From Verrucomicrobiota bacterium (GTDB lineage Bacteria; Verrucomicrobiota; Verrucomicrobiia; Limisphaerales; JADLHS01): DNA of 47,190 bases. A program made the translations under genes and the position numbers. Below, piece after piece: positions 1 to 47,190 of the stretch. The stretch's first letter is position 1. Every line of letters begins with the position of its first letter. The notes below the pieces were generated by a model that saw only the letters and a program-made list of their open reading frames with translations, was not told where the DNA came from and ran no database searches. Where the stretch lies: NCBI GenBank assembly GCA_025350905.1, contig JANXWY010000008.1, forward strand, positions 1-47,190. Direction: 5' to 3'.

Positions 1-1
1 G

Positions 2-352
2 ACGGGTAAGGAAGTCACGGTACCGGAAATTTCCAGACTGACGGAGATTGTCGTCAGGACAAACGGCGTCGGGCAACCCATCACCAAGCGAATCAGCGAT
101 CCAAGTCAAATCAAAAAGATCGTTCTGTTTCTCAATCGAGAGGGCGGTGGATGGGATAAGCCTTGGTATGGCATCCCTGTTGGTTCCTTGATGTTGGAGC
201 TTTACGATGGAAAGGATTTCCGCGGTGAGTTTTCCATCGGCGATAATTTTTTCGAAACCCAGCGGAACGGTAGTTTTTGGTCGAAGGATGCAACGAAGGA
301 AAAAAGAAAAGAAAGACTGAAGCTTCTCGACTTGCCAAAAGAAAAGCGATGA
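2..352 (+). CDS. Unknown protein, 3' end only (116 codons)
   Basis: An open frame runs in from the left edge of the window and stops at TGA 350-352; no start is visible, so this is the C-terminal part of a longer gene. The readable 116 residues contain alternating hydrophobic and polar stretches consistent with beta structure, for example KKIVLFLNREGGGWDKPWYG, and end in a strongly basic tail, KEKRKERLKLLDLPKEKR. I do not recognise the family. Its bases are visibly richer in A and T than the genes that follow and it uses AAA and AGA codons freely, which could reflect horizontal transfer or a fast-evolving gene. The 105 bases to the next start hold no recognisable element. The frame is convincing because it stays open and codes for a protein-like composition, but the function is unknown. 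Confidence 0.6.
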   Translation, partial: TGKEVTVPEISRLTEIVVRTNGVGQPITKRISDPSQIKKIVLFLNREGGGWDKPWYGIPVGSLMLELYDGKDFRGEFSIGDNFFETQRNGSFWSKDATKEKRKERLKLLDLPKEKR

Positions 353-457
353 AAATGAGGCCGTATATGAAGATAGGCTGCCGCACTTCCTCGACTCTTT
401 CTACATTTTCAGCCTCGTTCTTGTCAGTTCACTTTCTGTCTCCCATCCTCCCGGAGC

Positions 458-1819
458 TTGAGGAAAAAGCGCGCCGTCATTTTGTTCGCCCTGTTCATCG
501 TCGCCTCCGCGACTGCGACATGGTTATTTTTGTTTTGGCGGGTGCCGCACATCAGCGGGCCGGTGCGGCATGAGGTTTACGTCTGGCAGCGCGCATGGAC
601 GGAACCGGTGCGCAATGCAGTCGAGCAACACGGCACAAACTTTTCCGCGCTCGCGGTGCTGAAGGCGGAGGTTTCGTGGAAAGACAAGAAGCCACAGGTC
701 ACGCGGATGGCGGTGGATTATGCGACGCTGGCCAAAACCCAACGTCCCATCGGCATCGCTTTGCGGATCGGGACTTACGCTGGGCCGTTCGCCGGAGCGC
801 CGAGCACCGCCTCGGCAAGTTCCGAACGCCCTTCCCAACAGGCCGAGTCGGTGCTCGGCGCTCCATCCGTACCCGGCGAAGCCGTCACCACGTTTCTCTG
901 CGACCTCGCCGCGTCACTCGTCGCCGAGGCGCGATCCAACCGCGTCAACCTGAGCGAACTGCAAATTGATTTCGATTGCGCGGAGTCCAAGCTCGACGGC
1001 TATCGGGTGTGGGTGGAGGCGATGGAACGTCGCGTCGCTCCGCTGCCCGTGACAATCACCGCACTCCCCAGCTGGCTGGATTCGCGGGCGTTCAAACGAC
1101 TTGCGGCGGTGGCGACCAACTATGTGCTCCAGGTTCACTCGGTCGAGCGACCCAGGAGCTTCGACGCGCCGTTTACACTGTGCGATCCGCGGGCGGCCAG
1201 GCGCGCGGTCGAGCGCGCCGGTCGGATCGGTATTTCGTTTCGAGTGGCACTGCCGACGTATGGCTACACGCTGGCCTTCGATGTGGGCGGCAAGTTCATC
1301 GGCCTTTCCGCCGAAGGCGCCCGCCCGAACTGGCCCACGAATGCTGTGCTGCGGGAGGTGCATTCCGACCCGTTGGAACTTGCCGCGTTGGTGCAAGGAT
1401 GGACGGCTTCCCGGCCTGCCGCGATGCGCGGAGTAATCTGGTATCGGCTGCCGACGATGGTGGATAACTTTAACTGGCGTTGGCCGACGCTTGATGCCAT
1501 TCTCGGTGCGCGTATTCCCCGTGAAGTTTTGCGGGTGCATTCGCGCCGGGTCGAGTCGGGGTTGGTGGAAATCAGCCTCGCAAACGAAGGCGAACTCGAC
1601 ATTTCCTCACGGCTCGCTGTGGAAGTCCGTTGGGGCAAGGCCCGCTTGGTGGCGGGTGATGCTTTGCGGGACTTTGAACTGGCGGACAGAAGTCTGTCCG
1701 CGGCGAGATTCCAAACCAAGTCGCAACCCGGCCGCGTTCGCGTGGGTGAAACGCTCGTGCTCGGCTGGCTGCGATTCGACCAAGACTGTGAGGTGCGGTG
1801 TGAACTTAAAAAACTGTGA
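458..1819 (+). CDS. DUF3142 family protein, membrane anchored or exported
   Basis: A 453-residue protein with a basic start (MRKKRA), one hydrophobic segment at about 6-27 and then a large soluble part, so it should sit outside the cytoplasmic membrane. The segment LQIDFDCAESKLDGY and the later ITALPSWLDS match the pattern I associate with DUF3142, a family of unknown function that resembles a glycoside-hydrolase-like barrel; no catalytic residue can be assigned. The start is TTG at 458, chosen because it gives a normal N-terminal signal/anchor; GGAG lies only one base upstream and is too close to act as a usual ribosome site. A possible signal-less start further in would remove the membrane segment. 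The gene is followed at 1907 by a nested repeat and then by a LysM protein on the same strand. Confidence 0.75.
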   Translation: MRKKRAVILFALFIVASATATWLFLFWRVPHISGPVRHEVYVWQRAWTEPVRNAVEQHGTNFSALAVLKAEVSWKDKKPQVTRMAVDYATLAKTQRPIGIALRIGTYAGPFAGAPSTASASSERPSQQAESVLGAPSVPGEAVTTFLCDLAASLVAEARSNRVNLSELQIDFDCAESKLDGYRVWVEAMERRVAPLPVTITALPSWLDSRAFKRLAAVATNYVLQVHSVERPRSFDAPFTLCDPRAARRAVERAGRIGISFRVALPTYGYTLAFDVGGKFIGLSAEGARPNWPTNAVLREVHSDPLELAALVQGWTASRPAAMRGVIWYRLPTMVDNFNWRWPTLDAILGARIPREVLRVHSRRVESGLVEISLANEGELDISSRLAVEVRWGKARLVAGDALRDFELADRSLSAARFQTKSQPGRVRVGETLVLGWLRFDQDCEVRCELKKL

Positions 1820-1906
1820 GCCAACGGCGATAACGAAAAAGCCGGCGATCGAAAATTCAAATTCAAAAGGTGCGGGCATTCCTGATTCTTTTTCCCATTC
1901 CCCTTT

Positions 1907-2052
1907 CATTAACACCCGACTTCAGTCGGGTGCCATTGCGCAACGGAGAATTAAAACCGTTTCAACGGTTTTCCCACAGCCCGAAAAACCGTTGAAACGG
2001 TTTTTTCTGGTCCATTCTCCTGCAATCACCCCGCTGAAGCGGGGCGCTAATG
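1907..2052. repeat. Nested palindromic element, family A (four TTCA-loop hairpins)
   Basis: A 146-bp near-palindrome bounded by CATTA (1907-1911) and TAATG (2048-2052). It contains four hairpins that all have the loop TTCA, read on + for the left two and on - for the right two. These are stems 1913-1920/1925-1932, 1953-1960/1965-1972, 1985-1992/1997-2004 and 2027-2034/2039-2046, each of 8 bp. The outer left stem CACCCGAC and the outer right stem (read on -) CGCCCCGC differ at three positions yet both pair, two by compensating changes and one by a G-T wobble. GGAGAAT also recurs inverted between the hairpins. This resembles a BIME made of REP-type units. The third hairpin is followed by a T run, so it may also end transcription of the upstream gene. 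Confidence 0.85.
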
Positions 2053-4607
2053 AAAGCTCAGCCAGAAGGCGGCTTCCTTTCGCCTTCCTTCCATCTGCAT
2101 CGCTCCTGGAAAACCTTCTTTGCCTCGCCGTGCTGGCGTTAGGGCTACCTCTCCTTGCCGCCACCACCGCTCACGCGTGCGGACCGTTTTTTCCAAACAA
2201 CCTGCTGGATCAAGGTGACGAGGCGCTTCTGTCCGCGCCCGTCGCCAGCTTCGAGCGCGAACTGGTGCGATTGAATCTCGCTCCCAGCCGGTTCGCGGCC
2301 GTGCCCGCGACGAATCGCTACGCCGCGCAGACCTTCGACGCGGAACTGGCCGACCTCGCCACCGCGTTGAAACAGGCAAAAGTTTCGCCGGAAGAATCCG
2401 CGCGCATCGTCGAGGGCCATCGGGTCAATCGGAAAAAGTTGGGCGACTATCTCGAAGCGTACGATCGTTGGGATTCCAAATCAGGGCAGGATGCGGATGA
2501 AAGCTCGGCGGGCCAACACGGTGCCGAGCCGAACTTTCCAAGCTTCGACGCTGTGCTGGGTTTGCCGGAAGAATTCGCCGATTACTTCGCGGGGGCGGCG
2601 GCGTTGCGCAATCCGGATGCCGGCAATTCGTTTCGCGAGGCTTGGCTGCGATTGCTCGCCCGGCCGGCGGGAGAGCGCAAATATAAATCCACCTGGGCTG
2701 CGTTCATGCTCGGTCGGACCTCGGTGCCGTCGGATGACGACCAAGCGATCGAGTATTTTCAACAGACCCGCGACCTAGCCAAGCGCGGCTTTGCGGATTC
2801 CACAGGCCTCGCCGCCGCGAGTCTCGGACTGGAAGCGCGCGTCGAATTGCGGCGCGGAAATTTCCAGCGGGCCCTCGAGCTTTACCTCCAACAATACGGA
2901 ACGGGCGACGGCTCGGCGGTCGTTTCGCTGCGCTGGACGGCCGGTGCGGCGTTGGCCGCCGGGGGCGAGGAACTCGCAAAGATTGCCCGCTCTGCGAATG
3001 AACGTTCGGTGGTCACGGCGTATTTGATTTGCGGCGAGCGCAGCGAACGGTTTGCCGCGGCTGATTCAACGGCGTTGTACGCCACGCAGGCCTGGCTCGA
3101 GGCCGTTGAGGCGGCCGGGGTGAAGGATGTGGCTTCCGCCGAACGGCTCGCGCTTGCGGCGTATCAGGAGGGCGAGTTTGAACTGGCTCAGCGCTGGGTC
3201 CAGCGGGCGCACAACACGCCGGTGGCGCAATGGTTGCAGGCGAAATTGTATTTGCGGGCGGGCAAAGTTCCACAAGCCGCGGCGCTCTTTGCCGATGTCG
3301 CTGAGCGGTTGCCGGTCCTTCCGACCACGGAAGCCTTTGATTCCCGCGAGTTCGTGGACTCATTGCACGTCACCAGGGGCGGCTTGGCTTGGGAATTTCA
3401 GACCTCCGCGCGCGTGCGCGTGCTGGCTGAACTTGGGGTGCTGAAGCTGAGCCGGGGCGAGTTCGAGCAGGCACTGGATGCGCTGCTGCGTTCCGGCTTC
3501 TGGGAAGACGCGGCGTACGTTGCGGAACGGGTCCTGACACTGGATGAACTCAAGACCTATGTGGATCACAACTGGCCGTTAGGGGATGTGAGCACCAACG
3601 CAACCGCCATCGGAGCCACCTCGCTTGTGCCGCCGTCGCCTGATTCCACCGGAGATATCCGTTATTTGCTCGCGCGGCGGCTCACCCGGGAATGGCGCAG
3701 TCGCGAGGCGCAGGATTATTTCCCGGCGAATTTCCAGGCGCGGTTGGATGCACTGGTTGCCTCACTGAGTACCGGCTGGAACGAAAGTCTGCCCGCCGCC
3801 CAACGCGCGCAGGCGCTCTTCGCCGCCGCCAAGATTGCGCGCGCGGACGGCATGGAATTGCTCGGCACGGAATTGGCGCCGGACTGGCACATTCATGGCG
3901 GCGATTTCGAGGAAGGTTTGACCTGGCAGGTTCGGGCTACGAACTCAGTTACCGCGTTGGCGAACGTCGCCGGCGAGGAGGAATTGCGGCGTGCGGCGCT
4001 GTCCAAAGCGGATCCGGAGGTGCGGTTTCATTATCGCTATCAAGCCGCGTTCCTGGGGTGGGAAGCGGCGAAGCTAATGCCGGACCAGGCCGACGAAACG
4101 GCGCGCGTGCTGGTCACCGCCGGCTCCTGGTTGAAAATCCGCGACCCGGCGACGGCGGACATGTTTTACAAGGCGCTCGTGCGGCGTTGTCGCCACACAG
4201 CCATCGGGGCACAGGCGGATCGGATGCGCTGGTTTCCGGTGTTGGACGCAGCCGGTAATCCAAAGCCTTACCGGTCGCGCTTGGAGGAAAAGTCGTCGCC
4301 GGCGCTGAGCGAAGAATCACCCCAGCCCGCGCCAATTCCGTCCCCAGCGGTGGAGGATGATGACGTTGCGACCGCAACGAATCCGTCGTCCGGAGCCGTC
4401 TATAGCATCCAGAAAGGCGATTCGATCGCCGCCATCGTCACCGCCGTCAACCGGCTCGGCCATTCATTGACGCCGGCAGAGATTTTGGAAGCCAATCCCG
4501 GCTTGGATCCGGCCCGGCTAAAAGTCGGTCAGATAATTTTGATCCCGATCCACGGAACCCAAAGTGAAATTGGGAAGGAAAATGCCGGGCTTGAAGGCGA
4601 GAATTAA
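1992..4607 (+). CDS. Large exported helical-repeat protein with C-terminal LysM domain
   Basis: The reading frame is open from well upstream, but only the part after the hydrophobic segment near 2112-2170 looks like a mature protein, beginning HACGPFFPNNLLDQGDEA. A signal peptide with the core LLCLAVLALGLPLLAATTAHA precedes it. No ATG is available in frame: TTG 1992 lies inside the family A repeat and gives 871 residues, while GTG 2130 would leave a signal with no positive charge. The start is therefore uncertain. The middle (about 180-750) is alpha-helical and TPR-like, with stretches such as AASLGLEARVELRRGNFQRALELY. The last 70 residues contain a LysM peptidoglycan-binding domain (YSIQKGDSIAAIV ... 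LKVGQIILIPI). This suggests a periplasmic or cell-wall-bound scaffold. The family of the main body is not recognised. Confidence 0.75.
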   Translation: MKRFFLVHSPAITPLKRGANESSARRRLPFAFLPSASLLENLLCLAVLALGLPLLAATTAHACGPFFPNNLLDQGDEALLSAPVASFERELVRLNLAPSRFAAVPATNRYAAQTFDAELADLATALKQAKVSPEESARIVEGHRVNRKKLGDYLEAYDRWDSKSGQDADESSAGQHGAEPNFPSFDAVLGLPEEFADYFAGAAALRNPDAGNSFREAWLRLLARPAGERKYKSTWAAFMLGRTSVPSDDDQAIEYFQQTRDLAKRGFADSTGLAAASLGLEARVELRRGNFQRALELYLQQYGTGDGSAVVSLRWTAGAALAAGGEELAKIARSANERSVVTAYLICGERSERFAAADSTALYATQAWLEAVEAAGVKDVASAERLALAAYQEGEFELAQRWVQRAHNTPVAQWLQAKLYLRAGKVPQAAALFADVAERLPVLPTTEAFDSREFVDSLHVTRGGLAWEFQTSARVRVLAELGVLKLSRGEFEQALDALLRSGFWEDAAYVAERVLTLDELKTYVDHNWPLGDVSTNATAIGATSLVPPSPDSTGDIRYLLARRLTREWRSREAQDYFPANFQARLDALVASLSTGWNESLPAAQRAQALFAAAKIARADGMELLGTELAPDWHIHGGDFEEGLTWQVRATNSVTALANVAGEEELRRAALSKADPEVRFHYRYQAAFLGWEAAKLMPDQADETARVLVTAGSWLKIRDPATADMFYKALVRRCRHTAIGAQADRMRWFPVLDAAGNPKPYRSRLEEKSSPALSEESPQPAPIPSPAVEDDDVATATNPSSGAVYSIQKGDSIAAIVTAVNRLGHSLTPAEILEANPGLDPARLKVGQIILIPIHGTQSEIGKENAGLEGEN

Positions 4608-4648
4608 TTTCCGGACCCGGGGGCGTGATGGACTGCCACCCCTCGCGA

Positions 4649-7411
4649 TCAGGTTGAAGCCAGTTCCAAAATGGGCATCGGCGGATGGTCGAGGCAATGA
4701 CGGACGCGTTGTGCCAGTTGGGGCGGGCGATAGGGCTTGGCCAGAAACATGGCGTCGTTTTCGCTTAAGCTCTTGCCCCCGATCTCCGTGCTGTAGCCGC
4801 TGCTGTAAATGACCCGGAGGTCGGCCTTGCGTTGGCGAAGTTGCTGGGCGAGTTCCGCGCCGCCGACGCCGCCGGGCATTACCATATCGGTCAGGAGCAA
4901 GTCCACTTTGCCCAGGCAAGAGTCCCAAACTTTCAGGGCTTCCACGCCGGTTTCCGCCTCCAATACGCGATAATCATATTCCTTCAGCACCTTGGCCACG
5001 AGTTCGCGGAGCAACGGCTCATCTTCCACGAGCAGGATCGTCTCACGTCCGCCGCGGGCGATCAGGAGCGAATCATTCTGGTCGTCCGTCTCAACGGCGA
5101 CGGCGTCCAGCGCAGGAAAGAAAACGCGGAAAGTGGTGCCGACTCCGACTTTGCTCGTCACCTCCACCCAGCCCTGGTGCTGCTTGGCGATGCCGTAAAC
5201 CGTGGCCAGTCCCAGCCCGGTGCCGCGGCCAACTTCTTTCGTGGAAAAAAACGGTTCGAAGATCCGCGCGAGCGTTTTGGTATCCATGCCGCAGCCAGTG
5301 TCCTGGACGGTGAGCGTGACAAAAAGACCGACCCGCGCCTCGGGGCGGAGCGCCACGTAATCGGCGCGAATTTCCGTTAGTGTGGTGGTGATGGTCAGGG
5401 CGCCACCTTTGGGCATGGCATCCCGGGCATTGACGGCCAGATTCATGACGACCTGTTCGACCATGCCGTCGTCCGCCTTGATGGCGGGCAGCTGTTCCGC
5501 ATAGCTGGTTTGCAGCACGATATCTTCGCCGAGCAGTCGGGGGAGCATTTTCCCAAAATCGGCCAGGACGGCGTTGAGATTCAGGGGCCGTGCCTGGATG
5601 ACTTGCTTGCGGCTGAACGTCAGCAATTTTCGCGTGAGCACGGTCGCGCGCCGGGCGGCCCCCGAAATTTGTTTCAGCGGGTTGGCCATGGATTCGTCCC
5701 CGTTCACTTTGACGAGCAGGCAATCGGCGTAACCCTGAATAATGGTGAGGACGTTATTGTAGTCGTGCGCAATGCCCGCCGCCACCTGGCCGACGGATTC
5801 GAGTTTCTGCACATGGCGATATTGCGTTTCCAGGCTCAGCATTTCGGTGATCTCGTTGCCGTAGCAATGGACGACATGATTGTCGGCCACGGGAAAGAAC
5901 GACCAACTGATAGTGCGGTCATTGATGACCACCAACTCGCGCAGGCGCTTGACCCCACGGGCCAGACAATCGTTTACGATCTCCGCCACGCCGGCGGGCA
6001 AGATATCGAGGATGTGTCCCTTGCCCAGGGAGCGGGTCAACTCCACCGCCGCATCGTTGGTATAACTCAGTTCCGCGGCGGCCGTGAATTCCAGGACCGG
6101 ATTGGGATTGACGCGGGGGAACGCCGCGAGCTTTTGGACTTGCACTTCGGCCTGCTTGCGGTCGGTGATGTCGCTCAAACTGCCGGACGCACCCAACACT
6201 AGACCGGCTTCGTTGCGCGTCAGGCGGAGGTAGAGCTCGGCCCAGCGCGGTTCGCCGTGCCGCGTCAGCAGGCGCGCCTCAAGGCTGCAATGCTCACCGA
6301 TGCCATTGACCAATTTGACGAAGAGTTCGCGGACGGGATCCCGATCCTCCGGATGAAAATAATCCAGGAATGATTTTTCGAGCGAATCCGCGACGGCAAA
6401 GCCAGTGATCTCGGTCCAAGCGGGGTTGAGAAAGGTCCAATACCCAAACTCGCTGATTTGGAAAACCACCTCCTTGATGCTGGCGACTACACAACTATAA
6501 CGATTTTCACTGGCATCCAGCGCGTCTTCCGCCTGCTTGCGTTGGATGCACAGGGCGACACCGTTGGCCACGGAACCAAGCTCCTGCAGGACGGTTTCAG
6601 CCAACGGGTCGCTGCCATAGAGCGACATGCACCCCACCAATCGGCTCTCCAGCATGAGCGGGTAGGCGGCAAAAGAAACCAGTCCTTCCGATTTTGTCCA
6701 GGTGGACGACTCAAAACGGGCGTCCACGGCCAGGTCCGGGACGAACACCGTCTGTCCATTCAAAATGGCATCCAACGTTAAGTTTCCTGCCGCAGACAGC
6801 GCCACGGCGACTTTTGGTCCGGCGTTGGCACTGAGGCGCAACGCTTTTTCTCCCGCGTCATAAATCCAAACTTGCGCCAGCGCACCATTGAGATATTGGG
6901 CCATCGCTCCGGCGCAGTTCTCCAAAATGACCGACAAGGTGGCGCGGCAGGTTAAAACCAATCCGACTTGGGCGCCGAACGCCGCGAGTCGCGCCTGTTC
7001 GAACGCCGCGAGGGAGGCCGCCCGTTTGCGTTCGATGGCGTACCGGATGGTTCGCTCCAGGCTTTGCGCTTCGATTTGCCCCTTCACGAGATAATCCGCC
7101 GCACCGGCTTTCATCGCCGCGTGGTCGGCATCCTCGTGGCCTACGCCGGTGACCAAAATCACCGGGGCATCCGCGCCTGCGGCGCGGGCCGCCTGTAATA
7201 ATTCCACTCCGTCGTGAACCCCCAACCGGAAATCCACCAGACATATGTCCTGGTGATTTTTCCGCATGGCGTTGAGCCCTTCATCGAAAGTGCGGGCCCA
7301 ATCGATGGTGTACACGCACCCACGAATGTCCTTCAAGAGATCGCGGGTAAGCATGAAATCCTCTTCGTCGTCTTCGACGATCAGCACCCGGAAGTTTCGT
7401 GGTTCGTTCAT
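4649..7411 (-). CDS. Hybrid sensor histidine kinase, REC-GAF-PAS-kinase-REC
   Basis: A 920-residue cytoplasmic signalling protein with no membrane segment. Domains in order are an N-terminal receiver (1-125, phospho-acceptor D60 in CLVDFRLG), a coiled linker, a GAF domain (about 150-295), a PAS domain (about 300-420), a second weaker PAS (about 430-525), a dimerisation domain with the phospho-histidine at H549 in GIAHDYNN, an ATPase domain (N box NLAVNARDA, G box DTGCGMD, then FEPFFSTKEVGRGTGLGL), and a C-terminal receiver with D842 in LLLTDMVMPGG. The HDYNN box is typical of NtrB-like hybrid kinases. Its ATG overlaps the stop of the preceding receiver gene by 4 bp, so the two are translationally coupled and probably form one phosphorelay. 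The signal is unknown. It ends 41 bp from the convergent LysM gene. Confidence 0.92.
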   Translation of the reverse strand: MNEPRNFRVLIVEDDEEDFMLTRDLLKDIRGCVYTIDWARTFDEGLNAMRKNHQDICLVDFRLGVHDGVELLQAARAAGADAPVILVTGVGHEDADHAAMKAGAADYLVKGQIEAQSLERTIRYAIERKRAASLAAFEQARLAAFGAQVGLVLTCRATLSVILENCAGAMAQYLNGALAQVWIYDAGEKALRLSANAGPKVAVALSAAGNLTLDAILNGQTVFVPDLAVDARFESSTWTKSEGLVSFAAYPLMLESRLVGCMSLYGSDPLAETVLQELGSVANGVALCIQRKQAEDALDASENRYSCVVASIKEVVFQISEFGYWTFLNPAWTEITGFAVADSLEKSFLDYFHPEDRDPVRELFVKLVNGIGEHCSLEARLLTRHGEPRWAELYLRLTRNEAGLVLGASGSLSDITDRKQAEVQVQKLAAFPRVNPNPVLEFTAAAELSYTNDAAVELTRSLGKGHILDILPAGVAEIVNDCLARGVKRLRELVVINDRTISWSFFPVADNHVVHCYGNEITEMLSLETQYRHVQKLESVGQVAAGIAHDYNNVLTIIQGYADCLLVKVNGDESMANPLKQISGAARRATVLTRKLLTFSRKQVIQARPLNLNAVLADFGKMLPRLLGEDIVLQTSYAEQLPAIKADDGMVEQVVMNLAVNARDAMPKGGALTITTTLTEIRADYVALRPEARVGLFVTLTVQDTGCGMDTKTLARIFEPFFSTKEVGRGTGLGLATVYGIAKQHQGWVEVTSKVGVGTTFRVFFPALDAVAVETDDQNDSLLIARGGRETILLVEDEPLLRELVAKVLKEYDYRVLEAETGVEALKVWDSCLGKVDLLLTDMVMPGGVGGAELAQQLRQRKADLRVIYSSGYSTEIGGKSLSENDAMFLAKPYRPPQLAQRVRHCLDHPPMPILELAST

Positions 7412-7869
7412 GGGGCGGAGGCTTTTGCGGACGGCAGTTCGACGAGCCCAAACCAGTAACCCACCATTTTCGTGACGGTCGTCACGAGGGCGTCAAACGC
7501 CGCCGGCTTGGTGATAAATGAATTGGCGCCGAGTTCATAAACCTGCCGGATGTCCGTGTCGGCGCGCGAAGTGGTGAATACCACAATCGGGACGCGCCGC
7601 AGGTCCGGGTGATCCCGGATTTCCTTGAGCGCTTCCCGCCCGTCTTTGCGCGGCATGTTCAAGTCCAGCAGGATCAGCCCGGGGCGGGGGGCGGTCCCGG
7701 CGGTGAGGTAGCGGCCCCGCCGCATGAGGTAATCCAGCAACTCCTCGCCGTCGGCCACAAAGCGAATCTGTTCCTTCACGCCGCATTCGGCAAAGGCTTC
7801 CTGTACGAGCAGCTGATCGTCGGCGTCATCCTCCGCCATGAGAATGAGATGATTGCTGAGATTGATCAT
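7408..7869 (-). CDS. Single-domain response regulator (Rcp1/CheY-like)
   Basis: A 153-residue receiver domain with no output domain. The acidic pocket is EDDADD (13-18), the phospho-acceptor is D69 in LILLDLNMPRKDG, the switch threonine lies in VFTTSR, and the conserved lysine is K121 in FITKPAA. The length and the sequence around LDLNMPRKDG are those of the Rcp1 group, which partners with phytochrome-like kinases. It sits between two histidine kinases and overlaps both by 4 bp, so it most likely carries phosphate between them: from the membrane kinase upstream to the hybrid kinase downstream, or as a shared sink. The start is the ATG inside the TGA of the upstream gene. Confidence 0.92.
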   Translation of the reverse strand: MINLSNHLILMAEDDADDQLLVQEAFAECGVKEQIRFVADGEELLDYLMRRGRYLTAGTAPRPGLILLDLNMPRKDGREALKEIRDHPDLRRVPIVVFTTSRADTDIRQVYELGANSFITKPAAFDALVTTVTKMVGYWFGLVELPSAKASAP

Positions 7870-9653
7870 GTCGGAGATTTATCCTTTGCGGCTTGGTGGA
7901 CCGGAAGGGTCACCACAAACGTCGCCCCTTCGCCCGGTTTGCTTCGCGCCGTGATGACGCCCCGGTGGCGATCCACAATGCGACGACAAACGGCCAGGCC
8001 GATGCCCGTGCCCTCAAACTCCTGCCGGCCGTGGAGGCGTTGAAAGACGACAAAAATACGGTCCAGATATTTCTCGTCGAAGCCAATGCCGTTGTCTTTG
8101 ATGGTGAGTTGAAGAAACGGCTGTTCGTCCGGCGCGCAAATCGCCGCCGGCTTTTCCAGTTCCACGAAGCCCGGGAGGTTGCCATCGCGCCCAGCCACGA
8201 TCCGGCTGGCGATCACTACCCGGGGTTTGGCGTTCGGCGGCTGGAATTTAAGCGCATTGCCAATCAGATTTTGCAGCAGTTGCCGCAATTGCAGCGCGTC
8301 CGCCTCAATCTGCGGCAGGTCACCCACCACGACCTCGGCGTCGGACTTTTCAATGCGTACCTCCAGGTCGCTCAGCACTTCCCGGGTTATCAGCCCCAAG
8401 TCCACGACTGCAAACGGCTCGGTGCGGCTGATGACACGCGAGAACGTCAACAGGTCATTGATCAGCGTCTGCATTCGCGCGGCCGCACTTTGCATCCGTT
8501 CCAGATAGTCCGCACTTTCTTCCGGCAGGAGGGCCGCACATTTTGTTTTCAGTCGGTCCCCAAAAGCGCGAATTTTCCGCAACGGCTCCTGCAAGTCATG
8601 GGATGCAACGAAGGCGAACTGCTCCAGCTCTGCATTGGAACGCGTGAGCTCCGCCGCCTTGGTTTCCAGCGCTTCCGCCGATTGCTTGCGTTCTGTAATG
8701 TCCTTGAACAACACCACGCGGCCGACCAGTCCCTGGTTCTCATGGATGGGCGAACGCTGGAATTCCGCGTGGAAATTCGTGCCATCCATCCGCTTCAGGA
8801 CGACATCCAGCGGGATGCCGGCGGCGAGGTTCGTCGCGGTGGCCACACCGTCCCGGGCCAGATCGCCAAACAGCTCGACTTCCCGGCGGCCCAGCATGGT
8901 CTTGACCTCCAGCCCCATGAGCCGGGCTGCCGTCGGGTTGACGAAGGTGATGATGCCCCCTGGATTAACGCCGCAAATGCCCTCGCCCGCCGAGTTCAGG
9001 ATCAACTCGTATTGCCGCTGACGTTTTTGCATTTCCTCGAACCGGGCCTGCACATGCACCGCCAACAAGTCCTGGCTGCGGGTCAGTTCCGGCCGGGCCC
9101 GCTGGAGACTCTGCTCCATGCGGTCCGTCCTTTTCTGCCGGGTCAATTCGGCCTCCAGTTCCGCGTTCACGCGCGTGAGGTCGGCTAATTGGGTTTCCAT
9201 CCCCTTGCGCTCCCGCCGCAACAGTTTCTCCAGCGCGAGCTTTTCGGTCACCTGCATCCGCAATTGGCCGTTCAACGACTCCCAATCCGAGTAACCGGCC
9301 TTCATCCGGCGCTGCCACGCTCGCTCGCTGAATTGAAACCCGCTGAAGGTCACCAAAATTAACGCCGCACCGCTGCCCAGAATCATCATGAGCGACATCA
9401 GCCGCCACTGCATCAGCTGGCTCATCCGGCTGGTGCCCTTGCTGCTCAACACCGGCTCCATTTCATCGGCGACGCGCGTGGTTTCCGCATACATCCAGCT
9501 GCCCACGCACACTGTCACGACGAGAATCGCAGCCAATACCACGGTCTGCCAGTGGTGGGCCGCGATCGGTCTGGTGGCGGCGGACGTGGCAGCGGCACTC
9601 GCGTCCGTTGTCTCCGCTTCGTCGATCAGTGATAGAGGTTGAGCTTCGACCAT
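7866..9653 (-). CDS. Membrane sensor histidine kinase with PAS domain
   Basis: A 595-residue kinase. Two membrane segments (about 37-55 and 84-104) enclose a short periplasmic loop of roughly 30 residues, too small for a large ligand domain. A long charged coiled coil (about 125-215) follows, then a PAS domain (about 218-330), a dimerisation domain with H352 in FVASHDLQEPLRK, and an ATPase domain ending GIGLAVCRRIVDRHRG. The SHDLQEPLRK box is the one found in phytochrome-like kinases paired with Rcp1-type receivers, which agrees with the next gene. I chose ATG 9653 because GGGGAG lies 7 bp upstream; an in-frame ATG ten codons earlier has no such site. The gene is the first of a three-gene operon with 4-bp overlaps. 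Confidence 0.92.
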   Translation of the reverse strand: MVEAQPLSLIDEAETTDASAAATSAATRPIAAHHWQTVVLAAILVVTVCVGSWMYAETTRVADEMEPVLSSKGTSRMSQLMQWRLMSLMMILGSGAALILVTFSGFQFSERAWQRRMKAGYSDWESLNGQLRMQVTEKLALEKLLRRERKGMETQLADLTRVNAELEAELTRQKRTDRMEQSLQRARPELTRSQDLLAVHVQARFEEMQKRQRQYELILNSAGEGICGVNPGGIITFVNPTAARLMGLEVKTMLGRREVELFGDLARDGVATATNLAAGIPLDVVLKRMDGTNFHAEFQRSPIHENQGLVGRVVLFKDITERKQSAEALETKAAELTRSNAELEQFAFVASHDLQEPLRKIRAFGDRLKTKCAALLPEESADYLERMQSAAARMQTLINDLLTFSRVISRTEPFAVVDLGLITREVLSDLEVRIEKSDAEVVVGDLPQIEADALQLRQLLQNLIGNALKFQPPNAKPRVVIASRIVAGRDGNLPGFVELEKPAAICAPDEQPFLQLTIKDNGIGFDEKYLDRIFVVFQRLHGRQEFEGTGIGLAVCRRIVDRHRGVITARSKPGEGATFVVTLPVHQAAKDKSPT

Positions 9654-10007
9654 AATGTTTCTCCCCATATCCGCTCGCGGCAAAACCCTCGATTAGCGGG
9701 AGAAAGACGCGTCTTCGAAAGCACCTTGAAGACCATCCTCCCCAAAACCGGTTTTTGTTTGGGCGAAAGGGGGAAGACAAACCAAAAAATTGCTGCGGGC
9801 GACCTTTGTCTGTCTCGGTCTTTGTCACTTAATGAGACTCGCGTGGCAGCAAACGGGTCTTACCCCGGCGGGGGACGGTGCCGCTACCAGCCCCGCCGTT
9901 GCCGGTCATGCCATCGCCGGTCCTCGTCGCCGCGTGGTCGTCCCGTGGTCGCACGGCGGATTCTTGCTTCGCTCCGCCAATTCGCATAGCGTTCGGCTGG
10001 CGAAATT
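9654..10007. other. Divergent intergenic region between kinase operon and dapL
   Basis: A 354-bp stretch without a convincing gene, so it must hold the promoters of both flanking units. Visible structure includes the palindrome AAAACCGGTTTT near 9744 and an 8-bp perfect stem CGGCGGGG (9866-9873) / CCCCGCCG (9891-9898), with a nested GGT/ACC pair in its loop. The stem lies about 110 bp before the dapL start. No known riboswitch core could be recognised. Short open frames here show no protein-like composition. Confidence 0.5.
9661..9666 (-). promoter_or_regulatory. Ribosome binding site GGGGAG of the membrane kinase
   Basis: On the minus strand GGGGAG lies 7 bases before ATG 9653. It decides between this start and one ten codons upstream. 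It is one of only two strong Shine-Dalgarno sequences noticed in the window. Confidence 0.7.
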
Positions 10008-11246
10008 ATGGCATTACTCAACGACCACTATTTGAAACTCAAGGCCGGCTACTTGTTTCCCGAAATTGGCCGGCGCGTGAAAGCGTTTTGCGACGCGCAG
10101 CCCGCGGCGGCCAAGCGGCTGATCCGGTGCGGCATCGGCGACGTGACCGAACCACTGCCTCCCGCGGTCGTGGCCGCGATGCACCGGGCCGTGGACGAAA
10201 TGGCAGCGCGTGAAAGTTTCAAGGGTTACGGCCCGGAGCAGGGCTACGAATGGTTGCGCGCCGCCATTGCGCAGCATGATTTCCGCAGTCGCGGTCTCGA
10301 CGTGGCGGACGACGAAATCTTCGTCAGCGATGGCTCGAAGTGCGATTGCGGCAGCATCCTCGATATCCTGGGCCGTAAAAATAAAATTGCGATCAGCGAT
10401 CCAGTTTATCCTGTTTATGTGGACACCAATGTGATGGCCGGGCACACGGGCGAAGCCAACGCCGCCGGGGCGTACGGGAAGATCATCTATCTCCCCTGCC
10501 GGCCCAGCAACGGCTTTGTCCCCGAACCACCGAAACGCCACGTGGACATCATTTATCTTTGCTCACCCAACAACCCGACCGGCGCGGCGGCGACTCGCCC
10601 GCAGCTTGAGGCGTGGGTAAAGTTCGCCTCCGAACACAAAGCCATCATCTTATTCGACGCGGCGTACGAGGCTTACATCACCGACCCGGCAATTCCGCAC
10701 TCGATTTATGAAATCCCGGGGGCGCGGGAATGTGCCATTGAATTCCGCAGCTTCTCAAAAAACGGTGGCTTTACCGGCACGCGTTGCGCGTTCACCGTCG
10801 TCCCGAAGTCGCTCAATGCCGAAACCCAGGCCGGCGAGTTCAAACCGCTTCACCCCCTTTGGTCCCGGCGCATGACCACAAAATTCAACGGCGTCAGCTA
10901 TATCGTGCAGCGGGCCGCCGAGGCGCTCTATTCGCCCGAAGGTAAGGAGCAAGTGAAGTCGCTCATCGACCATTATCTGGGTAACGCCCACGTCTTGCGC
11001 GCGGGCGCAAAGAAAGCTGGCTGGAAAGTGTTTGGCGGCGAAAACGCTCCCTACATTTGGGTGCGCACCCCCACGGCCGTCACGAGCTGGCAGGCGTTTG
11101 ATAAAATTCTCGACCAGGCCAATGTCGTCATTACGCCCGGCAGCGGTTTTGGCTCGAAGGGCGAGGGTTACTTCCGCATTAGCGCCTTCAACAGCCGCGC
11201 CAACGCCGAGGAAGTCGCGCGGCGGTTCCAGGAATTGAAGTGGTAG
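10008..11246 (+). CDS. dapL: LL-diaminopimelate aminotransferase
   Basis: A 412-residue pyridoxal-phosphate enzyme of the class I/II aminotransferase fold. It converts tetrahydrodipicolinate to LL-diaminopimelate in one step with glutamate as amino donor, for lysine and peptidoglycan synthesis in the cytoplasm. The N-terminus [17 protein letters not shown], the segment [15 protein letters not shown], the PNNPTG turn (187-192) and the Schiff-base lysine K251 in [15 protein letters not shown] are those of DapL, and the length equals that of the family. The start is ATG 10008; no strong ribosome site precedes it. It stands alone on this strand, with a divergent kinase operon before it and a convergent DUF1501 gene after it. 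DapL is the usual route in Verrucomicrobiota, Chlamydiota and plants, which supports the taxonomic reading. Confidence 0.96.
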
Positions 11247-11549
11247 CGCGTGCTGGACGGCCCCCGCCTAGCCAACCCGCCTTTGCATTCAAGGCTCTTT
11301 CCCACTTCACGATTGCTGCAACCGCCGGCCCCCGTTGATCAGCGATAGAACACTTCTGATTGCGACCGCGGGTGCTTGCTGGTTGGCATTGGGTCGATCA
11401 GATTCGTGGCCTCGGCAACGGAAGGGAATCGAAGCCAAGCATGCATCGCCGAAGCATTTGCCCGCCGCCTGGCACCGGGAGGTGTGAGCGAGAAAATGTC
11501 TGTCGGGGTGATCAAAGTCTTTCCGCGGTCGCCCTGGTCGCGCCGCGCT
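11247..11549. other. Intergenic region between convergent genes
   Basis: About 300 bp between the ends of dapL and a DUF1501 gene. Short open frames on both strands exist, including an 82-codon one on minus that overlaps the DUF1501 end, but none has a recognisable domain or start signal. I see no clear terminator hairpin or repeat. Confidence 0.4.
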
Positions 11550-12956
11550 TCAGGCCAATATTTCCCGGAGGACATGCCCATGCACATCGGTCAACCGGCG
11601 GTCGATGCCGCTGTGGCGGAAACTGAGCTTTTCGTGGTCAATCCCGAGCAGGTGGAGAATGGTGGCGTGGAAGTCGTAGCTGGTGGTGACGTCTTCGACC
11701 GCCTTCCATGACCACTCGTCGCTTTGCCCGAGCGCGACGCCGGGCCTCACGCCGGCCCCGGCAAACCACGAGACAAACGTACCGCCGTTGTGGTCACGAC
11801 CGACGCTACCCTGACTGAACGGCATCCGACCGAACTCCGTCGTCCACACGAGCAGCGTGTCGTCGAGCAGACCGCGAGCTTTCAAATCCACCAGCAGCGC
11901 CGCCGCGGGTTGGTCCATTTTGCGGGCGGCCGCTCCGAGCTCCCTGGCAATGTCGCCATGGTTGTCCCAATTGTCCGAACCGCCGCCCTGTCCGCTCCAT
12001 ACCTGCACAAAACGCACGCCGCGTTCCACCAGTCGTCTCGCCAGCAGACAGCGATTGCCAAAATCGGCGGTTTCCGCCTGGTCCAGTCCGTAGAGTTGCT
12101 TGGTCGCCGCGGACTCCCCCGAGAGGTCCAACAGCTCGGGCGCGGAAAGCTGAAGGCGGGCGGCGAGTTCGTAGCTCGCGATGCGGGCCGTGAGCCGGGA
12201 ATCGTCGGCCCGTTCCGCGGCGTGCGCGAGGTTTAGCTCGCGCAGCAGGGCGAGCCCTTCGCTGCGGCTCGCGGGCGTGATGTGCGTCGCGTCTGCAGGC
12301 GGCTGCAGATGGGTCATGGGCTGCGGGGCGGAGGCGTTGATGATGGCGCCTTGATGGTTCGCCGGCAGAAACCCCGCCGTGAACGCGCTGCGCCCGTTGT
12401 ACGGCAGCCCGCGCGCGTCCGGCAGCGCGACAAACGCGGGAACGTTGTCGGCGAGACTACCCAAGGCATACGATATCCAGGCTCCCGCACAGGGGAAGCC
12501 GGGCAGCAAAAATCCGCTCGTCTGCAGATACGAGGCTGGGCCGTGAACGTTCGACTTCGACTGCATGGCCATGAGGAATGCCAGATCGTCTACGTGCCGC
12601 GCCAGATGCGGTAGCGCGCTGCTGACCCACCGGCCACATTGGCCATGCTGCTGCCACGCGAACGGACTTTTCATCACTGCCCCGGGCACGCTCACGCTCG
12701 CCTCGACACGTTCCCCGACGCCCGGGTCGAATTTCTGACCGTGCCGCGCGATGAGCTGTGGCTTGTAGTCGAAGAGGTCGCACTGACTGGCGCCGCCATT
12801 CATGAAAAGCTGGATGACGCGCTTGGCTTTCGGCGGATGATGCGGCAGCGCCGCGGCGAACGCCTCAGGCTGCAGCAGCGAAGCCATCGCGATGCCGCCG
12901 AGGCCGGTGCCGAGGGTGCCGAGAAAATCGCGGCGCGTAAACGCGGTGGCGTTCAT
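11550..12956 (-). CDS. DUF1501 family protein (first pair)
   Basis: A 468-residue protein of the DUF1501 family, which has an alkaline-phosphatase/sulfatase-like fold and whose reaction is not established. The N-terminus MNATAFTRRDFLGTLGTGLG is a twin-arginine signal (RRDFLG), so it should be exported folded. Family marks are LFMNGGASQCDLFDYKP, KSNVHGPA, ERGVRFVQVWSGQGG, DDTLLVWTTEFGRMP, GRDHN and the closing TDVHGHVLREILA. I chose ATG 12956, 2 bp after the stop of the upstream DUF1549/DUF1553 gene; the longer open frame starting at 13157 overlaps that gene and lacks the signal in the right place. The pair is a standard verrucomicrobial/planctomycete two-gene unit, probably for complex carbohydrate or sulfated polymer use, though that role is an inference from the literature on co-occurrence. 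Confidence 0.92.
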   Translation of the reverse strand: MNATAFTRRDFLGTLGTGLGGIAMASLLQPEAFAAALPHHPPKAKRVIQLFMNGGASQCDLFDYKPQLIARHGQKFDPGVGERVEASVSVPGAVMKSPFAWQQHGQCGRWVSSALPHLARHVDDLAFLMAMQSKSNVHGPASYLQTSGFLLPGFPCAGAWISYALGSLADNVPAFVALPDARGLPYNGRSAFTAGFLPANHQGAIINASAPQPMTHLQPPADATHITPASRSEGLALLRELNLAHAAERADDSRLTARIASYELAARLQLSAPELLDLSGESAATKQLYGLDQAETADFGNRCLLARRLVERGVRFVQVWSGQGGGSDNWDNHGDIARELGAAARKMDQPAAALLVDLKARGLLDDTLLVWTTEFGRMPFSQGSVGRDHNGGTFVSWFAGAGVRPGVALGQSDEWSWKAVEDVTTSYDFHATILHLLGIDHEKLSFRHSGIDRRLTDVHGHVLREILA

Positions 12957-12958
12957 GG

Positions 12959-15900
12959 TCAATCGAGGTAGAGGAATTCGCTGCTGTTGAAAAGCCATTG
13001 GCAGGCATTGGCGAGACCGTGGCGTTGGAGGTAGGTGGCGAAAGCCGCGCGCTCCGGTGCCCGGGCGCCGCGCTGGAGGACGAGTTGGAAAGCCGACTCC
13101 GCCTGCGACCCCGGCTCGCCGCCGCTCGCGGCCAGGCGGTCGGCCAGGTGTTCGCATTGGCGGATGAGGAAGGGATCATTCAACATCGCCAGCGCTTGTT
13201 GGGCGGTCGTCGAAGCCCCGCGCACGGGAGTGAACAGGCTGCCATCGGGGCAATCCAACGCGTCCATGAATGGGTCGGGAACGGTGCGGAAGAGGAAACG
13301 ATAAACGGCCCGGCGACGGGCAGCGGGGGCGTCCGGATCGAAATGCTGGTAATCGAGAAAGGCGGGGTTGCCGCCGGACATGAAGGTGGCGTCGCCATGC
13401 GAGTTAAACTGCACCGCCGGCGGGCCGCCCATGGTGAGATCCAGCTGGCCGCTGAGCACGAGGAGCGTGTCGCGGATTTCCTCGCCAGAAAGGCGCGCGC
13501 GATTCTGCCGCCACAGCCACCGATTGTCGCCGTCGCGGGCGGTTCCGTGATTGGCGAGCGTCGTTTGCTTCCAGGTTTCACTGGTCACGATGAGCTGGTG
13601 CAGTGCCTTGAGCGAACCTTTCGCCTCATCGCGAAACCAGACTGCGAGCCAGTCAAGTAATTCCCGGTGGCTCGGAGCGCCGCCCATTTTACCAAAATCA
13701 TTCGGCGTGTCGCACAGGCCGCGTCCGAAGTGATAAGACCAAATGCGGTTTACGATACTGCGCCAGGAGAGCGCGTTGCGCTCGTCGGTGAGCCAGTACG
13801 CGAGCGCGGCGCGGCGTGCGGATTCGTCGCTGACATCCGCGATCACAAGCTCCGGCGGCATCCCCGCAACACACCTGAGCGCGCCGGGCGCGATGAGGTC
13901 GCCGGGTTTGCCCAGTTCACCCCGGGTGAGCAGATGGATCGGGCGCGGTTGCGCCGCGGGCTTGAAATTTTCGCCGTCCGGCGGGACATCCCGGGTCACC
14001 GCATACACCAACTGCGGCGGGGGTAGTGCGGCCAGCGCGCGCTGGTTTTCCATTTTCAGCATCGCCAGCGCCACCGCCTGGCGTTGCGCAGGAGTCCGAC
14101 CCGACGGCGGCGAACGCAGGATAGCGGTCACCTCGGCCGGCAACGGCGCGAGGGGAGCCGTGGCCAGCGGGGCGTCGCCGGCGCCCAGACGGAAGCGCCC
14201 AATCCCATGCCCCGCTGCCCCGGCTTGATGCTCCAGGAGAAAGGTGAACGTCGTTCCTTCGGGGAACTCCCGCGGATCCTGGAGCTCGAAGACCGCCTCG
14301 TGCGGCTCGCCATAGCGCGGATGCACACCCCAGTGCGTCTCACTTTTTCCATCGATCGCCTGCGCGGCGGAAATGGCGGGGCCTTCATCGTGATCGGCGG
14401 TGGCGCGGGCAAATCTCAGCGGCTTGGCTTCCTCACCGGCGCCCGCCGGCGCCGCGAACGCGCGAAACTCCGTGAGATGAAAGTTGCCGTTGTCCCATCG
14501 ACCTGGCCCGCGTTGCGGCAGCCGGTCATCCGGCAATACTTCCAGCCGTACCGCACTCAGTTTCCCACCCCTTCGGTGCGCGGTGACAATATAAGTATCG
14601 CGTTCGGGCCGCGGGCCGCTTACGAACCACGAACCATCCGGCTGCCGCGTCAACGCCGCGCCGCCGGTCGAGACGATACTCATGATCTCGAACGGTACCC
14701 ACGCAGCCTCCCGCCGCGCCCAGGCTGCCTCTCCGGCGGCGACCTGCGCCTTCAGTGCCGCCGTCTCCAGCGTCGCCAGCAGCACCCCATCCGGTTGCTG
14801 TAACGCGCGCTGGGTCATCAACAGCTGTCGCCGGGCTGCCTGCGTGTGTTCATCAGGGCCGAACGGCCGGTTCGCCCGATCCACGCCGGCGAAAACCGCC
14901 TGGAGCGCATAATATTCGCGCTGGCTGATGGGATCGAATTTATGATCGTGACAGCGCGCGCAGTGGACGGTGAGACTTTGAAAAGTGCCCATGACGGCGC
15001 TCACCATGCCATCGCGATCCAAGTTCTGCGCCATGTGATGGTCCACGGTGTCTTCCCGGACCGTGACCATCAAGGTGTGATCCCAGGGCCCGGCGGCGAT
15101 GAAACCCAGCGCCACGGTGGCTTGCGGGTCATCGGGAAAAAGCGCATCGCCTGCCACCTGCTCCTGCACAAATCGCGCATAGGGTTTGTCTTCGTTGAAC
15201 GCCCGGATGACATAGTCCCGATACGGCCAGGCATTCGAGCGCACATAATCGTGATCATTGCCGTGGGTGTCGGCGTAGTTCGCGACATCAAGCCAATGTC
15301 GGCCCCAATGCTCGCCGTAGCGCGGGGAAGCGAGTAGCCTTTCGATCAGCTTTTCGTAGGCCTTCGGGTCTGGGTCGGAAAGAAACCTTTCCCGTTCCGC
15401 GGGCGTCGGCGGCAGCCCGGTAAGGTCGTAATATAACCGCCGGAGCAGCGTCTGTCGGTCAGCCTCCGGCGACGGGGCGAGCTGCTTTTCGGCAAGTTTT
15501 GCGCGAATGAAGGCATCAATCGGATTCGCACCACCGCGGGGCACGGTGGGCTTCACGAGCGGCGTGAGCGACCAGTGCGGCTCCGCCGCCTTCGGGGCAC
15601 CGGCAAACTCGTCTGGCCACGCCGGTCCTTCATTAATCCACACGCGGAGGGTTTGCACCTCCGCGGGCGTGAGCCGCAGTCGGTTGCTTTTCTTCGGGGG
15701 CATCTGTTCGTCCTCGTCCTCGCCACTCACAAAGCGGATGAGCGGACTTTTCTTTGCGTCGTGCGGCACGATCGCGGCGTTGCCGCTTTCGCCACCTCGC
15801 AGCGCGACGTCGCGCACATCGAGCTGGTAACCACTCTTTTGTTTTTCCGGCCCGTGGCACTCGTAGCAGTATTTTTGGAAAATCGGACGCACGTCGCGTG

Positions 15901-15973
15901 CGTAGTCCACCGGTGCGCCGGCCGCCCCGGTGGCCACGCTGACCGCCAAAATCATGCCCGCGAGGCGCTTCAT
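12959..15973 (-). CDS. PSCyt1-DUF1549-DUF1553 protein (first pair)
   Basis: A 1004-residue exported protein. After a signal peptide (1-20) comes a planctomycete cytochrome C domain with the heme site CYECH (36-40) and the distal PPKKS segment, then DUF1549 (about 150-355; IDAFIRAKLAEKQL, LTGLPPTPAERE, RYGEHWGRHWLDVANYADT), which includes a second CxxCH (CARCHDHKFDP), and DUF1553 near the C-terminus (NRIWSYHFGRGLCDTPNDFG). Between them (about 450-600) lies a stretch, AIDGKSETHWGV then AVFELQDP, that looks like a discoidin (F5/8 type C) or similar sugar-binding beta sandwich. The start is ATG 15973. It is followed 2 bp later by its DUF1501 partner. It is probably a periplasmic heme protein acting with that partner; the substrate is unknown. 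Confidence 0.92.
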   Translation of the reverse strand: MKRLAGMILAVSVATGAAGAPVDYARDVRPIFQKYCYECHGPEKQKSGYQLDVRDVALRGGESGNAAIVPHDAKKSPLIRFVSGEDEDEQMPPKKSNRLRLTPAEVQTLRVWINEGPAWPDEFAGAPKAAEPHWSLTPLVKPTVPRGGANPIDAFIRAKLAEKQLAPSPEADRQTLLRRLYYDLTGLPPTPAERERFLSDPDPKAYEKLIERLLASPRYGEHWGRHWLDVANYADTHGNDHDYVRSNAWPYRDYVIRAFNEDKPYARFVQEQVAGDALFPDDPQATVALGFIAAGPWDHTLMVTVREDTVDHHMAQNLDRDGMVSAVMGTFQSLTVHCARCHDHKFDPISQREYYALQAVFAGVDRANRPFGPDEHTQAARRQLLMTQRALQQPDGVLLATLETAALKAQVAAGEAAWARREAAWVPFEIMSIVSTGGAALTRQPDGSWFVSGPRPERDTYIVTAHRRGGKLSAVRLEVLPDDRLPQRGPGRWDNGNFHLTEFRAFAAPAGAGEEAKPLRFARATADHDEGPAISAAQAIDGKSETHWGVHPRYGEPHEAVFELQDPREFPEGTTFTFLLEHQAGAAGHGIGRFRLGAGDAPLATAPLAPLPAEVTAILRSPPSGRTPAQRQAVALAMLKMENQRALAALPPPQLVYAVTRDVPPDGENFKPAAQPRPIHLLTRGELGKPGDLIAPGALRCVAGMPPELVIADVSDESARRAALAYWLTDERNALSWRSIVNRIWSYHFGRGLCDTPNDFGKMGGAPSHRELLDWLAVWFRDEAKGSLKALHQLIVTSETWKQTTLANHGTARDGDNRWLWRQNRARLSGEEIRDTLLVLSGQLDLTMGGPPAVQFNSHGDATFMSGGNPAFLDYQHFDPDAPAARRRAVYRFLFRTVPDPFMDALDCPDGSLFTPVRGASTTAQQALAMLNDPFLIRQCEHLADRLAASGGEPGSQAESAFQLVLQRGARAPERAAFATYLQRHGLANACQWLFNSSEFLYLD

Positions 15974-16193
15974 GGCCGGCCTGCGGCACCCGGAAGTGTC
16001 GGTGGTGGTGGCTGCGACCGCCCCAGCAAAAAGCCAGTTATCATTCGGGCCTCCGCCGCCTTTGAATTTGCAGTTCCTGCGGCATCACTCCGCGCGGCCG
16101 GACCGCACCTGCGCGCGGCTGGCCATCTACCGTGCGCGCTCCTGACCCTAATGGGCTGAGGCGGTCTGGCAACCCAGGTTGGCGTGGAGCGCA

Positions 16194-17690
16194 TCACGCA
16201 AGAATCTCCCTCAAAACTTCGCCATGCACATCCGTGAGCCGCCGCTCAATGCCATTGTGATAAAAGCTGAGGCGTTCATGGTCCAAGCCAAGAATTTGCA
16301 GGATGGTCGCATGGAAATCGTAAACCGTGGCGATTTTTTCCACCGCCTTGTAGCCAAACTCGTCGGTGGCGCCGAAGCTAAACGGCGCCTTGACGCCCGC
16401 TCCCGCCAGCCACGCGGTAAAGCCGGCCGGATTATGATCGCGGCCGCTGGCGCCCGCTTGAAAGGTCGGCATGCGGCCAAACTCCGTGCACCAGACAACG
16501 AGCGTGTCTTGCAGCAACCCGCGCTGTTTCAGATCGGCGAGCAAGGCGGCGGTCGGCTGGTCCAGCACCTCGCCATGGACGGTGTATTGATCTTTCAAAA
16601 CTTTGTGGCCATCCCAGTTGCTCGTGCCTTCGCCGCCGACCTGGTAGGCGCCGTTGAAGAGCTGGACGAAGCGGACGCCCTGCTCGATCAATCGCCGGGC
16701 GAGGATGCAATTGCGCGCGTAACCCGCTTTGATTTCCTGGGTCCGATTGCCGGTAGCGTCCGCGCCATAGCTCCGGAGGATGTGGGCGGGCTCGGTGGAA
16801 ATGTCGCTCACCGCCGGGACCGACAATTGCATGTGGGCGGCCAGTTCGTAGCTGGAGATGCGCGCCGCCAGCTCGGTGTCGCCGGGGTAATGGGCGCTGT
16901 GGTGCCGATTCAGCTGGGCGATGAATTCGCGCGTGGCCCGGTCCTTTTCCGGGCTGATCCCGGCCGGACGCGCCAGGTTGCGCAGGGGCTTGGTGGCGTT
17001 GAAATCCGTTCCCTGAAAGGCGGCCGGGAGAAACCCCGGATTCCAGCAATTGCCGGCGGATTGCGGCACGCCGCGGGGATCCGGGATCGCCACATAAGCG
17101 GGCAGATTGTCATTGGCGCTGCCGAGCGCATACGTGGTCCACGCGCCGAGGCTGGGAAAACCATCGAGCGTGAAGCCGGTGTTCATGAAGTTTTCGCCAG
17201 GGCCGTGCGTGTTGGTCTTCCCCGTGAGCGAGTGCAGGAAACACATCTCATCCGCCAGTTCGCCGAGGCGCGGCACCAGCTCCGAGATCATCTTGCCACA
17301 TTGTCCGCGCGGGCGGAAAGCCCAGGGGCTTTGGTTCAACGCGCCTTGCGCCCCCTGGAAAGTGACCAACTTGTCGCCGCCCGGCAGGGGCTGCCCGTGC
17401 CGCTTGATCAGCTCCGGCTTGTAGTCAAACGTGTCGAGATGGCTGCAGCCACCGGCCGAAAAAATCATCAGCACCTGCTTCGCGCGCGGCGGGAAATGCG
17501 GTGCGCGCACGGCGTTGGGATTCGCCGGATCGATCTGCGGCCGGATCGGTGGCTTCCGGCTCGACTCGGCCGCCAGCAAGCCATCGCGACTGAGCAGTTG
17601 GGCCAGGGCCATGCCACTCAACGCAGTGGCGCTGTGACGGAGGAATGCCCGCCGGTTCAGGAAGGGATGAATGCGTTCGGGGATCGCCAT
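16194..17690 (-). CDS. DUF1501 family protein (second pair)
   Basis: A 498-residue relative of the DUF1501 protein at 11550, with the same order of motifs: [14 protein letters not shown] as twin-arginine signal, [68 protein letters not shown] and the same end, [13 protein letters not shown]. The shared final VLREILA with its paralogue shows how close the two pairs are. The start is ATG 17690, 9 bp after the stop of the DUF1549/DUF1553 gene before it, so the two are surely cotranscribed. A 220-bp gap without clear features separates it from the next pair. The role is as for the first pair: an exported partner of a cytochrome-domain protein, reaction unproven. Confidence 0.93.
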
Positions 17691-17699
17691 AAAGGTGAA

Positions 17700-20552
17700 T
17701 CAGAAAACAAAGAGAAATTCGCTCGTGTTGTAGAGGGCGCGCGTGAAGGCCGCGAGTCCCAATTCGCGGATCAGGGCGGCAGAGGCCTTGCGCTCGAAGC
17801 GATCGGGCTCGCGGCCATACATTAGTTGAAAGGCGCGCGCGATCTGAGCCGCCGGTTTTTCACCGGCTTCCCGGCGCAAACGTTCGGCGAAAAGCTCCGC
17901 TTGCTGGAGCACGAAGTTGCTGTTGAAGAGATTCAGCGCTTGCAAGGGGGTATTGGAACGGCTGCGTTTGGGGATGACCTGGTTGCCGCTCGGGCAGTCG
18001 AACGCGCCGAACACCGAGTCCTGCTCCTGGCGGATGCGGGTGAGGTAAACCATGCGCCGGAATTCGTTCGGGCCGAAATCGTCCTTCGGGAAATAGCGAT
18101 CGACGTTGTCCGCTTCCTTCCGCTGCAGGTAGAAGCCGGGGCCGCCCATGCGCAAGTCGAGGGCCCCGGACGCCGCGAGCATGCAATCGCGAATGGCTTC
18201 GGCCTCCAACCGGCGCGGCGGGAAGCGCCAGAGCAGCCGCGCATCGGCATCCACGGCCAAGCCCGCGGGCCGCGGCCCGGACGCTTGACCAAAGGTCCGG
18301 GAGCACAGGATCAGCTTCTGCACGTGCTTGAGGGACCAATCGCTGCGCATGAACTCTGCCGCCAGCCAATCCAGCAACGCCGGGTTGGTGGGGCGGCTGC
18401 CGTTCGCGCCAAAATCGCTGGGCGTATCCACGATGCCGGTGCCGAAAATGTACTGCCAAATCCGGTTCACCATGACGCGCGCCGTGAGCGGATTTTGCGG
18501 GCTTGTGATCCAGGCCGCGAACTGGAGCCGCCGCTGCTGCTCGGGGGCATCAACGCCGAGACCCAGGTCGCCGAGGACGGCGACCGTCCCCGGCGCCACC
18601 ACTTCACGCTCCTGCGTTGGATCGCCGCGGTACAACCGGTGCGTGGTCTTGGGTTCGGAAAAAGTTCCGAGCCAGGCCGATTCGCCTTCGGCTAGTTTCG
18701 TCACCTGCTCGTGGGTCTGGCGGATTTGAGCCTGCAAATCCCGCGCGACCTTGGCGTCCGCTTCCGTGAGTGATTTCAGGAAGGCGTTCGGGTCGGAAGC
18801 GCCGACCGTTTCCCGGTCGTTGGAGGAAGCGATCTCGGTCCATTTCCCGGGTTCCCGCGCCGCCTCGATTCGGTAGTCCGTGGCGACGCGATCCTTGAAG
18901 ACGCCTTCCCGATCCCGGCTCCAGACAATCCGTTGAATCCGTTTCGGAGATGGAAAATCCAGCTGCACCCAGCCCCGGCCGGCGGTGTCGGAGATCCAGC
19001 TCCAATTGTTTCCGGTAAGGCCGTCGTTGATATGTTCCAATTTGTGGATCGCATAACCCGGCAACGTGCCGGACGCGGTCGGCACGGTCCCCGTGGCAGC
19101 CAACGCCACGTTGGTTCCGTTGGCGTCGAAAACTTCCAGTTCGTCAACGCACGGTTCCGCACTGGTCGTGGCCAAGATCGTGAACCGCACCGCCGTCGCC
19201 TCCACGGCCGCGAATGACTCCTCGTTGAATCGCTCATTGACCGCCGGCCGCAGGATTTTGACTGCGCCGTCGCCGGGCTTGGCCATCCGGGCGGCTTGCT
19301 TAAGCGCGGCGAGTGAGTTGGATTGCGAGTTCAGTTCGGCCTTGAGCCTGGTCAGCTCCGTTTCTTCAGCGGCATTCAGTTTATGCGGCAACCGACGCTC
19401 CGCGAAATTGACTCCGGCGAAGACCGCCTGGATCGCATAAAAATCCTTCTGCGCGATGGGGTCGAACTTGTGATCGTGGCAGCGGGCACAGCCGAGGGTC
19501 AACCCGAGAAACGCCGTGCCGGTGGTGTTCACGATGTCGGCCAGTTCGTCCTGCCGTTGCATCAGCGTCAGGTTAGGATCGGGACTCTTGACCACGTCGT
19601 AGGCCCCGGCGACGAGAAAGCCCGTGCCGGCATCCGCGCCGCCCGCATCCCCGGCGATCTGCTCGCGGATGAATTGGTCGTACGGTTTGTCGTCGTTCAA
19701 GGACCGGATCACGTAGTCGCGATAGTAGTGCGCATTCTTCCGTTCGTGGTTGGTCTCGAACCCGTTGGACTCGGCGAAGCGGACCACATCCAGCCAATGG
19801 CGCGCCCAGCGTTCGCCATAACGCGGACTGGCCAGGACGCGATCCACTAATTTTTCCCGGGCGTCAGGGCGGGCGTCGTTGAGGAAATTCGCCACTTCCT
19901 CCGGCGTGGGGGGTAGGCCATGCATGACGAGGTAGAGCCGCCGGATGAAAGCGCGTCGATCGGCTGCGGCGGCCAGGGTCAGTTGCTGCTCCGCCAGTCT
20001 CGCCGCGACAAAGGCGTCGATCGGATTCCCGGTCGTGGTTTGGTCACGCCCCGTCGTGGGCACCGGCGGACGCTCGACCGGCTTGAGCGCCCAGTGAATC
20101 GGCTTGGTCGTCGTTTTGTCCGCTGGCCAATTCGCGCCTTGGTCAATCCAGGCGCGCAACAGTCCAATTTGATCGGCCGTCAACGCGTCCCCTTTCGGCG
20201 GCATCTTTCGGTCCGGCACCAGGCCGGCAACCAAGTGAATGAGCGGGCTGTCCGCGCTATGCCGCGGCTGGATGTCAGGGGCGTAGTTTTCTCCGCCCTT
20301 GAGCGCGGCTTCCCGTTCGTCCAACCGGAAGCCGCTCTTCTGTTTTTGGGTGCCGTGACAGGACTGGCAGGCCTGCTCGAAGATGGGCCGGATATCTTTG
20401 GCAAAGTCCACCGGCCGCGGCGTCGCCGGGGGCAGTTGGGTGAGGTCCAAAGCGGGCGCGGGGGCCGCTTCGGCCGCCCCCCAAATGAGAGCTAGGCCGA
20501 CGCCGACCGCTACCCACGTCAACCACCGGCGTGGAGTTTTCGTGGGCGTCAT
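17700..20552 (-). CDS. PSCyt1-DUF1549-DUF1553 protein (second pair)
   Basis: An exported protein of 950 residues from the chosen start. It has a signal peptide (RRWLTWVAVGVGLALIWGAAEA), a PSCyt1 domain with CQSCH and PPKGDALTADQ, DUF1549 (NPIDAFVAARLAEQQL, MHGLPPTPEEVANFL, RYGERWARHWLDVVRFAES, with CARCHDHKFDP), an inserted beta domain and C-terminal DUF1553 (NRIWQYIFGTGIVDTPSDFG). The insert (about 450-590) reads INDGLTGNNWSW then GWVQLDFPSPKRIQRIVWSRD, a good match to discoidin (F5/8 type C) domains. Three in-frame ATGs are possible (20609, 20579, 20552); I took the last because it gives a normal signal length and GGACGGA precedes it, but 20579 is also reasonable. It pairs with the DUF1501 gene 9 bp downstream. 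A family C repeat lies upstream. Confidence 0.9.
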   Translation of the reverse strand: MTPTKTPRRWLTWVAVGVGLALIWGAAEAAPAPALDLTQLPPATPRPVDFAKDIRPIFEQACQSCHGTQKQKSGFRLDEREAALKGGENYAPDIQPRHSADSPLIHLVAGLVPDRKMPPKGDALTADQIGLLRAWIDQGANWPADKTTTKPIHWALKPVERPPVPTTGRDQTTTGNPIDAFVAARLAEQQLTLAAAADRRAFIRRLYLVMHGLPPTPEEVANFLNDARPDAREKLVDRVLASPRYGERWARHWLDVVRFAESNGFETNHERKNAHYYRDYVIRSLNDDKPYDQFIREQIAGDAGGADAGTGFLVAGAYDVVKSPDPNLTLMQRQDELADIVNTTGTAFLGLTLGCARCHDHKFDPIAQKDFYAIQAVFAGVNFAERRLPHKLNAAEETELTRLKAELNSQSNSLAALKQAARMAKPGDGAVKILRPAVNERFNEESFAAVEATAVRFTILATTSAEPCVDELEVFDANGTNVALAATGTVPTASGTLPGYAIHKLEHINDGLTGNNWSWISDTAGRGWVQLDFPSPKRIQRIVWSRDREGVFKDRVATDYRIEAAREPGKWTEIASSNDRETVGASDPNAFLKSLTEADAKVARDLQAQIRQTHEQVTKLAEGESAWLGTFSEPKTTHRLYRGDPTQEREVVAPGTVAVLGDLGLGVDAPEQQRRLQFAAWITSPQNPLTARVMVNRIWQYIFGTGIVDTPSDFGANGSRPTNPALLDWLAAEFMRSDWSLKHVQKLILCSRTFGQASGPRPAGLAVDADARLLWRFPPRRLEAEAIRDCMLAASGALDLRMGGPGFYLQRKEADNVDRYFPKDDFGPNEFRRMVYLTRIRQEQDSVFGAFDCPSGNQVIPKRSRSNTPLQALNLFNSNFVLQQAELFAERLRREAGEKPAAQIARAFQLMYGREPDRFERKASAALIRELGLAAFTRALYNTSEFLFVF

Positions 20553-20693
20553 TTCCGTCCGGCGAAAAGTGATTCTCATCTTTCGACGCAACAGCAGTGC
20601 GCAGGGCATCCGTTGCCCTCAACCTGGTACCGCTGCAAAGCTTTTGGTCACTATGCCGGTGATCCGCCTTGGTGTCCATCCCTCCAGTTCCGG

Positions 20694-20831
20694 CTCGAGC
20701 AATTCTCGTTTGGAACCGGAGCGCGGCTGTGTCGTCCTCGACCAGCCGCAGCAGGTTGAGGAACCCCAGCGGTTCTGGCCTGACTGCGTGCTGCGGCTGA
20801 TCTCTGACACAGCCGCGCTCCTCAAAATGAG
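20694..20831. repeat. Nested palindromic element, family C, copy 1
   Basis: About 138 bp lying in the roughly 400-bp gap between a DUF1549/DUF1553 gene and the TPR/FG-GAP gene. It is the reverse complement of the element at 44911-45057, with roughly 85-90% identity by eye over a 123-bp core. Each half carries a hairpin GCGGCTG-T-GTC ... GAC-CAGCCGC with one unpaired T. The left loop is TCCT; the right loop, read on -, is AGA. The rest of the gap (20553-20693 and 20832-20951) shows nothing else I can name. Confidence 0.85.
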
Positions 20832-20951
20832 TTTCGTGTTCCGATTGGAAACCCGCGTGGCGGCGGCAGGGGACCCGGCAGCCGCTCGCGGCTTCAGGTT
20901 GCGATAGGGGTTTGCTTGGTTTTGGCGGATGGGAAAATTGAGACCTTCGAG

Positions 20952-23900
20952 TTAGCGGGCTCGCGGCGGTTTTCGATTCAGCGTCATGGGGCCGACCCAG
21001 CGGGTTTGGTAATGACTCATCCGGGTTGCACTCAAACTCGGCGGGCGGGTCTGCCGCCCGTAAGCTTGATCATCGAGGCCGAGAAAGGGCAGTGGCTCGA
21101 CCCGCCAGCCCTCAGCCACATGAACATCAGCGTCCTTGTCCCAGCCGACGACGTACAGAAAGAAATCGCGCTCGAAGCCGGCGGGTTTTTTAGGTGGGAG
21201 TTGGTCGGCCTTGAACGACAGCGCCAGTTCATCACCGCCATTCAGGAGCACCAGGGCATCGTCGCGGTCCTGCAGCAATTCATCCACGGCCCCATACCGC
21301 GTACACCAACCTGCGGGCGTGCGGCGCCAGGGCGGTGCGGCTACGACATTCTCGTACTCCGGCGTGAGGGGCAGAAAGTCAGGCCAAGGTTGGTGTTTGC
21401 TAAACCCGCGCCAATGCAAATCAGTACGGTCAGGCCGCAGCGTGGTTTGCCGGGTCTGATCCGCGGCGGCCTTTTCGCACAGCGTCGCCGAGTCCCAATA
21501 GATTTCGAAAGCCGTGGTCAGGCGGAGCCGGCGCGTGCCCGCCGGCAGTTTCTTCTCCAAATCCACGAGGATGGTTTTGGTTTTTCCCGCCGGGGCGCCA
21601 ACTTCAACCGCGACCGGTTGCCACGTGCCATCGGGCAATTCTGCCTCGAGCTGGGGGAAAGGGAAAGGCAGGCTGGCGTCCAGTGAGGCCGCGATGTTCG
21701 CCATGCCGCCGCCAAAGCGCAGCCAGCCGTTCAAGGCCAGCACCAGCGGCCGATCGGTCGGCAGCTCCCCGAAATCCATCGTGATGGAAAACGGCTCGGC
21801 CAGTCCCCGCAACTGGGGGGCGCGCAGGTGCACGGGGGAAACCATCTGATGATCGGTCTGCGCCAAGGCAGCGGTAACATCCACCCCGTCGCTCCGAATG
21901 GCCTGCTGCAGCGAGGCCAGCCGGCGCAGCGTCCAAAGTTCGTGCGGTGGGAAGGGTTTCCCCGGGCGCAATTTGCTGGTGGATGCGACCAAAGTCCCGG
22001 CGGGATGATCCACCACGACCAATTGGGCCTGATCCAGATAAAGCACTTCACGTAGCTCTTCAGTGATTCGGAGTTCAAACTTCCCGTCCTTCGACGGAAA
22101 CTGCGTTTCATTGCCGAGGGCCAGGTACTCTTCCGGGTCCGCCTCAATGTAGCGCGTTTCCGACACCGGCAGACCTAACGGTGCCGCGCCCAAAATGTCC
22201 GTGACGAATTTGAATTGCTGTCCGTCCCAAGCGAAGAGATAGGGGCAGGACCCGGTCGGCAGCGTGAGTTCCACGAGATCCAAGGCCTGGGTCGCCACCG
22301 CCACTTCGGTCAAAGTGGTCGCGAGGTCGAACCACCGGACTTTGAGCAAATCGATCTGGTCATGTTTGCCGACGCCAATTTCAAACGGGAGCTGCGTCAG
22401 CGTGCGGATGGTTCGCCAGTTGCCGGATACCAGTTCCACCCGGACGCCCAGTCCCGAGGCGTTTGAGCGGTTTCCCGCCAGCCGCAACTTGAACTGCTTG
22501 TTCGCACTGCCGCCATCATTCCGCCAGAACTGCAAACCGCCCGGCGTGCCAACGATCAAATCAGTGTCGCCGTCCTGGTCAAAATCCGCGGCCGCGATGG
22601 ATTCCACGGCGCCGAGTTTGTCGAGCCCGGTCGCGGCGGTGACGTCTTGAAATCCCCGCTTGCCGAGATTGCGCCAGAGGCGGACGCCGTTGCCGCAGGC
22701 GGCGACATCGAGCCAGCCATCATTGTCATAATCCAGGAGCAGCAGGGATTTGACTTGGAATCCTGACAGCGGGAGATCCAACCGTTCATTTAGGCCGCCG
22801 AAAACCAGGTGGATCGCTTGGTCATCGGCCAACGCCAGATCAACCTGGAGATCGTTGTTCAGGTCGCCCAAGGCGATGGCCCTTCCGGCTGGCCAATTCG
22901 CGGTCAAGTTGGTTTGCACGAATTGACCGGCGCGTTGTTTGGCGAAAAACTGCGGCGGTTGCGCGGCCCGCGCGGCGAACACCCCGGCCATGTCCTCGTC
23001 GTTCCAATCTTCGACGGCCACTTGTTCTGTCCCGGGCAAGATTGCGGGCAAGCCGGAATTGGTACGGCTCTGAAAGTAAAAGCTGCCGAGGTTGCGATAA
23101 ACGTTTAAGCCCGCGCCTTCGGGGAGAACCACCAGTAAATCGAGCTTGCCGGTGAAATCGAGATCGGCGAGCAAGCCATCGCGGCCTTGAAGATTTTTGA
23201 GGCCCGCGGCGGACGTGACTTCACGAAACTGGCCGTTGGTGGCGAAACGGAAGACGTGCGACGCCTGCTCACCCAACATCACGACATCTTCGAAGCGATC
23301 ATTGTTCAAGTCTCCCACCAGGCAGCGCCGATACGCTACGGTATTTGTGGCCGGCCACAATTCGCCCAGCGGCGCGAAGTGACCGTTGGAGTTACTCAAC
23401 AACCGAAAGCCATTTCCCTCCGTCACAAACAGACTGTTACGCCCGTCGTGGTTGTAATCCAAAACTCCGATCGGCCCACGATAAACCGAGGCTTGCGACC
23501 CGAAGGCCGCGGCCGTCGCCTCGGCGAAGTGGACCGAAATTCCGTTTGCTTCCGGCTGCGCCAGACTAAAGGCGATGCGGGGTTTGGTGTAAAGACAGCG
23601 CTCAAAAGTTGCCGGTCCGCTGACAGCGCCCGGGTTTTTCGCGATGATCTCCTGGTGCTTCGCCAGTTCCTGGGTCGCCTCAGCGGTTCGATTCATGCGC
23701 TGGTAAAGCCGGCTCAGTTGATAATGTCCGGAAGGATGGTCCGGTTGAAATTGGACCAGCGTTTCGAATTCGCGGATGGCATCCTCCAAGTGTCCCAGTC
23801 GTTCTTGAGCCACACCGAGTTGGAAATTGAGGGCGTCCACCGCAGGCTCGATTTTCTGCGATTCTTGGAACGCCTGGACCGCCGGTTCGGCTTCGTTCAG

Positions 23901-24230
23901 CCGCAAGTGGGCGCAACCCATCAGGTAGTACGCCGCCGGGTTATTGTGGTCGAGCGCGAGCGCCGATTGACACTGTGCAATCGCCGCCCGGCTGTCGCCG
24001 GCCAGCAGGTACGCGTTGGCCAGGTTCAGGTGTGCGTCGATGCTTTCCGGAGCCATCTTGACCGATTGGGTGTAGGCGATAATGGCGTTGGTGGCCTCGC
24101 CCTTTTCCAGATAACCCTGACCGAGGGTCATCGAGCGTTCGAAGCCGCCGGTAGGAGGCCGCAGCCGGACAAACAGCAGTGCCGCCACGGCAGCGAAGCA
24201 GGCGACAATCAATAACAGCACCTTTTTCAT
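20952..24230 (-). CDS. TPR / FG-GAP / UnbV-type giant exported protein
   Basis: A protein of 1092 residues from ATG 24230, chosen because it gives a clean signal anchor (MKKVLLLIVACFAAVAALLF); the open frame begins seven codons earlier. Residues about 35-195 are TPR repeats (AYYLMGCAHLRLNEAEPAVQ, HYQLSRLYQRMNRTAEATQ). Next comes an FG-GAP/VCBS propeller (about 235-575; VLDYNHDGRNSLFV, VGDLNNDRFEDVVM, LLDYDNDGWLDVAA, AADFDQDGDTDLIV) and a UnbV/ASPIC-like segment (LRLAGNRSNASGLGVRVELV). The last 400 residues (from GSCPYLFAWDGQQFKFVTD) form a further domain I cannot name. The TPRs sit before the propeller, as in many UnbV proteins. It is the last gene of the cytochrome/CRTAC1 unit, and a family B repeat lies before it. 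The propeller may bind calcium through its DxDxDG loops. The function is unknown. Confidence 0.85.
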   Translation of the reverse strand: MKKVLLLIVACFAAVAALLFVRLRPPTGGFERSMTLGQGYLEKGEATNAIIAYTQSVKMAPESIDAHLNLANAYLLAGDSRAAIAQCQSALALDHNNPAAYYLMGCAHLRLNEAEPAVQAFQESQKIEPAVDALNFQLGVAQERLGHLEDAIREFETLVQFQPDHPSGHYQLSRLYQRMNRTAEATQELAKHQEIIAKNPGAVSGPATFERCLYTKPRIAFSLAQPEANGISVHFAEATAAAFGSQASVYRGPIGVLDYNHDGRNSLFVTEGNGFRLLSNSNGHFAPLGELWPATNTVAYRRCLVGDLNNDRFEDVVMLGEQASHVFRFATNGQFREVTSAAGLKNLQGRDGLLADLDFTGKLDLLVVLPEGAGLNVYRNLGSFYFQSRTNSGLPAILPGTEQVAVEDWNDEDMAGVFAARAAQPPQFFAKQRAGQFVQTNLTANWPAGRAIALGDLNNDLQVDLALADDQAIHLVFGGLNERLDLPLSGFQVKSLLLLDYDNDGWLDVAACGNGVRLWRNLGKRGFQDVTAATGLDKLGAVESIAAADFDQDGDTDLIVGTPGGLQFWRNDGGSANKQFKLRLAGNRSNASGLGVRVELVSGNWRTIRTLTQLPFEIGVGKHDQIDLLKVRWFDLATTLTEVAVATQALDLVELTLPTGSCPYLFAWDGQQFKFVTDILGAAPLGLPVSETRYIEADPEEYLALGNETQFPSKDGKFELRITEELREVLYLDQAQLVVVDHPAGTLVASTSKLRPGKPFPPHELWTLRRLASLQQAIRSDGVDVTAALAQTDHQMVSPVHLRAPQLRGLAEPFSITMDFGELPTDRPLVLALNGWLRFGGGMANIAASLDASLPFPFPQLEAELPDGTWQPVAVEVGAPAGKTKTILVDLEKKLPAGTRRLRLTTAFEIYWDSATLCEKAAADQTRQTTLRPDRTDLHWRGFSKHQPWPDFLPLTPEYENVVAAPPWRRTPAGWCTRYGAVDELLQDRDDALVLLNGGDELALSFKADQLPPKKPAGFERDFFLYVVGWDKDADVHVAEGWRVEPLPFLGLDDQAYGRQTRPPSLSATRMSHYQTRWVGPMTLNRKPPRAR

Positions 24231-24436
24231 CGAAGTCAGAGAGCCTGTCAAAATATAGTGTGACCAGCAACGAAAACTGCCGCTGGGAGGCCCGCAGCGC
24301 GCCTGGGTTCAGGTTCATGAATTCTCATCACTCTTCCGTGCGGAGGCCATTGAGCCATCCATTCAAGAAAATAAAATGGCCCGCCGTTAGCGGCCGGCGC
24401 GCGTCCGTCCTGCCGTATTGAAACAACTAAATTGCG

Positions 24437-24563
24437 GTCGGGTCGTCGCGCTGCGACGACCAGCACCGCGAGGATCGGCGCGACGATGTTGTACGGGTAC
24501 AGGTGGTATGAGACACGTTCCGGCCCTGCACGGGCCGGGGTCGTCGCAGCGCGACAACCCTAC
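24437..24563. repeat. Nested palindromic element, family B, copy 1
   Basis: A 127-bp element between the CRTAC1 gene and the TPR/FG-GAP gene, in a 341-bp gap. The left end is GTCG (one change from GTAG) followed directly by hairpin GGTCGTCGC-GCT-GCGACGACC (24441-24461). The right end is hairpin 24539-24559 with loop AGC, followed directly by CTAC (24560-24563). An inner hairpin CGGCCC-TGCAC-GGGCCG lies at 24521-24537. It is the same architecture and largely the same sequence as 40855-40985. The rest of the gap (24231-24436) is unremarkable. Confidence 0.88.
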
Positions 24564-24571
24564 CGAAGGCA

Positions 24572-26437
24572 TCAGTGCGCTTCGGTGACCGTCGTCGTCG
24601 CATCCACCGTTGGTTTTTCCACTCTTTGCTTCGCGCCGCCGGGCCAGACGATCTCGACCGCGTCGGGGCTGACCGCGGCGCCCAGACCAAAGGTCACCGG
24701 CAGTTCGGATTGGGAAAGATAGCCGCGCGTCGGCATCACGTCGCGCGACAGGGTTTGCCCGCCCACTTTCACATTAATGCGGGCGCCGATGGCATCGCGG
24801 TTGGCCTGGGTGCCGGTTAGTTTCAAGCGCAGCCAATGATGGCCAAGGGCCTGATCGTTGCGCAGCAGCAACGGCGCGCCGCCGACTTGGGTCAATAAAA
24901 CATCCAAGTCGCCATCGCCGTCGATGTCGGCGAAGGCGCAGCCCCGGCCTACGATGGGTTTGAAGAGGTCGGGCCCGCATTTATCCGCAGACACGGAGCA
25001 GAAGCAGCCGGCGCGGGCGGCCCCGGCGTTCCAGAAGAGTTGCGCCGGTTGGGCGTAGTGCTGGCTTTTTTGGATCTTGCTGATCTCCTCTTCCAAATGT
25101 CCGTTGACCGAAAGCAGGTCCAGGCGACCGTCGAGATCGTAATCAAAAAAGAACAAGCCGAACTTCAGCCATTGCCGGCTCGCGGGACCCACACCTTCGG
25201 TGATGGCTTCATCGGTAAACACCAGCGGATCCTGCTGCGAAACGTAAAGCGCCGTCATTTCGTTGGCGAAGTTGCCAATGGCGATGCCGAGGGTTTGATC
25301 GTTGCGATATCGGGCGGAGTCAATGCCCATGGCGCCCCGCGTGTTGCCATAGCTGTCGAACGCGATGCCGCTCGCCGCCCCAATTTCCTTGAATGTTCCG
25401 TTGTGTTGATTGTGAAAAACAAAGTTCTGGACGGTGTCGTTGGCGACGACGAGGTCGATCCAGCCGTCGCCATCCAGATCCACCGGCGCGACGCCGAGCG
25501 TTTTGGCCACGGGCACTCCGGTGGCCGGGTTCTTGATTTGAAGGCCGGCCGCCGCCGAAACCTCCGTGAAGTGACCGTTGCCATCGTTGTGAAACAGCGA
25601 CGGGAAGGTGCCTTCAAAATTCATCGGCTGGCCGTAGGCGCGGCCAATGCCGACGAGCTTGTAACCGACTTCAAAATCAATCTCCCGCGACCAGCGCACG
25701 TAGTGGCCGACGAAGAGATCGAGTTTCCCGTCGTTGTCATAATCAATCCACGCGGCGCAGGTGCTCCAATCATTGGTGGCGCCAGCCACGCCTGCGGCGG
25801 TGGTGACTTCCTTGAACTTCCCATTCCCTTCATTGTGGAAAAGATGGTTGCCGCCGACGCCCGTGATGAAAACATCGGGCAAACCGTCATTGTCGTAATC
25901 GCCGATCGCCGCGCCCATGCCGTAGAGACTCACGTCCAGCCCGGAGCCGGCCGTCACATCCGCAAAATGCCCTTTACCGTCGTTGCGATAGAGCGCCAGG
26001 GTGGGCTTCGGGTCGGAGGTTTTCCACGGCCAGGTGGTTGAATTGACGAACAACACATCCGGGGCGCCGTCGTTATCGAAATCAAAGAAGGCGCAGCCGC
26101 CACCCATCGTTTCCGGCAGCAGCTTGTCGCCGTAAGCCCCGTTGTTGTGGACGAACGTGATCCCAGCTGACTTGGTGATGTCGGTGAAGCGGGCGGCGGG
26201 GATTTCCGCCGGTGCTGGTTCGGAGGGAGTTGGCGCGCTGAGTTTGGTTTGTTGCTCGGGAGGGAGCGCCGGTTTGCGTTGCAGAACGATGATGACGCAT
26301 GTGACCACCAGGCCGAGGATGACGAAGGTAACGGCGGATCCGCGAAAAGCGCGGCCGATGACGGCATCGTCCAGATGCGCGACTTCGTCGTGCTCTTCGG
26401 GTGGCGGGCTGGGTTGGTCGTTGGCGTTGGGGTTCAT
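24572..26437 (-). CDS. CRTAC1 family protein, membrane anchored (FG-GAP + UnbV)
   Basis: A 621-residue protein. A cytoplasmic tail of about 32 residues and one membrane helix (about 33-55, VTFVILGLVVTCVIIVLQR) are followed by a Pro-rich linker. The extracytoplasmic part is an FG-GAP propeller (about 85-500) with calcium-type loops FDFDNDGAPDVLF, IGDYDNDGLPDVF, WIDYDNDGKLDLF, PVDLDGDGWIDLV and DIDGDGDLDV, and a C-terminal ASPIC/UnbV domain (GTQANRDAIGARINVKVGG, YLSQSELPVTFGLG). ATG 26437 is used because the earlier open frame runs into the cytochrome gene and does not look like protein. It follows the cytochrome gene by 46 bp. It is about two-thirds identical by eye to the secreted protein at 34430, but has several cysteines (GGGCAF, STCAAW, GCFCSVSADKC, GRGCAF) where that one has none. 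Confidence 0.9.
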   Translation of the reverse strand: MNPNANDQPSPPPEEHDEVAHLDDAVIGRAFRGSAVTFVILGLVVTCVIIVLQRKPALPPEQQTKLSAPTPSEPAPAEIPAARFTDITKSAGITFVHNNGAYGDKLLPETMGGGCAFFDFDNDGAPDVLFVNSTTWPWKTSDPKPTLALYRNDGKGHFADVTAGSGLDVSLYGMGAAIGDYDNDGLPDVFITGVGGNHLFHNEGNGKFKEVTTAAGVAGATNDWSTCAAWIDYDNDGKLDLFVGHYVRWSREIDFEVGYKLVGIGRAYGQPMNFEGTFPSLFHNDGNGHFTEVSAAAGLQIKNPATGVPVAKTLGVAPVDLDGDGWIDLVVANDTVQNFVFHNQHNGTFKEIGAASGIAFDSYGNTRGAMGIDSARYRNDQTLGIAIGNFANEMTALYVSQQDPLVFTDEAITEGVGPASRQWLKFGLFFFDYDLDGRLDLLSVNGHLEEEISKIQKSQHYAQPAQLFWNAGAARAGCFCSVSADKCGPDLFKPIVGRGCAFADIDGDGDLDVLLTQVGGAPLLLRNDQALGHHWLRLKLTGTQANRDAIGARINVKVGGQTLSRDVMPTRGYLSQSELPVTFGLGAAVSPDAVEIVWPGGAKQRVEKPTVDATTTVTEAH

Positions 26438-26483
26438 GAGTGGATGGCGGGAGGGGGGTGAACTTGGTTTGGGAAAGGAGGTT

Positions 26484-29366
26484 TTAGCGGGTGGCGGTTG
26501 GTTTCGCCTCGCGGACCGGGAGCGATGGGGCACTTGATAAGCCGAAGGCGCCGGGGCGTTGCAGCGGGTAGATGACGATCGCTTGGGCCGCATGGTCGGC
26601 GGCCGCATTTTGCCGGCGATGCATGGCAATGGCGCGATCGCGTGCATTGTCATCCGGCCGGAAGCGTTCGTGCAGCCGACGATGTTCCTCGGCTAGTTTT
26701 GGGTCGCCCAATTGCGCGTAAATCAGCGCGAGGTTGTAATGCGCCGTCACGTTTTCCGAATCGAGCGCGAGGGTTTTCTGGAATTGCGCTTCGGCCTGGT
26801 GCAGGAAAGCGGTCTGTTGCGCCCGGTTGGCATCGCCGCGTTCGAGTTTGGCTCGCTCGAATAGCGTCTGGCCCAGTTCGTTGATCACTTCGTAATCCTT
26901 GCTGAAGTCGAAGCCCCGTTTGTCCAGTTCGGGGTAACGATCTTCCAAGATGCTGCGGAACTCGGTGATCGCCTTGTCGAGATAACCGTTTTGCTTGTTC
27001 ACCAGGCCATTAAGCCAGGCAATTGTCCAGCGCGGCGCGGGCGGATCGAATTGCGCGGCACGCTGCAACGCGACCACAGCGTCCTCGAGCCGGCCTTCCT
27101 TGAAATACACACGCGCCAGATTCAACGGACCATCGGCGCGACCGAGTTTTTCCACGGTCTCAAAGGCCTGGGCCGCCTGGATCAACTCACCTTTCTCGCT
27201 GCCCTTGTCGCCTTCCAACAACAAGCCGATGCCGTAGTCGTTCCAGCGTTGCCATTCGGGGATCGTTGAGAGTTGAGGGCTGAGCGTTGAGGGTCGGTTG
27301 GATGCTCCGCCGACCCCCGCGATGGGAAACGTGATGGCATCGGACGCGATCACTGTGATCGGCAGATCGTTCGTCACTCGGAAGGGCGCGCCGTTGGAAT
27401 AATCCTTGCCCAAGACGTAATTCAAATAGATCGCGTCGAACTTCCGGTAATGGAGTTTTACTTCAACCGTGAGCGGCTCGGTCTGCTGCTCCGGCACCGT
27501 GAACACATAATGGGCGACCTGACCGGCCCCGGGCGGAATCTGGTGATTGTAAAGCGGGGTGAAAATGTCCTGGGGATTGCGGCGGTCAATTCGGTTACCG
27601 TCCTTATCAAGCATATAGACGTTCACGAAGTGCGACCAGGGATCCACCTCGTTGAAGGCGCCGAGACCGCCGCTGCGACCAATGATCCGGCCGCCGCTGC
27701 TGATTTTGCTCTCCACCCAGACTTCGTTGGAATCCACCGTGCCCTGCGTGAACGGATGGCCGACCTTGAGCGTCCGCAACACGGCTTCGAGCAAATACGT
27801 CTGGCCGGGTTTGAGCGTAGGAACTTGGGGGCGCAACGGCGCGATGAGCGGGCTGTCCACCGTGCCGCCTTCCTTCACGCCAAAGATGTCTAGGCGCACA
27901 GTGCCTTTGAGGAAAGCTTGCTGGATCTGGACGATGTCCGGCTCGTGGCGGAGGTGCGCGATCCCGGTATTGGCCGCGGGGAAGAGATGGTCGTGGATGC
28001 TCAGGGTGTGGTTGGTGGGATTGAAGTAGCGCGCACCAAAATCATCCGAGGGCTGGAGCGGCATGTGACAACCGGCACAGTTAGGCTGCGCCTTTTCCGG
28101 ATAGTAAAAACTGCGGGCGCTGTGGCCGGAAACTCCGCTCAACAGGTAGGTGTCGTAATGGTTCTGGCCGCGGAGAAATTCCTTGTACTTGTTCAGTTCC
28201 AACGGCAGGCTGACTTTGTGGCAGGTGGAACAAAACTCCGCGGTTTTGTGGAGCGGCTTGAGAAAAGTCTTCTTGTGGAAATCCGGCTTGGCCTTGACGA
28301 GTTGTTGGTTGATGAATTGCAACAGCGCATTCGTGCTGTAGGCAAAGGGGTAATGAATCGGTTCCTCGATGGTGTAATCGGCGTTGCCGCGCGTGCTGTT
28401 GACGTGATTGATGGCATGGCAGGCGGTGCAGGTGATGCCGGCCTTCGCGGTGGGATGATTTTCAACATCGAAATTGGGGTCGTCAAACGCGCCGCTGAAG
28501 AACGGGACCACGTCGTGGCACCCGGCGCACCAGCGGGACGCTTTCACATTGCCGTCGCGCTCCAGGGAGACTTTGCGCGTTTCTTTGACGCTGAACAAAT
28601 AGGGCTGGTTGTTGAAAGAACTGAAATGGTGCGCACTATGGAACCAGCCCTTATAAGCATCGGCGTGGCACTTCAGGCAATAGTCATCCATCATCAAAGT
28701 TTGCGCCGGAATGAATTTACCGGAGGCTGTGCGTGCCAGCGAGGGTTCAAAATATTTTTTCCCCTCGGGCGAGCCGATCACATTCTGCGGCGGATGTTTG
28801 GAGTGGAAAAGTACAGTCGCTACCGCCATGACCCCGACCACGGCTGCCCAACGCAGTCCGGCTCGCCATTGAATGCGTGGTCCCGCCAGCCGGTGCAGGA
28901 GGTAGAGCCAAACCGCCAGCAGCGGCGTGATGACGTGCGCCCAGTAAATTGGGGAACGCAGCCGGGGATCTTTGAGGACGAAGAAATCAAAGCGCATCAA
29001 CGCAATGCCGGTGAACAACAACACCAGGCTGATCGCAAACAACAGGTAGCCGACCCGGACCGCGCGGCGGTTCGGCCGATCGTGGGCGTTCTTGATATGT
29101 AGCGCGCCGAAGATGACGAACGGCGTCACCAGCAGCAGCCCCAGGACGAGGTGCGCCAGAAACATGAACTGATAAAAGTAGTTTTCGTACGAGGTTTCGG
29201 TAACCCACTGCAAAAACGTGATGCCCGCGAGATAAGCGGAATTGGCGGCGAGGACCGCCACCAAGCCGAAGATGAAGTACAGCAGCAGGCGCAAGCGCGG
29301 GCCGACCGACCGAACATATTTTTTCTTCGGGGTGGGATTTTTATCGGAGACGCCTTGGCCGGTCAT
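26484..29366 (-). CDS. Membrane pentaheme cytochrome c with C-terminal TPRs
   Basis: A 960-residue protein with three parts. Residues about 23-187 hold five hydrophobic helices, some with histidines inside or at the ends (AHLVLGLLLV, YWAHVITPLL), like a cytochrome b561 or NapC-type anchor. Residues 225-440 carry five CxxCH heme sites at 230-234 (CLKCH), 280-284 (CAGCH), 313-317 (CTACH), 379-383 (CSTCH) and 430-434 (CAGCH), with extra histidines such as HSAHH as possible axial ligands; this resembles the cytochrome c554/multiheme group. A beta-rich region and then TPR-like repeats (about 715-900) form the rest. It should pass electrons between the quinone pool and the periplasm. The start is ATG 29366, without a strong ribosome site. 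It is followed 46 bp later by the membrane-anchored CRTAC1 gene, a likely partner. Donor and acceptor are unknown. Confidence 0.9.
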   Translation of the reverse strand: MTGQGVSDKNPTPKKKYVRSVGPRLRLLLYFIFGLVAVLAANSAYLAGITFLQWVTETSYENYFYQFMFLAHLVLGLLLVTPFVIFGALHIKNAHDRPNRRAVRVGYLLFAISLVLLFTGIALMRFDFFVLKDPRLRSPIYWAHVITPLLAVWLYLLHRLAGPRIQWRAGLRWAAVVGVMAVATVLFHSKHPPQNVIGSPEGKKYFEPSLARTASGKFIPAQTLMMDDYCLKCHADAYKGWFHSAHHFSSFNNQPYLFSVKETRKVSLERDGNVKASRWCAGCHDVVPFFSGAFDDPNFDVENHPTAKAGITCTACHAINHVNSTRGNADYTIEEPIHYPFAYSTNALLQFINQQLVKAKPDFHKKTFLKPLHKTAEFCSTCHKVSLPLELNKYKEFLRGQNHYDTYLLSGVSGHSARSFYYPEKAQPNCAGCHMPLQPSDDFGARYFNPTNHTLSIHDHLFPAANTGIAHLRHEPDIVQIQQAFLKGTVRLDIFGVKEGGTVDSPLIAPLRPQVPTLKPGQTYLLEAVLRTLKVGHPFTQGTVDSNEVWVESKISSGGRIIGRSGGLGAFNEVDPWSHFVNVYMLDKDGNRIDRRNPQDIFTPLYNHQIPPGAGQVAHYVFTVPEQQTEPLTVEVKLHYRKFDAIYLNYVLGKDYSNGAPFRVTNDLPITVIASDAITFPIAGVGGASNRPSTLSPQLSTIPEWQRWNDYGIGLLLEGDKGSEKGELIQAAQAFETVEKLGRADGPLNLARVYFKEGRLEDAVVALQRAAQFDPPAPRWTIAWLNGLVNKQNGYLDKAITEFRSILEDRYPELDKRGFDFSKDYEVINELGQTLFERAKLERGDANRAQQTAFLHQAEAQFQKTLALDSENVTAHYNLALIYAQLGDPKLAEEHRRLHERFRPDDNARDRAIAMHRRQNAAADHAAQAIVIYPLQRPGAFGLSSAPSLPVREAKPTATR

Positions 29367-29549
29367 AAAACTAAGCCCGCGCCAGGTGCAACTTTGATCG
29401 GGGCGCGCGCAATCTCAATCCGTGCGGCCGCGCCGGGTTCAACGAAGCGCCAAGCTTCCGAAGCCGAATTATGCCGCCCGCAAATGATCATCGGGTTGGC
29501 CAATCTGGTGAAATCGCTTTCGGCATTTAGAATTTAGTAAAGGGGCTGG

Positions 29550-30242
29550 TCACGGCACATAAAAGCGAAGGGTGCCGTCCAGCGTGTCGGCGCTTTTGAT
29601 GGAAAGAACGGTGGTCTTGAGGCCGTTATCGCTGACTTGCTGAACACTGCCGTCACTCATGGCCAGATTTCCCGTATTGGCTCCATGCGCCAGGGCTTTG
29701 TCCCATTTGGCATTCTTTCCGCCGTTGGGAGTATTGATGGTGTAACAGGCGGTGTTGTCGTTCAGACCCGAGAACTCAAACCCGCTGAGACTCCGGTCCG
29801 CCGCCAGGATGTGTTTGGGCTTTTTTTCATCGGCGTCATCACCGAGCGAATAGCTGACGTTGGTGCCGTAACAGGCGGCGAAGTTCGTGGCCGCCCGGCG
29901 GTCGCTGTCGTTGGGACAGAGCAGGATGTTGGGCGTGGCGAGTTCGTTGGAGGCGAGGCAGAATTGGAAGTTTGCGGGCGCGTTGTCGGTGCCATTGGGC
30001 TTGCCGCCCCCCACGGATTGGTCCACCAGCCAGGGATATTTGCCGTCATGGTCGTCGGCCCACAACCGCATCGCGAGTCCGATTTGTTTGAGGTTGTTCA
30101 CGCATTTGATGCGTTGCGCTTTGGCTTTGGCCTTGGCGAGTGCGGGGAGCAACATGCCCGCCAGGATCGCGATGATGGCGATCACCACGAGCAGCTCAAT
30201 GAGCGTGAAAGCGCGTCGCGCCAAACAACCGGACGTGTTCAT
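29550..30242 (-). CDS. Prepilin-like (type II pseudopilin / DUF1559-like) protein
   Basis: A 230-residue protein that begins with a short basic leader and the class III signal [20 protein letters not shown], the prepilin cleavage/methylation site, followed by the usual N-terminal helix ([24 protein letters not shown]). The residue before the cleaved Phe is Ala rather than the common Gly. The globular part is short and includes [11 protein letters not shown] and [16 protein letters not shown], typical of the many DUF1559-like or H-X9-DG-type pseudopilins in Verrucomicrobiota and Planctomycetota. These genomes carry dozens of such proteins, so the exact role cannot be set; it probably sits in the inner membrane or is assembled into a pseudopilus. 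It follows the haloperoxidase-like gene by 44 bp. Confidence 0.9.
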
Positions 30243-30286
30243 GCGGGCTCGAGTTTACCGGTGGTGAAAGCCATCGCGCCCGGGGC

Positions 30287-32455
30287 TTACGGCGTGAGCG
30301 AGCTCGCCGTGCGGTAGAATTTCTGCGCGGCGCCGGCACTATTCGTACTTACAAGCCACCCTTCGAGCGCGAGTTTGGCCCCGCCGGGTTCATCCGTGAA
30401 CGCATTGCTGAGATTCGTGGTGGACTGCAATTTGTAGTAGAAACCACGGAGCGTGTTGTGGCGAACTTCGTCGTTATTGGCGTCAACCTTTCGTAGCGCC
30501 AGGGTCACCGGTGCGTTGATAACTGAGCCGTCGAAATACTTGCGCGCTAGCGCCCAAACGTCTTTGCCCACCTGCGCCCCCAGGCGCCGACCCACCAAAT
30601 TGTCAATCGGCGGATGAATCCCGCCCCAGATCCGGGAAATTCCGGCTTGATCGGCCGCATCGTAGTAGGTGGCCCATTGCAAAATGACCGGCGCCGACGG
30701 GCCGTTTTCAAAGCCGAGAACATAAATGTTATTGGTGCCGAGGCCGCCGGGAAAGAACGGGGTGCCCGTGATCGCCGCGAGAATTTCGGCGGCCGAACGG
30801 CTGAACGTGCTATGGCCCGAAATGTAGCCGGGAAAGGCCGGGGTGACAAAATTCGTGCGTTGATACGGCGCCCAGGTATCGGCGTGAATCCATTTCACGC
30901 CACTGTATTGGTTGACCGGGTCCCCGGGCGGACCGGGCCAGGCCAGAACCGCGATTTTGCCCGGCGTCAAGCCGGCATGCCGACCGGAGGCGGCGGTGTC
31001 GGCCGTCACCAGTTCGATCTGGTTGGCAATGAGGGGGAGGCCGTTGGTGTTATACGACGGGAGGTTGGGATTGCTGGACTGGCCGAGGCCGGCCAGGAAG
31101 CGGACGGCACTCATCGGCCGCCACGCATCGTAGTAGCGCTTGATTGACCACGCGGTGCAGGCGGCTTCATGGACCGCGGCATTCAGGGCGAAGTACATTT
31201 TCACGTCCCACTCCAAATCATCCACGACCGGCCCCGTCCCGCCGATTTTTTTCACCAGCAACGGATTGTCCGCAACGTAATTGGCCAAAACATTCCAGTG
31301 CCCGGGCGGGGTTTCAGAATTCGGACCATCCGCCCAGAATTCAGCCAACACGCGGGCGAGATCGCCGCGTTTGACCAGATGCGGCTCGTACGGTTGGCCG
31401 GTGACGGGGTTGGTGCTGTAGCCATGGCCATCATACAGCACGAAGTTGCCGGTGCCGTAGTCACCGGCAAACGCAAGACTGTTGTTGCCATAAGCCGCTG
31501 GAGAAATATCAACCATCGCTCCGTCATCCGGGGTTAACTGGCAGTCCGCGGTGATCATGGCCACCACTTCGCGCACAAACTGTTCATGCGTCGGACCGCC
31601 AAAGAACGGCGGCGGTCCGGGGTCAATCCATGGTTTGGTCGCATCCGTTCGGGCGAGGGCGAAAGGCCGCACCCCGAGCCATTGCGCGCCCAGATAACTT
31701 TGGAGCGGCCCGAGTGGAAATCCATTTTGGTCCACGGCATTGACGATGCGCAGCCGCTGCCAATGATTGATATCCACCACCGTCAGCCCGGCGTTGGTGC
31801 CCCCGGAGCCATCATCGATGCCGGCCCGATCGGTCGCCAGCGCGGGGTTGAGGTAGACATACCCGCCTTGGTTGGCGGGGTAATCCGGGTAAGCGATCGG
31901 TGGGTCGCGCAGCGGGTAGGGAGTGCCATTGGTTTGCCGGGCGCCGTCATTGAGGAACCAGGCGGAAACCGCATCGTACACCGAATTGCCGACTCCGGCC
32001 GGGGTGGAAGTGTCGCGCGAGGCATTGTTCGTGTCGTAACCCAACGCCGTCATCTGGATGTCGTCCAGAACCAAAGTATTGCTGGCCGTCCGGGAATAGA
32101 CGTGGCGCTCCTTCAGGAGCCGCCACGCGGCGTAGGAGATCGCTTCATTCCGGGCTGCGGCCAGATCGGCGGCCGTGTGCTTGCCGCGATAGACGTAGCC
32201 CACCGCGTTGGTGTCGTAGGCAGCCCAGGCATCATACATGCAGGCCGAGAGGCTGAAGTAATTGCGCGCTTGCGCGGGGGGATGCGGCGTGTCCTGTCGG
32301 ATGGCCGCCAGCGCGCGCTCATCCCAAACGCGGGCGACGCTGTTGGTGGCCCGGGCGCGGGTGACCACAAGGAGGCCCACTAGAATCAATAAGGCAAACT
32401 CGAGTTTTCTCCCGGTTCGAGACAATACCAGAGCTGATCGGATTTTGCTTTGCAT
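30287..32455 (-). CDS. Vanadium-dependent haloperoxidase-like protein (PAP2 fold)
   Basis: A 722-residue exported protein (signal about 1-36, ALLILVGLLVVTRARA). All parts of the vanadate/phosphate pocket of the haloperoxidase/PAP2 superfamily can be seen: K439/R440 and R446 in SIKRYYDAWRP, the PAFPGYISGHST loop with S546-S549 and H548, and R608 with H614 in SRIWGGIHPP. Such enzymes oxidise halides with hydrogen peroxide; related proteins are acid phosphatases, so halide activity is not proven. The N-terminal half (NYFSLSACMYDAWAAYD) matches the bacterial vanadium-chloroperoxidase-related group. The C-terminal 70 residues are an extra, poorly conserved part. The gene follows the LytTR regulator by 91 bp on the same strand, suggesting LytS/LytTR control. 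The start is ATG 32455. Confidence 0.9.
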   Translation of the reverse strand: MQSKIRSALVLSRTGRKLEFALLILVGLLVVTRARATNSVARVWDERALAAIRQDTPHPPAQARNYFSLSACMYDAWAAYDTNAVGYVYRGKHTAADLAAARNEAISYAAWRLLKERHVYSRTASNTLVLDDIQMTALGYDTNNASRDTSTPAGVGNSVYDAVSAWFLNDGARQTNGTPYPLRDPPIAYPDYPANQGGYVYLNPALATDRAGIDDGSGGTNAGLTVVDINHWQRLRIVNAVDQNGFPLGPLQSYLGAQWLGVRPFALARTDATKPWIDPGPPPFFGGPTHEQFVREVVAMITADCQLTPDDGAMVDISPAAYGNNSLAFAGDYGTGNFVLYDGHGYSTNPVTGQPYEPHLVKRGDLARVLAEFWADGPNSETPPGHWNVLANYVADNPLLVKKIGGTGPVVDDLEWDVKMYFALNAAVHEAACTAWSIKRYYDAWRPMSAVRFLAGLGQSSNPNLPSYNTNGLPLIANQIELVTADTAASGRHAGLTPGKIAVLAWPGPPGDPVNQYSGVKWIHADTWAPYQRTNFVTPAFPGYISGHSTFSRSAAEILAAITGTPFFPGGLGTNNIYVLGFENGPSAPVILQWATYYDAADQAGISRIWGGIHPPIDNLVGRRLGAQVGKDVWALARKYFDGSVINAPVTLALRKVDANNDEVRHNTLRGFYYKLQSTTNLSNAFTDEPGGAKLALEGWLVSTNSAGAAQKFYRTASSLTP

Positions 32456-32546
32456 TGCTCATTTATTGCCGACCCGCCGGAAACTCACAGGCTTTTGGGG
32501 CGGGACGCCCAAATCCGGTGGCGAAATGTTCCCCCGGCGGGGTCAA

Positions 32547-33308
32547 TCAACCAAACCCGAGTTGCTTTAGTTTATCGCGGTAGTTGCGGCTCAACGTCAG
32601 GCGCGTGCCGTCTTGCAGAATCACCGTGTAGGCGCCGTGAAATAATGATTGCAGTTCCTTAAGGCGGTCGACGTTGACGATGGTTGACCGACTGATCCGC
32701 ACAAATTTTTCCGGCGCGAGTTGGGTTTCGAGCGTGCTCAACTTTTCGCGGAGCAAATGGGACTGCTTGCCGACGTGCAAATCCACGTAATTGTCCGCCG
32801 CTTCGATCCAGTCAATGGTGTCGACGCGCAGCAAGACGACGCGCCCGTTGGCCTTGACGGCCAGCCGTTCCAGAAATTTTGGCGGCGACTTTAGTTCGGC
32901 GATCAGGTTCGACAGCCGCTGGTCGAGGTCGCCGCCTTGGCGTTGCTTGACCTGGTCCAGCGCGCGCCGCAGGGCCGCCTGAAAGCGAGTGCGGTCGAAG
33001 GGCTTGAGCAGGTAATCCACCGCGTGAAACTCAAACGCGCGCAAGGCAAATTTGTCATGCGCGGTCACGAAGACGATCACGGGCATGGGGCCGGCGCCGA
33101 TGGATTGCAAGACACCGAAACCGTCCAGTTCCGGCATCTGCACGTCCAGAAATATGAGCTCCGGCCGCTGTTCCTGGATCGCCCCGACGGCCTCGCGGCC
33201 ATTGGAACACTCGCCGACAATTTCAATCTCTGGTTCCGGCAGGAGCAACTGGCGCATCCGTTCACGAGCCAGTAGCTCGTCATCCACGATCAAGGTTCGA
33301 GTTTTCAT
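32547..33308 (-). CDS. LytTR-family response regulator
   Basis: A 253-residue regulator. The receiver domain (1-120) has the acidic pair VDDE, phospho-acceptor D55 in LIFLDVQMPELDG and lysine in YLLKPFD. The C-terminal LytTR DNA-binding domain (about 148-253) has KANGRVVLLRVDTIDWIEA, ADNYVDLHV and FVRISRSTIVNVDRL. It works with the kinase encoded just before it; the two genes overlap by 29 bp, which indicates translational coupling. LytTR proteins bind pairs of short direct repeats upstream of target promoters; I could not fix such a pair with certainty here. The nearest candidates for control are the haloperoxidase-like gene downstream and the divergent CRTAC1 gene. Confidence 0.95.
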   Translation of the reverse strand: MKTRTLIVDDELLARERMRQLLLPEPEIEIVGECSNGREAVGAIQEQRPELIFLDVQMPELDGFGVLQSIGAGPMPVIVFVTAHDKFALRAFEFHAVDYLLKPFDRTRFQAALRRALDQVKQRQGGDLDQRLSNLIAELKSPPKFLERLAVKANGRVVLLRVDTIDWIEAADNYVDLHVGKQSHLLREKLSTLETQLAPEKFVRISRSTIVNVDRLKELQSLFHGAYTVILQDGTRLTLSRNYRDKLKQLGFG

Positions 33309-34392
33309 GATTATTGGTTTCCAATCGGAACGGAATGATCAGTCGCACCAGCACTCCGCCACCGGGCGCATTACCCAGCTCGAAGCGATGTGCCGGGCCG
33401 TACAGTTCCCGCAAGCGCGCCCGGGTGTTGGACAGGCCCACGCCCTCTTTGCCGAGTGCATGGTCTTTTAGTCCGCCACCGTTATCGCAGACATCCAGGG
33501 CGAGCCCCTCCGCCTGGCGGCGCGCGTGCAGCTCGATGCGACCGGGCCGGGCGTGCGGTTCGATGCCGTGGCGGATGGCGTTCTCCACCAGTGGCTGCAA
33601 AATGAGATTGGGGACCTGCGCCTCGAAGGTGTCGGGCGCGATATCCAGTTTTACGGTGAGCCGGTCGCCGAACCGGATCTGTTCGATCTCCAGATAACGT
33701 TGGAGAAAACGCAATTCATCACGCAAGGTTACCTCCTGCGTGTCGGAACCTTCCAGGGCAGCGCGCAACATGTCGCCCAGCCGCATGATCATCCGGTCGG
33801 CCGCTTCCACATCCTGGTGCATGAGCGAAGAGATGGAGTGCAGGGTGTTGAACAGAAAGTGCGGATTGAGCTGCATCTGGAGGGCCTGCAGTTTCGCCTG
33901 GACCAGACGTTTCTCCAATGCTGCCGCATGGAGTTCGCGTTCGCGGTATTTCCGATAATTATCAAACGCCTGACTCACGGCGAGAATGACGCAATAAACC
34001 AGGAGATTGAAGTGCCAGGTTTTCACGAGCAACGGTCGGAAGGCTTCGGAAAAATCAGCGCCGCTTTGCCATTGTCCAATCCAGGACCGAATCACCATGT
34101 AGGCGAGCGAAAAAGTCATCCCCCCCAGGACGTGCACCGCGAGACTCCAGCCCCACGTGCCCGCTTCGAAGCGAAACCGCCGCGCCAGGTAACCCACCGG
34201 AACCGACAGCGCGGCGAAGACATACCAATCGCCCAGCGCGTAGCCCACCGCCTGACGCCAACTCACCTCCAGTCCCGCCTTGGCGCTGGAAATATAAAAC
34301 TGGCTCGCAAACGACAGCCCGAGGAGGGTCCAAAATACGAAGCCGACGAGCCACCGGACCCGGCGCTTTTGGAGGACGGTTCTTATTGTCAT
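33280..34392 (-). CDS. LytS/YehU-type sensor histidine kinase
   Basis: A 370-residue membrane kinase from ATG 34392; the open frame extends 18 codons further, but those would overlap the divergent CRTAC1 gene. Four hydrophobic helices (about 14-34, 54-70, 82-104, 127-145) form a compact sensor without a large outside domain. A short coiled coil follows, then the His_kinase domain with H178 in QLNPHFLFNTLHSI. The ATPase domain has LVENAIRHG, DNGGG and GVGLSNTRARL, the standard signs of the LytS/YehU group. It phosphorylates the LytTR regulator that overlaps its 3' end. The ligand is unknown. Only 37 bp separate its start from the divergent CRTAC1 start, so control regions must overlap the coding ends. 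Confidence 0.93.
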   Translation of the reverse strand: MTIRTVLQKRRVRWLVGFVFWTLLGLSFASQFYISSAKAGLEVSWRQAVGYALGDWYVFAALSVPVGYLARRFRFEAGTWGWSLAVHVLGGMTFSLAYMVIRSWIGQWQSGADFSEAFRPLLVKTWHFNLLVYCVILAVSQAFDNYRKYRERELHAAALEKRLVQAKLQALQMQLNPHFLFNTLHSISSLMHQDVEAADRMIMRLGDMLRAALEGSDTQEVTLRDELRFLQRYLEIEQIRFGDRLTVKLDIAPDTFEAQVPNLILQPLVENAIRHGIEPHARPGRIELHARRQAEGLALDVCDNGGGLKDHALGKEGVGLSNTRARLRELYGPAHRFELGNAPGGGVLVRLIIPFRLETNNHENSNLDRG

Positions 34393-34429
34393 GTGCTTGC
34401 CGCTTTGATAGAAAATCAAACTAACAAAT

Positions 34430-36154
34430 TTGAAAACACCAAACAAATCCTATCTTGCAGTGGGGGTGCTCCTGGCCGCCACCCCGTTTGGGCACGCAAA
34501 CCCGGAGGCGACGAGTGAAATCCCGACCGTGAAATTCACCGACATTACCGCCGCCGCCGGGATCAAATTCGTCCACCATAACGGCGCATACGGTGACAAG
34601 TTGTTGCCGGAAACGATGGGTGGCGGAGTGGCCTTCCTCGACTACGACAACGACGGCCATCAGGACTTGCTGTTCATCAATTCCACCGACTGGCCGGGTC
34701 ACGTTCCGCCGGGCAGGCAACCGCCGACCATGGCGCTCTACCACAACGACGGCCAGGGCCGTTTCGCGGACGTCACGGCTGACTCCGGTCTCGACGTGAG
34801 TTTCTATGGCATGGGGGTGGCCGTGGGTGACTATGACAACGACGGATTGCCGGACGTCTTCATCACGGCCGTGGGCGGGAATCACCTTTTCCACAATGAA
34901 GGCAAGGGCAAGTTCCGTCAGGTGACCCAGGCGGCCGGGCTCGACGGTTCGCCCGACAATTGGAGCACCAGTGCGGCCTGGATCGATTACGACAATGACG
35001 GCAAGCTGGATCTGTTCGTGTGCAACTACGTCCGGTGGTCGCCCGAAATTGATCGCGCCGCCAATTTTGAACTTCCCAATCTCGGGCGCGCGTACGGTCC
35101 GCCACGTAATTTCGCCGGCACTTTCCCGCACCTCTATCATAACGATGGCAACGGCAAGTTCACGGACACATCAGAGCCGGCCGGCATCCAAATCAAAAAC
35201 CCGGCCACGGGTCTGCCCGTTGCCAAGTCGCTGGCCGTGGCGCCCGTGGACGTGGACAACGATGGCTGGATGGATCTGGTGGTCGCCAACGATACGGCGC
35301 AAAATTTTCTCTTCCGCAACCAGCGCGATGGGACGTTCAAGGAAATTGGCGCGCGTTCGGGCATTGCCTTTGACGCTTATGGCCTAACCCGGGGCGCGAT
35401 GGGCATCGACTCGGCCCGGTTTCGCAACGACGACACCTTGGGGATTGCGATCGGGAATTTTGCCAATGAGATGAACGCCCTCTACGTCGCGCCGCGCGGC
35501 TCGCTGGTCTTCGCTGACGAAGCCATTCGGGAAGGTGTCGGGCCGGCCAGTCAAAAGTTGTTGAAATTCGGCCTGTTCTTTTTCGACTATGATCTCGATG
35601 GCCGGCTCGACGTCCTGACGGCCGATGGCCACTTGGAACCCGAAATCAATCGCGTCCAGCCCACGCAACAATACCGCCAACCGGCCCAGCTCTTTTGGAA
35701 TCGAGGCGACAAAGGTTTAGGGTTCCTGCCCGTGCCCCCGGAAAAAAGCGGCCGGGACCTGGTCCAGCCGATCGTGGGGCGCGGTTCGGCTTTCGCAGAT
35801 ATTGATGGCGACGGGGATCTGGATGTCGTGCTGACCCAGGTCGCGGGCGCGCCGTTGTTATTGCGCAACGATCAGAAGTTGAACCATCATTGGATTCGAC
35901 TGAAATTAATCGGCACCAAAAGCAACCGCGACGCCATCGGCGCCTGGCTCAAGGTACATGTGCGCGGTCACACTTTGTCGCGCCAGGTGATGCCCACCCG
36001 CAGTTACCTCTCGCAGTCTGAATTGCCGGTAACGATCGGGTTGGGGGAAGCGGACAAGGTGGACAGCGTGGAAATCGCTTGGCCGAGCGGCCAAACTCAA
36101 CGCCTCAATTCGCCGGCGATTGACCGTCTGACGGTCGTCACCGAGCCTCGCTAG
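34430..36154 (+). CDS. CRTAC1 family protein, secreted (FG-GAP + UnbV)
   Basis: A 574-residue protein from TTG 34430. The signal peptide (MKTPNKSYLAVGVLLAATPFGHA) is convincing, which supports this start although no ribosome site is seen. The mature part is an FG-GAP propeller with FLDYDNDGHQDLLF, VGDYDNDGLPDVF, WIDYDNDGKLDLF, PVDVDNDGWMDLV and DIDGDGDLDVV, followed by an ASPIC/UnbV domain (GTKSNRDAIGAWLKVHVRG, SYLSQSELPVTIGLG). Alignment by eye with the membrane-anchored protein at 24572 shows about two-thirds identity from end to end, so the two are recent paralogues that differ in how they are placed (free against anchored) and in cysteine content. It is divergent from the LytS/LytTR pair. 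The molecular role of bacterial CRTAC1 proteins is not known; calcium binding is likely. Confidence 0.9.
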   Translation: MKTPNKSYLAVGVLLAATPFGHANPEATSEIPTVKFTDITAAAGIKFVHHNGAYGDKLLPETMGGGVAFLDYDNDGHQDLLFINSTDWPGHVPPGRQPPTMALYHNDGQGRFADVTADSGLDVSFYGMGVAVGDYDNDGLPDVFITAVGGNHLFHNEGKGKFRQVTQAAGLDGSPDNWSTSAAWIDYDNDGKLDLFVCNYVRWSPEIDRAANFELPNLGRAYGPPRNFAGTFPHLYHNDGNGKFTDTSEPAGIQIKNPATGLPVAKSLAVAPVDVDNDGWMDLVVANDTAQNFLFRNQRDGTFKEIGARSGIAFDAYGLTRGAMGIDSARFRNDDTLGIAIGNFANEMNALYVAPRGSLVFADEAIREGVGPASQKLLKFGLFFFDYDLDGRLDVLTADGHLEPEINRVQPTQQYRQPAQLFWNRGDKGLGFLPVPPEKSGRDLVQPIVGRGSAFADIDGDGDLDVVLTQVAGAPLLLRNDQKLNHHWIRLKLIGTKSNRDAIGAWLKVHVRGHTLSRQVMPTRSYLSQSELPVTIGLGEADKVDSVEIAWPSGQTQRLNSPAIDRLTVVTEPR

Positions 36155-36216
36155 TGATATTGACGGAGCCGTCATCTAAAACCACCGGTCAAAAAAATCA
36201 GTATGACCCTGTCACG

Positions 36217-36267
36217 ACGAATCAATGCCTCGAGCGACGGGTTGCTCTCAACGCACCCTCGGCCATT
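36217..36267 (+). pseudogene. Remnant similar to the N-terminal coding segment of the AsnB-like gene
   Basis: These 51 bases match 38495-38545 at 38 positions without gaps. In frame they read NQCLERRVALNAPSA against NQYLERLVDLTEPSA in the asparagine-synthetase-like protein (residues 21-35). Five of the differences are silent and several others are second-position changes. Similarity stops on both sides. No gene of normal length contains it; the surrounding 261-bp gap (36155-36415) otherwise holds only the GTG-start gene's ribosome site. It is either the decayed start of a second AsnB-like gene or a short conserved peptide-coding element. Confidence 0.5.
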
Positions 36268-36405
36268 TTCTGCTTTCTGTATTTTTTGAGTCCACTCGAG
36301 GGATCAGTTTTTTGGCGGGAGTTGAGACTTGACCCCAATGTCCGCTCTTACTTACGGTGATCGCGGCGGCTCCCGGTTTAGAGTCGGTGAACAGTCCATT
36401 TTCTT

Positions 36406-36410
36406 GGGAG
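36406..36410 (+). promoter_or_regulatory. Ribosome binding site GGGAG for the GTG-start CRTAC1 gene
   Basis: GGGAG lies 5 bases before GTG 36416 and decides this start over the open-frame beginning at 36329, which would add 29 residues of poor composition. Confidence 0.7.
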
Positions 36411-36415
36411 CCGCC

Positions 36416-38383
36416 GTGCGAACCTTGAACAGCCACCAGCCTCAGCCCCGGTGCCAGAATCGTTTTATCGGCACGGTTTTCCCACTGTTGTGGTGGAGTT
36501 GGATCCTTTGGTTAAGTTTTGTTGCCACGCCAGTGCGAGCCACGGACACGGAAGCTCAGACAATACGATGGCTCGAGACGCGGAAGCGGCAACAGTTGGA
36601 GACCGTGACGAAGTTTCAAGCCTTCCATGAGTTCCACTTTGCGGATCATCTCGCCGCCAGCGGAATCACTTTTCAACATCGCGCCGTAGATGACGCTGCC
36701 AAGAATTGGGTGCGTGGCCACTATGATCATGGCTGCGGCATGGCGGCCGCCGACGTGGATGGAGACGGGTTACCCGACATTCTGTTTGTGAACCAGTTAG
36801 GGGCCAATGAGCTCTGGCGGAACCTGGGGGACGGCCGTTTTGAGAACATCACGGCGAAAGCGGGAGTGGGCCTGCCCGGCCGGATTTGCGTCGGGGCTGC
36901 GTTTGCGGACTTCGACAATGACGGCGACCCGGACTTGTTCATTACGACCGTTCGCCATGGTAACGTGCTCTTCGAAAACCTTGGCGACGGCACGTTCCGG
37001 GACATTTCAAAAGCAGCAGGCGTCGATTACTCCGGCCATTCGTCGGGGGCGGTTTGGTTCGACTTTGACAACGATGGCCTCCTGGATCTTTTCGTCTGCA
37101 ACGTGGGAAAGTATACCACGGATCAGGTCGGTCCCGGAGGCTACTATTTGACGATAGCCAGCGCGTTCATGGGTCACCTTTACCCCGAGCGGTCGGAACC
37201 CTGTCTGCTCTACAAAAATCTGGGGCATGGAAAATTCAAAAATGTTACCGCCACCGCGGGCTTGAATAACCCGGGTTGGACCGGGGATGCCACGTTCGCG
37301 GACCTGAATGGTGATCGTTACCCCGACCTGTACCTGGCGAACATGCAGGGCGACGATCATTACTTTGAAAATCGGAGCGGGAAGGGTTTCGTGGAGAACA
37401 CCGCCGCGTTGTTCCCGAAGACTTCGTGGGGCGCGATGGGCTTAAAGTTTTTTGACTACAACAACGATGGCCGGATGGACTTGTTCGTCACCGATATGCA
37501 TTCCGACATGACCACGGAACAGGAGCGCCAGGCCGCCTCCTACCGGCTCGAGGTGGAGAAACAGAAGAACGAGAAGTTCTGCTCCATCGAGTATACCGAA
37601 GCCGTTCTGCAGGGCTCCTCCAACAATATCTTCGGCAATACCTTTTATGAGAACCTGGGGGGCGGGAAGTTTCGCGAGCGCTCCGATGAACTGAACCTCG
37701 AGACTTACTGCCCTTGGGGCATAAGCACGGGTGACCTCAACGCGGACGGATTCGAAGACGTTTTCGTCAGCGGGGGAATGGGATACCCGTTCCGATACGG
37801 CATCAACTCGGTGCTGTTGAATGAGCACGGGACGAAGTTCTTCGACGCCGAGTTTGTGCTGGGAGTGGAGCCCCGGGCCAGCGGCCACACTGCGGTCATT
37901 CAGTTCCTCCTGGATTGCAGCGGCGCCGACGCGGGTCGCTCAGAATGTGCCGGCGTTTCCGGCCAGGTCGGCGTTGAGGGCCATGTGGGAACCCGGACCT
38001 CAATAATTCTCGACCTCGATGGGGATGGGGACCTGGATATCGTCACGGGCGACATGAACAGCCGGCCACAGGTACTGCTGAGCGACCTCACCTCCCGTAA
38101 ATCGATCCATTACCTGAAAGTAAAACTCGTCGGCTCCGCCTCCAATCGCGATGGATTGGGCGCAACGGTAAAAGTCTACGCCGGCAACCGCGGGCTTACC
38201 CGGTATCACGATGGCAAGTCGGGGTATCTTGGCCAGAGTTCGCTGCCGCTCTATTTCGGTCTCGGGGACGCAGTCAAAGCGGATCGCGTTGAAGTGGCCT
38301 GGCCCTCGGGGCAATCCCAATCTGTCACAATCGACATCCCAACAAACAGCCTCTTGATAGTGCGTGAACCTGCGACCCGTTGA
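36416..38383 (+). CDS. CRTAC1 family protein, second exported type
   Basis: A 655-residue protein from GTG 36416 (strong GGGAG upstream). The signal peptide is WILWLSFVATPVRA (about 22-42 with its hydrophobic core LLWWSW). An FG-GAP propeller follows (AADVDGDGLPDILF, FADFDNDGDPDLFI, WFDFDNDGLLDLFV, FADLNGDRYPDLYL, FFDYNNDGRMDLFV, STGDLNADGFEDVFV, LDLDGDGDLDIV), then an ASPIC/UnbV domain (GSASNRDGLGATVKVYAG, GYLGQSSLPLYFGLG, VEVAWPSGQSQ). It is clearly a different subfamily from the proteins at 24572 and 34430: it has an extra insertion with a run of charged residues (EQERQAASYRLEVEKQKNEK) and a short cysteine pair (CSGADAGRSEC). It stands between the secreted CRTAC1 gene and the AsnB-like gene on the same strand, 54 bp before the latter. 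Confidence 0.9.
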   Translation: MRTLNSHQPQPRCQNRFIGTVFPLLWWSWILWLSFVATPVRATDTEAQTIRWLETRKRQQLETVTKFQAFHEFHFADHLAASGITFQHRAVDDAAKNWVRGHYDHGCGMAAADVDGDGLPDILFVNQLGANELWRNLGDGRFENITAKAGVGLPGRICVGAAFADFDNDGDPDLFITTVRHGNVLFENLGDGTFRDISKAAGVDYSGHSSGAVWFDFDNDGLLDLFVCNVGKYTTDQVGPGGYYLTIASAFMGHLYPERSEPCLLYKNLGHGKFKNVTATAGLNNPGWTGDATFADLNGDRYPDLYLANMQGDDHYFENRSGKGFVENTAALFPKTSWGAMGLKFFDYNNDGRMDLFVTDMHSDMTTEQERQAASYRLEVEKQKNEKFCSIEYTEAVLQGSSNNIFGNTFYENLGGGKFRERSDELNLETYCPWGISTGDLNADGFEDVFVSGGMGYPFRYGINSVLLNEHGTKFFDAEFVLGVEPRASGHTAVIQFLLDCSGADAGRSECAGVSGQVGVEGHVGTRTSIILDLDGDGDLDIVTGDMNSRPQVLLSDLTSRKSIHYLKVKLVGSASNRDGLGATVKVYAGNRGLTRYHDGKSGYLGQSSLPLYFGLGDAVKADRVEVAWPSGQSQSVTIDIPTNSLLIVREPATR

Positions 38384-38437
38384 CTTGCCTCAACCGCGTT
38401 GACGCAGCCCTTGCGGACTAGAGCGTTTTAAGCACGA

Positions 38438-39814
38438 ATGGAAAGCGGCGTTGCGAAGCTGCCGATCAATGGTTATTACTATCGCAAATCCATGAAAAAC
38501 CAATACCTCGAACGGCTGGTTGATCTCACCGAACCTTCAGCCAATCGTATCCTCAACATGACGGTGGACGAAGCTCGGGGCCGCCTCCGGCGTGGTCCCG
38601 CCGAAGGGCTCCGAGAGATTGAAGGTTCCTTTGCGCTCGTCGCCAAGGAAGGGAAAGCCGTGCGGCTGGCCCGGTCTTTGGATCGACCCCTGCGCTACTT
38701 TCTGGCCAAACGTCACGAAGGCCCCGCGCTGGTGGTTGCGCACCGCATCGATGCCATCTGGCAATGGCTAAAGCAGGAGGGCTTCGCCGCCCAATTTCAT
38801 CCCAGCTACACCCGGATGGTGCCGGCGCATTATTTGGTCGAAATCCAGTTGGTGGGATGCCCCGATCCCGACCCGGTTTGTGAACGTTTTTTCACGCCAC
38901 CCCGCAATGCTTTCCCGACGAATCTCCAGCAGCTCGGGGAGAACTACATCGGCGCACTGGCGCATGAAGTCAAACAATGGTTGACCAGTCTGCCCGCCAC
39001 GGAACCGATTGGCGTTTGCTTCTCCGGCGGCATCGACAGCGGCGCCGTTTTCCTGGTCACGTACCACTGCCTGTTGCAATTGGGGATGAATCCGGCCCGG
39101 CTCAAGGCCTTCACGCTCTCCATGGCCGGCGGGCCCGATCTGGATCAGGCCAAGGCATTCATGGACCGGCTCGGCCTCGGCCTTTTTCTGGAACCCGTGG
39201 AAACCGATCTCGCGTCCCTGAATCCGCTCGAGACGATCCGCATCGTGGAGGATTACAAATCGCTCGACGTTGAGTCCGCGACCATGGCCCTGGCGCTGTG
39301 TCGCGGACTTCGCCAACGCTACCCGGACTGGAAGTTCCTCATCGATGGCGACGGCGGCGACGAGAATTTGAAAGATTATCCGATCGAGGAGAATCCCGAA
39401 TTGACGATCAACAGCGTGGTGAACAATCGTCTGCTGTATCAGGAAGGCTGGGGCTTGGGGACGATCAAGCATTCCCTGACCTATTCCGGCGGCTTGAGCC
39501 GCTCGTACACGCGCACCTACGCGCCGGCGCATCATTATCATTTCGAAGGCTTCAGCCCCTTTACGCGGCCGCGGGTCATCGAGCAAGCCGAAGGGATTCC
39601 CTTTATCGCGTTAACGGATTACGACGTCGAAAAACTCTACCAACTGAAAGGGGAAATTGTCGGGCGCGGCGTCAAAGCGGTCACCGGGTTGGAAATGCCG
39701 ATCTTTCCCAAGCGTCGTTTCCAGCACGGGGCCGTTCCCTTGGAGCGTCTCCGGCTGCGGCTGTCCGGAACCGATCCGGAATACCGGAACCAATTCCTGG
39801 GGCTTTATGCCTGA
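38438..39814 (+). CDS. Asparagine-synthetase-like ATP-dependent enzyme, no glutaminase cysteine
   Basis: A 458-residue protein of the AsnB family. The synthetase half has the ATP-pyrophosphatase loop SGGIDS (196-201), a conserved SLD-type helix (KSLDVESATMALAL) and DGDGGDE (303-309) in place of the usual SGEGSDE. The first 160 residues resemble the class II glutamine amidotransferase fold (EIEGSFALVAK, LARSLDRPLRYFLAKR, then YTRMVPAHYLVE and RFFTPP), but the catalytic Cys2 and the first strands are missing. It therefore should not take ammonia from glutamine in the usual way, as in lasso-peptide cyclases and beta-lactam synthetases. It probably activates a carboxylate with ATP and joins it to an amine. 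ATG 38438 is used; ATG 38492 is possible. It is followed by radical SAM and FAD genes on the same strand. Confidence 0.88.
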   Translation: MESGVAKLPINGYYYRKSMKNQYLERLVDLTEPSANRILNMTVDEARGRLRRGPAEGLREIEGSFALVAKEGKAVRLARSLDRPLRYFLAKRHEGPALVVAHRIDAIWQWLKQEGFAAQFHPSYTRMVPAHYLVEIQLVGCPDPDPVCERFFTPPRNAFPTNLQQLGENYIGALAHEVKQWLTSLPATEPIGVCFSGGIDSGAVFLVTYHCLLQLGMNPARLKAFTLSMAGGPDLDQAKAFMDRLGLGLFLEPVETDLASLNPLETIRIVEDYKSLDVESATMALALCRGLRQRYPDWKFLIDGDGGDENLKDYPIEENPELTINSVVNNRLLYQEGWGLGTIKHSLTYSGGLSRSYTRTYAPAHHYHFEGFSPFTRPRVIEQAEGIPFIALTDYDVEKLYQLKGEIVGRGVKAVTGLEMPIFPKRRFQHGAVPLERLRLRLSGTDPEYRNQFLGLYA

Positions 39815-39879
39815 TGCACGGCTTTGAACATGAGCAAGGCGACGGGCCGGGTCCCGCTGCCTAATTTTTAATTTTCACT

Positions 39880-40824
39880 TTGAATTCCCCGGTCACGACG
39901 GCTTGGATTTCGGCGCAACGACCACCCCGACAAGGTGGCATGGATCCCTTCAAGCCCCACGGATTTTTCCTGGAGCAGGAACGGTCCCGTTCCGGGCGCG
40001 TGGTGCCGTCCGCCGTGATTCTACTCTCGAACAAGGAGTGTCCGTGGCGCTGTCTGATGTGCGACCTGTGGAAAAATACGCTTAAGGAGACCGTGCCGCT
40101 CGGGGCGATTCCCCGCCAAATTGACTACGCCCTGACGCAACTCAATACCAAGCCCGAACAACTCAAGCTCTATAACAGCGGCAGCTTCTTCGATCCGGCC
40201 GCCATTCCGCTCGCGGACTACCCGGCCATCGCGGATCGGGTTTCCTTCGCGGACCATATCGTGGTGGAAGCGCACCCACGGCTGGTGGGCGAAGCCGCCG
40301 TGAGACTCCGCGACTTGCTGTCCGGTTCCTTGGAAGTCGCCATCGGGCTGGAAACCGTGCATCCGGAAATCCTGCCGCGCTTGAACAAGAAATTCGAATT
40401 AGCCCACTTTGCCCAAGCCGTCGATTTTTTGCGGTCGGCGGGAATTGTCGTGCGCGCGTTCGTGCTCGTGAAGCCGCCTTTCATGAACGAAGCCGAGGGC
40501 TTGGCGTGGGCGGTGAAATCGGCGGAGTTTGCCTTTGCTTGTGGCGTAAGTGTCGTTGGACTTATCCCGACGCGACCCGGCAACGGGGCCATGGATCGCT
40601 TGATGGAAACGGGCGAATTTACACCGCCGCGCCTGGCCACTTTGGAGCAAGCTTTGACGCTCGCTCTGAATTTGCGGCAAGGACGAGTATTTGCGGACAC
40701 TTGGGATCTTGAACAATTCGCCGCGTGTTCCGTTTGTCTTGAAAAACGACGGCAGCGTTTGCACACCATCAACCTGACTCAGCAGATCCTGCCGGCCATT
40801 GGCTGTGAGGTATGCGGAGGATAA
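39880..40824 (+). CDS. Radical SAM enzyme (RaSEA/Elp3-like group)
   Basis: A protein of 314 residues from TTG 39880, or 294 from ATG 39940. The 4Fe-4S site is C54, C58 and C61 in ECPWRCLMCDLWKN. The rest of the half-barrel shows KLYNSGSFFDP, the HIVVEAHPRL strand, LEVAIGLETVHPEILPRLNKKF and VRAFVLVKPPF. These features recall the archaeosine-synthase-like (RaSEA) and Elp3-like radical SAM proteins more than methylthio-transferases. Four further cysteines near the C-terminus (C283, C286, C309, C312) could bind zinc or a second cluster. The N-terminal AWISAQRPPRQGG seems part of the family, which favours the longer start, but AAGG before ATG 39940 leaves the choice open. It follows the AsnB-like gene by 65 bp. 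The substrate is unknown. Confidence 0.88.
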   Translation: MNSPVTTAWISAQRPPRQGGMDPFKPHGFFLEQERSRSGRVVPSAVILLSNKECPWRCLMCDLWKNTLKETVPLGAIPRQIDYALTQLNTKPEQLKLYNSGSFFDPAAIPLADYPAIADRVSFADHIVVEAHPRLVGEAAVRLRDLLSGSLEVAIGLETVHPEILPRLNKKFELAHFAQAVDFLRSAGIVVRAFVLVKPPFMNEAEGLAWAVKSAEFAFACGVSVVGLIPTRPGNGAMDRLMETGEFTPPRLATLEQALTLALNLRQGRVFADTWDLEQFAACSVCLEKRRQRLHTINLTQQILPAIGCEVCGG

Positions 40825-40854
40825 TGAGCCCCGGCCAGACCCAACTGGATTGGG

Positions 40855-40985
40855 GTAGGGTCGTCGCGCTGCGACGACCAGCGCCGCGTGCAGCGGCGCA
40901 ATGGTTTGGCGCGCATGCAATGACCGACCACGGCATTCGTTCCGGCCCCGGCCAGGCCGGGGTCGTCGCAGCGCGACAACCCTAC
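40855..40985. repeat. Nested palindromic element, family B, copy 2
   Basis: A 131-bp element in the gap before the FAD gene. GTAG (40855-40858) touches hairpin GGTCGTCGC-GCT-GCGACGACC (40859-40879). A second hairpin GCGCCGC-GTGCA-GCGGCGC lies at 40881-40899. A GC-rich palindrome (CCCCGGCCAGGCCGGGG) and hairpin 40961-40981 with loop AGC touch CTAC (40982-40985) on the right. It ends 5 bp before GTG 40991. Confidence 0.9.
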
Positions 40986-40990
40986 CTGAT

Positions 40991-42556
40991 GTGAACCGCC
41001 AACACTTTCAGGTCGTCGTCGTTGGCTCCGGTTTTGCCGGCTCGCTGATCGCCATGATTGCGCATCGACTCGGTCTGACCACCGCGCTGGTCGAGCGGGG
41101 GCGGCATCCGCGTTTCGTGATCGGGGAATCCTCAACCCCATTGACAAATCTCCTGCTCGAAGAACTGGCCGACGATTATGATCTGCCGTTCGTACGTCCG
41201 CTTTGCAAATGGGGGACGTGGCAGAAACAGACGCCGCAGCTCGCCTGCGGGCTCAAACGCGGCTTCACTTTTTACCATCACGAACTCGATCATCCGTTCC
41301 GGCCGGACCCCGAACGCCAGCGGCAGCTCCTGGTCGGCGCCAGTCCGCGGGAACAAATTGCCGATACGCATTGGTATCGACCGGACTTCGACCATTACCT
41401 CGTCCAACAGGCCCAAGCTTTGGGTGTGACCTTTTGGGACGAAGTCGAACTGGCCACCGCCCGCGAGGAAGCGGACGGGATGCATCTGGCCGGGAAGCGA
41501 CACGGCAAATGGGTGGAGCTCACGGCGGAGTTTGTCATTGATGCCACCGGCCCGCGGGGATTCCTCCATCGGGCGCTGGGGCTGCCGGAAAAAACCTTCG
41601 CCGCCTTGCCACCGACGCAGGCGTTGTTTTCGCACTTCACCGGCGCTGGCCCGTTGCCGGACGCCTTTGTCAGTGCGGGCGAGGCGCCGCCTTATCCGCC
41701 GGAGCAGGCGGCGGTGCACCATGTCTTTGCCGGCGGCTGGGTTTGGGTTTTGAAATTCAACAACGGGCTCACCAGCGCCGGAATTGCCGCCACCGATCCG
41801 GTCGCGCAGGCGTTGAAGCTCCCGGCGGGCGAGCCGGCCTGGCGGAAACTGTTGGTTCGTTTGCCCGCCCTGGCAGAAATTTTCGCCTCGGCCCGGGCCG
41901 TCGTGCCGTTCACTCACCAGCCGCGCCTCGCCTTCCAGAGCGGAGTGAACACCGGTCGAGCCTGGGCGCTCCTGCCGTCGGCGGCGGGCGTTATCGATCC
42001 GTTGCTCTCCACCGGATTTCCGTTAACCCTGCTGGGCGTCGGACGGCTCGCCCGTCTGCTGCAAGCGCATTGGCACCAGCCAACTTTTCAGCCGGGTCTC
42101 CATGATTATGCGCAGTTAACCACGCTCGAGCTGGAGACGACCGCGCGGCTCGTGGGCGCGCTGTATGCAACGATGGACCGGTTTGAACTGTTCCAGGAAT
42201 TGAGCCTGCTCTATTTCGCCGCCGCCAGTTTTTCGGAAACGGCCCGCCGTTTGGGCAAACCGCATCTGGCCGATGGCTTCTTGCTGTGCCGACACCCTGG
42301 ATTTGCCGCCCAACTCCAGGCAATCTGTGGCGCCGCCAGCCAACCACTTTCCGTAGGCGAAATCGAAAACTTGAGACAGCGCGTTCGGGTGGCAATCGAA
42401 CCCTTTGACGTCGCGGGCTTGACCGACCGTTCCCGCCATCCGTGGTACCCGGCGTTAGTGATGGATCTCTTACGGGGCGCGCCCAAGCTTGGCGTGAGCG
42501 AAAAGGAAATCGCGGCCATGTTGCAAAAGTGTGGTCTGAATGCGGGTAACCCTTGA
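40991..42556 (+). CDS. FAD-dependent halogenase/monooxygenase-like protein
   Basis: A 521-residue flavoprotein from GTG 40991, chosen because the longer open frame runs through the family B repeat. The dinucleotide-binding site is VVVVGSGFAGS (GxGxxG at 12-17), and IGESSTP with GES at 45-47 is the second FAD-contact motif shared by flavin halogenases and related hydroxylases. FVIDATGPRGFLHR is the third. K89 in GLKRGFTFYHH falls where halogenases carry their catalytic lysine, and WVWVL (250-254) stands in for the WxWxIP motif, of which only the first two tryptophans remain. Halogenation is therefore possible but not established; a hydroxylase or reductase of the geranylgeranyl-reductase type remains an alternative. 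A partner flavin reductase is not in the window. It is last in the AsnB-like/radical SAM/FAD set. Confidence 0.85.
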   Translation: MNRQHFQVVVVGSGFAGSLIAMIAHRLGLTTALVERGRHPRFVIGESSTPLTNLLLEELADDYDLPFVRPLCKWGTWQKQTPQLACGLKRGFTFYHHELDHPFRPDPERQRQLLVGASPREQIADTHWYRPDFDHYLVQQAQALGVTFWDEVELATAREEADGMHLAGKRHGKWVELTAEFVIDATGPRGFLHRALGLPEKTFAALPPTQALFSHFTGAGPLPDAFVSAGEAPPYPPEQAAVHHVFAGGWVWVLKFNNGLTSAGIAATDPVAQALKLPAGEPAWRKLLVRLPALAEIFASARAVVPFTHQPRLAFQSGVNTGRAWALLPSAAGVIDPLLSTGFPLTLLGVGRLARLLQAHWHQPTFQPGLHDYAQLTTLELETTARLVGALYATMDRFELFQELSLLYFAAASFSETARRLGKPHLADGFLLCRHPGFAAQLQAICGAASQPLSVGEIENLRQRVRVAIEPFDVAGLTDRSRHPWYPALVMDLLRGAPKLGVSEKEIAAMLQKCGLNAGNP

Positions 42557-42776
42557 AACGGAAGGGAGCGAGCTTGCGCTGCTCCAGGAAGGGTTGTCGA
42601 AGCGAGGGGGGATTCTGCAAAATAGTGATTCACGCGCAGCAGAACCCGGCTTGGATCGCTCTCGGTGGACGCAGGCCTGGGCCGGCCAGCCAGGATTCAC
42701 GAAAGCGGCCGCAGCAGGAAATGGTCTTGTTGCGCCGCGCTGATGGAACGAGAGGGAGGAGGAATGCCGAAGGGGC

Positions 42777-43577
42777 TTACGAGGTTCTCTGCCGGCTTCG
42801 TCCGTAAGCTTTGCTTGCCAGGAAATTTTTCGCCAGCGCGGCCCGCAACGGGTCAACCTCCGTCGCGCTGAAGCCGTAGTGCAAATGCCGCCGCCAACCT
42901 TCAGCGAATTTGAAATTCTTCGACAGCTTGCCCACGGCGCGCGCCATGGCATCCACCCTTTGGCCCAGCGAATCCAATCCCTGGCTCGCCTCCAGCCAGT
43001 TTTGCTGACTCTGATGTTCGCCAAGCGCGGCGCGCTTAGTGGCTTGCGTCGTCGTCGTATTCACGAAGGCTTCGGGGACGATGAGCTGGCGGAGCGGGTC
43101 CCGCAGACTGTGCGGGATGGCGTGATAAATTGTGAGGTCGTATTCGGCGGTCGACCGCGGTGGCACGGAACGGAAGTTCGGCATGGCGTGCGCGAACGCC
43201 GCCGTCACCACCAGCCGACAGGTGTTGGTGTGGTCTTCCATGTAATCCACCGGCGAGTGGGTGAGAACAATGTTCGGCTTCACCACACGAATGACCGCGG
43301 CCAACCGACGCAGGAGTTTCAGATCGTAAATGATCTCCATGTCATTGCACAGGCTCTCATGGAAATGCGCGCCGAGCACCTTCGCAGCACGTCTGGCCTC
43401 GGCCCGGCGGATGATGCGGGTTTTCTTCGCGTCGTACTGCACGCTGCCGCAACAGCCGTTGGCTACATTCAGGTAGTGGATTTCCCAGCCCGCGCGCTGG
43501 AGCAATACAAGCGTTCCGGCCATGTAAAACTCGATGTCGTCCGGGTGCGCGCCGATGGCGATGGCAACGGGTTTCAT
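42777..43577 (-). CDS. PIG-L family N-deacetylase
   Basis: A 266-residue metal-dependent deacetylase of the PIG-L/LmbE fold, cytoplasmic. The zinc site is GAHPDD (9-14) at the N-terminus and HSPVDYMEDHTNT in the middle. Such enzymes remove an acetyl group from N-acetylglucosaminyl lipids or conjugates, as in bacillithiol and mycothiol synthesis. The C-terminal 80 residues are longer than in the small BshB form and mostly helical. The start is ATG 43577. It lies downstream of the Gfo/Idh/MocA dehydrogenase on the same strand, so a joint role in sugar processing is plausible, although a family D repeat (43624-43780) sits between them. The short inverted repeat GCTTACG/CGTAAGC (42776-42782 and 42806-42812) spans its stop codon. 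Confidence 0.92.
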   Translation of the reverse strand: MKPVAIAIGAHPDDIEFYMAGTLVLLQRAGWEIHYLNVANGCCGSVQYDAKKTRIIRRAEARRAAKVLGAHFHESLCNDMEIIYDLKLLRRLAAVIRVVKPNIVLTHSPVDYMEDHTNTCRLVVTAAFAHAMPNFRSVPPRSTAEYDLTIYHAIPHSLRDPLRQLIVPEAFVNTTTTQATKRAALGEHQSQQNWLEASQGLDSLGQRVDAMARAVGKLSKNFKFAEGWRRHLHYGFSATEVDPLRAALAKNFLASKAYGRSRQRTS

Positions 43578-43623
43578 GGTGGAGGGCGGAATGCGGAGCG
43601 CGGAAGAGAAGTTAGAAGAACAA

Positions 43624-43780
43624 CCGCCCTCACCCTGACCCTCTCCCCCAAGGAGAGGGGACAGCCATCGTCAGTCTTCAGATTGGTGGAAGCAGGCTTG
43701 GTCAACTCAGACGAACGGCATTTCAAAAGCCGGCGAAGGATCTTCCCTCTCCCCGGGGGAGAGGGCCGGGGTGAGGGCGG
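43624..43780. repeat. Nested palindromic element, family D
   Basis: A 157-bp element. The ends are a 12-bp inverted repeat, CCGCCCTCACCC (43624-43635) and GGGTGAGGGCGG (43769-43780). Inside each is an 8-bp hairpin CCCTCTCC ... GGAGAGGG, with loop CCCAA on the left and CCGGG on the right. The pattern resembles the pyrimidine-rich CCCTCACCC repeats seen between genes of many bacteria. It separates the Gfo/Idh gene from the PIG-L gene. Confidence 0.85.
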
Positions 43781-43816
43781 GCGTGAATGCACCTGGCACA
43801 TCTGATTCTTCACCTT

Positions 43817-44839
43817 TTACAGTCTTACCGGCTTGCCCGTGGCCGCGGATTTGTCGGCCGCGAAGATCACCTCATGGCTTTTCGCCGCGTCGGCGAAACT
43901 CGTCAGCGGCATCTCCCGGCCCGCCGCCAGCGCTTCGAAGAAGGCCGCGAATTGCGTTGTGTAGGGATGATCGGACACGTCGCCGGAATCGAGCATCTTC
44001 ATCGCGAGCGTGCTCCATTGGTTTTTGTTCGTGCCCAGCTTCATCGAATGGAATTTGTTGTCGAGCAGGCTGCCCTCGCTGCCGACCAGGTGCGTGTGAA
44101 AATAATACGGCTGGAGGCAATCCACCACGGCGGCGCATTTGCCGACCGTGCCGTTCCTGAATTTCACGATCGTCACACTGCTCGTCGGGTATTCGTAGGG
44201 CGCGAAGAGTTTGCTCTTCGATTTCGTGTCGTAGCTCGTGACTTCCGCCACGTCGCTGCCCATGCAGAGCAACAGCGCATCGAGCGCGTGGCAGCCGGCC
44301 GTGAGCAAGGAACTGCCGCCGGCGTCCCGGCGCGTGTTCCAGCGGAACTGGCCGTACCACGGTCCGATGCCATGATAATAATCCACCTCGCCGTAATGCA
44401 ACGTACCGAGCAGGCCGGCGTCAATGGTCGCCTTCGTCGCCAGAAACTGGCTCGAATAACGGCACTCGAAGCCCACGCAGGTTTTAACTTTCGCCTTCGT
44501 GATGGCCGCCTGCATCGCGCGCAGCTCTTTGAGCGTCAGGCCCAGCGGCTTTTCAATGATCAAATGTTTGCCCGCCCGGGCGGCTTGGATGACTTGCGCG
44601 ACGTGCTGATTCGGATAGCTGCAAACCGAGACTACTTGAATGTCCGGATTGGCGAGCATGGCATCTAGATTGTTGTAGATCGCGATGTCGCCGCCGTATT
44701 GGGCGCTGAGGGTGGCGGCGTCCAGCGGGCGAGCCGAGCAGATCGCCGTGACCTGGGCCAGCGGAGAAGCATTAATGGCCGGGATATGAGCACTGGCCAC
44801 CCAACCGTAACCGATAATGCCGACGTTGTATTTCTTCAT
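43817..44839 (-). CDS. Gfo/Idh/MocA family dehydrogenase
   Basis: A 340-residue NAD(P)-dependent oxidoreductase. The Rossmann start YNVGIIGYGWVASAHIP has the GxGxxA-type loop, and the conserved EKP (96-98) in LIIEKPLGLTL is the cofactor-side lysine region. A second domain follows, including AGGSSLLTAGCHALDALL with the catalytic histidine region. Members oxidise or epimerise sugars and inositols; the substrate cannot be told from sequence. No signal peptide is present, so it works in the cytoplasm, unlike the many exported relatives in Planctomycetota. The start is ATG 44839. Upstream lie an 8-bp hairpin (44880-44900) and a family C repeat; downstream is a PIG-L deacetylase that may act on the same sugar. 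Confidence 0.92.
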   Translation of the reverse strand: MKKYNVGIIGYGWVASAHIPAINASPLAQVTAICSARPLDAATLSAQYGGDIAIYNNLDAMLANPDIQVVSVCSYPNQHVAQVIQAARAGKHLIIEKPLGLTLKELRAMQAAITKAKVKTCVGFECRYSSQFLATKATIDAGLLGTLHYGEVDYYHGIGPWYGQFRWNTRRDAGGSSLLTAGCHALDALLLCMGSDVAEVTSYDTKSKSKLFAPYEYPTSSVTIVKFRNGTVGKCAAVVDCLQPYYFHTHLVGSEGSLLDNKFHSMKLGTNKNQWSTLAMKMLDSGDVSDHPYTTQFAAFFEALAAGREMPLTSFADAAKSHEVIFAADKSAATGKPVRL

Positions 44840-44879
44840 GACGATGACCCGGATCCCAATTTCAGATGCGCGTTATGCC

Positions 44880-44900
44880 ACAACCTTTGCGCAAGGTTGT
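44880..44900. promoter_or_regulatory. Hairpin upstream of the Gfo/Idh gene
   Basis: ACAACCTT (44880-44887) pairs perfectly with AAGGTTGT (44893-44900) around a 5-base loop, about 40 bp before the Gfo/Idh start. There is no T run, so an operator or leader structure is more likely than a terminator; the role is a guess. Confidence 0.35.
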
Positions 44901-44910
44901 CAAAGCTAAA

Positions 44911-45057
44911 CTCAGCATTCCTCATTTTGCGGAGCGCGGCTGTGTCAGCGACCAGCCGCAGCGCGCAGCTAGGCCAGAACGGCTGGGGTTTTTCAACGTG
45001 CTGCGGCTGGTCGAGGACGACACAGCCGCGCTCTGGTTCAAAATGGGAATTGCCGAG
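44911..45057. repeat. Nested palindromic element, family C, copy 2
   Basis: A 147-bp element in reverse orientation to 20694-20831. The outer arms CTCAGCATTCC and (read on -) CTCGGCAATTCC are inverted copies. The left hairpin is GCGGCTG-T-GTC-AGC-GAC-CAGCCGC, and the right one, read on -, is GCGGCTG-T-GTCG-TCCT-CGAC-CAGCCGC, each with the same unpaired T. A short CCAG/CTGG hairpin lies in the centre. Confidence 0.87.
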
Positions 45058-45080
45058 CTAAACTCGGTGGCGGCGCCCGA

Positions 45081-46574
45081 TTACGGCACCAATTGATAAC
45101 TGACGAAGGCCAGCTTCCGGCTATCGGGCGACCACGACGGTACATTGATCGTTCCCTGGCCGCCAAAAAGTTTTGCGAGCACATCAATCTGGCCATCCGC
45201 CAGCGAGAGCCGACGGAGCAGGACATCCTTGTTTTCCGGATGCCCTTTCACGTCCGGTTCGTATGAAAGGAACACGAGCGATTTGCCGTCCGGCGACGGA
45301 TGAGGAAACCAGTTTTGGTAGTCATCTTTCGTGACTTGCTCCTGCTCGGTGCCGTCGGACTTCATGCGCCAAACGTGCATGTGCCCGGTGCGATCCGAGT
45401 TGAAGTAGATCCACTTCCCGTCCGGCGAATAGTCCGGACCATCGTCCAAGCCCTTGGCATCGGTCAACCGCCGCTCGAGTCCACCCCCGACGGGGATCGT
45501 GTAAATGTCGAACTCGCTCTTGCGCTCGGCGCAATAGGCGAGCGTCTGGCCATCGGGTGACCATCCGTGCCAGTACGACGGTCCCAGTTCAGTGATGAGT
45601 TTGGGAATGCCGCCCGCGATGGGCAGGGTGTAAATGCGCGAGCGCCGGTCGCCCTGCGATTGATCGCTGATCACGAGTTGGCTGCCGTTGGGCGAAATCC
45701 CGTGATCATTATTGCAGCGCGTGGCAAAGGCGGTGTCAATGGGCACCGGGGTCCCGCCCGTGGGCGCGATCCGATGGATCCGGCCCTGGCTGTTGAACAA
45801 AAGGTTGGTGCCATCGGGCAACCAATTCGGCGCCTCGATCAAATTCGTCGTCCACCACACGACCCGGCGGTCTTTCGATGCGAGCGTGATCGTCTCCAGC
45901 GTGCTGATCAGCGAAGGTTTCGCCGGAAGCGGAGTCGTGCCTTCGAGCAGCTCCACGTTTGTGAATACGGCTGTCTCGAGTGCCTCATCATTGTGCGCAC
46001 AGACGCCGAGGCCCACGTAGAAGGGCCCCGCGAGCTCCAGCCGAAACGAACCACCCGCCGGGCGCAACTCGTCGCCCACCCGAGCCACGGACATGGAGAC
46101 GTACTTGCCGCGTTTCTCCAATCGGAGCCGACGGGGGCCGGCCAGGTTCGATTGAATCTCGCGCGTCAACGCGCCCTTCGCTTCGCGGTATTGCAGGGAA
46201 GTCAGACCATCACCATGGAGGGCGGCATCCGCATAGGCCGAATCGTCATCAAGATTTTGCCGGATGAGCAGGCACGCTTTGCGATGCGGATCGCCGCCCT
46301 GGCTTTCGAAGGTGATATCCGCCGCGAGCGTTAAATCGCCGGAAATCTTTTTCCAGACAAAGTGGAACGCGTCGTTCGTGAACCACATGTTCTTGCCGCC
46401 GCCAGCGACCTTGTAGCCACGCTGGATGGCGTCAAATTCGGCGGACCCCGCGCGTTTCGGATTGCCGACGTCCACGTGACCATCGAAATCCCCGAGCGCG
46501 GCCGCGTCGATTTCGAAGCTAAGTGCAAACAACCCGAGCATGCCGGCGAGGTAGGGCAAAAGTGGGAATCTCAT
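45081..46574 (-). CDS. Exported TolB/PD40 beta-propeller protein with lectin-like N-terminal domain
   Basis: A 497-residue protein from ATG 46574; the longer open frame upstream runs through a family B repeat. A signal peptide ([20 protein letters not shown] to about residue 25) is followed by a concanavalin-like domain of the DUF1349/YesU kind (about 27-205; [54 protein letters not shown]). A TolB-type propeller (about 230-497) has PD40 repeats of the form [34 protein letters not shown] and [11 protein letters not shown]. It is probably periplasmic and may bind sugars or peptides; no enzyme site is seen. Similar two-part proteins are common in Planctomycetota and Verrucomicrobiota. Its 3' end is 24 bp from a family C repeat. 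Confidence 0.88.
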
Positions 46575-46656
46575 GGCCGGATTGAACAGGGTTGGAGCGC
46601 ATTTGGCAACCTGAGAGCGAAAACGGGTGCGACCAGAAGTGGTGTCAACCCGGGTG

Positions 46657-46768
46657 GTAGGAGTGTTCGCGCTGCGAACACTCCGCCCGCGCAGAGCGGG
46701 CGGAACGTGCGGTGACTCGGACGTGCCGCTGGACGCGGCACGACGGCTCGCAGCGCGAGCCGTTCTAC
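46657..46768. repeat. Nested palindromic element, family B, copy 3 (diverged)
   Basis: A 112-bp element in the 357-bp gap upstream of the PD40 gene. GTAG (46657-46660) touches hairpin GAGTGTTCGC-GCT-GCGAACACTC. Then come CCGCCCGC-GCAGA-GCGGGCGG (46683-46703), CGTGCCGC-TGGAC-GCGGCACG (46722-46742), and GACGGCTCGC-AGC-GCGAGCCGTT (46742-46764), which touches CTAC (46765-46768). The stems differ from copies 1 and 2, but the plan, the loops and the GTAG feet are the same. The rest of the gap (46575-46656 and 46769-46931) holds nothing I can name. Confidence 0.9.
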
Positions 46769-46931
46769 CCCACTGACCACCACTTCCAGTCGCACCCCCC
46801 AAAAAACCTAAAGGCTTCACGCCGGGCGCAAGTCAGCTTCTCGGCTTTGCCAGCCAGCGCAGCAAGGGAAAGAAAAGTGATGGGCGGTAACCCGCGGCGC
46901 ACCGTCCCCGGCTGCTGCTGGGCGGGCGGCC

Positions 46932-47120
46932 TCACCGGGGCTGGATGACATCGTCGCGGACGTATTGCACTCCGGCGCCGGCCAGCAGCTGTTGAGTTTC
47001 CGCTGCACTCAGATCAGGCCGGATGACCACGGACATGGGCTTTCCGAAGACACAGTCATCCCACAGGGCTAGAAAACGCGGCCTGATCCTGGCGGTTTCC
47101 GAAGAAACGCAGGCCTCCAT
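46932..47120 (-). CDS. Small hypothetical protein (62 codons), doubtful
   Basis: A short open frame from ATG 47120 that closes with TGA 46932-46934. A stop lies four codons upstream, so it is not the end of a longer gene in this frame. The second half (MSVVIRPDLSAAETQQLLAGAGVQYVRDDVIQPR from ATG 47033) has protein-like composition, and GGAAAG lies 4 bases before that ATG. It might be a 34-residue protein, a 62-residue one, or chance. No family is recognised. Confidence 0.3.
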   Translation of the reverse strand: MEACVSSETARIRPRFLALWDDCVFGKPMSVVIRPDLSAAETQQLLAGAGVQYVRDDVIQPR

Positions 47121-47190
47121 TCCGAAGTGACTTTAGGGATTTTCAGATCATCGCAAGGGTATCCCGCCGCTGGCGCGCGGTGGCTATCCC

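Follow-up and report, generated by a model that had tools for sequence, protein, structure and literature searches.

Enzymes related to those described here are known from several settings. In archaeosine synthesis by ArcS and RaSEA (TIGR01210), a lysine is attached and the adduct is then converted by RaSEA, a radical SAM enzyme (PMC11298593). Glutaminase-less members of the AsnB family, such as beta-lactam synthetase, carbapenam synthetase and the lasso cyclase, and their amidating relatives TsrC, ScdTA and PesC share an asparagine synthetase PP-loop domain and a degenerate N-terminal domain. Phenolic FAD halogenases are represented by PltM, which makes a chlorinated signal and not an intermediate (PMC6424973), and by CtcP, the tetracycline 7-halogenase. 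In the ammosamide pathway, a halogenase (Amm3) and an AsnB-like enzyme (Amm20) both act late on a small molecule, the role of Amm20, which is insoluble, having been assigned without an assay (PMC12715798).

The window analyzed here, a stretch of 47,190 nucleotides from a Verrucomicrobiota bacterium, carries three co-directional genes on its forward strand. The first encodes a 458-residue ATP-dependent AsnB-like ligase devoid of glutaminase (38438-39814, with a true start probably at 38492 since homologues begin at Met19), the second a RaSEA-like radical SAM enzyme (rSAM; 39880-40824, homology from 39898) and the third a predicted FAD-dependent halogenase of the PltM/CtcP phenol-halogenase type (open frame 40901-42556). 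Ligase and rSAM are separated by 65 bp, and the halogenase homology starts near 40991, which leaves a gap of 166 bp after rSAM. The initial annotation had described these three genes with the same spacing and was right in this respect, although it overlooked two co-directional genes upstream (34430-36154 and 36329-38383) that encode FG-GAP/UnbV_ASPIC proteins according to Pfam, possibly with an accessory role; the second of them, of beta-propeller type, ends 54 bp before the ligase frame. The conservation described below marks the members of the trio as genuine genes subject to purifying selection. The trio resembles the ArcS-RaSEA system in combining a ligating enzyme with a RaSEA-type radical SAM partner, for which RaSEA is the best curated match in all members, but differs from it in being bacterial, in drawing its ligating partner from a different family, in having a halogenase as third partner and in an rSAM score that reaches only half of the family cutoff. 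From the ammosamide pathway it is set apart by the peptide scaffold built by PEARLs in that system, by the large size of the ammosamide cluster and by the absence there of a radical SAM enzyme of the trio's kind.

The ligase is recognized by the Pfam family Asn_synthase (PF00733) at 6.4e-11 and scores 41.5 bits against NCBIfam TIGR01536 (glutamine-hydrolysing asparagine synthetase), far short of the cutoff of 267. Both signatures of the AsnB-type PP-loop domain, SGGxDS and G-D/E-G-x-D-E, are invariant in 10 aligned ligases and at least 97% conserved over 63 sequences; in the window they read SGGIDS (about 39023-39040) and GDGGDE (about 39347-39364, within DGDGGDE). The Met-Cys start is found in no aligned ligase homologue, the window protein included, so that the glutaminase nucleophile is absent, as had been noted from the sequence at the outset. 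Mean column identity amounts to 81% in an alignment of 10 sequences from three families, and 147 columns are conserved at 97% or more over the 63 sequences, including SGGxDS, most of GDGGDEN and KRRFQHGA. From its position in the motif, the Lys of KRRFQHG (about 39710) is probably the catalytic lysine of asparagine synthetase; the PDB profile alignments end before this residue. Profile comparison with the PDB gave weak similarity solely to asparagine synthetase itself (4e-6), with no match at an E value of 0.1 to beta-lactam synthetase, carbapenam synthetase or lasso cyclase, and only chance matches to biotin carboxylase for the C-terminal half. The AlphaFold model, built on a shallow alignment, is poor (pLDDT 52.7). 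The window ligase has the PP-loop domain and degenerate N-terminal domain of the glutaminase-less AsnB ligases and their amidating relatives. It departs from them in lacking a lactam synthetase match at this threshold, and genes of peptide, carrier or thioester type were not seen around the trio.

The rSAM protein matches Pfam Radical_SAM at 7e-5, under Pfam's cutoff. RaSEA (TIGR01210) is the only family matched by all 11 rSAM members, the window protein scoring 109.7 bits for a cutoff of 212, and no TIGR01210 protein over the cutoff was found in the genomes of 18 near relatives. All 40 relatives compared keep the CxxxCxxC motif (CPWRCLMC in the window, about 40039-40062), and 37 of them also have both C-terminal CxxC pairs, which form a CxxC-x22-CxxC arrangement in the window protein and account for the four extra cysteines reported initially. 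Among the three exceptions, two loci from family f68 (L061 and L072) encode an rSAM without either pair; in one of these two genomes (G480) a profile search did not find the ligase. In four genomes from families f76 and f114 (G544, G573, G612 and G623), the rSAM match lies in pieces inside one longer open frame, which suggests inserted segments at these loci. The predicted structure of the window protein is good (pLDDT 90.7) and displays a radical SAM barrel fold. Its structural matches are radical SAM enzymes with Z scores up to 16, and the CxxxCxxC motif and partial TIM barrel of the superfamily are both present. No subfamily is picked out by the fold search, in which biotin synthase, HydE, RlmN and queuine lyase obtain equivalent Z scores of about 16 (15.8 over 217 residues for queuine lyase).

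The third protein is a predicted PltM/CtcP-like FAD halogenase, a likeness that does not prove a phenolic substrate. It matches Pfam Trp_halogenase at 1e-11, and its nearest solved relatives in single-sequence searches are PltM (3e-43) and CtcP (8e-38), with 2e-69 for the profile against PltM. GxGxxG, IGES and CGLKRGF are conserved over ten aligned orthologues, in which IGES, which reads VIGES in the window and includes the GES noted early in this flavoprotein, and CGLKRGF are invariant. The Lys of the latter (about 41255) aligns with the catalytic Lys87 of PltM, whose position was taken from a published mutagenesis primer, the K87A primer reading ACGI-K-LGFSF (PMC6424973); the PltM context ACGIKLGF matches CGLKRGF. 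PltM and CtcP are nonetheless distant relatives only: the WLWVIP of PltM is WVWVLK in the window, and the partners of the halogenase in the trio are not polyketide synthases. A reading of the flavoprotein as a QhpG-like maturase was rejected on the basis of its score and of the conserved halogenase Lys, the maturase cutoffs being far from reached (QhpG, 64.5 of 240 bits; GoxB, 28.9 of 400; LodB, 23.4 of 400). On the reverse strand, at 30287-32455, the window also encodes a 722-residue protein with DUF6851, a match to the second helical bundle of vanadium chloroperoxidase and a weak PAP2 match. This protein, whose gene lies some 8 kb away from that of the FAD halogenase, is a second and unrelated possible halide-oxidizing enzyme.

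Profile searches over 196 genomes of the window's order, from 58 families, detected the ligase in 82, the halogenase in 74 and rSAM in 83, or 85 if two weak rSAM matches are added to the strong ones. The initial annotation had made its proposal depend on conserved co-occurrence in related genomes, and such co-occurrence is what this sample displays, with the same gene order recurring. Indeed, ligase and rSAM occur together in 77 genomes, the ligase alone in 5, rSAM alone in 6 and neither in 108 (Fisher p ~1e-40). Halogenase and rSAM are both present in 69 genomes (halogenase only, 5; rSAM only, 14; neither, 108), and halogenase and ligase in 66 (halogenase only, 8; ligase only, 16; neither, 106). 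The whole trio is found in 64 genomes, the ligase-rSAM pair without halogenase in 13, and rSAM with halogenase but without ligase in 5; assembly gaps may lie behind some of the incomplete sets. These Fisher values ignore phylogeny and are inflated by lineage-wide shared ancestry, for which a test with one genome per family controls in part: the ligase-rSAM association then gives 24/1/2/31 in the above order (p = 6e-13), with p = 1e-8 for halogenase-rSAM and p = 4e-6 for halogenase-ligase. The idea that the halogenase is a passenger restricted to the window, suggested by the first 13 loci, was overturned by its presence in 74 of the 196 genomes.

A thin sampling of the phylum (288 genomes) returned a full-length ligase in three genomes, the window's included, and within the window's genus the ligase is present in two of six genomes, the other four giving only weak flavoprotein matches (62-78 bits) to the halogenase profile. 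No relatives of the ligase were found on plasmids, and viral contigs yielded no relatives. Plasmids yielded two distant rSAM relatives from Streptomyces (28.5-28.9%). One of these (29%), on pFRL5 (L157, 14905-16020), lies in a cluster unlike the trio, with genes for a P450, a serine hydroxymethyltransferase (SHMT), a GT9 glycosyltransferase and a carbamoyltransferase, which is apparently an uncharacterized natural-product cluster.

The order AsnB-rSAM-halogenase on one strand recurs in the 196-genome sample. Of the 77 genomes with both ligase and rSAM, 32 have the two side by side (32 of the 38 in which they share contig and strand); rSAM and halogenase are adjacent in 43 of 69, and in all 43 where contig and strand are shared. 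All three are contiguous in 14 genomes. Adjacent genes are often less than 60 bp apart or overlap, and overlaps are frequent between rSAM and halogenase. Co-occurrence holds also for genes on separate contigs, and the dispersal of the trio in many genomes indicates that an operon structure is not required. Distance correlations of 0.77 between rSAM and halogenase (24 genomes) and 0.56 between ligase and rSAM (37 genomes), calculated without species-tree control, are only consistent with a shared history.

The distant family f5 offers a simpler version of the set. The ligase, at about 65-69% identity, is present in 14 of 200 genomes of this family, none of which has a halogenase orthologue, and in the loci long enough for both genes it adjoins rSAM, with FG-GAP/ASPIC genes close by. 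In the ligase and rSAM trees (midpoint rooting), the f5 sequences form one clade nested in the diversity of the order, consistent with a single joint acquisition of the pair without halogenase. Ligase and rSAM are the core of the set, and the absence of the halogenation step in f5 designates the halogen as a decoration on this core.

Clustering of the neighbours in about 80 loci showed that the trio families recur in 23, 22 and 18 bacterial families, followed by FG-GAP/ASPIC in 7. Among the shared neighbours of dispersed trio genes (58 further loci), ASPIC (7 families) was the sole notable recurrence, the ABC ATPases, SDRs and PQQ propellers being generic. Genomes contain 5 to 28 ASPIC domains (15 in that of the window, three of them within the window), so that ASPIC proximity is above background but not general. 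No trio-specific protease or transporter recurs in these neighbourhoods, and a search of all frames within 700 bp turned up no conserved short ORF other than the reading frames of the trio and their shadows, in agreement with the early remark that no precursor peptide is visible nearby. On the reverse strand, the window further comprises three consecutive genes (20952-29366), which encode a TPR/FG-GAP protein, an ASPIC protein and a cytochrome c554-TPR protein. Relatives of the latter are found near the trio in 4 families, with an alginate-export-like porin beside the cytochrome gene in two loci. Two gene pairs at 11550-20609, also on the reverse strand, resemble by eye those for proteins of DUF1501 and DUF1549/PSCyt types, which are common in Planctomycetota and Verrucomicrobiota.

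Co-occurrence and gene order strongly support the earlier proposal that the three enzymes act together in one pathway, and since the genes accompany one another across dozens of families in the order, the trio very probably builds a halogenated small molecule. We give a probability of roughly 0.6 to a more precise reading, namely a single pathway for a small halogenated compound made from primary metabolites, with neither carrier protein nor ribosomal precursor peptide. In this pathway, the ligase would adenylate a carboxylate and couple it to an amine, which would be an amino acid or free ammonia given the lack of a glutaminase cysteine to free ammonia from glutamine. As the ligase is nearly always accompanied by rSAM, a sequential action of both enzymes is probable, for which ArcS and RaSEA provide a precedent. 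The ligase conjugate would pass to rSAM, which might break or rearrange a C-N or C-C bond in the manner of its nearest named relatives, RaSEA and queuine lyase. The halogenase, best seen as a late tailoring enzyme because it is of the phenol type and dispensable, would then chlorinate or brominate an electron-rich, probably phenolic, ring. From these elements we infer a substrate common to the three enzymes, a sequence of steps in line with the gene order and, as the most likely product, a halogenated aromatic amide. A bolder version, in which the ligase attaches an amino acid, the RaSEA-like enzyme cleaves the adduct so that nitrogen stays on the substrate, and halogenation follows, would represent a new amide-forming chemistry and supply uncultured Verrucomicrobiota with a widespread halogenated compound for signalling or defence; we consider it a long shot.

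The same pair of core enzymes could instead modify RNA or another macromolecule, as an ArcS/RaSEA-like two-step machine that attaches an amino acid to a nucleoside or protein and leaves nitrogen behind upon radical cleavage, the flavoprotein either hydroxylating or halogenating or being a separate passenger. The exclusive match of all rSAM members to RaSEA, the rank of queuine lyase among the top structural matches and a ligase conservation unusually high for secondary metabolism point in this direction, whereas the sub-cutoff rSAM score, a ligase of the asparagine synthetase family and not ArcS, and a PltM-type halogenase as third partner in 64 genomes argue against it. We know of no halogenated RNA base, and overall this explanation seems unlikely to us. 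Peptides, on the other hand, are substrates of AsnB-like enzymes in the lasso, TsrC, ScdTA and PesC pathways (PMC13060819), and the trio might modify a ribosomally made peptide, or else the neighbouring secreted FG-GAP/ASPIC proteins at their C-terminus, by amidation or cross-linking, a radical step and peptidyl halogenation. FG-GAP/ASPIC genes do adjoin the trio in the window and lie near the pair in f5 loci, in genomes with only 5 to 28 ASPIC domains each, yet their recurrence in only 7 families, the lack of a conserved short ORF within 700 bp and the failure of any set-specific protease or transporter to recur make a RiPP pathway rather improbable.

Unrelated functions for the three genes, with a co-occurrence due to nothing more than joint inheritance in one clade, would fit with Fisher tests that ignore phylogeny and with genes often lying on separate contigs. 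Presence and absence nevertheless alternate within families, even in the window's genus, the same order is re-assembled across families with rSAM and halogenase never apart when they share contig and strand, and the ligase-rSAM pair appears as one unit in the distant family f5, all of which renders independence very improbable. The single pathway toward a small halogenated compound is the reading we favour.

No curated family lies above its cutoff for the ligase or rSAM, and the literature on the combination returned only unrelated pathways, with no paper found describing the trio, which concurs with the first impression that the set could not be assigned to a known pathway. While the enzyme superfamilies are known, their combination and its spread thus appear undescribed in the searchable literature. 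Roughly one in three genomes sampled from this large Verrucomicrobiota order possesses the trio, whose presence predicts that a halogenated metabolite is widespread among bacteria from which few natural products are known. With its three small genes, the set lends itself to joint testing, and it could bear on the biological formation of organohalogens in the environment.
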